From positions 1 to 44,328 of the forward strand of contig JALONM010000048.1 in the NCBI GenBank assembly GCA_025454925.1: a DNA stretch of 44,328 nucleotides. The letters run 5' to 3'. Below the pieces are notes generated by a model. It was not told the origin of the DNA and did no database searches. It saw nothing but the letters and a program-made list of their open reading frames with translations. A program made the translations under genes and the position numbers. Origin of the DNA: Cytophagaceae bacterium (lineage in GTDB: Bacteria > Bacteroidota > Bacteroidia > Cytophagales > Cytophagaceae). Positions 1-44,328 of the stretch are shown piece by piece (position 1 is the stretch's first letter; each line of letters starts with the position of its first letter).

Positions 1-765
1 CCATTGATAAGAAAATGTGTTATTTCCTCCGGTTGGGTTACTACCTAGGATTGTGAAACTTTGATTATTAAATATAGATTGAGGACAACAAATAGAATTA
101 TTTAAAATAGGTAAATCTTGAACATAATAGACAGTGGCGCTAATATTTGAAATATCAACTCCAAAAATTCCGGCTTTTATTCCAATTATAAAATTGTTAG
201 CGTCAAACCATGTTAGCCCCTGTTGTGCATTGTCTTTATCATAGACTGTAATATGTTGGGTATTACTTATTGTAGGATCTGAAGATGTATAGAAATAGTT
301 TGTGGTTAAAGAGGTGCCGTTGGAAATACATTGAAATATACCCATTAACTTATTGTTATCCATTGTGCTAGACCAATCTGTGCTGTTGCAAGAGGTAAAA
401 TAGCAAGTAGCATTTCCAGCTTGGCTAACAAAAGAATAGTTTTTTTTTCCTGTAATATTAATTACAACTTTTTTTACATCTGTATTTTTAAAAAGCGGAT
501 GATTGAATTTGAATCTTACATTTTGACCATCATCACCTCCAATATAACTTTTATAATAAACGTTGTAGGTTGATCCATAAGTTCCCCACCAACTTGTTAT
601 TGGTGAAGAGACGTAGCCAATATGTTCCACTCCTTGGGCTGCAGAAGGATTTAAGATTGTAGTCGCAATCACTTGTGAATTGCCTTGAAATGGTAACCAT
701 AAGTTTACTGCAAAAATCAATAGAATGAATTGATTGGATTGTAGTTTCTTGAATTTTTTTCTCAT
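1..765 (-). CDS. Secreted adhesin-like protein, N-terminal part (cut by window edge)
   Basis: An open frame of 255 codons runs without a stop from an ATG at 765 off the left edge, so only the N-terminus is visible. It starts with a basic stretch (MRKKFKK) and a hydrophobic segment ending near QGNSQ, a typical signal peptide. The mature part is rich in Asn, Thr, Ser, Tyr and Gly. The last visible residues read NPTGGNNTFSYQW, which resembles the start of the Ig/PKD-like repeats (GGNGTYTYQW type) of SprB-like Bacteroidota surface adhesins. Those proteins are usually exported by the type IX system through a C-terminal domain, which would lie outside the window. The precise role is not recognised. 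A promoter-like element is present at 926-933 on this strand. Confidence 0.7.
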   Translation of the reverse strand, partial: MRKKFKKLQSNQFILLIFAVNLWLPFQGNSQVIATTILNPSAAQGVEHIGYVSSPITSWWGTYGSTYNVYYKSYIGGDDGQNVRFKFNHPLFKNTDVKKVVINITGKKNYSFVSQAGNATCYFTSCNSTDWSSTMDNNKLMGIFQCISNGTSLTTNYFYTSSDPTISNTQHITVYDKDNAQQGLTWFDANNFIIGIKAGIFGVDISNISATVYYVQDLPILNNSICCPQSIFNNQSFTILGSNPTGGNNTFSYQW

Positions 766-1332
766 AGCATTGAGTAAGTTTAAGTTTAAAAATCAGTTTT
801 AAAACCTAGTAAGCTACTATATAATAGCAACATCCTTTTAAGATCAGCATAATGACAGCAACTGCATAGTCTAAACTCAGAGAGAGGTGTAGAGATTACC
901 TAATACGTTTTAATACTTCTGGGGACAAAAGTAAAAAAAAATATAGAAGCTTAAAACCAATTTATAATAATGTATGAACAAAAACAGTGTCCGTTGTTAC
1001 AATTTCATTGGTGAGTAGTTTTTTGTATAGCAAAGCAGGATTATGAACCGTACAGCTTTTTTCTCTTTTCTCTTTTAAATTCAATCTCAAATCTGAATAA
1101 ATTTATTATTTCATTTCATCTTAATAGGTCATCTCAACAAAGTAAAATACTTGCTTAGGATTATAGCTATTCCATTCAATATCATTTCCTTTCTATTTGC
1201 CACATCTTCCAATTTCCTTTTATTCTCTTAATTTCAAATCTGAGTATCTTGATAGCCAGTGTATTATACACGCATCGGAATTGGGATTTACCGGGTTTTT
1301 AGCTAACTTGCACCACTTTTCTAAGGAATACC
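766..1332. other. AT-rich intergenic region between divergent genes
   Basis: This 567-base stretch separates the minus-strand adhesin-like gene from ffh. It is very AT-rich and holds no convincing gene. It contains the putative minus-strand promoter at 926-933 and a weak plus-strand element TAACTTG at 1304-1310 (one base short of TAnnTTTG) just before ffh. There is a short imperfect direct repeat around TCAAATCTGA (about 1073-1097 and 1224-1244). No tRNA or SRP RNA was recognised. Confidence 0.5.
926..933 (-). promoter_or_regulatory. Putative -7 element for the adhesin-like gene
   Basis: Read on the minus strand this is TACTTTTG, an exact match to the Bacteroidota -7 consensus TAnnTTTG. A TTGG at 957-960 could serve as the -33 box, but the spacing of about 23 is slightly long. 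It would give a 5' leader of about 155 nt before the ATG at 765. Confidence 0.35.
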
Positions 1333-2655
1333 ATGTTTGAGAATTTAAGTGTAAAGCTAGATAAAGCGTTTAAAACCCTCAAAGGCCAGGGGAGAATTAC
1401 AGAGATCAACGTTGCTACCACGGTAAAAGAAATCCGCAAAGCTCTTATTGATGCCGACGTAAACTATAAAGTAGCCAAGCAAGTTACTGATACCATAAAG
1501 GAGAAGGCTTTAGGGCGTGAAGTATTGATTTCTGTTTCACCTGGACAGCTTTTGGTGAAAATAACCCATGAAGAGCTCACCGAGCTCATGGGAGGGGATA
1601 AAGAAGACATTAGCATCAAAGGGGATCCTGCGGTAATTCTGATTGCAGGATTGCAAGGATCTGGTAAAACCACTTTTTCTGGTAAGTTAGCCAACTATTT
1701 GAAAAAACAAGGACGTCAGGTTTTATTGGTGGCTTGTGATATTTATCGTCCGGCGGCGATTGATCAGTTGAAGGTACTGGGTGAGCAAGTAGGAGTAGAG
1801 GTGTACGCAGAACCTGAAAATAAAGATGCAGTTCAGATTGCCAAAAATGCTATTCAATTTGCCAAAAACAATCATAAGAAAATTGTCATAGTCGATACCG
1901 CAGGTCGTTTGGCGATCGATGAAGAGATGATGAATGAAATCACAAAAGTGAAAGAAGTGTTGAAGCCTTCTGAAACACTTTTTGTGGTGGATTCCATGAC
2001 AGGTCAGGATGCTGTGAATACAGCCAAAACGTTTAACGACCGATTGGATTTTGATGGGGTAGTTTTAACCAAGCTCGATGGCGATGCCCGGGGTGGTGCC
2101 GCCCTTTCCATCCGTTCTGTGGTGGAGAAGCCGATTAAGTTCATGAGTACCGGCGAAAAGATGGAAAACCTGGATGTTTTCCATCCCGATCGTATGGCAC
2201 AGCGTATCCTTGGCATGGGCGATGTGGTGTCGTTGGTGGAGAAAGCGCAACAGGTATTTGATGAAGAGGAAGCCAAACGTCTGAATTCTAAAATCAGAAA
2301 AAATCAATTTGACTTCGAAGATTTTATGACCCAGCTTCAGCAGATTAAGAAGATGGGAAGTATTAAAGACATCGTTGGCATGCTTCCCGGGATGAATAAG
2401 ATGATGAAGGATGTTGAAATTGATGATAATGCCTTTGTTCCAATTGAGGCTATTATTAATTCTATGACTCCAGCCGAACGTCAGAATCCGGATCTTATTA
2501 ATGGCAGTAGAAAGAAACGAATCGCATCCGGCAGCGGAACATCCATTCAGCAAATCAATAATCTGCTGAAACAATTTGAGGATATGCGCAAGATGATGAA
2601 GATGATGAATAAAACCGGAGGAAAAGGCTTGCCTAAGATGGGAATGCGCCGTTAG
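1333..2655 (+). CDS. ffh: Signal recognition particle protein Ffh
   Basis: Ffh is the GTPase and signal-sequence-binding subunit of the bacterial signal recognition particle; with 4.5S RNA it delivers nascent membrane proteins to FtsY at the inner membrane. The 440-residue protein has the full family layout. An N helical bundle covers about 1-95, followed by the G domain with the P-loop GLQGSGKT (106-113), DTAGR (188-192), TKLD (246-249) and the DARGG loop. A Met-rich M domain covers about 325-440 and ends in a run of MMKMMNK-type residues. Length is normal for the family. The ATG is preceded by a short leader with a weak promoter-like TAACTTG. A small hairpin follows the stop. Confidence 0.97.
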
Positions 2656-2700
2656 TTTGGACAAAGTCCTTGACTTTAGGGTAGTAATCTTTATCTTTTT

Positions 2701-2718
2701 AAGGCTTTTCGCCTTTTC
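2701..2718 (+). terminator. Weak hairpin after ffh
   Basis: AAGGC-TTTTC-GCCTT makes a 5-bp stem followed by a short T run, 45 bases after the ffh stop. It is short and its terminator function is uncertain. Confidence 0.35.
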
Positions 2719-2753
2719 GGTGAATAAAAAACAAAGGAATTATGTAATTCCTG

Positions 2754-2783
2754 TTTGTTTACTTTCAAATTATTTTATTTTTG
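2754..2783 (+). promoter_or_regulatory. Bacteroidota-type promoter of sucD
   Basis: TTTG at 2754-2757, an 18-base spacer and TATTTTTG at 2776-2783 match the Bacteroidota consensus TTTG-N-TAnnTTTG exactly. Transcription would start near 2789, so the sucD start must be downstream, which supports ATG 2815 over the in-frame ATG at 2755 that lies inside this promoter. Confidence 0.75.
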
Positions 2784-2814
2784 TAGGACCTTAAAACAAG
2801 TACTTTTTCATTTC

Positions 2815-3696
2815 ATGAGTGTTCTGGTTAATAAAAATTCCCGTGTGATCGTGCAGGGATTTACAGGTTCTGAAGGGACCTTTCACGCTTCACAGATGAT
2901 TGAATACGGAACCAACGTTGTTGGTGGCGTAACCCCAGGCAAGGGTGGTTCTACCCATCTCGACCGTCCGGTGTTTAATACCGTGGAAGAAGCCGTTCAG
3001 AAAGCCGGAGCTGATGTATCTATTATTTTCGTTCCTCCAGCGTTTGCTGCGGACGCTATTATGGAGGCTGCGGATGCCGGAATCAAAGTAATTATCTGCA
3101 TCACCGAAGGTATTCCTGTAAAAGACATGATATACGCGAAAGAGTATATCAAAACTAAAAACTGCCGTTTGATAGGCCCTAACTGCCCCGGTGTCATGAC
3201 TCCGGGAGAGGCGAAGGTTGGAATCATGCCAGGGTTTATTTTTAAGAAAGGTACCATCGGAATTGTTTCCAAGTCTGGAACACTTACCTATGAGGCCGTA
3301 GATCAGCTCACCAAAGCTGGATTGGGTCAAACCACTGCCATTGGTATCGGGGGGGATCCTATCATCGGAACCACCACAAAAGAAGCGGTTGAACTATTGA
3401 TGAACGATCCAGAAACGGAAGGCATCGTGATGATTGGTGAAATCGGTGGAGGAATGGAAGCAGAAGCTGCCCGTTGGATTAAGCAACATGGAACTAAACC
3501 TGTAGTAGGGTTTATTGCCGGACAAACAGCTCCTCCTGGCCGTCGCATGGGACACGCCGGTGCTATTGTTGGCGGTGCGGATGACACTGCTGCTGCCAAA
3601 ATGAAAATCATGTCGGAGTGTGGAATCTTTGTGGTTCAATCTCCCGCTGATATTGGAGATACCATGGTAAAAGCTTTGAAAGAATTTAAAAAATAA
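2815..3696 (+). CDS. sucD: Succinate-CoA ligase (ADP-forming) subunit alpha
   Basis: SucD, with SucC, interconverts succinyl-CoA and succinate with substrate-level phosphorylation in the TCA cycle. The 293-residue protein matches the family length of about 290. It has the CoA-binding Rossmann N-terminus ([10 protein letters not shown] at 15-24), the central [12 protein letters not shown] segment (121-132), and the phosphohistidine loop GHAGAI, with the active-site His at 247. The frame extends upstream to 2755, but the extra residues overlap the promoter and lack family similarity, so ATG 2815 ([10 protein letters not shown]) was chosen. sucC is not adjacent, so the two subunits are encoded apart. 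A good terminator follows. Confidence 0.95.
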
Positions 3697-3791
3697 TTCA
3701 CGATTCTATTACTTTCCCCAGTATAACGTACTTTGGCCGAACAATGCAGGTAATGTTGCATGTGTAGGTTAAGGTGTGAAAATTGGTTATC

Positions 3792-3825
3792 AAAGGTGCG
3801 AGACAACTGTTTCGTGCCTTTTTTT
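3792..3825 (+). terminator. Rho-independent terminator after sucD
   Basis: A 13-bp stem with a few G-T pairs (3792-3804 with 3809-3821), a 4-base loop AACT, and a run of seven T's at 3819-3825. It lies about 95 bases after the sucD stop. Confidence 0.75.
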
Positions 3826-3894
3826 ATACAATCCCATTCAGGCTTATGAATGATTTACTGATTGCTTCCGTATTCGGTAGTAATTGCTTTGGCT

Positions 3895-4599
3895 TTAATG
3901 AGAGTTGCTAAGCACCCAGGATTCTGATTTCTGTAGATATAAAAAGTAAATACCAAGACAGAGCTGCCATAGCATGATCAGTATGCCTGCCGATTGAAGG
4001 TCGTTGAACAAGACTAAAAAACTGCGCTCAATAAATGGGCTAATCAAAAATTTCCCCATTCCAGTAGATACCAAACCGATTACTCCGGCAATAAGTATAT
4101 TCTTTAGTTGTACTTTTTTGAAAAACTTCAAAATGCCTGCTATGGTGACGGCACCGATGGTACCTACTGTTAATTCAATGCCAGCCAGATTTGAGGAATC
4201 AATTACCCCTTCTACAAAGAGCTTCAGACAAAGAAGATAGAGGATTGTCCACGATAGCGTTATTAGGGATACCAGCATTATTTTCTTTTTCCCAGATTCA
4301 TTTTCTGCAAACAGAAAGGCAATAAATAAGCTGAATAATAATCCAGGCATTACAAAGCTAAAGTAAAAAATAGGGTCTTGTAAATTACCCTGGAACGTTT
4401 CCCAGTAATCCGCGAGAAAAATAAATGCAGAAACGAGTGCTCCGGTAATCAGGACTATGGCAGATATAAGTAGGTTTCCTCTCAAGATAATGACGTTTGA
4501 TACCCAATTGTTAACTTCAGTAAAAAAAAACAACGATCTGCATCGTTGAAGGGGTAGCAGTTTGCTCGTAAGCAGATACTCAATGCACAGATCAATCAC
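3895..4599 (-). CDS. Multi-pass membrane protein of unknown function
   Basis: The 234-residue protein is strongly hydrophobic, with about six likely membrane segments. Examples begin near LLISAIVLITGALVSAFIFL, PIFYFSFVMPGLLFSLFIAF, IMLVSLITLSWTILYLLCL and the C-terminal ILIMLWQLCLGIYFLYL. No family motif was recognised. The first 30 or so residues (with LLPLQRCRSLFFF) look less convincing, so translation may begin later than 4599. It follows the FecR-like gene on the same strand after a 146-base gap that contains an 11-bp inverted repeat (4628-4691), so co-transcription is possible but not certain. Confidence 0.6.
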   Translation of the reverse strand: MIDLCIEYLLTSKLLPLQRCRSLFFFTEVNNWVSNVIILRGNLLISAIVLITGALVSAFIFLADYWETFQGNLQDPIFYFSFVMPGLLFSLFIAFLFAENESGKKKIMLVSLITLSWTILYLLCLKLFVEGVIDSSNLAGIELTVGTIGAVTIAGILKFFKKVQLKNILIAGVIGLVSTGMGKFLISPFIERSFLVLFNDLQSAGILIMLWQLCLGIYFLYLQKSESWVLSNSH

Positions 4600-4627
4600 A
4601 CAACTGCGTTCTTAATGGAATGCCTTC

Positions 4628-4691
4628 TTTAAGCAAAGTAATTTCAAATAAGGCCTACTTCCCATCTGAGTTCTACGGACCTTTGCTTAAA
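4628..4691. repeat. 11-bp perfect inverted repeat with long spacer
   Basis: TTTAAGCAAAG at 4628-4638 is the reverse complement of CTTTGCTTAAA at 4681-4691, separated by 42 bases. It lies just upstream of the membrane-protein gene. It may form a long-loop hairpin or be an operator. Confidence 0.5.
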
Positions 4692-4745
4692 AAGTTCCAA
4701 ACATACCGTTGTAATTTACCTCAAACGGTCTAATTGCTTGGTGCT

Positions 4746-5531
4746 CTAGCGTTTCTTAAACCATTTTTTTAATTGAATCGGATCAAAAAGACCATATTCG
4801 TGGTGAATATAGGTTTGACAGAGTTCCCATTTCATGCGTTCACTAGAGGGATCACTTCCCAAACCTTGGTTTATTCTTTCGATTTCTGCTTGCATGGAGG
4901 CATTCATCCAAATAAGTTGTACTGAAGCAAGGACTTTTATCTCCCTGTCTTCGATACGATACGAGAGTATGTCAGAACTTAAAATAGAATCAATGGAAAC
5001 TTTTCTTTTCTCCAAGCTGGAGAGTAGGCGAGCACTATTAAAAAATATTTTTTGTTTGGATTTGCGTAAGACGGTACTGATTATTTGTGTACTGCTATTT
5101 TGTTTATAATGGCTTCTTAGGATATACATTAATTTGGAGTCTTGCGTGGAAGACTTCTGTTGGTAAGGGAGTTTAAACGTTGCATAGGGGAGTACAAAAC
5201 GAGAATTGCCAAAGTATGTCCCTAAGTCGTTGACCGGATAGATTGATGAATTTTTATTATTTCCAGGAAAATTCAATTTGTTGCTGTCGGAGGCCGCAAG
5301 TGAGCGCGAGGATAGGGGAGGGAGGTTGAATGTATAGAGAGCATTCTCATACAAGGCAATGATCGCACCCTTAACAACTCCAGATTGCAGCAGGGTTCCA
5401 GAAGTTAGTAACTGACCGTTTTGAAGGATCACACCCTTTTCATCTTTAATTTCACCTGTTACTTTGATTACCTTCCATGGTTGCGCCAGGAGAGCATTTG
5501 AAAAGAGGAGGCAATAGAATAAGTATTTCAT
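4746..5531 (-). CDS. Secreted protein with FecR-like N-terminal domain
   Basis: The 261-residue protein begins with a clear signal peptide (about 1-16, ending LLAQ). Residues about 18-75 (WKVIKVTGEIKDEKG, LQNGQLLTSGTLLQSG) have the pattern of a FecR-type beta domain: a short 'V-G-V' strand, then 'G..L..G..l..G', then a Leu-rich strand. FecR proteins are usually anti-sigma regulators, but this one has no transmembrane anchor of that type and no sigma factor gene beside it, so it is more likely a periplasmic or envelope FecR-domain protein. The C-terminal half is helical and unrecognised. It lies 9 bases downstream of the NlpC/P60 gene, so the two are probably one operon linked to the envelope. 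Confidence 0.6.
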   Translation of the reverse strand: MKYLFYCLLFSNALLAQPWKVIKVTGEIKDEKGVILQNGQLLTSGTLLQSGVVKGAIIALYENALYTFNLPPLSSRSLAASDSNKLNFPGNNKNSSIYPVNDLGTYFGNSRFVLPYATFKLPYQQKSSTQDSKLMYILRSHYKQNSSTQIISTVLRKSKQKIFFNSARLLSSLEKRKVSIDSILSSDILSYRIEDREIKVLASVQLIWMNASMQAEIERINQGLGSDPSSERMKWELCQTYIHHEYGLFDPIQLKKWFKKR

Positions 5532-5540
5532 AAGCCGATG

Positions 5541-6329
5541 TTACAATACTCGTTTTAGCAAAGATAGTTTGTGGGTATATATTTTTTTCTCGGTATGAAA
5601 TATTCCAACCTCATCCAGCAGGTCTATTCGAACTTCACCAGATGCATGAATGATCTGATCTCCGGGAAGGACGATGCCCACATGAATTATTCTTCCATTT
5701 ACATTTTGAAAAAAGGCAAGATCGCCCGCTTGATGAGCTCCGTAGGTAACCGTTTGACCTACCTCCGCTTGTTTGTAAGAGTCCCTGGGTAATTTGATGT
5801 TATTTAATTTAAATACTTGCTGCACCAATCCCGAACAATCAATTCCGAAATGCGATTTACCTCCCCATAAATAAGGTGCTCCCAGGAAATTGCGGGCATA
5901 GTTCTCTACTGATTTGGCATTGCCAAGTTGCGGATACATATGCTCTCCTTCAAATTCAAATTGTTCTTCCCCAATTCGTATTACCCCGGCGTGGTACATA
6001 GGAAGTGTACTTCCCATTAATATGGGAAAAAACTTCCGTTGCCCCTTGATCAAGCCAAACAGCCCTCTGGAAATTGGCATGGGTTGCTGAAGACAAGTGT
6101 AGTATTGCTCTTTAGGAATCTCTTTGTATTGTTTGGCGTCTATCCATCCCAGGTACTCATCCTGGGCTTGCTGAATGTAAGCCCATTTGCCGTCCTCTGA
6201 AATTTTATTGACGGTGATCAGGTCTCCAAAAAGCAGCTGCGTACAAATCTCTGCTTTATCGGAAGCTTCGTAGCGTACAGGAATTACGCTCAAATGGCAA
6301 ATGCCATATATTTCACTCGTTGGCTCCAC
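5541..6329 (-). CDS. C40-family (NlpC/P60) peptidase with SH3-like N-terminus
   Basis: NlpC/P60 enzymes cleave peptide cross-bridges or stem peptides of peptidoglycan. This 262-residue protein has SH3b-like segments in about 1-70 and 80-125 (YGICHLSVIPVR, QLLFGD, GWID), then the catalytic domain from about 148. The catalytic triad is visible: Cys165 in DCSG, His216 in IIHVGIV and His228 in IIHAS. The GAPYLWGGKS lead-in is typical. The layout matches YkfC-like gamma-D-glutamyl-L-diamino acid endopeptidases, which recycle or trim muropeptides. No signal peptide is visible, so the location is uncertain. It is the first gene of a likely two-gene operon with the FecR-like gene. Confidence 0.85.
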   Translation of the reverse strand: MEPTSEIYGICHLSVIPVRYEASDKAEICTQLLFGDLITVNKISEDGKWAYIQQAQDEYLGWIDAKQYKEIPKEQYYTCLQQPMPISRGLFGLIKGQRKFFPILMGSTLPMYHAGVIRIGEEQFEFEGEHMYPQLGNAKSVENYARNFLGAPYLWGGKSHFGIDCSGLVQQVFKLNNIKLPRDSYKQAEVGQTVTYGAHQAGDLAFFQNVNGRIIHVGIVLPGDQIIHASGEVRIDLLDEVGIFHTEKKIYTHKLSLLKRVL

Positions 6330-6507
6330 AAAAAATATAAATTCGTTCGGAAAAGATACTAATAATCTCTTGAGCGTAAAATAAATATTTTTATAAACCC
6401 TTTATTTGGGATTGTATCTCCATAGGTTCCTATATTCACCAGCTTGGCAGCCTTAGACCTCGCTAAGGTTTTTTCGGTTCGGAAATTGTTTGTAAGTTGC
6501 TGACCGA

Positions 6508-8376
6508 ATGAATTCTTTCAGACGTTTATGCTTGCTTGGGGTAGCCCTTTGGATGGGCCAGGTTTCTGTATTTTCTCAAATTCTTGATGATAGCACGAAA
6601 CTTGTGTATGGAGCTTTTTCAACACGCTACCGTTACGGTGAAGATGTCCTCTATAGCAGGTCGCAGGAACAAAAGGTGGATACCAGCTTTCTCAATTTTC
6701 ATAATTATTATTTTTATTACCGGGATGGAATGTTGTATCAGGATCTAGGTAATCTTGGTACTGCCTTGCGTCAGGTGTATTATACCCCAGCCTCCAGTCC
6801 GGGCAGAACCTTAGGGCATCAGGTGTTCCAGCCTTATATGGTGGATCCGGAGCGGATACCTTTGTATAATACTCGTTCGCCCTTTATGAGATTGGCATAC
6901 ATACAAGGTTCCCGAGGTCTGCAATCGATCAATGCAGAATTTTCAAGAAACATCAAACCACATTGGAACGCCGGATTTAATATCCGCCGCATGGTGGCAT
7001 TAAAACAAATTGGCGTTTCCGATAGAACGGAACAGCAATTTAATAATTATGGATTTCAGGCTCAAACGAACTATACTGCTCCTTCTGGTAAATATGCGGC
7101 CTATGCCTGGATGAATGTAATGCATCATTTTCATTTTGAAACAGGAGGGATTCTCCCAGATTCAGGTGATACCCAAGAGTTACTGTTCGATTATAAACTG
7201 GAAAATGTTCGTCTCAATAAATCATCCGGTACGAAAGCGCGCCTTCAATCGGAAGACCGGCGTACTTATTATCGCTTATATCAGCAAGCATCCATCGCAT
7301 CCAAGCGATTGATGGCCTTTCATCAACTTGATTTCCAGAAACAGATCATACGGTACCAGGATAATAATCTGAGCCAGAATTCCTCTTATTATCCCGCTAT
7401 TTTGCTTGATTCATCCAGTGCCGATGATTGGACGAACTATCATGTGTTAGAGAATAAAGCAGGATTGAAATTTGCTGCGGGAAAATGGTATGCCAATGCG
7501 TACGTTCGGCACCGTAAACTTTTTTTCAAGCAAGACGAGGTGCAGATGATCCTGAAAGAATACCAGGAATTATTGGGTGGCGGTGTTTTGGAATTCAGAA
7601 TGCAGGATACGCTCACCGCAGGGATTCAGGTCGAGCAGGGGAGCCGGGATTATTTGCATCGGGTTTATGCTCACACCAAGTGGCTGAACCTGGAGGCTAG
7701 TGTTCGCTCTTTATCCCCCACGTTGTTGCAGGAAAATATGTCCAGTAATTTTGCTTCATGGAATTACTCCTGGGCCAATTCCCAAACCTTTCAAGGGAAG
7801 GCCGAAGGGATTCTGGCATTCAAAGATCAATACATCAAACCCGGGATTTCTTTCACCTCGGTAAATAAACTTATTTATTACGACAGTACCGGAACCCCCA
7901 ATCAATCGGATAAAAATATTGGCTGGGCATCTGTTTCTTTGCGATTAAAAAATGGTTACCGTTGGATATGGATGGAAAACGATTTGATTTATACACAACG
8001 CTCAGGTCCTGAATATTGGCCGGTGCCACAATGGTTTTATATGGGCAGGATATACACGCAGGGACAGGCTTTTAAAAAGGTATTAAAGTTGCAGGTAGGA
8101 ATAGAGGCATTCTTCACCAGTTCCTATGCCGCACCTTCTTATTCTACTTCCATTCAACAATTCTACATTACTCCATCTTCTGATTCTTTAGCTCGAATTA
8201 ACGATGCCTTGCAAGCGAATTTTTTTATGAATGCATATTTAAAAAGAGCTAAATTCTTTTTCCTGGTGAGTCATGCTAATCAGAATTTACCTCAAGCCGG
8301 ATTCTTTAAAACTCCTTATTATTCGGCTCTTGCACGTACCATCCAGTTCGGTGTTACCTGGATGTTTTATGATTAG
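6508..8376 (+). CDS. Putative porin (Bacteroidota Porin_10 type)
   Basis: The 622-residue protein has a signal peptide (about 1-24, ending VFSQ) and then long alternating aromatic and polar strands typical of an outer-membrane beta-barrel. The N-terminal pattern QDLGNLGTA (78-86), the RSPFMRLAYIQGS segment and IKPHWNAGFNIRR match the Bacteroidota putative porin family. The C-terminus ends in aromatic residues (FGVTWMFYD), as in barrels. The substrate is unknown. The start follows a 178-base region shared with the divergent NlpC/P60 gene. No clear terminator follows. Confidence 0.85.
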   Translation: MNSFRRLCLLGVALWMGQVSVFSQILDDSTKLVYGAFSTRYRYGEDVLYSRSQEQKVDTSFLNFHNYYFYYRDGMLYQDLGNLGTALRQVYYTPASSPGRTLGHQVFQPYMVDPERIPLYNTRSPFMRLAYIQGSRGLQSINAEFSRNIKPHWNAGFNIRRMVALKQIGVSDRTEQQFNNYGFQAQTNYTAPSGKYAAYAWMNVMHHFHFETGGILPDSGDTQELLFDYKLENVRLNKSSGTKARLQSEDRRTYYRLYQQASIASKRLMAFHQLDFQKQIIRYQDNNLSQNSSYYPAILLDSSSADDWTNYHVLENKAGLKFAAGKWYANAYVRHRKLFFKQDEVQMILKEYQELLGGGVLEFRMQDTLTAGIQVEQGSRDYLHRVYAHTKWLNLEASVRSLSPTLLQENMSSNFASWNYSWANSQTFQGKAEGILAFKDQYIKPGISFTSVNKLIYYDSTGTPNQSDKNIGWASVSLRLKNGYRWIWMENDLIYTQRSGPEYWPVPQWFYMGRIYTQGQAFKKVLKLQVGIEAFFTSSYAAPSYSTSIQQFYITPSSDSLARINDALQANFFMNAYLKRAKFFFLVSHANQNLPQAGFFKTPYYSALARTIQFGVTWMFYD

Positions 8377-8603
8377 TCCACGAATGTAATTCGAGTATTG
8401 TTTGAACTTTTTTTATTCATTCTCGTAACTCCTCATTGGTTCTCATGGTTTTTATTTTTAAATAGTGCTTCGAAATAAGGGAATGCCCTACCTGTTTCTA
8501 ATAACCTTATCAAAAAGTAGTTCAAGAGGATGTATATTATTTTGGCATCGTAATTGACTTACTGCAAATGTAACAATTCATAATCCTTATCCTTTCCATT
8601 CGT

Positions 8604-11600
8604 ATGAAACGCTGGATTTTATTTTTAGCTTGTTGTATTTCCATGTGGGCACAAGCGCAGACCAATCAGATCAGTGAAGGTCGCATTAAGTTAGGCCTTA
8701 ATTCTGGCGCCGCTTGGCAGCAGTCTGATGTAAAGGGGGTTTTTGGTTGGGGTACTGGCGCAACCTTAGAATGGGCATTTTTGCAAAATAATACCAGTGT
8801 TTTCGGATTAAGTTTCCGGGGGCGTTATTTATTCTCCTCTACCCGCGGAATTGACCGCGTTTCAAGATTGGGATTGCTGAATAACGATGCCTTGAATGGT
8901 ATAGCCGGACCTGATTATACTTCGTATTCAAAATTTTATCACAACCATAAAACCTTTGCCAGTAATCTGGATTTGGAATTAATGCTTCATTTTAATCGCT
9001 TAAGAGCGAAGCACAATATTATTCTGTACCTCTTCGGAGGCCTTGGCTACATGGGGTATCGCGCATTACTCGACCAGCGCGACGGTTTAGGTGGTCTTTA
9101 CGATTATTCAGGTGTAGGCAATTCTATTTTTACCGTTAAACAGGATTTGCGTTTTTTAAGAGATAATACCTATGAAACAGCGGCGGAAGGCTCTGGTACC
9201 AGGAATTGGGTGTTTGCACCTTCTTGGGGGGTAGGATTCGGATTCAGATTGTCCCCAGTTTTTTCCATGATTTTCGAACATAAAATCACCTATCCCGCCA
9301 CCGATTTACTCGACGGTCAGCAATGGAAATCGGATAATACCTTGTCAACTCGTCAGGATATACATCATTACGCCAACTTGGGGTTACGTTTCAGTATGTT
9401 TGGTGGAGACGCTCGTGTACGCACTACGGGGCATGTGCGCACGCATCAGGAAATTAATCCACCTCCCTTTATTACTATTAACGAACCTTCTATATATCCC
9501 GCTACAGCCCCCAATTGTCAGGCAGAATTGATTTTTACAGTAGCTAATATCACTTCCAAAGATCAGGTAGAAATAAGACTCAACGGCAGATTGTTAGCGC
9601 AGTCGGAATACACCATGGATTATTCTACCAAACAATTTAAAGTCAATAAAGCTCTGACTGGAGAATCTGTGTTTAGCATTCGTGCGGTAAATGCCAATGG
9701 GCAAGACAATGAATCCGTTCAATTTGGTTGTTCACCAACGGTATATCCACCGTTAATAACGTTGGTAGAACCAGGTACCAGTGTAAATGCAAATTGCACC
9801 GCCGCGTTCAAAGTGGCGATTAAAAATATTACCTCTCCTGATCAGGTGGAAGTGCGTAAAAATGGCATCACCATTGGCCGCTCGGAGTATTCCTGGAATT
9901 CTTCCAATGGGATGTTAGTATTGAATCCAGTAGTCATTACTACGAATACCATTTTTTACATCAAAGCAACCAATACTGGTGGTTCCTCTTCATTGGAGGT
10001 GAAATTCAATTGCTCAAAAGCCAGAGTGTTGCCTTTACCAGAAGTGCAGATTACAAACCCAACCATTGATCCTTTTGTTTCAGCCTCTTGTCTAGAAACC
10101 GTTCGTGCTACCTTGCGCAACGTTAAAGCCACCGATAAAATTCAAGTGAGTATTAATAATCTGTTGTTACGTCCAACACAATATTCTTACAACGCCTCGA
10201 GTGGTGTACTTACCATTCCTTCTATTCCAGTGGAAGAAACGGTGCTAGTAAAAATAATGGCAAGTACCGAGGGAGGAACTGCCACCGACGAAACTACCAT
10301 CACGTGTCGTAAACCTGTTATTATCGCACCTCCGCAAACCCCTCCGGTAGTTACTATTTCTACGCCCTCTACCAATCCTTATACTTCTGTTTCCTGCAAA
10401 GAGCAAGTCGTGGCCTTTACACAGTATGTGCAGGACAAATCTGGAATTGCGGTTATGATTAATAACGCTCCCTTATCGCCAGCGCTGTTTACGTTCAATT
10501 CCACCACGGGAGAAATCAGGTTTACCGTCACAATAAGTCAGAGCGCATTGGTGAGTATTCAGGTTCGTAATGCCTTTGGTACAGCCTCCGATGAGTTGAG
10601 GATGGTGTGTAATCCTACCATCACAGAAACCCAGGCTCCTTATGTTTCTATCTTAAATCCTCCGACGGAGTCTTATGTTTCGATAAATTGTTCAGAAGAA
10701 ATTATTGCAGAAACTCGAAACGTTAAAACCAAAGAAGAAATTAAAGTATACTGGAATGGTTCCCAACTTTCGCCTACTGTGTTTGTATTTGACCCGGCGT
10801 TGCAGCGAATAAAAGTACAGCGTAAGTTTAATGTTAAATCAGTAGTAAAGATAACGGTATCCAACCGGGGCGGTACATCCTCCGATCAGGTAGAATTGAT
10901 TTGTCAGCCTGAAGTAGTGGTAAAACCTCCTTCCGTGGTGATACAAACACCATCTTCGGAATTTTTGGTTTCTATTACTTGTAAGGAAAAGATTCTTGCG
11001 GCACTTACAAACGTAACCAACAAATCAGAGGTTTCGGTATGGATAGGCGACAGATTGCTGGCTTCAACAGAATACATCCTCTCTTCTGATTTAAAAACAG
11101 TAAGCCTTGAACCGATCATTGCAGAAGAAAAAGTGGTTCGAATTCGGGTAAGCAATGCCGGAGGTGTGGCAGAAGATCAGGTCACCATCCGTTGTATTCT
11201 TCCTCCACAAATTGTTATTACTACCCCAGCAACGGAAACCTTTGTGTCAACGGATTGTCGCGAGTTGGTAAGCGCTAGCCTGGTGAATGTAACTAAACCA
11301 GCACAGGTCAGTGTTTTTGCAAATGAAATTAAATTGGATCCAAGTGTTTATGTGGTAGATCTCGAAGCAAAAAAACTGACCCTGAATTATATTTTTCAGC
11401 AGAATGTTACGCTTCGCATGGTCGTTACCAACGAAGCCGGCACTGCCAGCGATTTTGTTAAATTAACCTGTACACCTGTTGTAGTGCCAAAACCTTTGCC
11501 TATTATTGAATGCATCAATCCTGTGACGAAAGATGGACAAATGGAGGTTTGTTCCGGCAACTGTGATTTTATGATAAAAGCCTCTGTGCTTAATCTGCAA

Positions 11601-14600
11601 GATGTTTCTCAGTTAAAAATCTTTGTGAATGATAAAAAATTAAATTCGAATCTGTATAGTTTTTCTCCGCAGGTCGGACAATTGATTATTAGTCGTTCGC
11701 TTACTATGGGAGCCAAAGAGTTTATCCGTATTGAAGCAAAAAATGACAACGGCGAGGCTAAAGAGCAAATTACGCTTACCTGCAACCAAAAAGAGAGACA
11801 ACCTCGCTTTGTATTGCTAAAGCCGGCTGATAAAGTAGTGAGAACTCAGCAATGCTCACAACAGGTACAATTTAAATTGGAGAATATTTCCAAAGAGCGT
11901 TGCAAGTTAATGCTTAATAACCTGATTGTAAATCCCGACCAATATCAGTGGGATGCTTCAACGTTAACCATTACTATGTTGTTGAACACTAGTTCCGAAT
12001 TGAAATTGGAAGGTGCTAATGAATGTGGATCAACTTCTGAAACTTTTAGCTTGGTTTGCCTACCTCCGAATCCAGAGGTATTGATTACTTCTCATACCTC
12101 ATCGCCATTTGTGTCGGTATCGTGTAGTGAGAACATAAAAGCCACTGTTCGTAACATAAAGAAGAAGGAACAAATCACGGTGATGATTAATGAGAATCCA
12201 TTACCTTCAGACCAATTCAGTTTCAATGCACAAACCCAGGTCGTAGAATTAAAAGCTCAGGTGGCTGCTTCCACAGTTGTAAAGATTACGGCCACCAATG
12301 AGTCCTCCAGCGCCACCGCAGAAGTAACCTTGACTTGTAAGCCTGTAGTGCTCCCTCCTGTCGTTACTATTACAAGCCCTGCCAGCGTTCCTTATACCTC
12401 TCTCTCATGCCGCGAATCGATTAAAGCAATTGTGCAGCACGTTCAAGATAAATCACAGATAAAGGTTAACGTAAATGGAAAAGAGTTAGCCCAGGAGTTG
12501 TTCTCCTATTCACCTGCACTGAAAGAGGTGAGTCTGGAAACGGATATCTCAGCAACGACTACTGTGGAAATCGTGGCAACGAACGAAGCCGGTACTGCTT
12601 CAGATAAAGCAATGATCGTTTGTAAACCAAAAGTAAATCCTCCGGTGGTAACCATTACCAGTCCTGTCAATCCTATGGTTACAACGGAATGTAATCAGAC
12701 CGTGTTGGCTCAGGTACGGAATGTTACAAGCAAGGAGCAAGTTAGTGTTAAGCTTAATGGTGTTCCGGTGAATTCATCCCTGTATACCTTCAATCCAACG
12801 TCTTCTATAGTAACCTTCCAGACCGAAATCGACAAACAAGCTTCTATTGAAGTATTTGCTACCAACGAAGCCGGAACTGCGTCCGACAAGGTAGATATAA
12901 CCTGCAAGAAAGAAGTAGTGGTAGAGATCCCTGATTTTCCAGAGAATTCTACTTGTCCATCCACCTCACCATCGCCATATGTGGATTGTGCTTCCTGTCA
13001 TTCTACAGAACAAGGACTTAGCACCTTGCTTGTGGAAGATGGTAAAAAAGTTTGTATCACCGGTACTTACACTGGCTCCATTACCATTAAGGGAGGAATG
13101 CTGGTAATATGTGGTAACGCGCGACCAAGTTCCCTGAATTTCAGCAAAGGGGTATTGGTGATCAACGGCGAGGCAACGTTTGCCAATCTCAATCTGAACA
13201 ACAGCAATTGTACCGTTCGTAATTTCGGTACCTTACGTGTGGAAGGTAGCACATTCAATGCTCGCATGGAAAACTATGGAGTGATGCATGTAAGCAGCGA
13301 TTGCAACATCAATTCCAATGGGATATTTAAAAATACTGGTACACTGAATGTGAATGGTAGTGTCAACAATAGCAAATTTATTTGCAACAGCGGTACCATG
13401 AACATTAAAGGGAATTTCCATAACAATGGCGCGGCAACACTTATTAATTCCTGTAAAGTCTTGGTTGCTGCTGATTTTCATAATAATGGAAAAATAGAAA
13501 ATAGTGCTTTAATTCAATCTCAGGGAAATACACATATCAACGGAGGTAGCGATCTGATGATGATGGGAGGCAGTCGCCTCATTACGCGTAGCCTAGACTT
13601 TAACGGAAGTGTTACAGGTACCGGCGGCGCTTGCTCGGTTATTTCTGTTGAAACGAATACTACCGTGAATGGAGGTGCTTCCATGAGTGGTTCAGTTTAT
13701 TTATGCGATGCCAACGGAATCGAAACCAATAACAAAAGCAACGAGATTAAATCAACCTGTACTTGTTCGGTACCTGCTTCTTCGTGTGTTCCAGCCTTGC
13801 AGGCTACTGCCGAAAAGGTGCTACCACCTACGGTTCGAATCGAACAGCCTGTAACTACCAATTTCCTGGCATCAGCTTGCCAATATCAATTGATTGCCGC
13901 TGTGCTTGAAGTAAAAGGGAAGGACCAGATTCAGGTTAAAATCAATAATCGCGAAGTGGCTGCTTCTGCTTTCCATTTCGATCCTCTCAGTCATAAGCTG
14001 AGTGTTGATCTGGAGTTGGAAGAAACCTTAACACAAGTGACTATCACCGCAACGAATAGCGCAGGTACTTCCAGCGATTCTAAAGCATTGCGTTGCACCA
14101 AACCAAAGAAGGACGATGGATTTACTTTCGAAATTAATAACGGTTCGGTGGTGCCATCCTCTTGCTTTACTGCTTCTGTAAAAGTGTTGGGATGTGCGCT
14201 TAAGGCCAATGGCGTGGGGGCCGATTATCCTATTCAACTGCAAGTGAGTTTAGGCGGTATATGGATTGATCCGTTTGGAACCTATGCTGGATTCCATGCT
14301 AGTTCAAACATCAACGATCAGCAAACACATACCTGGAACTCATCTTATTCCATTCCTGCCAACACCCCGATTGTCATCAAGACAAAGTCGTTTGCACCTA
14401 ATTCCACAGGAGCTCCATTGTTTGAACGCAGTTCGGCCACAGGAGGTGCTTTTGTGAAAGTACTTCGGAACGGGGAGCCTGTTCCTAAGATTAGCGGATT
14501 CGAAGGGCAGTCCGATGTGGAAGGCTATTTAAAACCCTATCTCGCTGATGGGAAAATGAAATTGGCCGACAATCAAGCTATTTATTTGTTTGAATTGGGA

Positions 14601-15944
14601 ACGAATTCTGCTACCTCAAAAGCAAATGATATGCAAGACTGTGTGGTGCTTGTAACTCTTAGTCCTTCCTCGTCGAATGATTGTGATGCGGGCAATCTTC
14701 AACAGGAAAAACAAAAAGTAGAGGGGCAGAACAAAACCAAAGAACAGTCCATAGAACAGGAGAAGCAGCGCATTGAGGCAGAAAAGAAAAAAGCAGAAGA
14801 AGAGGAAAAGAAGCGTAAGGAAGAAGAGTATATGAATGAGCAAATTGAAATTTGCCATAAGCCTCCGGGAAATCCAGAGAATTGCCAGACGATCCGAATT
14901 CCTCGAAGTGCCTTGCGGGCGCATCTGGCGCATGGCGATCATGAAGGGGCTTGCACAGCGCTTGAAATGGAATTGAAACGCAAGAAGGAACAGGAGCTGC
15001 AAGAAAAACAACGGGAAGAGGAGGAGGAAAAGCAAAAGGAGCAGAAGTCCTTAGAAGAGAAACGAAGAGCGGAAGAAGAAGAGCGTCGTCGTCAGGAAAA
15101 GGAATTGGAAGAAAAGCGGAAAGTTGAAGAGGCGGAGAAGAAGCGCAAAGAGGAAGAGTATATGAATGAGCAAATAGAAATTTGTCATAAGCCTCCAGGT
15201 AATCCTGAGAATTGCCAAACACTCCGTATACCTCGCAGTGCGCTGAAGGCCCATCTGGCCCATGGCGACCATGAGGGTCCTTGCACCGAGGCGGAAATGG
15301 AATTAAAACGTAAAAAGGAACAGGAATTGCTAGAAAAGCAACGGGAGGAAGAGGAAAAGAAGCAGAAGGAACAGCAATTGTTGGAAGAAAAGCGGAAAGC
15401 GGAAGAAGCAGAGCGTCAGCGTCAGCAGGAAGAGTTGGAAGAAAAGCGGCGCAAGGAGGAGGCTGAACGCAACCGAATAGAAGAAGAGCAGCGTAAGAAA
15501 GAACAAGCTGAAACGGAAGAAAAGCGGAAAGCGGAAGAAGCAGAGCGTCAGCGTCAGCAGGAAGAGTTGGAAGAAAAGCGGCGCAAGGAGGAGGCTGAAC
15601 GTAAACGAATAGAAGAAGAGCAGCGTAGAAAGGAACAAGCCGAATCGGAAGAAAAACGTAAAGCAGAAGAAGCTGAGCGCAGAAGACAGGAAGAGGAGCT
15701 GCAACGCAAGCAACAGGCAGAGCGAGAACAGCAGGAGAGAGAACGCGCAGAGCGTGAGCGCCTGGAAAAAGAAAAGGCAGAACGGGAACGCGCTGAAAGA
15801 GAACGACTCGAGCGTGAAAAAGCTGAACGTGAGCGTCAGGCCAAAGAAGAAGCCGAAAGAAAGCAGCGAGAACAGGAAGAAGCCGAACGCAAGCGCAAGG
15901 AGGCAGAAGAAGCCGAAAAACAGAAAGAACCGAAAAATGAATAG
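8604..15944 (+). CDS. Giant envelope protein: barrel, Ig-like repeats, beta-helix-like block, charged coiled coil
   Basis: The protein has 2446 residues. After a signal peptide (about 1-19), residues 20-280 look like an outer-membrane beta-barrel domain. Residues about 286-1440 hold twelve Ig-like repeats of 85-100 residues, each with a pattern like P-V-x-I-T-x-P, a central Cys, NxxxL, and an ending such as TNEAGTASD followed by a strand with Cys; a thirteenth lies at about 1742-1832. Between them (about 1475-1730) is a Gly/Asn-rich block of short strands resembling a beta-helix. Residues about 1836-2025 form another domain ending in a DMQDCVVLV strand. The last 410 residues are a Glu/Lys/Arg/Gln-rich coiled coil with two CHKPPGNP...AHLAHGD motifs. 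No type IX C-terminal domain is seen. The barrel-then-Ig order recalls intimin/invasin-like proteins. The function is unknown; an adhesin or envelope scaffold is an inference. Confidence 0.85.
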   Translation: MKRWILFLACCISMWAQAQTNQISEGRIKLGLNSGAAWQQSDVKGVFGWGTGATLEWAFLQNNTSVFGLSFRGRYLFSSTRGIDRVSRLGLLNNDALNGIAGPDYTSYSKFYHNHKTFASNLDLELMLHFNRLRAKHNIILYLFGGLGYMGYRALLDQRDGLGGLYDYSGVGNSIFTVKQDLRFLRDNTYETAAEGSGTRNWVFAPSWGVGFGFRLSPVFSMIFEHKITYPATDLLDGQQWKSDNTLSTRQDIHHYANLGLRFSMFGGDARVRTTGHVRTHQEINPPPFITINEPSIYPATAPNCQAELIFTVANITSKDQVEIRLNGRLLAQSEYTMDYSTKQFKVNKALTGESVFSIRAVNANGQDNESVQFGCSPTVYPPLITLVEPGTSVNANCTAAFKVAIKNITSPDQVEVRKNGITIGRSEYSWNSSNGMLVLNPVVITTNTIFYIKATNTGGSSSLEVKFNCSKARVLPLPEVQITNPTIDPFVSASCLETVRATLRNVKATDKIQVSINNLLLRPTQYSYNASSGVLTIPSIPVEETVLVKIMASTEGGTATDETTITCRKPVIIAPPQTPPVVTISTPSTNPYTSVSCKEQVVAFTQYVQDKSGIAVMINNAPLSPALFTFNSTTGEIRFTVTISQSALVSIQVRNAFGTASDELRMVCNPTITETQAPYVSILNPPTESYVSINCSEEIIAETRNVKTKEEIKVYWNGSQLSPTVFVFDPALQRIKVQRKFNVKSVVKITVSNRGGTSSDQVELICQPEVVVKPPSVVIQTPSSEFLVSITCKEKILAALTNVTNKSEVSVWIGDRLLASTEYILSSDLKTVSLEPIIAEEKVVRIRVSNAGGVAEDQVTIRCILPPQIVITTPATETFVSTDCRELVSASLVNVTKPAQVSVFANEIKLDPSVYVVDLEAKKLTLNYIFQQNVTLRMVVTNEAGTASDFVKLTCTPVVVPKPLPIIECINPVTKDGQMEVCSGNCDFMIKASVLNLQDVSQLKIFVNDKKLNSNLYSFSPQVGQLIISRSLTMGAKEFIRIEAKNDNGEAKEQITLTCNQKERQPRFVLLKPADKVVRTQQCSQQVQFKLENISKERCKLMLNNLIVNPDQYQWDASTLTITMLLNTSSELKLEGANECGSTSETFSLVCLPPNPEVLITSHTSSPFVSVSCSENIKATVRNIKKKEQITVMINENPLPSDQFSFNAQTQVVELKAQVAASTVVKITATNESSSATAEVTLTCKPVVLPPVVTITSPASVPYTSLSCRESIKAIVQHVQDKSQIKVNVNGKELAQELFSYSPALKEVSLETDISATTTVEIVATNEAGTASDKAMIVCKPKVNPPVVTITSPVNPMVTTECNQTVLAQVRNVTSKEQVSVKLNGVPVNSSLYTFNPTSSIVTFQTEIDKQASIEVFATNEAGTASDKVDITCKKEVVVEIPDFPENSTCPSTSPSPYVDCASCHSTEQGLSTLLVEDGKKVCITGTYTGSITIKGGMLVICGNARPSSLNFSKGVLVINGEATFANLNLNNSNCTVRNFGTLRVEGSTFNARMENYGVMHVSSDCNINSNGIFKNTGTLNVNGSVNNSKFICNSGTMNIKGNFHNNGAATLINSCKVLVAADFHNNGKIENSALIQSQGNTHINGGSDLMMMGGSRLITRSLDFNGSVTGTGGACSVISVETNTTVNGGASMSGSVYLCDANGIETNNKSNEIKSTCTCSVPASSCVPALQATAEKVLPPTVRIEQPVTTNFLASACQYQLIAAVLEVKGKDQIQVKINNREVAASAFHFDPLSHKLSVDLELEETLTQVTITATNSAGTSSDSKALRCTKPKKDDGFTFEINNGSVVPSSCFTASVKVLGCALKANGVGADYPIQLQVSLGGIWIDPFGTYAGFHASSNINDQQTHTWNSSYSIPANTPIVIKTKSFAPNSTGAPLFERSSATGGAFVKVLRNGEPVPKISGFEGQSDVEGYLKPYLADGKMKLADNQAIYLFELGTNSATSKANDMQDCVVLVTLSPSSSNDCDAGNLQQEKQKVEGQNKTKEQSIEQEKQRIEAEKKKAEEEEKKRKEEEYMNEQIEICHKPPGNPENCQTIRIPRSALRAHLAHGDHEGACTALEMELKRKKEQELQEKQREEEEEKQKEQKSLEEKRRAEEEERRRQEKELEEKRKVEEAEKKRKEEEYMNEQIEICHKPPGNPENCQTLRIPRSALKAHLAHGDHEGPCTEAEMELKRKKEQELLEKQREEEEKKQKEQQLLEEKRKAEEAERQRQQEELEEKRRKEEAERNRIEEEQRKKEQAETEEKRKAEEAERQRQQEELEEKRRKEEAERKRIEEEQRRKEQAESEEKRKAEEAERRRQEEELQRKQQAEREQQERERAERERLEKEKAERERAERERLEREKAERERQAKEEAERKQREQEEAERKRKEAEEAEKQKEPKNE
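14808..15467 (+). repeat. 330-bp tandem duplication with Cys/His motif
   Basis: Two in-frame copies of a 110-residue unit (14808-15137 and about 15138-15467). Each opens with KKRKEEEYMNEQIEICHKPP, contains GNPENC and AHLAHGDHEG, and continues as a charged coiled coil. The motif cysteines and histidines are conserved in both copies (C2084, H2107, H2110, C2117 and the same residues plus 110). Confidence 0.8.
15384..15647 (+). repeat. 132-bp tandem repeat in the coiled-coil coding region
   Basis: Two nearly identical copies of a 44-codon unit, at 15384-15515 and 15516-15647, encode EEKRKAEEAERQRQQEELEE and its continuation. A third, more diverged copy starts at 15648. The near identity at DNA level suggests recent duplication or slippage. 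Confidence 0.85.
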
Positions 15945-16014
15945 TGGTAGAATTCGATCTAAGGTAAAACCAACACGTTCATAAATTTGATTTTTTGACT
16001 TGTTGCTGCAAGTT

Positions 16015-16043
16015 GCAAAGGCCCGGAACTACCGGGCCTTTGC
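16015..16043 (+). terminator. Strong hairpin after the giant gene
   Basis: GCAAAGGCCCGG pairs perfectly over 12 bp (16015-16026 with 16032-16043) around a 5-base loop AACTA. The CCTTT of the 3' arm is the only T-run. It is 70 bases after the stop and is likely a transcription terminator, possibly for both strands. Confidence 0.6.
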
Positions 16044-16045
16044 CG

Positions 16046-16256
16046 TTTCAACCGGCTTTTCTTCATCGAAGCGAAGCGAGCGATGGAGAAAGCTCATGGC
16101 TCGTAGAGCCATGGCTGGTTTTGCGTGAGGGATAGAGTGGAAAGCCTGGTGGCGTGGGGGGGGGGGGGGGGGCCCCCACGCCACCAAGGGCTTGCAGCGA
16201 TAGCCCGGCCCTTGTGGCGCCTTAGGCGCCGCAAGGGACACGCCCAAAAAAATCTT
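16046..16256 (+). repeat. Hairpin-rich intergenic repeat element, copy A
   Basis: The element contains four nested or successive hairpins: ATCG/CGAT arms near 16065-16083; CATGGCTC-GTA-GAGCCATG (16095-16113); a 14-bp arm TGGTGGCGTGGGGG at 16147-16160 paired with 16173-16186 around a G run; and CCCTTGTGGCGCC (16209-16221) paired with 16225-16237 with one G-T pair. GCGTGAGGGATAG (about 16123-16135) and GCGATAGCCCGG flank the central hairpin. Such segments recur between genes in Bacteroidota. The 5' part (16046-16119) has a diverged second copy at 30461-30543. It may be a structured RNA or a REP-like element. Confidence 0.65.
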
Positions 16257-16388
16257 ATCTCTGAATACTGAATAAAAGCAACATAATGGCTGGAGATTTA
16301 GCTGCCTAAGCAAATGGCATCAATATCTTAGATGTAGGGTTCAATGGAGCAATCATTGCTGTTTGTAAACCTCCCGATAAAATATGGG

Positions 16389-16419
16389 TTGAAAAATCGC
16401 CAAGGAACCTGTATCTTCG
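16389..16419 (+). promoter_or_regulatory. Putative apt promoter
   Basis: TTG at 16389-16391, 20 bases, then TATCTTCG at 16412-16419 (one mismatch to TAnnTTTG). The ATG of apt at 16437 follows closely. It supports the start at 16437 rather than the in-frame ATG at 16344, which is upstream of the promoter. Confidence 0.4.
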
Positions 16420-16436
16420 TACCAGTCCATTTTTTT

Positions 16437-16967
16437 ATGAACGTAGAAGATTCGATCAAGTCAACCATTCGCGATATTCCAGATTTTCCTCAGCCTGGTA
16501 TTTTGTTTAAAGATTTAACACCAATTTTAAAATCACCTGAACTTTGCCTGGAAATTACGGAAGCTTTCGTGCAACTATTGCGGCCTCTTAAGCCCGATGC
16601 GCTCGTAGCGCTGGAGAGCAGAGGGTTTTGGTTTTCTATGATGATTTCTACCCGATTAGGAATTCCGATGATCCCCGTGCGTAAGCCTGGTAAATTACCA
16701 TTTCAAACCATTGCTGAAGAATATTCCCTGGAATATGGTACCAATCGTGTAGAAATGCATGTTGATGCCTTGAAGGCTGGTTCCAGGGTAGTAGTAATGG
16801 ACGATTTGCTGGCCACAGGAGGAACGGCTGAGGCTGCTGCCAAATTGGTGCATCGTCAGGAAAGTCAGGTCCTTGCTTTTGCTTTTGTGGTAGAACTTTC
16901 TGCCTTGGGTGGCAAGTCTCGAATAAAACAATACTCTGAAAATATTATTACCCTTTCGTCCTACTAA
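16437..16967 (+). CDS. apt: Adenine phosphoribosyltransferase
   Basis: Apt salvages adenine to AMP using PRPP in the cytoplasm. The 176-residue protein has the usual family length. It shows IRDIPDFPQPGILFKDLTPI (11-30), the ALESRGF segment (58-64), VRKPGKLP (81-88) and the PRPP-binding motif VVVMDDLLATGGT (118-130). The frame extends upstream to 16344 with 31 extra residues that are not family-like and cross the promoter, so ATG 16437 was chosen. It is followed after 49 bases by the GT87-like gene. Confidence 0.95.
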   Translation: MNVEDSIKSTIRDIPDFPQPGILFKDLTPILKSPELCLEITEAFVQLLRPLKPDALVALESRGFWFSMMISTRLGIPMIPVRKPGKLPFQTIAEEYSLEYGTNRVEMHVDALKAGSRVVVMDDLLATGGTAEAAAKLVHRQESQVLAFAFVVELSALGGKSRIKQYSENIITLSSY

Positions 16968-17016
16968 GTTATTAAAAATGCTTTGGCATGGGTAGGGGAA
17001 AAATGCATGCTAGCTC

Positions 17017-18636
17017 ATGAAATGGAATTCGGTAAAGACATTCCTGCGCTCTGTTGCAACGGTTGAAATGTCCGGCATTTGGTGGTGTTCGGTGACCATT
17101 ATTTCTGTGCTCGCTTTTCTGCTTTCCTTGCATTCTGAAATCGGTGATTTTGGAAATTATTATTTCGGGAGTAGTGTATTTTTAGATGGAAATTTTTCGA
17201 TCCTGAACTATCAGGGATTATCTCATTTCAATCAACAGATCAGGTCTTATTATCAAGGTATATATTTCGAAAATTACGCTCCCGTTCCTCCATTTAGTGT
17301 TTTGTTTTATCTGCCTTTGACGTTATTGCCTTTGTTTTGGTCTAAGTTTTTATTTAATCTTTTTGGTTGGCTGCTGTGCGGTATTAGTGTACACTATTTT
17401 ATTAAAGTAAATAATCTTCATGTTCAGAAAGAACATCTGTTTATTCCTCTTGTTTTGTTTTATCCCATCTATCACACCTTCGCACAAGGACAATCTTATT
17501 TTATTATTCTTGCCATCATCCTCTTTTCTTTTTGTTTTGAAAGGCAAGGACGATGGATAGTTTCCTCGGCTTTGCTTTCGATAGCAATTTCTTTGAAAAT
17601 CTTTCCAGCGTTTTTTCTTCTTTATTTTTTAATTGGGAAAAAATGGAAATCCTTGTTTGCGGTAGGAGTAAGTATGACATTGCTACATCTTCCATTGGTG
17701 CCCATGTTGGGTCTTGATACGCTGCTACATTATGTTGGAGAAATACTACCCCGGCTGGCATCTAACGATGTAGTAGGGGCATTTTATTATTCAAATCAAA
17801 GTTTCCAGACCTTGCTCCTCCAGTTGTTTTATCCGGAATCCATGCACAATCCAAATCCTTTGTTTTCGATGCCCTGGCTGGTTCCACTGGGAGAGGCAAT
17901 TTTGGTTTCGTTCGTATTCGCTAGGTTGTGGCTTGAACGCAAAAAAGGAGAGGTTTCTTTTTTTTCTTTCTTGTCTTTGGGAATGATTCTTTGCAGTCGA
18001 TATAACCCCATTTATGCTCAGCTGCTGCTATTTCCATTTTTATGGATGATTCCATTACTATTCGAATCCGGCAAGGTTCGATGGATTCTGTGGGTAACCA
18101 TAGCACTTGCCTTTTGGAGTGCCGTGTTCATGCATGGCAGGCTTCCTTTTTTTCTTCGTTTTTTTCGTATCGAAGCATTGATCTTTGTTTTTCTGTTTAG
18201 TGCATATCATCGTTCCCTTCCATCCATTCGATTGCTAAGTTTTGTTTTTGTTTTTATGGCCTTCATCCGCGTGCTTGGATTTACTTACGAAAGCCCTGTA
18301 TACGCCAGCCATCAAGCATCAAAAGGTGTTCTGTATCATTATGAAGTGCAGCAGGATTCATTGGTGGTATATGGCACGATGGGAAATGTAGATACCCGGG
18401 AAAGTTTTCCCATTTCAAAAAAAGTATTTGAAGATTCTGCCCTCACAATAAAAGGCTCAACGCTCTGCTACGGCGATCAGGTGTTGGCAAAAGGAAAGTA
18501 TACAATACTCAAGCCACTTCGATGGGGAGAGGATTCCGTAATCGTTATGAGCGATCTGCACCAGGGCTTGTATATGTATAAATTAATGCTTATTCCATTG
18601 GCAGCGAGTAAGCGCCGAAATTTTTCGGATGATTGA
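17017..18636 (+). CDS. GT87-like polyprenyl-sugar membrane glycosyltransferase (DUF2029 type)
   Basis: The 539-residue protein has about ten membrane segments. The first loop carries GDFGNYYFGS (43-52) with acidic and polar residues where GT-C enzymes keep their catalytic Asp, and NYAPVPPFSVL (86-96), the typical 'Y.P..P.' signature after the first large loop. An HTFAQGQSYF segment follows near 153-162. GT87 enzymes are polyprenyl-phosphate-sugar-dependent mannosyl- or arabinosyltransferases acting on the outer face of the inner membrane. The soluble C-terminal part (about 430-539) is unrecognised. It sits 15 bases before the CxxCH gene and is probably co-transcribed with it. The acceptor is unknown. 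Confidence 0.65.
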   Translation: MKWNSVKTFLRSVATVEMSGIWWCSVTIISVLAFLLSLHSEIGDFGNYYFGSSVFLDGNFSILNYQGLSHFNQQIRSYYQGIYFENYAPVPPFSVLFYLPLTLLPLFWSKFLFNLFGWLLCGISVHYFIKVNNLHVQKEHLFIPLVLFYPIYHTFAQGQSYFIILAIILFSFCFERQGRWIVSSALLSIAISLKIFPAFFLLYFLIGKKWKSLFAVGVSMTLLHLPLVPMLGLDTLLHYVGEILPRLASNDVVGAFYYSNQSFQTLLLQLFYPESMHNPNPLFSMPWLVPLGEAILVSFVFARLWLERKKGEVSFFSFLSLGMILCSRYNPIYAQLLLFPFLWMIPLLFESGKVRWILWVTIALAFWSAVFMHGRLPFFLRFFRIEALIFVFLFSAYHRSLPSIRLLSFVFVFMAFIRVLGFTYESPVYASHQASKGVLYHYEVQQDSLVVYGTMGNVDTRESFPISKKVFEDSALTIKGSTLCYGDQVLAKGKYTILKPLRWGEDSVIVMSDLHQGLYMYKLMLIPLAASKRRNFSDD

Positions 18637-18651
18637 TGCTAGAATTCACAT

Positions 18652-19824
18652 ATGAAAACAAAAAAAGGCCTTATTGCTTCGTTGTATCTGCTGATCTTTA
18701 TCGTTGTGATGATCAGTTCTACCTCACTTCAGTACGCCGAGCCGAAGTCTGAATCCGAAATACTTTGTCTTCGCTGGTATCCTTCGCATCCTGCCGAAAC
18801 GTTTCAGGATGTGCGCACCGGTTTTTTATGGTCGCTTTCGTATCTAGGTGCTCAACTTCCCCAAGGCTCCTTTGACAATGCCGTGCATCGCACCGACAGT
18901 GTTCATTGGGTTGTAGATTTTTCTAAACTGGGATTTTCAGAGGAGGGCTTAGGGGCATTAAAGGAACTCATCGCCCAGTTGAAGCAATCAGAAGAATATA
19001 AAGTGAAAAAAGCGATTGATATGTCAAGATTTTTAGTGCTAGCGCTGCACAGTCCCTGGCACTATTATAAGATTACCGGCGTTTTTCCCAATTACAAGTC
19101 CTTTGAACAGCATTATAAACTCGAGGCTGGAAATATTTTTGGAATAACCAATTCCAGTGTAGGTAAAACGCATCGCTTGCTTCGTATGGGTGCCGATACT
19201 ACAAGAATCAATCAAGTGGCGTTTTCTGTATCGGAAGGGAAGGGGAATTTATTTCAACAAAATTTCAAGCCCTCTGAGCATGAAGTTTTTGATATTATGA
19301 AAAATGGCCAATTGCGTTTTGCCGTTTACGATCATCGAGGGCAGCTGGCTTCTGCAGCGTCCTCAGAGTACTCGCTGGCTGGAAAACCTTCCAAGTGCAT
19401 GTGGTGTCATGAAATCGTTATTCAGACTTTATATTCAGAAAATACGGAAGTGCCTGGTACGCTCTCCAATGCACAGTTCGAAAATCTTGTTCATAAGCTG
19501 CAGGAAAAGCTTTATCACTATCGTGCAGGATTGTCATCGGAAATTGATTTTGAAAAGAAACAGGATCATACCTTTGCGGAGTTGTTGTATATAGGATTTA
19601 TGGAACCTTCCAGGTACCGGATTTCGCAAGAGATGGATCATCAACAACGTTTGTTGAATAAGGTGATGTCGCTCCCTACGCATACGCATGAAGAATTTCC
19701 TAAGTTTGGTACATTGTACGAACGCAAGGCAATAGATAAAATTCTTCCTTACACTACATTAAAAGTTCCTGATCAAATTCGAGAGGGAGGTGGTTTTGAG
19801 CCAAATTATTTAAAACGTAAATGA
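18652..19824 (+). CDS. Secreted protein with a single CxxCH haem-type motif
   Basis: The 390-residue protein has an N-terminal hydrophobic segment (about 7-26) that is a signal peptide or anchor. The body is unrecognised but contains one CMWCH motif (Cys249, Cys252, His253), the covalent haem-binding pattern of c-type cytochromes. Several His and Met residues around it (for example HDHR, MDHQQ) could give the second ligand. It is much longer than a typical monohaem cytochrome domain, and no second CxxCH is present. It lies 15 bases downstream of the GT87-like gene. Whether it really binds haem is not known; the motif could also be a zinc site. Confidence 0.55.
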   Translation: MKTKKGLIASLYLLIFIVVMISSTSLQYAEPKSESEILCLRWYPSHPAETFQDVRTGFLWSLSYLGAQLPQGSFDNAVHRTDSVHWVVDFSKLGFSEEGLGALKELIAQLKQSEEYKVKKAIDMSRFLVLALHSPWHYYKITGVFPNYKSFEQHYKLEAGNIFGITNSSVGKTHRLLRMGADTTRINQVAFSVSEGKGNLFQQNFKPSEHEVFDIMKNGQLRFAVYDHRGQLASAASSEYSLAGKPSKCMWCHEIVIQTLYSENTEVPGTLSNAQFENLVHKLQEKLYHYRAGLSSEIDFEKKQDHTFAELLYIGFMEPSRYRISQEMDHQQRLLNKVMSLPTHTHEEFPKFGTLYERKAIDKILPYTTLKVPDQIREGGGFEPNYLKRK

Positions 19825-20062
19825 GGGTAAGAATTGTAAGGATTCGGCACTTTTTACAAAATGGCATCTTCAAATGGCGCAAAGCATGTATATCGATTTT
19901 GCTTGGGGCGAGGTCTCTCTATTTTTCTTCAAACTGAATAAAATATTTACTACATTGAAACGGTAATCTGCGCAATCAAAATGATTGGGTGGTAGGTGAA
20001 GAGACGACATGCTTTTTATGGTACCCAAAGAATCTTAAAGGTCTGACAAAAGGAACGGTAGA

Positions 20063-21574
20063 ATGATAATGAAACAAACGTCGGTACTTTTGTTTAATCC
20101 CCGAGCAACAAATTATAATCCCCGCATTCCGAATAGCATTTTGCAAGTTGCCGCCAGTATTGACGGTCAATATAAATGGTATGCAGTAGATGGGAATTTG
20201 GAGTCGGATCCATGGAGTAAGATAGAGCATTATTTGTCTCAGGGCGATGTCCGTTATGTAGGATTTACGGTAATGCCTGGGCCACAATTAAAGCAGGCCA
20301 TTCCGTATGCAAAAAAAATACGCGAGCAATTTCCTGGAGTAGTAATGATTTGGGGAGGATATTTTGCTTCCAATCAATACCAGGTTTGCTTGAATTCCGG
20401 TTGGGTTGATTTCATTATTAATGGACCCGGGGATTACAGTTTTCCAGCGCTCCTGCAAGTACTAGAAAATGGTGGTTCTCCCGAGGCAATTCGGAATTTG
20501 ATTTTCAAGAAGGGTGAAACAATTGTCAAAACAGCCAAAGCCGATCTGGCTGACATGGATGTCTTACCTCCATTGCCGTATGAAAAGTGGAATACCTTTT
20601 ATCCGCTCTCACGTGTTTTGGCGAAAACTTTTTTAGGAAATAAAACCATCGCCTATCACAGCAGCTTTGGTTGTCCATTCACCTGTTCGTTTTGTGCCGT
20701 AGTACCTATTTACGAAGCGCGCTGGAAAGGCAGGTCTGCAGATGGTATTTTTAAGGATGTAGAAATGTTGCATCGGGAATTTGGGGGTAATGCACTCGAG
20801 TTTCATGATAATAATTTTTTCGTTTCCGAAAAAAGGGCTGTTGCATTTGCCCGCTTGATTCGCCCTTTGCAGATGCGCTGGTGGGGTGAAGCTCGGATTG
20901 ATACCATGCATAAATATTCGGACGAATCTTTGCGTTTGCTTAGAGAGTCGGGGTGTGTTATGATTTTTTTTGGTGCCGAAACAGGTAACGATGACGTACT
21001 CAAAGCTATGGATAAGGGCGGCACACAGACTGCCGATCAAATACTTTCCTTTGCCGAGCGATTGAAACGTTTTGATATTATTCCGGAATATTCTTTTGTG
21101 TTAGGATTGCCTGCTAAAACAGAAAAGGAAGTGTGGACACAAATCAATGCCGATATTCGATTTATAAAAAAGATTAAAAGCCTGAATGCTTCTACTGAAA
21201 TTATCCTGTATTTGTACAGCCCGGTTCCGGTAGAGGGTTCCGAATTATTTGAACAAGTAAAGGCTGCCGGCTTTAAGTTTCCTCAACTGCTGGAGGACTG
21301 GATAAGCCCAGCCTGGGAACGCTTTGATCTTAGGAAAAATCCTTTAACACCCTGGTTGCAGCCCTACATGGTAGACCAGATTAAGAATTTCGAAACGGTT
21401 TTGAATGCGTATTATCCCAGCTCTTCCGATATTCGCTTGAAACCCTGGATGAAAAAAGTATTACGCATGGTAAGTTATTGGAGATACCATACAGGCATTT
21501 ATCAGTATCCCTGGGAGTTAAAGCTGTTATTAAAAGTATGGAAATACAGACAACCGGAAAAAGAAGGATTTTAA
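20063..21574 (+). CDS. B12-binding-type radical SAM protein (rSAM1)
   Basis: The 503-residue protein has an N-terminal Rossmann-like region (about 1-160, with VGFTVMPGP and VMIWGGYFAS), as in cobalamin-binding radical SAM enzymes. The radical SAM core follows with the [4Fe-4S] motif GCPFTCSFC (Cys204, Cys208, Cys211) and a GAETGNDDVLKAMDKG segment typical of the BchE-like branch. A C-terminal helical tail follows. The classical DxHxxG cobalamin motif is absent, as in many members, so cofactor use is inferred. It could start at ATG 20063 or 20069. Its 3' end overlaps the next methyltransferase gene by 37 bases, implying translational coupling. The substrate is unknown. The family includes methylases, cyclases and P-methyltransferases. 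Confidence 0.85.
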   Translation: MIMKQTSVLLFNPRATNYNPRIPNSILQVAASIDGQYKWYAVDGNLESDPWSKIEHYLSQGDVRYVGFTVMPGPQLKQAIPYAKKIREQFPGVVMIWGGYFASNQYQVCLNSGWVDFIINGPGDYSFPALLQVLENGGSPEAIRNLIFKKGETIVKTAKADLADMDVLPPLPYEKWNTFYPLSRVLAKTFLGNKTIAYHSSFGCPFTCSFCAVVPIYEARWKGRSADGIFKDVEMLHREFGGNALEFHDNNFFVSEKRAVAFARLIRPLQMRWWGEARIDTMHKYSDESLRLLRESGCVMIFFGAETGNDDVLKAMDKGGTQTADQILSFAERLKRFDIIPEYSFVLGLPAKTEKEVWTQINADIRFIKKIKSLNASTEIILYLYSPVPVEGSELFEQVKAAGFKFPQLLEDWISPAWERFDLRKNPLTPWLQPYMVDQIKNFETVLNAYYPSSSDIRLKPWMKKVLRMVSYWRYHTGIYQYPWELKLLLKVWKYRQPEKEGF

Positions 21575-22245
21575 ACTGGAAAAAGAAAATCACCGACTGG
21601 TGCCTAAAACCCTTGGTGAAGATTTACTTGTCTCGTCAAACCAGTTTTCGATACCAACAACTTAGGATGCGTATTTTTCCGGGCGTTTTTCATCCTCAAT
21701 TTTTCTTTAGTTCTACCTTTCTCGCGGATTTTATTTCTGAATTACCCTTGCAAGGAAAGTCCTTCTGTGAGCCCTGTTCAGGAAGTGGTTTGTTGGCCAT
21801 ACTCGCCAGGAAAAGGGGGGCCAAGGTTGTTTGTTTTGATATTTCAGAGCGTGCCGTTGCCAATATTTCAGAGAATGCCAGGCTCAATGATATTCAAGTG
21901 GGAGAGGCTGGATTTTTACTGTATTTGTCGGATGGTTTTTCCCAAGTTCCTTCCCAATCGTTCGATTATTTGGTAATTAATCCTCCGTATTTCTTTCACG
22001 ATCCGCAACGGGAGGACCAGTATGCTTGGTATGCGGGTTCTGAGGGACAATTTTTTCATCGTTTTTTCTCTGCTTTACATTCGTATACGCATCTTCATAG
22101 TCAATGCTTTATGGTATTGGCAGATAATTGTGAACTTGAACGCATACAAGGGATTGCGGCTGAATGTGGTTGGAAGTTGGATTTGGTGCGAGAGAAAAGA
22201 ATATGGTGGGAAATGAATTATATATTCCACCTGAGGAAGGCTTGA
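21538..22245 (+). CDS. Class I methyltransferase, HemK/PrmC-like
   Basis: The 235-residue protein has EPCSGSG (78-84) as motif I, CFDISERAV as motif II (acidic ribose-binding Asp) and VINPPYF (146-152), the NPPY motif of methyltransferases acting on amide or amino nitrogen, such as PrmC/HemK and N6-adenine enzymes. It differs from PrmC in lacking the N-terminal helical domain of about 80 residues. ATG 21538 was chosen over the upstream in-frame ATG at 21478, because the extra residues lie deep in the rSAM1 frame. It overlaps rSAM1 by 37 bases, so the two products likely act together. It converges on the minus-strand operon, with 14 bases between stops. Confidence 0.7.
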   Translation: MEIQTTGKRRILNWKKKITDWCLKPLVKIYLSRQTSFRYQQLRMRIFPGVFHPQFFFSSTFLADFISELPLQGKSFCEPCSGSGLLAILARKRGAKVVCFDISERAVANISENARLNDIQVGEAGFLLYLSDGFSQVPSQSFDYLVINPPYFFHDPQREDQYAWYAGSEGQFFHRFFSALHSYTHLHSQCFMVLADNCELERIQGIAAECGWKLDLVREKRIWWEMNYIFHLRKA

Positions 22246-22259
22246 ATGCCTTGTGCGCC

Positions 22260-23642
22260 CTAATACATCCGCATCCACCATTTGGAAGCCTGGTACTTCC
22301 ACCAGTGTTTGAATACATTTTTGTTCCAGCTTTTTTGCCGTAGTAAGAGTTGATGATATTTTACTTCGTTTACCACGCGTCGCACCGCTATGTCATAAAA
22401 TTTTCTCGGATACGTTCTCGGAAAATCCGTATCTCTATCGGAACCTTCATGCCAAGGTTTTCGAAGGATTAGTTTTTCTTTTACTTGCTCAAAAAGGCCT
22501 GTGCCTTTTATGGGATAGGCAACGGTAATAGTAAAATAATCAGGGTCTGATTTTTTTAAATGTTCAATGGTAGCTTCAATGTCGGCTTTTGTTTCACCAG
22601 GATATCCCAGCATGATGAATGTGCCGGCACTAATGCCAATTGCCTGACTGTGTTGTATGGCCCATTGCACTTGATTCGCTTGCACTCTTCTGTCCATGGC
22701 ATCTAAGATCCGTTGGGAACCAGATTCCGCACCGATCCAAATCCGGTGACAACCACTTTCTTTGAGCCGTTGAAGGATATTCTCGGTAAGCCGGTCTGCC
22801 CGGGTAATGCATTCAAACCGAATGATTAAATTTTCTTCTTTAATTAAAGCAGCAAATTCTTCAATCCACTTGTGGCTAACGGTAAAAACATCGTCAACAA
22901 ACCAAAAGGTATTGCATTGGTATCGATGCACGAGGTGTTTAAGTTCTCCAATCACCGATGATGGCGATCTTCTGCGATAGCTCATGCCGTATACCGCTGT
23001 GCTGCACCATTGGCAGGTGTAGGGGCAGCCTCGCTGTGTGCTTACCGAGATGCTTGCTTCGCCATGTCTTCGTTGCCAGGCCTCCAGGTATTGCTCCAGT
23101 TGTATCGCTTCCCGGTCGGGTACTGGCAACTCGTTTAAGTCTTTTAATTTGCCGCGCTCCTCGGTGAATACGGTTTCTCCCTCCGCATTCACATACGCAA
23201 TTCCTTGACATGTGGACCAATCTTCGTTGGTCTCGATCAGGCTGCTGAGTTCCAACATCGTTTCTTCACCTTCGCCTACTACGAGCACATTCGCCCCATG
23301 AGCTAAATAATTTGCAGCATTGTACCGAACATCAGGGCCGCCTAAAATTACGGTGCAAGAGGCTAGCTCCGCTTGAGTGCGCATCCATGAAATGTTTTCT
23401 AATACCGTCTTCCGCGTCATTAGATTAACATAGAACGCAAGGATTCTGGGGGAACGATGTAGTATTTCTTTTCTCCATTGGTCTTTGCTTATAAAGGTCG
23501 TGTCAATTACCAATACCTGCTTTCCCTTTTCTTTTAGAAAGGCAGATAGGTAAAGAATGCCAAGAGGAGGGTAAGGGCGCATGATTTCCTGTTCCTTCGG
23601 GTCTTCACTTAAAAAATATCCGTGTGTGAGTACAATGCTCAT
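22260..23642 (-). CDS. B12-binding-type radical SAM protein (rSAM3)
   Basis: The 460-residue protein has a B12-binding-like N-terminal Rossmann region (about 1-160, with VILGGPDVRYNA and VVGEGEE) and the radical SAM motif GCPYTCQWC (Cys206, Cys210, Cys213), followed by GAESGSQRILDAMDRR and a helical tail. Its N-terminus (THGYFLSEDPKEQ..PYPPLGIL) closely resembles that of rSAM2, so the two are paralogues flanking a methyltransferase. The frame has a TTG at 23657, but the ATG at 23642 overlaps the stop of the preceding gene as ATGA and was chosen. It is the last gene of the operon. The product is unknown. Confidence 0.85.
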   Translation of the reverse strand: MSIVLTHGYFLSEDPKEQEIMRPYPPLGILYLSAFLKEKGKQVLVIDTTFISKDQWRKEILHRSPRILAFYVNLMTRKTVLENISWMRTQAELASCTVILGGPDVRYNAANYLAHGANVLVVGEGEETMLELSSLIETNEDWSTCQGIAYVNAEGETVFTEERGKLKDLNELPVPDREAIQLEQYLEAWQRRHGEASISVSTQRGCPYTCQWCSTAVYGMSYRRRSPSSVIGELKHLVHRYQCNTFWFVDDVFTVSHKWIEEFAALIKEENLIIRFECITRADRLTENILQRLKESGCHRIWIGAESGSQRILDAMDRRVQANQVQWAIQHSQAIGISAGTFIMLGYPGETKADIEATIEHLKKSDPDYFTITVAYPIKGTGLFEQVKEKLILRKPWHEGSDRDTDFPRTYPRKFYDIAVRRVVNEVKYHQLLLRQKSWNKNVFKHWWKYQASKWWMRMY

Positions 23643-24430
23643 TTTTTTTCCAGGCAAATAATGTAGTGATCTGCGAAGTTGGAAAAGAGACTGCTTGATC
23701 CTAGCAGTTTTTCCAGAAGGATTGCCATCGATTTTAGAATGCGATTTTTTTCCACTCGATTCGAAAGATAAGAAGGCGGGATGCCAATACCAATGGGTTT
23801 ATGCCATCTAACGTTAAAATATGGATTTGCCATTTGCGCCACTTCAGAAGGACTATAATACCAGGTTGGTACCAGGCTTCCATTCACATGCACCAAACAT
23901 TCCTTGTTGCGATTTCTACGTCCAATTTTAGAAAAATCAGCACGGAACAGAAAATATAGGTTCTCAATCCAGCACTTCTTGCTCATGAGCACCCCAATTA
24001 ATTTCCCGTTTTTTTGCATCAGCCGTTGACTTTCGCTGAATAGCTTTTTCCAATCGGAAGGTTCTATGCAATTCAAGCCTCCGAAATTGGAAAAAATTAG
24101 GTCGTAACGGTCCTCCATCTGGTGCAGGTTTTTGATATCTAAAACCTGAAAGTCTACTTGTAGTAAATTTTTATTAGCCTTTATCCTGGCTTGTTCCAGC
24201 ATGGCATTCGATATGTCAGTGGCAACTACACGGTGTCCTTTTTGAGTAAAATATATAGCATCCATTCCAGTTCCGCAATTCAATTCCAGAATAGAAAGGG
24301 GGGAGGAGGCAAGTATTTTTTTCTTCTCAAGCCAATCATACACTCGTTTACGTTGTTCTCTTCCAACAAAAGTATGGGAGAACTCCTGGTCGTAGGAAAT
24401 GGCCGCTGAATCAAAGAGTGCCTGTGCCAT
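23639..24430 (-). CDS. Class I SAM-dependent methyltransferase
   Basis: The 263-residue protein shows motif I LELNCGTGMD (48-57), the acidic motif II TDIS (71-74) and the DFQVLDIKNL segment. These mark a Rossmann-fold small-molecule-type methyltransferase of the UbiE/BioC-like group. The C-terminal half is unrecognised. It overlaps rSAM2 by 20 bases at its start and rSAM3 by 4 bases (ATGA) at its end, so it is translationally coupled to both. Being sandwiched between two radical SAM paralogues suggests a step in the same pathway; the substrate is unknown. Confidence 0.8.
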   Translation of the reverse strand: MAQALFDSAAISYDQEFSHTFVGREQRKRVYDWLEKKKILASSPLSILELNCGTGMDAIYFTQKGHRVVATDISNAMLEQARIKANKNLLQVDFQVLDIKNLHQMEDRYDLIFSNFGGLNCIEPSDWKKLFSESQRLMQKNGKLIGVLMSKKCWIENLYFLFRADFSKIGRRNRNKECLVHVNGSLVPTWYYSPSEVAQMANPYFNVRWHKPIGIGIPPSYLSNRVEKNRILKSMAILLEKLLGSSSLFSNFADHYIICLEKK

Positions 24431-25865
24431 GCTTACGAAGTTTGTTTAGTTTTTTTTGTTCCATCCAGGCTGCAGGCTTGAAGTAAATAAACGATAAGTC
24501 CTTCATCTTTGGGAATGCAGGTGTTAAGATCTTTTTCCGCATTCTTTCCAGCGATTGTTTTGCCCGGAATGATTTATGGATGAACCGGTGAAGTGTTTTG
24601 TAAAAACTTGGTGAAAAAGTACTTTGATACATGAGTAGTAACTCGTCGGAATCTTTCCAATGTGTTTTTTCTTTTAATTGGGATTTCACCCGGTCGTAAA
24701 ATACGGTTCCCGGCAATGGGTAACTGACCGATACTCCAATGTCGTGTGGTTGTAGTTCCTCTACCATGCGCAAGGTAGCTTGGATGTCCTCCCATTCTTC
24801 CCCCGGATATCCAACTTGTAAAAAGAAGCATGGTTTAATATCGTGCTTTCTCATGCCCAGTGTTGCTTCATGTATTTGAGCGACGGTAATGCCTTTGTCC
24901 ATGGCGTCTAGTACTTTTTGGGAACCGGATTCTGCACCAATCCATATTTCATCGGCTCCGCTTTGTGCTAAGGCAAACAAAGTGTCTTCTTTCGTGAGCA
25001 GATCGGCTCTTGATTGGATTTTATACCGGAACCGAATGCCCGATGCCGATAGTACTTGATGAAACTCTTGCACCCAATTTGGTTTCAATCCGAAGATATC
25101 GTCGCAAAACCAGATGTGATCAAACGCAAACAAACGATGCATCCATATCAGTTCATCGAGTACATGCTTCGGGGAACGTGAATTGTAGCGATTTCCATAA
25201 ATAGGTTTCGCACACCAATTGCACTTGTACGGGCACCCTCGAGTGGTGGCCATGTTCAATGAAAAGTACCCCTGTTTTTTCCAGGCATCTTTATAGGGCT
25301 GAATGGAAAGTAAGTCCCAGGCGGCCATTGGCAATTCGTCCAGGTTCTGTCGTACCGGCCTTTTGGCTGTAGCTATTACCTGACCGTTTTGTTTGGTTGC
25401 CAGTCCCAGTATGGCTGTGGTGTTATCTTGCTTTTGAAGTGCAGATAAAAGTTCCAGCAACGTATCTTCACTTTCTCCTAATAATACATAATCGAAATGT
25501 CCGGAAAGATAAAGTTCAAGTTGGTCCGTAGAGTCACTGCTGGATATAATGGAGGTAATTCCTTGGGAGGCAGCTATGGCCGCCATTTGTAAGGCGGCCT
25601 CGCGCATATTGGTAAGGCACATTTTCGTCAGGTAATTGAACCCGTCGTCGTATACAACCAGAATTTCAGGTTTTAAACTCAATACGTGAGATTGAAAGGA
25701 GCCGGTGTTTTGATCGAAACTTACATCGTAAAAATGCACCTCGTGTCCTTCGTTGCGCATACAAGCCGCTGCCAGCAAAGTGGCCAGCGGAGGGTAGGGT
25801 TTGGAGCCCGCTAATTGCTTCGGGTCAAAATGTAAAAAGTAACTATGTGTGATGAGTATTTTCAT
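24411..25865 (-). CDS. B12-binding-type radical SAM protein (rSAM2)
   Basis: The 484-residue protein has an N-terminal Rossmann-like region (about 1-160) opening with THSYFLHFDPKQ..PYPPLATL, the radical SAM motif GCPYKCNWC (Cys211, Cys215, Cys218), GAESGSQKVLDAMDKG and a helical C-terminal tail. It resembles rSAM3 along its length and rSAM1 more distantly. A GTG at 25871 is in frame, but ATG 25865 gives a normal start for the family and was chosen. It overlaps the nucleotidyltransferase gene by 23 bases and the methyltransferase gene by 20. The canonical DxHxxG motif is not seen, so cobalamin binding rests on family resemblance. Confidence 0.85.
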   Translation of the reverse strand: MKILITHSYFLHFDPKQLAGSKPYPPLATLLAAACMRNEGHEVHFYDVSFDQNTGSFQSHVLSLKPEILVVYDDGFNYLTKMCLTNMREAALQMAAIAASQGITSIISSSDSTDQLELYLSGHFDYVLLGESEDTLLELLSALQKQDNTTAILGLATKQNGQVIATAKRPVRQNLDELPMAAWDLLSIQPYKDAWKKQGYFSLNMATTRGCPYKCNWCAKPIYGNRYNSRSPKHVLDELIWMHRLFAFDHIWFCDDIFGLKPNWVQEFHQVLSASGIRFRYKIQSRADLLTKEDTLFALAQSGADEIWIGAESGSQKVLDAMDKGITVAQIHEATLGMRKHDIKPCFFLQVGYPGEEWEDIQATLRMVEELQPHDIGVSVSYPLPGTVFYDRVKSQLKEKTHWKDSDELLLMYQSTFSPSFYKTLHRFIHKSFRAKQSLERMRKKILTPAFPKMKDLSFIYFKPAAWMEQKKLNKLRKHGTGTL

Positions 25866-26817
25866 GTTCACGTATCAGGATGTAACGTTCCCAAAGGTTA
25901 TGTATATGCAGATCCAACTGCTTAAGAACCTGCTGCTGGAAGTCGTTTGGATGATGTTTGGAAATGCCTTCCGTGCTGCGCATGGTGCGTTCAAATTTTT
26001 CTGAATCAAAATGGTTGAATTTTTGTTTCCAGCGGGTTAAGGTTCTTACATGAAACCATTTTTCAATCAGGCTTCCTGCATGCGTGGCAAGTATTTTTTC
26101 TACAAGTCCTTTCCAGAATAGTTTTTCCGGAACCTTAACAGTTACCGGCAATGCTATCGGCGCCGGGCTCGTGGCATGCGTCTGTGCCCATCGGTTCGAG
26201 GAATGAAAGTCGCTAAAGTAATGTGCCGCATCGTATACTGGCAGTAAATGCGATACCTCAATGGCAGTGAAAATATTTTTGTCGCGGATTTCTAAATGAT
26301 TCAGGTCAACGAAATAATTCAGACAAAAGAATTTTCTGGAATTTAGAAGAAATATCTTTTTATACAAGATTAGTAAACTTCGGCATGTCCAAAGTCTTTT
26401 TCGTTCGGTAAGTATGAAAAAATCAATGTCGCCATCTTCTTTGATTACTCCTTTGGATAAAGAGCCAGATACTGCGATGCCCCTCACGAAAGGGAAGCGC
26501 GCAATACGTTTTACCGTTGAGGGCAATTGCTGCCAAAATTGGTGGGCTCTCTGTTCTGCCTCCATTCTTTCTTGTACAAGCACTTGTATGGTTGGGTCGG
26601 GAGAATAATATCCCTGGTATTCAAATAGAAGTCCGTGAATCAGGAAAGGTTTTAATAATGGCAGTAGTTGAGAGTCAGGTATTGCACAAAGCCTCTCCAG
26701 GTCTTTCAGATGCAAAGGATGTTTAAATAGATTAAAGTAGCAAAGCAAGGTAATACACTTTTTTTCTTGCTCTCGCAATGAATTTTGAACAGGAGTAGAG
26801 GTGTGGTTATTAGTCAT
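25843..26817 (-). CDS. Winged-helix plus minimal nucleotidyltransferase protein
   Basis: The 324-residue protein has an N-terminal winged-helix-like segment (about 18-75) and then a polymerase-beta-type nucleotidyltransferase core: SGSLSKG (117-123) and the metal-binding acidic pair DGDID (Asp130, Asp132). Later residues form helices including the FFCLNYFVDLNHLEI segment. Such proteins range from MNT-type antitoxins to nucleotide transfer enzymes acting on small molecules or RNA. The gene opens the operon and overlaps rSAM2 by 23 bases, so an enzymatic or regulatory role in the same pathway is likely. No HEPN partner is present, which argues against a toxin-antitoxin system. Confidence 0.7.
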   Translation of the reverse strand: MTNNHTSTPVQNSLREQEKKCITLLCYFNLFKHPLHLKDLERLCAIPDSQLLPLLKPFLIHGLLFEYQGYYSPDPTIQVLVQERMEAEQRAHQFWQQLPSTVKRIARFPFVRGIAVSGSLSKGVIKEDGDIDFFILTERKRLWTCRSLLILYKKIFLLNSRKFFCLNYFVDLNHLEIRDKNIFTAIEVSHLLPVYDAAHYFSDFHSSNRWAQTHATSPAPIALPVTVKVPEKLFWKGLVEKILATHAGSLIEKWFHVRTLTRWKQKFNHFDSEKFERTMRSTEGISKHHPNDFQQQVLKQLDLHIHNLWERYILIREHENTHHT

Positions 26818-26986
26818 TCGAATAGGATGTAAACAAGCAAGGTATGAGTTACAATCCCTTCCTGGAGAATGATTGGTTCCTCAATACTTTTTGTTTGAAT
26901 TCAAAAGTTTTATTCAATATACAAAATGCGATTCATTGAAGGTAAAGATATTTATCCAATGGTTTCTTTTTCCGGATATGCTAGTT

Positions 26987-27016
26987 GTTGTAATTCGGAT
27001 TTATTTATTACCTTTG
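26987..27016 (+). promoter_or_regulatory. Promoter of the cobalamin riboswitch and btuB operon
   Basis: GTTG at 26987-26990, an 18-base spacer, and TACCTTTG at 27009-27016 match the Bacteroidota promoter (exact TAnnTTTG). Transcription would start near 27022, just before the riboswitch aptamer. Confidence 0.7.
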
Positions 27017-27020
27017 TGTT

Positions 27021-27200
27021 GTCCGGTTTTTTCGAGAGAAGAATTAAAAGGGAATGTGGTGAAAAACCACAACTGTACCCGCAACTGTAAGTTCCGGTAA
27101 AGCTTTGTCAAGGCCACTATCTGAGCCAACTACGATGGGAAGGCGACAAAGAGGGAACGAGTCAGGAGACCTGCCGAACGGAAAACCATAAGGGCTTTCG
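27021..27200 (+). promoter_or_regulatory. Cobalamin riboswitch
   Basis: The leader shows the conserved blocks of the cobalamin (AdoCbl-type) aptamer in order: GGGAA with GGTG (27050-27061), CCCGCAACTGTAAG (27078-27091), GGCCACTATCTGAGCC (about 27112-27127), GGGAAGGC (about 27137-27144) and the B12 box AGTCAGGAGACCTGCC (27160-27175). Boundaries are approximate. It would reduce btuB expression when cobalamin is present. The expression platform between 27200 and the start codon is not clear; no poly-T terminator is visible, so control is likely at translation. Confidence 0.92.
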
Positions 27201-27260
27201 GGAAGAAAAGTCATGGGTTCAGGAGGTTCATCCTTTTGTTATTCATTTCCCATAGCTCCT

Positions 27261-27290
27261 ATGATTAAACGAATGTTTGATCTGGGATGA
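27261..27290 (+). CDS. Possible 9-codon leader ORF before btuB
   Basis: ATG 27261 opens a nine-codon frame (MIKRMFDLG) in the riboswitch leader. Its TGA (27288-27290) overlaps the btuB ATG (27287-27289) as ATGA, the same overlap used between btuB and btuG. It could couple btuB translation to the leader. Such a short frame can occur by chance. Confidence 0.3.
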   Translation: MIKRMFDLG

Positions 27291-29191
27291 GAACTATTTT
27301 TGTTTGTATGCTAATGGGCATATCAATGAGGCTGCTGTTTGCTCAGCAAGATACATTGGTGATGCCCGAGGTGGAGGTTCGTGCCGACGTTCCTGTGCTG
27401 TATGATGTATCGTATACCGATGTGTTGGACAGTACTGGTCGTCATTATGCCGATGCATCCGAATTGCTGAGTATGCAAAGCCTGGCCATGGTAAAGAATT
27501 ATGGCCCATCCGGAATTTCGTCTCTTTCTATCCGTGGATCTTCACCTTCTCAATCACAGGTTGTTTGGAATGGCTTCGTATTGCAGAGTTTTCAAAATGG
27601 TCAATCTGATATTTCATTGTTGCCCTTGTCCCTGATGGATCAGGTGCGGCTTCAATACGGAGGATGTGGTGCTCTCTGGGGTAACGGAGGAATCGGAGGA
27701 TCGTTGCATTTAAATGCTTTGGCTCGCTTTTCACCAGGTATTCATGTTCAAGCAAGTCAGCAATATGGTTCGTTTGGACGCTGGTATTCATCGCTCAAGG
27801 CTCAATATGCTACACGTCGCATCTCGATAGGACTGCGTGCTGTTCGCCAAGAGGAAGAAAATAATTTTCCTTATTATAACGAACAGATTTATCCCAAGAC
27901 CTGGCAGCGCCAGCGCCATGCCGCCCTGGCCTTGATGGGCATGATGCCAGAGTTTCATGTACGGCTTTCCCGTAATTCCCGCATAAGCATTTGGTATTGG
28001 AAGCAATGGAGCGATCGGCAAATTGCACCGGTAATGTCTATACCTAACTCTTTCGCCGAACAAGTAGATTGGTCTGACCGCCTGGCAGCGGAATGGATCC
28101 TTCGGAAGTTTAGATTTAGAACGGGGTATTTTTCTGAACGTATTCTTTTTCAGGATACCACTTTTAATATAAATGCCTTCAGTGGCTTTCATGCTTGGGT
28201 AAATGAATGCGACTACACAGGTCAAGCAAATAAATACTGGCAATATTCCTTAGGCCTGCATTCTACCATCTCTACTGGGTTTGCGGATAATTATGGACAA
28301 GAGACTCCTTCCAGAAATCAATGGGCGGCTTTCTGGACAAACAAGGTTGTGTACAAACGACTGGAACTAAATGCTAATGTGCGTCAGGAATGGATGATAA
28401 CGCCGGAGCGTTGGAGAAGTGTTCCATTTATGCCTTCTGTTTCCTTGCAATATCAAGTAAGTAAACGAATGGATGCCTTGGTGAAAGTAAACAGACATTT
28501 TCGTTGGCCTACCATGAATGATTTATTCTGGAAACCCGGAGGGAATGAATCCTTGCGTCCGGAACATGGATGGGGACAGGAATTCGGGTTGGATTGGCAT
28601 CCCTGTTGCGAAAATCCCAAACTCCGTTCCTGGAATATTTCACTGCGAGTGTACAGTCGTTACATACATGATTGGATCATTTGGAAACCATCCAATTCGT
28701 ATTGGACTCCAGTAAATTTGCATTCAGTATGGTCAAGAGGGGGTGAGCTTAGAAGTTTTTGGAAACTTCCGATTCCAGGTAAAGTCAAGTTTATGCTACG
28801 GCATGGGTATGCCATTACGTATTCTACTCAGGAAAAAACAGATCGGTCGAATGCGAATGAATTGCACAAGCAACTCATCTATGTGCCCCCATATTCAATG
28901 CAAATGGGCTTGCAATGTAATTATAAAGGATGGAGCCTGGAGAGCGCTAATGCCTGGATGAGTTGGCGATATACCGATGCCGATAATAAGCATTATTTGG
29001 AAGGATATTTTCTTGCTGACATTTATGTAAGCAAAGAAATTCCAATAAAAGATTTTTCTCTTGAATGGTCTTTCAAGATTCAAAATATTTTCAATAAACA
29101 ATATCAGGTCCTGGAAGGTCGCGCGATGCCTGGTAGAAGTCTGTTGTTGGGAATGAACATGCAACTAAATCGAAAAAGAAAAACGAAATGA
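27287..29191 (+). CDS. btuB: TonB-dependent vitamin B12 receptor, BtuB-like
   Basis: The 634-residue protein has a signal peptide (about 1-19), then a plug domain (about 25-140, with SGISSLSIRGSSPSQSQVVW and QYGGCGALWGNGGIGG) and a long beta-barrel of alternating aromatic strands. TonB-dependent receptors bring scarce large nutrients across the outer membrane; the cobalamin riboswitch immediately upstream identifies the substrate as B12. It is shorter than many such receptors but complete, with a plug-to-barrel order like BtuB. Its stop overlaps the btuG-like start by 4 bases, forming a two-gene operon controlled by B12. Confidence 0.85.
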   Translation: MRTIFVCMLMGISMRLLFAQQDTLVMPEVEVRADVPVLYDVSYTDVLDSTGRHYADASELLSMQSLAMVKNYGPSGISSLSIRGSSPSQSQVVWNGFVLQSFQNGQSDISLLPLSLMDQVRLQYGGCGALWGNGGIGGSLHLNALARFSPGIHVQASQQYGSFGRWYSSLKAQYATRRISIGLRAVRQEEENNFPYYNEQIYPKTWQRQRHAALALMGMMPEFHVRLSRNSRISIWYWKQWSDRQIAPVMSIPNSFAEQVDWSDRLAAEWILRKFRFRTGYFSERILFQDTTFNINAFSGFHAWVNECDYTGQANKYWQYSLGLHSTISTGFADNYGQETPSRNQWAAFWTNKVVYKRLELNANVRQEWMITPERWRSVPFMPSVSLQYQVSKRMDALVKVNRHFRWPTMNDLFWKPGGNESLRPEHGWGQEFGLDWHPCCENPKLRSWNISLRVYSRYIHDWIIWKPSNSYWTPVNLHSVWSRGGELRSFWKLPIPGKVKFMLRHGYAITYSTQEKTDRSNANELHKQLIYVPPYSMQMGLQCNYKGWSLESANAWMSWRYTDADNKHYLEGYFLADIYVSKEIPIKDFSLEWSFKIQNIFNKQYQVLEGRAMPGRSLLLGMNMQLNRKRKTK

Positions 29192-30219
29192 AAAAATTAA
29201 TCTGTATTACCATGTTGCTGCTACTGGCAACTGCTTGTAAAAAGCCTGTGAAACCTGAAGAAAAGATAGATCCAACATTTGAATCAACTGTGTTGGTGCT
29301 CAACGAAGGTAGTTTTACTAAAGGAAATGCCGATGTATCGGCCTACAACGCTACTACCGGTCAGCTATATAGTAATTACTTTAGTGCTCAGAATGGAAGA
29401 TTTGCCGGAGATGTATTACAGCACGGCTTCTTTTATGGAGATCAATTGTATCTGATTTTGAATAATAGTAATCGTATTGAAGTCTGTCACAAGAATACCC
29501 TTCTTACCAGTACTGTTATTAATGGACTGACATTGCCAAGAAATGGTGTAGTATTTCAGGATAAGGCTTATGTGACAGAAACCGTAAGTTACAGTGGCAA
29601 AGGTAGAGTCTCTGTCTTGAATTTGTCTGCTAATTCCCTCGGAGCCCAGACCACGGTAGGGATAAAACCGGAAGGAATCATAGAAGTGAACGGGAAATTA
29701 TATGTAGCCAACTCTGGCGATACTACTGTGATGGTTTTGAATCCCACTACTTTAGCAATCACAGATACTATTATTGTAAAAGATGGGCCGAATAGTTTTG
29801 TAAAATCCTCCGATGGAAATTTATGGGTATTGTGCAGCGGAAAAGATGATCCTAATGACCGTAAAGCCGGGGCTTTAATTAAGATCAATGTCAGTAACAA
29901 TCAAATTATAAAGACGCTCCCGTTTACTGAGATTTTGACCAGTGCGTCCAACCTTTGTGCTAATAGTTCGGGAACAACCTTGTATTATCGTTATAAAGAT
30001 CAAGTGCGTACTCAGGAAGAAGCAGCTGCTACGCTGTCAGGTAATGTGCTGGTGGATAGAAAGTTTTATGGAATTGGCGTAGAGCCTCAATCGGGTACTT
30101 TGTACGCAAGTACCTATGGGTTCAGTTCTGCGGAATACGCCATCCGCTATACTCCACAAGGTCAAGTCATTGATTCCTTTCAGGTGGGTATCGGTCCGAA
30201 CGGATTTTTGTTTAAATAA
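29188..30219 (+). CDS. BtuG-like beta-propeller lipoprotein (YncE/DUF5074 type)
   Basis: The 343-residue protein has a lipoprotein signal (MKKLICITMLLLLATAC, lipobox Cys17) and a body of repeated beta-propeller blades: EGSFTKGNADVSAYN, LYVANSGDTTVMVLN, NLWVLCSGKDD, TLYASTYGFSSAEYAI. In Bacteroides, BtuG is a surface-exposed propeller lipoprotein next to BtuB that binds B12 very tightly and passes it to the receptor. The same placement here, with a 4-base overlap with btuB under a cobalamin riboswitch, supports that role. This is inferred from position and fold, not from conserved B12-contact residues. A long hairpin terminator follows. Confidence 0.75.
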   Translation: MKKLICITMLLLLATACKKPVKPEEKIDPTFESTVLVLNEGSFTKGNADVSAYNATTGQLYSNYFSAQNGRFAGDVLQHGFFYGDQLYLILNNSNRIEVCHKNTLLTSTVINGLTLPRNGVVFQDKAYVTETVSYSGKGRVSVLNLSANSLGAQTTVGIKPEGIIEVNGKLYVANSGDTTVMVLNPTTLAITDTIIVKDGPNSFVKSSDGNLWVLCSGKDDPNDRKAGALIKINVSNNQIIKTLPFTEILTSASNLCANSSGTTLYYRYKDQVRTQEEAAATLSGNVLVDRKFYGIGVEPQSGTLYASTYGFSSAEYAIRYTPQGQVIDSFQVGIGPNGFLFK

Positions 30220-30388
30220 GATTTCTCAACGAGCAATTTACATGGACAAGCGGGTTGGTTTAACAGCAATTTCTTCGTAGAAATTTTTCTGGGGAGGATT
30301 TGTTGCCATAGCCTCATCTGGCTTGTTCGTGTACTTTTTTTAACCCTAATTTTTCAATAGAAAATCTTCTATCGAAAAAGGATTATTC

Positions 30389-30449
30389 AAATCAAGGGCT
30401 TCAGAAGGAATGGAACAGAAGAAATCCTTTTGGAAGCCCTTGATTTTTT
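30389..30449 (+). terminator. Strong terminator after the btuB-btuG operon
   Basis: AAATCAAGGGCTTC (30389-30402) pairs perfectly with 30433-30446 (14 bp) around an arm that contains a further short AAGGA/TCCTT pairing, followed by a T run at 30444-30449. Confidence 0.8.
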
Positions 30450-30460
30450 ATGTCGGGATT

Positions 30461-30543
30461 ACCGGCCTTGGATCTACGATCTATAAACTTTCTCCATGGT
30501 GCGCTAGGCTTCTATGGAGAAAAGTCGGTTGGATCGGTTGAAA
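30461..30543 (-). repeat. Hairpin-rich intergenic repeat element, copy B (degenerate)
   Basis: On the minus strand this matches copy A (16046-16119). The core 30461-30524 aligns without gaps over 64 bases to 16056-16119 with about 50 identities by hand count, including CTTTTC, ATGGAGAAAG and TCGTAGA. TTTCAACCG precedes both, with a small extra duplication in copy B. A 9-bp hairpin arm, TTTCTCCAT/ATGGAGAAA, is conserved here. Confidence 0.6.
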
Positions 30544-30562
30544 TATGTTATCTGGACGAATT

Positions 30563-31660
30563 TCAGACGCTCAATACAAACGATGCTTGCGCCATTTCTT
30601 CCCCGTTGATCATTAAACAAATGCCATGTTTGCCTGCGTAATGCTTGCGCGTGGTGAAGTCTTTTAGAATTTGTTTTTTAGAAAATGAATGCGTTCCTTT
30701 TTTTAATTCAGTTTCTGAGAGCTGAAAAATTTTCCTGGAAGTTTTCCCATTCGCTTTTACATAATCGATGCCATATTCAATTCTGATAAGGGAAGCAGAG
30801 GGTACTTGTACTTCAAATTCAAAGTGGAGCGTTTGACCCAGATTGATTTTTTTGGTCAGAACACGGAATTGAGTGAGTTGCAGTCCTTTTATTTTTTTAA
30901 TTCCAAATGCCGCCAGGGCTGTTTTATTGCTTTGCTTGAGAAGCGTTCTGCTGGCATGTCTCAGCAATTTATCGGTGTTTTCTCCCATCCCTTTCCATCG
31001 TTTCAAAATGTCAATAACAATGGAAGGATGGTCTTTGGCAATGTCGTTTAAATTGTTGGCAACGCTTCTTCGCACCGTTTCACTGGAATCATTTTTTAGG
31101 ATTTCCAAGATCGGTAAAATTTTCTCAGGATGTTTTTTTATCCAGGGTACACTCATTCCCCAGGGTAGCCTGGGACGGCACCCTTCCGAAGCGAGCCGGC
31201 GCACCATTTCGTGTTTATGCGTTGCCCAACGCAAACACAGATCCAGCATCTTATCCGGATATGAAATCAAAAAAGGGCGTATGGCAAATTCACAACTACT
31301 GAAGCGGGTAACGCACTCCATAGCTGCTATGGAGCGTGTTAAATCTTCTAAACCGTATAAATGAATAAACTCAGGAATAAACATGTAATGCAAACTATAC
31401 GATTGCGAGGTCCCTTGAAATACTTTTTCAGTCAATTGGCAAATGATCGGTTGGCTATGCTCAAACCCTTTGGGTAAATGATGGTGCATTACCTCTGCCA
31501 GGCGGCGCATCCGCTGCTTTAATTCCAGTGAATCCCAGGAGTTAGATAGGATGTCTTGAAGGAATTTTTTTTCATTCAAGGGCGAGTAAACGTTCTTTAA
31601 ATGCTTGCTGAATTCTTTTAAAAAAGATTCTGAATAAATGTTTTTTAGTAGTTCTGCCAT
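30563..31660 (-). CDS. AlkC-like DNA alkylation repair protein
   Basis: The 365-residue protein is built of HEAT-like helical repeats in about 1-250, with WATHKHEMVRRLASEGCRPRLPWG, VRRSVANNLNDIAKDHP and a terminal RHASRTLLKQSNKTAL. The C-terminal 100 residues form a beta-rich Ig-like domain (LGQTLHFEFEVQV, GIDYVKANGKTSRKIFQLSE). HEAT repeats plus a C-terminal Ig-like domain is the layout of AlkC, a glycosylase that removes N3-methyladenine-type lesions. Catalytic residues were not assigned. It stands alone, opposite in direction to both neighbours. Confidence 0.7.
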   Translation of the reverse strand: MAELLKNIYSESFLKEFSKHLKNVYSPLNEKKFLQDILSNSWDSLELKQRMRRLAEVMHHHLPKGFEHSQPIICQLTEKVFQGTSQSYSLHYMFIPEFIHLYGLEDLTRSIAAMECVTRFSSCEFAIRPFLISYPDKMLDLCLRWATHKHEMVRRLASEGCRPRLPWGMSVPWIKKHPEKILPILEILKNDSSETVRRSVANNLNDIAKDHPSIVIDILKRWKGMGENTDKLLRHASRTLLKQSNKTALAAFGIKKIKGLQLTQFRVLTKKINLGQTLHFEFEVQVPSASLIRIEYGIDYVKANGKTSRKIFQLSETELKKGTHSFSKKQILKDFTTRKHYAGKHGICLMINGEEMAQASFVLSV

Positions 31661-31823
31661 GGAACAAAAATAGAATTTTAACCGGGATTAGAGTGCAGAG
31701 ATTCTAACGAGCGCTGAAATCTCATACTCGCGTATTATTCCTGTTGTATTCCCAGGTTGATGCAAAAAATCGTTGAATTCAGGTGGTAAATTTGTTATCA
31801 TATGGTATTATTCTAATTTATAA

Positions 31824-31855
31824 TTGTTTTTTATTGAATTAATTATCTATATTCG
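31824..31855 (+). promoter_or_regulatory. Putative promoter of the GH9 gene
   Basis: TTG at 31824-31826, 21 bases, then TATATTCG at 31848-31855 (one mismatch to TAnnTTTG), about 20 bases before the ATG at 31876. Confidence 0.35.
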
Positions 31856-31875
31856 CTTATAAACCATTTCCCCCC

Positions 31876-34050
31876 ATGACCACAACTCGTACTGTTTGGC
31901 CTATTCTTCTTGTGCTATTTTGGCAAATCTCCAATGCTCAAATAAGTGAATTTATTGTAGTGGATCAATTTGGCTATACAACCGGTGCAAATAAGGTAGC
32001 CGTTATCCGGGATCCGCAGACAGGATATGATGCTTCCTTGTCTTTTACGCCAGGATCTACTTACGCACTCGTCTCTGACCAAACCAATACGCCTGTTTTT
32101 ACCGCTTCTATTAGCGCATGGAACGGAGGAGCTACAGATGCCAGTTCCGGAGATAGGGCATGGTGGTTTGATTTTTCTTCGGTTACCACAGAGGGGAGTT
32201 ATTATGTAAAAGACCTTACCAATAATGCTAGAAGTGCGACTTTTGTGATTGCCGATACGGTATATAAAAATGTGTTGAAAGCGTCCCTACGCATGTTGTA
32301 TTATCAGCGCTCGGGTTATACAAAACTGGTTGCGCATGCAGGCAATGGCTACGCCCATGCAGCGTCGCATGTGGGGCCTTTGCAGGATAAAAATGCACGG
32401 TTATTTAATAATAAAGTGCTTGCTACCGAAAAAGATTTGTATGGAGGTTGGTACGATGCCGGGGATTACAATCAATATACACCCTGGACGGCCAATTATG
32501 TGGTGACTTTGTTGCTTGCTTACCTGGAGAGACCAGAGGCTTTTACCGATGATTACATGATACCAGAATCGGGGAATGGTGTACCCGATGTGTTGGATGA
32601 AGTAAAATGGGCGCTTGACTGGTTGCTTCGCATGAGTCAATCGGATGGTTCCTCACTTTGTGTATTAGGAAGGGCCAGTGGTAGTCCTCCTAGTTCTGCC
32701 ACCGGAGAATCTTTGTATGGTCCTGCCACCACGAATGCAACCTTGCGTTCTGCCAGTGCATTTGCCCTTGGAGCCAAAGTGTTTAAGCAGCTTGGTCCAT
32801 CCTATGCCAGTTATGCAGCTACGCTGGAAAGTAAAGCTATAGCCGCCTGGGACTGGGCGGTGGCAAATCCATCGGTTACCTTTGCGAATAACTCTTCCAG
32901 TAATGGCTCTCAAGGGTTGGCTGCAGGTAATCAGGAAACAGATAATTTAGGCAGAAACACAGCTAAGATTGGAGCAGCCACTTTTTTGTATGATCTAACT
33001 GGAGGAGCCACTTACAAATCGTTTGTGGAAAGCAATTATACCAGTATGCCGCTTTTTGCCTGGAGTAATTATGCGAGTCAATATTTTTTCGAACAACAAG
33101 ATTATTTAATGTATTATATCTCGTTGCCGAATGTAACAACGAATGTTGTGAACGCCATCAGGAACGCTTCCAATACTGCATTTAATAAGTCTGGAGATTT
33201 TTTCTCTTCATTCCATTCAGATCCATACAGAGCATTTGTAAAAGAATATAACTGGGGGTCGAATCAATACAAATCGGTATATGGGAATGTATATACGTTA
33301 TTCAAACATTATGATTACAGCCCAGCCAATAATGAAACCTATGATAAACAAGGGGAGGAATATCTGCATTACATTCACGGTGTTAATCCCCTTTCTTTGT
33401 GTTACCTCACGAATATGAGTTCATATGGTGCAGAAAAAAGCATCAATGAAATTTATCATACCTGGTTTTCAGATGGCAGCTCTCAATGGGATAGAGTGGG
33501 AGTATCTACCTACGGTCCGGCACCAGGTTTTCTGGCAGGCGGTCCCAACAGCTTTTACGATTACGACGACTGTTGCCCGAACAATTGTGGTTCTACCCAG
33601 AATAATGCCTTATGTACCTCGGAGAGTATAAGTCCGCCAAAGGGACAACCCGTTCAGAAATCGTATAAAGATTTTAATACCAGTTGGCCACTTAATTCCT
33701 GGGAAATCACAGAGCCAAGTTTGGGGTATCAAACGGCTTACATTCGATTGCTTTCAAAATATACGCATCATAGCAATGCTTCCACTTCTACTCAAGAGGC
33801 CTTGACCAAGGGAAATTCAGTCTACATTTTTCCTAATCCAAGCCAAGGTTGGCTGTATACTCAATTGCCATCATTTGCTCCTGGAAAATATTCGCTTAAA
33901 GTTGTTTCCGCTCAGGGCAGAGTAGTGCAGGAGCAGCTTCTGGAACAGCAGGAAATCCAGGTAGGAAGCTTGCCTGACGGCATGTACCTGTTGATTTTCT
34001 CCGATGGAAAAGAGCGTTATTCAGATACATTGATTCTGAATAAAAAATAA
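31876..34050 (+). CDS. Secreted GH9 cellulase with type IX secretion C-terminal domain
   Basis: The 724-residue protein has a signal peptide (about 1-21), an Ig-like CelD_N-type domain (about 22-125), a GH9 catalytic domain (about 130-632) and a C-terminal domain (about 640-724) with VYIFPNPSQG and GMYLLIFSDGKE, typical of type IX sorting. The GH9 signature YGGWYDAGDYNQY (189-201) holds the catalytic base Asp (Asp194/Asp197). IHGVNPLSLCYLTNMSSYG is the conserved His/Asn segment, and WEITEPSLGY contains the likely acid Glu613. GH9 enzymes hydrolyse beta-1,4-glucans such as cellulose. No other polysaccharide genes are adjacent, so it is a solitary enzyme. Confidence 0.9.
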   Translation: MTTTRTVWPILLVLFWQISNAQISEFIVVDQFGYTTGANKVAVIRDPQTGYDASLSFTPGSTYALVSDQTNTPVFTASISAWNGGATDASSGDRAWWFDFSSVTTEGSYYVKDLTNNARSATFVIADTVYKNVLKASLRMLYYQRSGYTKLVAHAGNGYAHAASHVGPLQDKNARLFNNKVLATEKDLYGGWYDAGDYNQYTPWTANYVVTLLLAYLERPEAFTDDYMIPESGNGVPDVLDEVKWALDWLLRMSQSDGSSLCVLGRASGSPPSSATGESLYGPATTNATLRSASAFALGAKVFKQLGPSYASYAATLESKAIAAWDWAVANPSVTFANNSSSNGSQGLAAGNQETDNLGRNTAKIGAATFLYDLTGGATYKSFVESNYTSMPLFAWSNYASQYFFEQQDYLMYYISLPNVTTNVVNAIRNASNTAFNKSGDFFSSFHSDPYRAFVKEYNWGSNQYKSVYGNVYTLFKHYDYSPANNETYDKQGEEYLHYIHGVNPLSLCYLTNMSSYGAEKSINEIYHTWFSDGSSQWDRVGVSTYGPAPGFLAGGPNSFYDYDDCCPNNCGSTQNNALCTSESISPPKGQPVQKSYKDFNTSWPLNSWEITEPSLGYQTAYIRLLSKYTHHSNASTSTQEALTKGNSVYIFPNPSQGWLYTQLPSFAPGKYSLKVVSAQGRVVQEQLLEQQEIQVGSLPDGMYLLIFSDGKERYSDTLILNKK

Positions 34051-34054
34051 GACT

Positions 34055-34591
34055 TCAGGGAAGGTGTTTTTTGAAATCTTCTATCATGTAATTTCCCCAG
34101 CCAATATCCTGGTAAAGAACGTTGCCTGTGGTGTCAATAATGTAAAAACGAGGTACAAGGTCAGGGGCAAATAAAGATGATACAGCAGCTGATGAGTCGG
34201 CGATTACAGGCAACCTGAACTGAGTTTGTGCTTGCCATTGCAATAGCGCTTGCTCGGTATGGTGTCTTCCGATCGCAAGAACCTGAAAGGGTTGAGCAGT
34301 TTTACCAAATTCAGCATCCAAGGCAGGCAGTGCTTCTTTACACGTGCCACACCAAGTGGTAAAAAGAATAACCAATGTTTTTTTTTGACTTCCTTTTCCA
34401 ATGACCCAGCGTTGTCCATTCAATGAGCTTACCTCTATGGAAGGCACGGAATCAATAGGCTGCAATGAAGCCAGTTCTTTTGGAGTGATGCCTGCTGGGA
34501 TATTTTTTTTGCTGAGCGACACAGTTGGTCTGCTGCAAGAAAGTATACAGCAGAGAAGGAAAAGGGAAAAACAGGTCGATACTATTCTCAT
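34055..34591 (-). CDS. Thioredoxin-like lipoprotein (TlpA/ResA family)
   Basis: The 178-residue protein has a lipoprotein signal with Cys19 after CCILS, then a thioredoxin fold with LFTTWCGTCKEALPAL; the redox pair is CGTC (81-84). The family reduces disulfides in the envelope, often during cytochrome c maturation. The stop converges on the GH9 gene, with 4 bases between. It lies downstream of metK on the same strand, with a stable hairpin between them and only 18 bases from hairpin to ATG. Confidence 0.85.
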   Translation of the reverse strand: MRIVSTCFSLFLLCCILSCSRPTVSLSKKNIPAGITPKELASLQPIDSVPSIEVSSLNGQRWVIGKGSQKKTLVILFTTWCGTCKEALPALDAEFGKTAQPFQVLAIGRHHTEQALLQWQAQTQFRLPVIADSSAAVSSLFAPDLVPRFYIIDTTGNVLYQDIGWGNYMIEDFKKHLP

Positions 34592-34608
34592 AAGAGTTAT
34601 AATACAAG

Positions 34609-34630
34609 AAAGGGAGCCGAAGCTCCCTTT
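34609..34630 (-). terminator. Hairpin between metK and the TlpA-like gene
   Basis: A perfect 9-bp stem, AAAGGGAGC with GCTCCCTTT, closes a four-base loop that reads TTCG on the minus strand. It follows the metK stop (34637) by 6 bases. The T tract after it on the minus strand is weak (TTTCTTG), so some read-through into the next gene is possible. Confidence 0.65.
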
Positions 34631-34636
34631 TATTAT

Positions 34637-35890
34637 TTAAAGCTGAAATGCTTTTTTGATTTTATCTACGTAGTCTAATTTTTCCCAGGTAAATAACTCT
34701 ACTTCGAGTGTTTGCTTGGTTCCATCAGGTTTCGTAAACTCTTTTTTCACGGTGCTTGCTTCACGTCCCATGTGGCCATAGGCGGCTGTTTCAGAATACA
34801 TAGGGTTGCGAAGTTTCAAGCGTTGTTCGATGGCATACGGACGCATGTCGAATAGTTCTTCCACTTTCTTGGCAAGTTCGCCATCGCTGATTTTTAGCTT
34901 GGAAGTGCCATACGTGTTGATGTATAAACCACAAGGTTTTGCTACACCGATGGCATAAGAAACTTGTACCAATACCTCATCGCAAACACCGGCTGCTACC
35001 AGATTTTTGGCAATATGGCGTGTTGCATAGGCGGCCGAACGGTCTACTTTGGATGGGTCTTTCCCGGAAAACGCACCACCACCGTGGGCGCCTTTACCTC
35101 CGTAAGTGTCTACGATGATTTTACGGCCAGTCAGTCCGGTATCACCGTGAGGTCCACCAATTACAAATTTTCCGGTTGGGTTAATGTGGTAGGTGATTTT
35201 GTCGTTGAACAATGCTTGCAGTTCTGGTTTAAGTTGAGCTTTTACTCTTGGTACCAAAATATTGATTATATCCGCTTTGATTTTTGCAAGCATTTTCTCG
35301 TCGCTATCAAAGTCGTCGTGCTGTGTGGAAATAACAATGGTGTCGATGCGTTGCGGCTGATTGCTATCAGAATATTCAATAGTTACCTGTGATTTTGCAT
35401 CCGGACGCAAATAGGTAATGTCTTTGTTTTCGCGACGTAAGGCAGCTAATTCCAATAATAACTTGTGAGCCAGGTCCAACGCAAGAGGCATGTAGTTGTC
35501 GGTTTCACGGCTAGCGTATCCAAACATCATCCCTTGGTCACCAGCGCCTTGTTCTTCCGGATTTTTGCGTTCAACACCTTGGTTAATGTCTGAGGACTGT
35601 TCGTGTATGGCAGATAAAATACCGCAGGAGTTGGCTTCGAACATGTATTCTGATTTGGTGTATCCGATTTTACGGATTACTTCGCGTGCAATTTTTTGTA
35701 CATCCAGGTTGGCTGTGGATTTTACCTCTCCTGCAAGTACAACTTGACCGGTAGTTACCAATGTTTCACACGCTACTTTGGAACTCGCGTCAAACGCAAG
35801 GAAGTTGTCGATTAAGGCATCCGATATCTGATCGGCGACTTTATCAGGATGTCCTTCTGATACCGATTCGGAGGTAAATAAATAGGGCAT
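34637..35890 (-). CDS. metK: S-adenosylmethionine synthetase
   Basis: MetK makes S-adenosylmethionine from methionine and ATP in the cytoplasm, the methyl and radical donor for methylases and radical SAM enzymes. The 417-residue protein opens [17 protein letters not shown] with the ATP-binding His14, has [12 protein letters not shown] (115-126) and a Gly-rich loop with [19 protein letters not shown]. Length is close to the family's (about 385-420). The start is supported by a promoter at 35931-35962. It is transcribed away from the RsmI-like gene, with a hairpin after the stop. Confidence 0.97.
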
Positions 35891-35930
35891 ATTCTTTTTG
35901 AGCTAAATGTTCTTTTTTATACTAAAGGGC

Positions 35931-35962
35931 CGAAAATAAGTAAAAAGCAACTTAGATTCAAA
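35931..35962 (-). promoter_or_regulatory. metK promoter
   Basis: On the minus strand: TTTG (35962-35959), 20 bases, then TATTTTCG (35938-35931), one mismatch to TAnnTTTG. It leaves a leader of about 35 nt before the metK ATG. No SAM riboswitch was recognised in the leader. Confidence 0.65.
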
Positions 35963-35984
35963 TGGTATCATCCATCTTGCCGCA

Positions 35985-36698
35985 TTAATGACCTGCAAAC
36001 AACAAAAAGATGGCAGGAGATTTACCCAGCACTGGAATGGTCTTTTGTTTCCATTGTTGCACAGGCTGGCTCCAGATGCGTTCATCTAAAGTGCTAATGT
36101 CGGCCGCTACACACAGGCGGGTATCCTTTTCCAACAGGTTTACCAAGTCTTGTAACAACTTATCGTTGCGGTAGGGAGTCTCAATGAACAATTGCGTTTG
36201 TTGACGGGTTTTACTCTCTTTTTCCAGGGTTTTAATGGCTTTGGCGCGTTGCTCTTTATCAATGGGCAAATATCCATGAAAACAGAATTGTTGTCCGCTG
36301 AAGCCCGAAGCCATAAGCGCAAGCAGAATAGAGCTGGGTCCCACCAGGGGAATTACTTTCCGGCCATTCTGATGGGCTATCGACACGGCCAAGGCTCCCG
36401 GGTCGGCTATGCCTGGGCAGCCTGCTTCCGATAATACACCTATCGGTTCCTCCTTGGGAACTGACTTCATCCAGGAAACAATGTCAGCTTTCTCCGAGTC
36501 TTTGGTCAGCTCTTTGAAATGCATTGTATCCAGTACCAATCCTAATTTCCTTGAGCTGATAAACCGGCGAGCAGTGCGAAGGTTTTCGACCAGGAAATAA
36601 CGAATATTTTTTAATTGAGTGTCGATATAAAGCGGCACGGCCTCTGCCGCCGCTGCGTCGTCGCCCAATGGGCATGGTATTAAGATTAATGACGGCAT
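35985..36698 (-). CDS. RsmI-like tetrapyrrole-methylase family methyltransferase (short form)
   Basis: The 237-residue protein (from ATG 36698) has GVLSEAGCPGIADPGALAV and VIPLVGPSSILLALMASGFSGQ, hallmarks of the RsmI branch of the tetrapyrrole methylases, where RsmI 2'-O-methylates C1402 of 16S rRNA. It is shorter than RsmI (about 280 residues) and has PCPLGDD where RsmI has TPIGN, so it may be the Bacteroidota RsmI-like paralogue rather than RsmI itself. The frame extends upstream to 36761, but ATG 36698 (MPSLILIPCPLGDD) matches the family start. A TAAATTTG element at 36845-36852 may drive it. Confidence 0.75.
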   Translation of the reverse strand: MPSLILIPCPLGDDAAAAEAVPLYIDTQLKNIRYFLVENLRTARRFISSRKLGLVLDTMHFKELTKDSEKADIVSWMKSVPKEEPIGVLSEAGCPGIADPGALAVSIAHQNGRKVIPLVGPSSILLALMASGFSGQQFCFHGYLPIDKEQRAKAIKTLEKESKTRQQTQLFIETPYRNDKLLQDLVNLLEKDTRLCVAADISTLDERIWSQPVQQWKQKTIPVLGKSPAIFLLFAGH

Positions 36699-37012
36699 AA
36701 GTAATGTTGTTATTGCCTTTTCTGAAATTCCGGCGCAATTACACTGTTGTGTAGACGCCATCTGCGTCGGTCATACTCCCGTTTCTTACCCCCAATGGAT
36801 GTGACACTGCACACGTAAAGGAATTCTTTAGGCTAGTATGGCTTCAAATTTAGGTCTTTGAGTCGATTGGCGTATAAACCAGCGACTTAAATTTCAAATA
36901 AATCTAAAATTTTCTTAACATTGCTCATTAGTATGGTCGCCAATAATTGGGTTAAAGTACTGTACTAGTTCGAATACGTTTACGTTTGATGCATAAAGTA
37001 TATACAGACACT
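36699..37012. other. Divergent promoter region
   Basis: This 314-base stretch lies between the divergent RsmI-like gene and the foldase gene. It holds TAAATTTG on the minus strand at 36845-36852, an exact -7 consensus (no good -33 box), and TACGTTTG on the plus strand at 36981-36988, also an exact -7 consensus. Imperfect inverted segments surround 36845-36895. No gene is seen. Confidence 0.5.
36981..36988 (+). promoter_or_regulatory. -7 element of the foldase gene
   Basis: TACGTTTG matches TAnnTTTG exactly, but no clear -33 TTTG is found at the usual spacing. It overlaps the in-frame ATG at 36986, which supports the lipoprotein start at 37013. Confidence 0.45.
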
Positions 37013-39289
37013 ATGAAAAATTTCGTTGCAGCCGCCTTTGCCGTAATGGCGTTGCATGCCTGTAAATCAGGCAAAAGTCCCAGCTCTTCGACCACTGCCT
37101 CTACAGAGCCTGTCATTGCCAGGTATGGTCAGTATCCGGTTTATTCGCCAGAGTTCCAATATGTATACAAAAAGAATAATGCGAACGCCCAGGATGCCTA
37201 CTCCAATCAATCCATCAAAGATTATTTAAACCTCTACCTAAACTTTAAAATGAAGGTAAAAGAGGCGGAGGAATTAGGTCTTGATACAGCGAGTTCATTC
37301 AAGAAAGAATTGGAAGGCTACCGCAAGCAATTGGCACAGCCGTATCTGACAGAGAAAAGTGTAACCGAACAACTTACCCGCGAAGCTTACGAGCGCATGA
37401 AAACCGAAGTTCATGCTGCACACATTCTCATTAATGTAGGACCGGATGCGGACCCTGCCGACACTTTAAAAGCCTGGAATAAAATTTCCGATATCCGCAA
37501 GAAAGCCCTCGCAGGAGAAAATTTCAATAAACTGGCTTCCGCTTATTCCGAAGATCCCTCTGCCAAAAAGAATGGGGGAGATTTAGGTTATTTTACTGCC
37601 CTGCAAATGGTTTATCCTTTTGAAGATGCGGCTTATAAAACACCCGCAGGAAGTATTTCTGAAATTGTAAGAACACGTTTTGGATATCATATTTTAAAAG
37701 TATTTGAATCTCGGCCTTCACAAGGCCAGGTGCGTGTGGCTCACATCATGGTAAGGGCTACTTCTGGCCTGAGCGCGGAAGACTCCGTTGCAGCCAAACA
37801 AAAGGTTGATGAAATTTATAAACGTGTGAAAGCAGGCGAAAACTGGGAACAACTTTGTAATCAGTTTTCCGATGACGTAAATTCCAAATCGAAAGGAGGA
37901 GAATTGCCTTGGTTCTCTGTAGGGAAAATGATTCCATCGTTTGAAGAAGTTTCATTTAAGTTGGAAAACCCTGGTGATATTGCGGCTCCTGTTCAAACTC
38001 CTTATGGCTGGCACGTAATTAAAATGCTGGAGCGTAAGAAATTGGAGTCGTATCAGGAGCTTGAGCCAAGTTTGAAATCTAAAGTATCAAAAGATTCCCG
38101 CTCCGAACTTAATAAAACCGTAATGCTTCAACGGTTGAGAAAAGAAAATAACTTGCAGGAAAATTCTAAAGGCTTGGATATTGCTTTGTCCAAAGCCGAC
38201 AGCACGCTCATTAATGGAGCATTCTTCCGTTCGGCAGAGGAGAAAGAGAATGTAGAAGTGTTTACAATCAAATCAGAAAAATATACGGTTAATAATTTTC
38301 TCGATTACGTAAAGGCTAATCAACGTCCTAAAAAAGGAATTTCCCCTCAACAATACATGCGTCAATTATACAAAGACTATGTAAATGCCTCTCTGATGGC
38401 TTATGAAGAAGCTCATTTGGAAGAGAAATATGTAGACTATAAAATGCTGGTGCGTGAATACCGCGATGGCATTTTACTATTCCAGTTAATGGACGATAAA
38501 GTGTGGTCCAAAGCGGTAGAAGATACAGCTGGCTTGCGTTCTTTCTTTAACAAGAATAACGCAAACTACAAATGGGATACTCGTGCTTTTGCAACCATTT
38601 ACAATGTGAAAGACCAGGCAACTCTGGAGCAATTGAAAAAGGAGTTGGGAACAGAATACTTTGCTGTTGCGGAACCTAAAATTGAGGCCGTTAGTTACGA
38701 TTCTAAATCAGTGGCGTTAAGCACCGATATTAAAAAGAAAGCAGATCAAAGCATTCCAGCGCTTGTAAAGGATAAAAATTTGATTTTGGAATTAGCAACA
38801 AGCTTTGGCAAAGAAGAAAATACTTCTATTGCCACGCAACGTGCCGATAGCGTAAAGAACTATTTGGTTTCCAGAGGAATTTCAAAAGATCGTATTCGAT
38901 TTGCCGCTGCTCAGAAATCAGCAGATGGAAAAGGAAGCCTGGCATTCAAATTTTATTCTTCTTCTAAAAAAGTATTAGAAAGTAAATTTAATGAAAAAGC
39001 TCCCCTTACCTTGGAAGTGAAAGAGGGTGCATTTCAAAAAGGTGAAAATGCATTGGTAGATGCAGTGGAATGGAAGAAAGGCTCTTATACCTTGGAAAAA
39101 GAAGGAAGAGTGTACTATGTTGTGATTACCAAAGTAGAAGAGGCCCGTCTCAAAACCTTTGAAGAATCCAGAGGTTTGTCTATTTCAGATTATCAGAATT
39201 ATCTGGAGAAGCAATGGATCGAAGAACTTAGAAAGAAATACCCTCCTGTAGTGTATGAGGAGGAAGTATCTAAAATGGTAAAACAATAA
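37013..39289 (+). CDS. PpiC/SurA-type peptidyl-prolyl isomerase lipoprotein with OmpA-like segment
   Basis: The 758-residue protein begins at ATG 37013 with a lipoprotein signal (LHAC, Cys17). Two parvulin-type rotamase domains follow (about 133-233 and 240-340), each with HILI/HIMV, a GGDLGYF/GGELPWF segment and a GYHILKV/GWHVIKM ending. They are flanked by long helical chaperone-like parts. Residues about 572-650 (TDIKKKADQSIPALVKDKN, RADSVKNYLVSRGISKDRI) look like an OmpA-type peptidoglycan-binding fold that has lost some typical residues. Such proteins fold outer-membrane proteins in the periplasm. The frame reaches 36986, but that ATG is inside the promoter. A strong terminator follows. 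Confidence 0.85.
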   Translation: MKNFVAAAFAVMALHACKSGKSPSSSTTASTEPVIARYGQYPVYSPEFQYVYKKNNANAQDAYSNQSIKDYLNLYLNFKMKVKEAEELGLDTASSFKKELEGYRKQLAQPYLTEKSVTEQLTREAYERMKTEVHAAHILINVGPDADPADTLKAWNKISDIRKKALAGENFNKLASAYSEDPSAKKNGGDLGYFTALQMVYPFEDAAYKTPAGSISEIVRTRFGYHILKVFESRPSQGQVRVAHIMVRATSGLSAEDSVAAKQKVDEIYKRVKAGENWEQLCNQFSDDVNSKSKGGELPWFSVGKMIPSFEEVSFKLENPGDIAAPVQTPYGWHVIKMLERKKLESYQELEPSLKSKVSKDSRSELNKTVMLQRLRKENNLQENSKGLDIALSKADSTLINGAFFRSAEEKENVEVFTIKSEKYTVNNFLDYVKANQRPKKGISPQQYMRQLYKDYVNASLMAYEEAHLEEKYVDYKMLVREYRDGILLFQLMDDKVWSKAVEDTAGLRSFFNKNNANYKWDTRAFATIYNVKDQATLEQLKKELGTEYFAVAEPKIEAVSYDSKSVALSTDIKKKADQSIPALVKDKNLILELATSFGKEENTSIATQRADSVKNYLVSRGISKDRIRFAAAQKSADGKGSLAFKFYSSSKKVLESKFNEKAPLTLEVKEGAFQKGENALVDAVEWKKGSYTLEKEGRVYYVVITKVEEARLKTFEESRGLSISDYQNYLEKQWIEELRKKYPPVVYEEEVSKMVKQ

Positions 39290-39290
39290 T

Positions 39291-39332
39291 TTTAAATTAA
39301 AAAGAGGACTACAGTCCTCTTTTTAATTTAAA
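39291..39332 (+). terminator. Strong bidirectional-type terminator after the foldase gene
   Basis: TTTAAATTAAAAAGAGGAC pairs perfectly over 19 bp (39291-39309 with 39314-39332) around the loop TACA; the 3' arm contains TCTTTTT. Confidence 0.85.
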
Positions 39333-39439
39333 AAAGGTAAGTGGAAAGTTAATAAAAGGTAAATCATGCATCGGTTTGACTTATCGAAAAGATGTAGAAG
39401 TGAACGGTCTGTAAGTAGTGTATTTTAAATCGAACAGGT

Positions 39440-39682
39440 ATGCGTACAATTTTGGAAATCCCCCATCCTGACTTCAAGGTAACGGTGTATGCGTGGAATA
39501 ATAAATATATCATCAAACTTGAAAAAGGTAACTACGAGCAAACGTATAAGATAAGCGAATTGGATGTTACTGGTGATGAAGATATCAAAGCGATTATTGA
39601 AGATATGGAGTTTGTGCAATCTGCCAAACAACGTTTTATCGAGATGAATGCATCGTTGAATGAATCATTAAATAAAATTTAG
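39440..39682 (+). CDS. Small conserved Bacteroidota-type protein, function unknown
   Basis: The 80-residue protein, MRTILEIPHPDFKVTVYAWN followed by NKYIIKLEKGNYEQTYKI, has about four beta strands and then two helices (EDIKAIIEDMEFVQSAKQRFIEMNASL). It has no signal peptide, so it is cytoplasmic. The compositional bias and even codon pattern support a real gene. It follows a strong terminator and converges with the oxygenase gene, so it is transcribed alone. I recall similar small proteins in other Bacteroidota, but no function is known to me. Confidence 0.7.
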   Translation: MRTILEIPHPDFKVTVYAWNNKYIIKLEKGNYEQTYKISELDVTGDEDIKAIIEDMEFVQSAKQRFIEMNASLNESLNKI

Positions 39683-39700
39683 ATAGGTATCATCCTAGAA

Positions 39701-40321
39701 TTACCGCAGCATCCAGCCAGTAACGCTGTACCGTTCGCGCGTGGCTGGAATGACTTCATGTTCCAGTAAAGCACTGTCGAAAATTACCATTCTACCTGCT
39801 TCAGGGAGTATGGTAATTTTTTTTTCTTTTTCTCCCTGTTCTTCAGAAGGAATATATACAACCAAGGCCCCACCTTCAGTGTCTTTCCAGTTAGAGTTTA
39901 AATAGGTAATAATAGATAAGGTGCGTCTGCTGCTGCTTTTGAAACGATCGAGGTGCCGTTTGTAATACGTTCCGGTAGGATAATAAGCGAAATGAATTTC
40001 AGATTCCTGTAGTCCCAGGAATAAGGTTCTGTTGAGGCCCTTTATCAGCAGGTTAACTTTTTCTAAGTAGGCTTGCACAGCAGGCAAGTGAAGGCATTGG
40101 TCCAGCCAAAGAATGTAATCTCCTCGGATGTCTGTTCGTATTTGCTGATCTTGTTGTCTGCCTATGGATGCCTGGTGGAACGTACCAGATTCTTGTTCCT
40201 GTTTTAATGCGGCTAACAATTCTTCGGTGAGTGTGTTGGAAATAAAATGATCCACTACCGAATATCGTTTCTCTGCAAGTTCATCGGCCAGGGCCTCCAT
40301 CCAATCGGGTATTTCATTCAT
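39701..40321 (-). CDS. 2-oxoglutarate/Fe(II) oxygenase, prolyl-hydroxylase-like
   Basis: The 206-residue protein has a double-stranded beta-helix fold with the iron triad His123 and Asp125 (YKRHLDRF) and His188 (LLEHEV), and a likely 2-oxoglutarate-binding Arg197 in RERYSVTGW. YYPTGTYYKRHLD is typical of the prolyl 4-hydroxylase/EGL9-like group. The substrate is unknown; protein side chains, including ribosomal or elongation-factor residues, are known for relatives. It overlaps the upstream trmN6 gene by 8 bases, so it is part of a two-gene operon. Confidence 0.85.
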   Translation of the reverse strand: MNEIPDWMEALADELAEKRYSVVDHFISNTLTEELLAALKQEQESGTFHQASIGRQQDQQIRTDIRGDYILWLDQCLHLPAVQAYLEKVNLLIKGLNRTLFLGLQESEIHFAYYPTGTYYKRHLDRFKSSSRRTLSIITYLNSNWKDTEGGALVVYIPSEEQGEKEKKITILPEAGRMVIFDSALLEHEVIPATRERYSVTGWMLR

Positions 40322-41018
40322 GGTGCTTGAGTTTTAAATAGTAAGGTTCCAGTAAATGAAAAAAAGCGTCCGTGTAAGATCTGTCGCTCTTGTAAATGCT
40401 GAGTTTTTCTTTTTTAAGAGATTCTTCTTTTCTGGAGAATGTTGCTATTTCCCGGATTGGTTTTTCTTCATCCTGATTGCTTACCAAACAGGAATACGTA
40501 TGAAAAAAATGATACGATTGCATCTCTTTTTGGAAAAGACTCATTTCATAAGGAGGGAGCAGGATCCAGCTTTTTCCTTCCGGTCCCAGCAGTCTGTTGA
40601 TACAGGTTGCCAGTTCTGCGAAGCTAAGATGCTCTTGTTGCATCGCATTGTTGCGCGCCTCGTTAGGAGAACGCAGGGAATGGCGGAAGAAGGGAGGGTT
40701 GGAGAGGATCAAATCAAAAGGAGCATCGGTGTTGAATGTTCGAATATCACCAGGTAGGATTTTTACGCGGTCTGCCCAGGGCGATTGATTGGCATTGCGG
40801 GCGCCTTCCATAGCGGCTTCGGCATTCAATTCCAATCCTAGAATGTGTGCTTTGCTTCGTTGTGCCAGCATTACGCTGAGTAGACCTGTTCCTGCTCCGA
40901 TATCAAGTATGGTGTTGGCCTGTTCTGCGTCTATCAAGGCGCCAAAGAGACAGGAGTCGGTGCACACTTTCATGGCATTCGACTCCTGATGGATGGTGAA
41001 TTGTTTGAACCGGAACAT
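40314..41018 (-). CDS. trmN6: tRNA1(Val) A37 N6-methyltransferase (TrmN6/YfiC)
   Basis: The 234-residue protein opens with FRFKQFTIHQESNAMKVCTD and has the SAM motif LDIGAGTGLLS (38-48), ELNAEA and the catalytic NPPF (107-110) for N6-adenine methylation. Length and order match the TrmN6/YfiC family, which modifies A37 of tRNA1(Val). It overlaps the oxygenase gene at its 3' end by 8 bases. The aldo/keto reductase gene lies 18 bases upstream on the same strand. Confidence 0.9.
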   Translation of the reverse strand: MFRFKQFTIHQESNAMKVCTDSCLFGALIDAEQANTILDIGAGTGLLSVMLAQRSKAHILGLELNAEAAMEGARNANQSPWADRVKILPGDIRTFNTDAPFDLILSNPPFFRHSLRSPNEARNNAMQQEHLSFAELATCINRLLGPEGKSWILLPPYEMSLFQKEMQSYHFFHTYSCLVSNQDEEKPIREIATFSRKEESLKKEKLSIYKSDRSYTDAFFHLLEPYYLKLKHHE

Positions 41019-41036
41019 GCTTCTGAAATTGTGAAA

Positions 41037-42059
41037 TTACTTTCTCCAGTGATTGTCGATGTTCCCCTGTTGTTCGCCATAAATAATATTCCGGACATTT
41101 TCTGAACGTAGAAAGTCGTGTGGAAAACCAGGTTCTATTTCTGAAACTGTTTGTAGTTCCCGCATAGCATCTGGAGAGAGTTCCATGCGAATGGCTTGGA
41201 GGTTGTCGGCCATTTGTTCCGCTTTACGTGCGCCCAGAATGGGTACCATAATGCCTGCTTGTTGCATTACCCATCGCAGCGCTACCTGTGCCGGACTATA
41301 TCCATGGCTCTTAGCAATGTCTACTACTTTTTGGGCAATGGCTGTATTTTTTTCATTAAGCTTAGCATGCCCTTCTTTTATTCTTCCTGCTTCGTTTTGT
41401 AAGTATTTGCCGGTGAGTGCCCCCGATCCTAAAGGTGCCCAAGGTGTGATGGCCATGCCCAAGTGGCGGGCCATCGGAAGGAGATCACGCTCCACTGTGC
41501 GCTGCACCAGGCTGTATTCCACCTGTAGTCCTGCAAACGCATTCCAGCCTCTCAATTCAGCAATGGTATTACATCTTGATACCAGCCAGGCCGGAGTATC
41601 GGAGATCCCGAGGTAAAGTACCTTTCCGCTGCGCACCATGTCTTCCAAAGCTCGCATAATTTCTTCTTCACCCGTGGTAAAATCCCAGGCATGCAACCAT
41701 AAGATATCGAGGTGGGAAGTGCGAAGTCGTTGCAAACTGCCTTCCAGTGAGCGCACCATATTCTTCCGGTGATTGCCGGCATGGTTGGCATCTTTGCGGT
41801 CGAACAAAGTATACTTGCTTGCCAAAACAAAATGGTCCCGGTCGGATGCAATAAATTCGCCCACCCATTTTTCGCTGGTGCCCTCCGTATATCGATTCGC
41901 CGTATCGATGAAGTTGCCACCAGCCTGGCAATATAAGTCGAACATTTTTTTGCTCTCATCATAATCCGCTCCCCAGCCCCATTCGGTTCCGAAGGTCATG
42001 GTTCCTAACGATAACTCTGAAACCCGCAGGCCTGTTTTTCCAAATAATTTGTATCGCAT
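41037..42059 (-). CDS. Aldo/keto reductase
   Basis: The 340-residue protein is a TIM-barrel NADPH-dependent oxidoreductase of the aldo/keto reductase superfamily. The catalytic tetrad is visible: Asp52 and Tyr57 in FIDTANRYTEG, Lys82 in LASKYT and His123 in LWLHAWD. The C-terminal ILGARKAEQMADNLQA contains the cofactor-binding RKxxQ-type helix. The substrate cannot be read from the sequence. It is the first of three same-strand genes (with trmN6 and the oxygenase), with an 18-base gap to trmN6. Confidence 0.9.
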   Translation of the reverse strand: MRYKLFGKTGLRVSELSLGTMTFGTEWGWGADYDESKKMFDLYCQAGGNFIDTANRYTEGTSEKWVGEFIASDRDHFVLASKYTLFDRKDANHAGNHRKNMVRSLEGSLQRLRTSHLDILWLHAWDFTTGEEEIMRALEDMVRSGKVLYLGISDTPAWLVSRCNTIAELRGWNAFAGLQVEYSLVQRTVERDLLPMARHLGMAITPWAPLGSGALTGKYLQNEAGRIKEGHAKLNEKNTAIAQKVVDIAKSHGYSPAQVALRWVMQQAGIMVPILGARKAEQMADNLQAIRMELSPDAMRELQTVSEIEPGFPHDFLRSENVRNIIYGEQQGNIDNHWRK

Positions 42060-42282
42060 AAAAAATGATTCAATGTGTATATCAGAATAATTTATTTCTC
42101 CCTACTCTTTTTAAATGCCTGACACGTTTGAAAACGTCGGCCAAAGAAATCGGAATAAGTGGTGAAAAACCCATGGATACTGTTTTCACCTTTGAGTTTT
42201 TTACATGATTCAAAAGTAATGAAAAGGTAAGGAATGTTCCGGCTCCGGGGCTATAATTTATAGATTCTTTGTATGAAAAGTA

Positions 42283-42290
42283 TATCTTTG
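42283..42290 (+). promoter_or_regulatory. -7 element of the GT2 gene
   Basis: TATCTTTG is an exact TAnnTTTG. It lies 38 bases before the ATG at 42329 and just before the in-frame GTG at 42296. The best TTTG nearby (42268-42271) is only 11 bases away, so the -33 box is unclear. Confidence 0.5.
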
Positions 42291-42328
42291 CATAAGTGCT
42301 TATAAATCAGGATTGGCCTGTATTCCTT

Positions 42329-43309
42329 ATGTTAGATATTTCCATCGTAATACCTCAGCTGAACGAAGAAGAATCACTGCCTGAATTGACGGCGTGGATA
42401 GAGCGTGTCATGAAAGAATACCAATATTCCTATGAGGTATTATTTATCGATGATGGTAGTACGGATAATTCATGGGAAGTAATTCAGAAATTGTCGGCAA
42501 CCAATCCAATGATTAAAGGCATACGGTTTAATCGAAACTATGGTAAATCGGCTGCGTTGCACGTGGGCTTTCAGGCCACTTCTGGCAAGGTGGTCTTTAC
42601 TATGGATGCAGATTTGCAGGATAGTCCGGATGAAATTCCAGAGATGTACAAGATGATTACCGAGCAAGGATTCGATATTGTTTCTGGTTGGAAGAAAAAA
42701 CGTTACGATCCTATATCAAAAACGATTCCCACGAAGTTGTTTAATTGGGCTACGCGAAAAATGTCAGGGATTCACCTCCATGATTTTAATTGCGGGCTAA
42801 AGGCCTATCGATCCCGAGTGGTGAAGAGCATTGAGGTGTATGGAGAGATGCATCGGTACATACCATTTATTGCGAAATGGAATGGATTTAAAAAAATCGG
42901 AGAAAAAGTTGTAGAGCATCGTGCTCGCAAATACGGTCATACTAAATTTGGATTAGAGCGATTCGTAAATGGTTTTTTAGATTTGCTATCTATTTCTTTC
43001 GTACACAAATACAAACGTCGTCCAATGCACTTTTTCGGAAGTTTGGGTGCTTTGTCTTTCCTGATAGGATTTCTTATTGTTCTCTATCTGGTGCTTAATA
43101 AAATGTATCACATTTATTGGGCGCTAACGCCCGTGCACAGAGATATTACCGATAATACCTTGTTCTATGTTTCCCTTACCATTCTTATTATTGGAGTTCA
43201 ACTTTTTCTGGCTGGGTTTCTCGGCGAGATGATGGTTACCAATTCACCCAAGAAGAACGATTATCTGGTGCTTGAGCGTGTAAACTTGCAGGCGCAAGAT
43301 TTGCATTAA
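42329..43309 (+). CDS. Family 2 glycosyltransferase with C-terminal membrane segments (GtrB/DPM1-like)
   Basis: The 326-residue protein has a GT-A fold: SIVIPQLNEEESL (5-17), FIDDGSTDNSW (39-49) and the DxD motif MDADLQD (92-98). Two or three C-terminal membrane segments (about 235-310) follow. This layout matches polyprenyl-phosphate glycosyltransferases that transfer a sugar to undecaprenyl phosphate at the inner membrane. A GTG at 42296 is in frame, but ATG 42329 was chosen because the promoter ends just upstream. murB follows after 24 bases, so the two likely share a transcript. Confidence 0.85.
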   Translation: MLDISIVIPQLNEEESLPELTAWIERVMKEYQYSYEVLFIDDGSTDNSWEVIQKLSATNPMIKGIRFNRNYGKSAALHVGFQATSGKVVFTMDADLQDSPDEIPEMYKMITEQGFDIVSGWKKKRYDPISKTIPTKLFNWATRKMSGIHLHDFNCGLKAYRSRVVKSIEVYGEMHRYIPFIAKWNGFKKIGEKVVEHRARKYGHTKFGLERFVNGFLDLLSISFVHKYKRRPMHFFGSLGALSFLIGFLIVLYLVLNKMYHIYWALTPVHRDITDNTLFYVSLTILIIGVQLFLAGFLGEMMVTNSPKKNDYLVLERVNLQAQDLH

Positions 43310-43333
43310 GTCATTCGGAATATTCATACGACC

Positions 43334-44328
43334 ATGTTTCAGGAAAATTTTTCGCTTACTTCATTCAATACATTCGGACTTACGATTACTTGTCGGTATT
43401 ACGCTGCCTTTAAATCAATAGAAGAATTGGTGCACTTACTTCATTCACCGGAGTGCAAACAGTATTCTATGTTGGTTTTAGGAGGAGGTAGTAATGTTTT
43501 ATTTACATCAGATTATGCAGGTGTGGTATTGCATAACCAAATGAAGGGAATTCGATTGATAGAGGATCGAAACGATACCGTGGTACTTTCTGCCGCCGGA
43601 GGTGAGGTATGGCACGACTTGGTATTGTATGCGGTATCGAATGGTTGGGGCGGAATAGAAAATATGTCTTTGATTCCAGGTAGCGTAGGAGCTTCTCCAG
43701 TGCAGAATATTGGGGCATATGGAGTTGAGTTGAAGGATGTGTTAGAGTATGTAGAAGCTCTGGAAATCGCCTCTCTTTCGGTGAAAAGGTTTTCAGCAGC
43801 AGAATGTCAGTTTGCGTATAGAAGCAGTTTCTTTAAGAAAGAAGGGAAAGGGCGCTACATCATTACAGACGTTGGGTTACGTTTACAAAAAAATCCAGTT
43901 GTCAATACTTCATATGGTGCTATTCGTGATGTACTAGCCTCTAAGCAGCTTACGAATCCTGGCATTTCAGAGGTTAGCGAGGCGGTAATCCAAATTCGCA
44001 AAAGCAAACTGCCAGATCCAGCAGTGTTGGGCAATGCCGGATCTTTTTTTAAAAATCCAGAAATTTCCATAGAGGCTTTCGCATCTTTGCAGGCAAAATT
44101 CCCATCCGTACCTTCATTTCCTGGCGCCTCAGGAGGTGTTAAAGTTCCCGCAGGCTGGTTGATAGAACAATGCGGCTGGAAAGGTAAAAGAATTGGCAAT
44201 ACAGGCGCTCACAAAGATCAGGCACTCGTCTTAGTTAATTATGGTGGAGCCACAGGAGCTGAAATTGCAGCCCTGGCAAGCGATATTATTCTTTCTGTAG
44301 AAAAGAAATTTAATATTGCCTTAGAGCC
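43334..44328 (+). CDS. murB: UDP-N-acetylmuramate dehydrogenase (MurB), 3' end cut
   Basis: MurB reduces enolpyruvyl-UDP-GlcNAc to UDP-MurNAc with NADPH and FAD, an early step in peptidoglycan synthesis. The visible 331 codons show the FAD-binding LVLGGGSNVLF (47-57), IPGSVGASPVQNIGAYG (114-130), the type I Tyr loop YRSSFFK (162-168) and the catalytic Ser237 in GNAGSFFKNP. Length suggests only about 10-15 residues are missing past the window edge. It sits 24 bases after the GT2 gene. Confidence 0.95.
   Translation, partial: MFQENFSLTSFNTFGLTITCRYYAAFKSIEELVHLLHSPECKQYSMLVLGGGSNVLFTSDYAGVVLHNQMKGIRLIEDRNDTVVLSAAGGEVWHDLVLYAVSNGWGGIENMSLIPGSVGASPVQNIGAYGVELKDVLEYVEALEIASLSVKRFSAAECQFAYRSSFFKKEGKGRYIITDVGLRLQKNPVVNTSYGAIRDVLASKQLTNPGISEVSEAVIQIRKSKLPDPAVLGNAGSFFKNPEISIEAFASLQAKFPSVPSFPGASGGVKVPAGWLIEQCGWKGKRIGNTGAHKDQALVLVNYGGATGAEIAALASDIILSVEKKFNIALE

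Follow-up and report, generated by a model that had tools for sequence, protein, structure and literature searches.

The window analyzed here, a 44,328-nucleotide stretch of a Cytophagaceae genome (contig JALONM010000048.1), carries at 17017-26817 a compact version of a cassette that likely serves to modify a glycan of the cell surface, or the lipid-linked or nucleotide-activated sugar precursor of one. Such a cassette would probably decorate the sugars on the cell surface. It is apparently undescribed; a search of the open-licence PMC literature, judged by title and start of abstract, found no description of it. Three B12-type radical SAM genes, two methyltransferase genes and a nucleotidyltransferase gene (20063-26817) adjoin a cobalamin riboswitch, a btuB gene and a BtuG-like gene (27007-30219). 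This arrangement, read from the letters in the original prediction, holds up against the open reading frames, Pfam, RF00174 and PDB matches, as does the idea that the radical SAM genes and their partners look like a biosynthetic cassette.

On the + strand, the cassette opens with a 539-aa GT87 membrane glycosyltransferase (17017..18636; PF09594, 84.2 bits) with about 10 hydrophobic segments. The comparison set is 92 loci selected for an rSAM2 orthologue, the window and 91 others, and the GT87 cluster is present in 5 of them. Next is a 390-aa protein (18652..19824, +) with an N-terminal hydrophobic segment and one CxWCH motif of the haem c type, which matches no Pfam family at E = 0.001 (single match, E = 0.3); it has homologues in 5 other rSAM2 loci, and the motif is found in 6/6 members. 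rSAM1 (20063..21574, +) overlaps the MTS-type methyltransferase beside it (21478..22245, +, with an ATG at 21538; PF05175, 38.3 bits). On the - strand lie rSAM3 (22260..23657), the class I SAM-dependent methyltransferase MT11 (23639..24430; PF13649, 70.8 bits), rSAM2 (24411..25871) and the nucleotidyltransferase (25843..26817), with reading frames that overlap one another. Internal ATGs in rSAM3 and rSAM2 yield the boundaries 23642 and 25865 given previously. These four genes run divergently from the riboswitch, btuB and btuG, all of which occupy the + strand, so the riboswitch is outside the nucleotidyltransferase-rSAM2-MT11-rSAM3 transcript.

By gene content, 27007-30219 is a B12 uptake operon, as had been predicted, and appears to be the cell's ordinary riboswitch-controlled importer. 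The riboswitch (27007..27192, +) matches RF00174 at 113.6 bits (E = 7.1e-28, threshold 31.5) over model positions 1-189 of 189, and it is the sole cobalamin riboswitch match in the 4.5 Mb assembly. A TTG-18-TAnnTTTG pattern, which we take to be the Bacteroidota promoter consensus, ends at about 27016 in the riboswitch start region; a scan for sigma-70 promoters and terminators gave counts no higher than the mean of shuffled sequence. The TonB-dependent receptor of BtuB type (27287..29191, +; PF00593, PF07715) matches the solved BtuB chains 8p97 (E = 3.1e-51) and 8p98 (E = 5.5e-51), and misses the NCBIfam BtuB cut-offs (TIGR01779, 44.5 bits against 599.7; NF007926, 35.7 against 836). Overlapping it by 4 bases is the DUF5074 beta-propeller of BtuG type (29188..30219, +; PF16819, 80.6 bits), which matches 8p97_B (E = 7.1e-24) and 3dsm (E = 1.1e-20), the protein named BtuG2 in PMC6143338. 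A BtuB-like receptor, an adjacent BtuG beta-propeller and a B12 riboswitch are thus all present, the same elements as in the Bacteroides riboswitch-btuB-btuG loci (eLife 2018 e37138, PMC6143338; Nat Commun 2023, PMC10404256). Nothing notable differs within the operon; the radical SAM neighbor is particular to the window genome among those examined.

Pfam Radical_SAM (PF04055) is above cut-off in rSAM1 (49.7 bits), rSAM2 (67.7 bits) and rSAM3 (86.1 bits), and the CxxxCxxC [4Fe-4S] motif is found in all rSAM2 (92/92), rSAM3 (16/16) and rSAM1 (65/65) proteins. The B12-binding family PF02310 (cut-off 32.1) is exceeded only by rSAM3, at 41.1 bits, with rSAM1 at 28.6 and rSAM2 at 19.5. DxHxxG is absent from the first 200 residues of every copy searched; cobalamin binding is still possible without this motif in the cobalamin radical SAM class. 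The AlphaFold model of rSAM2 (pLDDT 82) has the fold of a cobalamin radical SAM enzyme, including an N-terminal Rossmann domain, and matches such enzymes (AprD4, OxsB, TsrM, MgmA, CysS, TokK) at Z = 19.9-26.4 over residues 1-480, nearly its whole length. The best is AprD4 (Z = 26.4, 414 aligned, 3.3 A), followed by OxsB (Z = 24.6, 440 aligned, 4.6 A), MgmA (Z = 24.5, 374 aligned, 4.0 A) and TsrM (Z = 23.7, 410 aligned, 3.1 A); TokK is at Z = 19.9. MiaB and RimO are not known to be cobalamin enzymes. Since they match at a similar level to TokK (Z about 19), and since AprD4 is a dehydratase, the fold is no proof of cobalamin use. The predicted cobalamin type is supported for rSAM2 at the level of the fold and for rSAM3 by Pfam, while cobalamin use by the enzymes of the cassette is something we infer.

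None of the three window enzymes reaches the curated cut-off of a named NCBIfam radical SAM family. Their best matches fall among BchE, PhpK and HpnJ, with rSAM3 scoring 148 bits to PhpK (cut-off 600), and rSAM2 and rSAM1 scoring 132 and 107 bits to BchE (cut-off 481). Possible kin is TIGR04295, B12_rSAM_oligo, whose link to oligosaccharides we read from the family name; it scores 40-81 bits against a cut-off of 400. rSAM3 is a paralogue of rSAM2 at 31-32% identity. A segment at rSAM2 residues 76-87, invariant in 34/34 aligned copies, distinguishes rSAM2 from the known cobalamin radical SAM enzymes; the paralogues either lack it or have a shorter form.

The nucleotidyltransferase (model pLDDT 92) has the GS motif and catalytic carboxylates of the pol-beta type, with PF01909 at 24.9 bits (cut-off 21). 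G118, S119, D130 and D132 are kept in 54/54 aligned proteins and D171 in 49/54, so from its residues the enzyme looks active. Solved structures include no sequence relative at E = 0.001, only two chance-level rows. Structurally, the NTase domain is matched best by ANT(4'), an aminoglycoside-modifying enzyme (VIA-align Z = 8.8, 112 aligned, 2.9-3.0 A), by a modest margin over unrelated rows at Z up to 7.7. ANT(4') and MNT nucleotidyltransferases share its NTase core, GS motif and catalytic aspartates, at 16-17% identity over about 112 residues, and differ in that the window protein has an additional N-terminal winged helix (residues about 9-75, like IscR and Z-alpha domains at Z about 7) and C-terminal helices.

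Across the 92 rSAM2 loci, MT11 is the usual partner (84), followed by the nucleotidyltransferase (77) and rSAM1 (64); the MTS-type methyltransferase (28) and rSAM3 (16) occur in fewer. The cassette is distributed mostly in Bacteroidota, with Mucilaginibacter lappiensis, Niastella soli, Ohtaekwangia koreensis and Puia dinghuensis among the named carriers.

In relatives, the cassette lies among the flippase, polymerase, initiating transferase and glycosyltransferase genes of Wzx/Wzy-type polysaccharide loci. Scanning one representative per neighbor cluster gave the Pfam labels GT4, GT2, GT9, PMT_2, Wzy_C, Polysacc_synt and Bac_transf, along with polysaccharide deacetylase, sulfotransferase and GDSL. 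In the NCBIfam rows listed for neighbor genes no cut-off is reached, and the best rows for an ABC exporter are CydD, MsbA and PglK. Among 49 named loci with full flanks, the Wzy cluster is present in 21, Bac_transf in 14 and the Wzx-type cluster c22 in 11. Three GT4 clusters have 37 members in 23 loci against 2.3 expected, a density some 16 times that of the 23 genomes themselves, where the expectation is the PF00534 density and BLAST clusters are compared with a genome-wide PF00534 count; these loci come from 24 hand-chosen out of 80 named ones, with L063 left out, and 5 of the 23 have none of the three clusters. This genome-density control replaced an earlier one, in which 51/58 long loci had at least 2 glycan-type ORFs compared with 0/16 riboswitch loci, and which was biased because its reference set was drawn from rSAM2 loci. 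What differs from Wzx/Wzy-type loci is that one cassette combines an NTase with as many as three B12-type radical SAM genes. The window, where 27 of the 30 larger ORFs were scanned, has no Wzx, Wzy or initiating sugar transferase. GT87 is the only glycan gene inside its cassette, a GT2 being far off at 42296, so for this copy the glycan link leans on the relatives.

Putting these together, the ANT-like nucleotidyltransferase might attach a nucleotide to a sugar or to a substrate resembling one. rSAM2 and its paralogue rSAM3, together with rSAM1, would then act on unactivated carbons by radical chemistry, C-methylation with methylcobalamin being the most likely reaction. Ordinary methyl groups would be added by the class I methyltransferases paired with these enzymes, and membrane glycosyltransferases would build and export the product: GT87 in the window and, in other loci, GT4, GT2 and Wzx/Wzy-type genes along with an ABC exporter. 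In its fullest form, which we rate as less likely than not, the proposal is of an undescribed system for tailoring surface glycans across Bacteroidota: the winged-helix nucleotidyltransferase would supply the nucleotide handle of a sugar, as many as three cobalamin radical SAM enzymes would C-methylate that sugar, and the outer surface of many environmental bacteria would depend on B12, the cassette here lying beside a B12 importer. Cobalamin radical SAM enzymes have been described chiefly in connection with antibiotics, peptides and hopanoids. If the proposal is true, many environmental Bacteroidota bear surface sugars with groups installed by radical chemistry, and their surface therefore depends on vitamin B12, for which the window genome encodes an importer. 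The analysis yields a concrete gene set, with named strains that carry it.

There are other ways to read the cassette. It could make a diffusible natural product or unusual lipid, in the manner of BchE-, HpnJ- and PhpK-type enzymes, with the glycosyltransferases being neighbors or adding sugars. That those families are the best NCBIfam matches suits this reading, as do the single glycosyltransferase in the window cassette, the radical SAM-SPASM gene in 50/92 rSAM2 loci and the amidohydrolase in 33/92. However, the family scores are far under the curated cut-offs, and the Wzy, Bac_transf and Wzx-type counts and the GT4 density point to glycan loci, so we consider it rather unlikely. A reading to which we give a little more room, though still leaning against it, concerns the nucleotidyltransferase: it may be a regulator or a protein-AMPylating switch resembling the MNT antitoxins, leaving all of the chemistry to the radical SAM enzymes and methyltransferases. 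Its winged helix would fit, MNT antitoxins are frequent in its Foldseek list (a list with no match at E = 0.001), and in 49/77 loci the gene is found past MT11, on the other strand, and hence is sometimes outside the rSAM2 transcript. Against this, 26/77 loci, the window included, have it immediately upstream of rSAM2 in the same orientation, and the closest match of the NTase domain modifies aminoglycosides; the catalytic aspartates are also retained, as they would be in an AMPylating switch. A regulatory nucleotidyltransferase is compatible with glycan modification by the rest of the cassette.

The position of the importer invites a further reading, that it and the cassette form one functional unit in which three cobalamin-hungry enzymes have a supply of their own. 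In its favor, the assembly has just the one cobalamin riboswitch, 3 of its 5 PF02310 matches (E = 0.01) are within about 7 kb of it, 2 of those 3 being below the Pfam cut-off, and co-regulation by divergent promoters within 190 bp is possible. Nor is there a sign of an assembly artefact at the junction, since the intergenic DNA is single copy in the assembly and composition is even across it. The comparison of neighborhoods speaks otherwise. In the 91 other rSAM2 loci, of which only 58 are at least 19 kb long, there is no btuB/btuG pair, one weak TonB-receptor match (L127, 24.6% identity), and no cobalamin riboswitch by a search that recovered a held-out riboswitch in L044 at 122 bits. Relatives thus have the radical SAM operon without btuB. 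The riboswitch is found in 11/12 cassette-bearing genomes and in 15/15 same-family genomes without the cassette, the exception being the cassette-bearing G098; the 19 genomes available for the family include no second one from the window's genus. In the other genomes where it shares a contig with the cassette it is 97 kb (G071) or 2.0 Mb (G022) away, and in eight further genomes the two are on different contigs. MetH and methylmalonyl-CoA mutase, both encoded in the window genome, are further B12 users that account for an importer without the cassette, and the riboswitch is on the opposite strand. Co-localization of btuB and the cassette as a general rule is therefore rejected. A dedicated supply is very improbable even for this copy, and the importer's position beside the cassette is particular to the window genome among those examined. 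This corrects the tempting inference from adjacency, made in the original prediction, that uptake had been placed here to feed the radical SAM enzymes.

Some observations pertain to how the cassette has evolved. Beside rSAM1, 64 loci have either the MTS methyltransferase (27), another called c10 (32), or neither (5), and never both. This is no more than suggestive of the two swapping: just 3 supported pairs are independent, each of them opposite (median p = 0.25). rSAM3 (16 loci) and the SPASM gene c4 (50 loci) are together in 1 locus, and independent pairs give no support to their exclusion. In the tree, the window rSAM2 clusters with L083 and copies from Flavobacteriales (SH-aLRT 97), apart from the same-family L023 and L024, which bears on horizontal transfer of the cassette; a topology uniting it with those two is not rejected (AU p = 0.115). 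Among plasmids, rSAM2 matches 135 records, none spanning 80% of the query, and the ten listed of the 135 are less than 31% identical, eight being annotated as HpnJ.

The cassette occupies 17017-26817 as two convergent gene groups. On the + strand, group 1 holds a GT87 glycosyltransferase (17017-18636) and a 390-residue protein with one CxWCH motif (18652-19824), followed by the radical SAM protein rSAM1 (20063-21574) and, beside it, the MTS-type methyltransferase (21478-22245). The - strand group, read from 26817 down, runs from the nucleotidyltransferase (25843-26817) through rSAM2 (24411-25871) and the class I methyltransferase MT11 (23639-24430) to rSAM3 (22260-23657), and every gene overlaps the next. 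The divergent neighbour on the + strand is a cobalamin riboswitch (27007-27192; RF00174, 113.6 bits), with btuB downstream (27287-29191) and then a btuG-like gene (29188-30219), an order already published for other loci (PMC6143338). BtuB and BtuG match solved chains. The pattern TTG-18-TAnnTTTG, the Bacteroidota promoter consensus, ends at about 27016, the 5' edge of the riboswitch, and the radical SAM genes therefore lie outside the btu transcript.

With rSAM2 as the marker we assembled 92 loci: the window, 11 more from genomes sampled within the taxonomic order (291 genomes, 12 matching rSAM2 at E 1e-60 or better with the window's genome counted), and the best 80 of at least 556 confirmed relatives, not all of them orthologues, from a scan of genome contigs at E 1e-3. 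Most carry the label Bacteroidota, apart from a small number of metagenome bins assigned to Ignavibacteria, Kapaibacterium or Verrucomicrobia. When the ORFs are clustered, each cluster taking its Pfam label from one representative, rSAM2 is in 92/92 loci by selection, MT11 in 84, the nucleotidyltransferase in 77, rSAM1 in 64, a radical SAM-SPASM protein in 50, methyltransferase c5 in 49, an amidohydrolase in 33, methyltransferase c10 in 32, MTS in 28 and rSAM3 in 16. The remainder includes GT4 clusters c6, c7 and c15 (37, 34 and 21), GT2 (32), Wzy_C (25), a DUF1972-type GT (21), Bac_transf (20), Polysacc_synt of Wzx type, PMT_2 and polysaccharide deacetylase (13 each), and an ABC exporter (21) that reaches no NCBIfam cut-off and is best matched by CydD, MsbA and PglK. 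Among the 64 rSAM1 loci, MTS is in 27, c10 in 32, both in 0 and neither in 5, a pattern that partly follows the tree, with only three supported independent pairs, all opposite (p 0.25). Amidohydrolase cluster c8 is present in 30 of the 32 c10 loci.

As a control, PF00534 gave 581 matches over the 126.2 Mb of 23 genomes from this set, a density that predicts 2.3 by chance in their 23 loci; these loci have 37 members of the three GT4 clusters, with at least one in 18 loci and none in 5. Among the relatives, the cassette is therefore embedded in surroundings of the surface-polysaccharide kind. The copy in the window is reduced, with GT87 as its single glycosyltransferase (27 of the 30 larger window ORFs scanned), and a GT2 lies far away at 42296.

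All three radical SAM proteins pass the Pfam Radical_SAM cut-off; the B12-binding domain does so only in rSAM3 and stays below cut-off in rSAM1 and rSAM2. The window proteins reach no cut-off of the NCBIfam radical SAM families. The weakest of the three, rSAM2, was chosen for modelling (34 sequences, pLDDT 82), and its model matches AprD4 (Z 26.4, 414 residues, 3.3 A), OxsB (Z 24.6, 440 residues, 4.6 A), MgmA (Z 24.5, 374 residues, 4.0 A) and TsrM (Z 23.7, 410 residues, 3.1 A), in agreement with Foldseek. The fold is no proof of cobalamin binding, because MiaB and RimO, which are not known as cobalamin enzymes, reach a Z of about 19, much the same as TokK (19.9), and no cobalamin requirement is known for AprD4. 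A 12-residue segment of rSAM2 (76-87) is invariant in 34/34 aligned copies, whereas rSAM3 and rSAM1 have it in shortened form or lack it; its residues 79-85, where model confidence is low, may form a loop for substrate or cofactor.

The nucleotidyltransferase model (54 sequences, pLDDT 92) starts with a winged helix at about 9-75, followed by an NTase domain at about 90-214 and by C-terminal helices. ANT(4') is the best match to the NTase domain (Z 8.8, 112 residues, 2.9-3.0 A, 16-17% identity), a modest margin over unrelated rows reaching Z 7.7; that core is common to both proteins, whereas the winged helix and C-terminal helices belong to the window model. By Foldseek nothing matches at E 0.001; MNT antitoxins, along with other NTases, rank high in its list. 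In 26/77 loci the gene immediately precedes rSAM2 and shares its strand, and in 49/77 it lies past MT11 and is read from the other strand. Its winged helix means that the protein may be a regulator; it is probably an active enzyme, judging from the alignment, because G118, S119, D130 and D132 are invariant in 54/54 proteins and D171 is kept in 49/54. The most likely mechanism is one in which it would place a nucleotide on a sugar-like substrate, rSAM2, rSAM3 and rSAM1 would carry out radical C-methylation, the paired methyltransferases would add conventional methylation, and membrane glycosyltransferases would assemble and export the product, although this product may be a non-glycan. Fom3 of the fosfomycin pathway acts as a methylase on a cytidylylated substrate and so offers a precedent for combining a B12 radical SAM enzyme with nucleotide transfer.

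It had been proposed that B12 uptake is placed beside its radical SAM consumers as one pathway with its own supply. In its favour, no cobalamin riboswitch other than the window's was found in the assembly (4.52 Mb, 135 contigs, 99.84% complete), which has five PF02310 matches at E 0.01, three of them inside the cassette. The remaining two, methylmalonyl-CoA mutase and MetH, need B12 in any case. A BLAST search of the 92 loci with 18 BtuB-like and 17 BtuG-like proteins finds the pair in the window only, the sole match elsewhere being a weak one to a TonB receptor in one locus (24.6% identity, E 4e-10). A covariance model built from 20 of these bacteria's riboswitches, including that of the window, likewise finds a riboswitch in only one of the 92 loci, the window, and recovers a held-out control riboswitch in L044 at 122 bits. 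For both searches, 58 of the 91 other loci span at least 19 kb and the rest less. Among 27 of the 291 genomes, a riboswitch is present in 11/12 with the cassette (all that carry it) and 15/15 of the same family without it. The two cases with riboswitch and rSAM2 on one contig have them separated by 97 kb and 2.0 Mb; eight genomes carry them on separate contigs. By the test put forward with the proposal, the radical SAM operon occurring in related genomes without btuB, the supply idea does not hold in general. The adjacency may be a local advantage in the window's genome alone, its genus being represented by that genome alone in a family sample of 19; given a single importer in a genome of some thousands of genes, one btu neighbour in about 90 loci would be a mild coincidence.

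Farther out, a GH9 cellulase with a Por-secretion (type IX) sorting tail is encoded downstream of the uptake operon (31876-34050). An S-adenosylmethionine synthetase (34637-35890) lies about 8 kb past the nucleotidyltransferase gene, probably by chance, because none of the 91 other loci has a homologue by BLAST. Upstream of a ComF-like phosphoribosyltransferase gene is a 2446-residue ORF (8604-15944) with no Pfam match, by size a possible SprA-like protein.

The cassette's parts are all of known type; their combination and breadth appear undescribed, no account being found in open-licence PMC literature as judged on titles and abstract beginnings. The CxWCH protein belongs to a family of about 370-393 residues (the window, L053, L056, L058, L094 and L095) with no Pfam match at E 0.001. 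The haem-c-type motif is in 6/6 members and 5/6 N-termini look lipoprotein-like by eye; its members may be surface cytochromes linked to the cassette.
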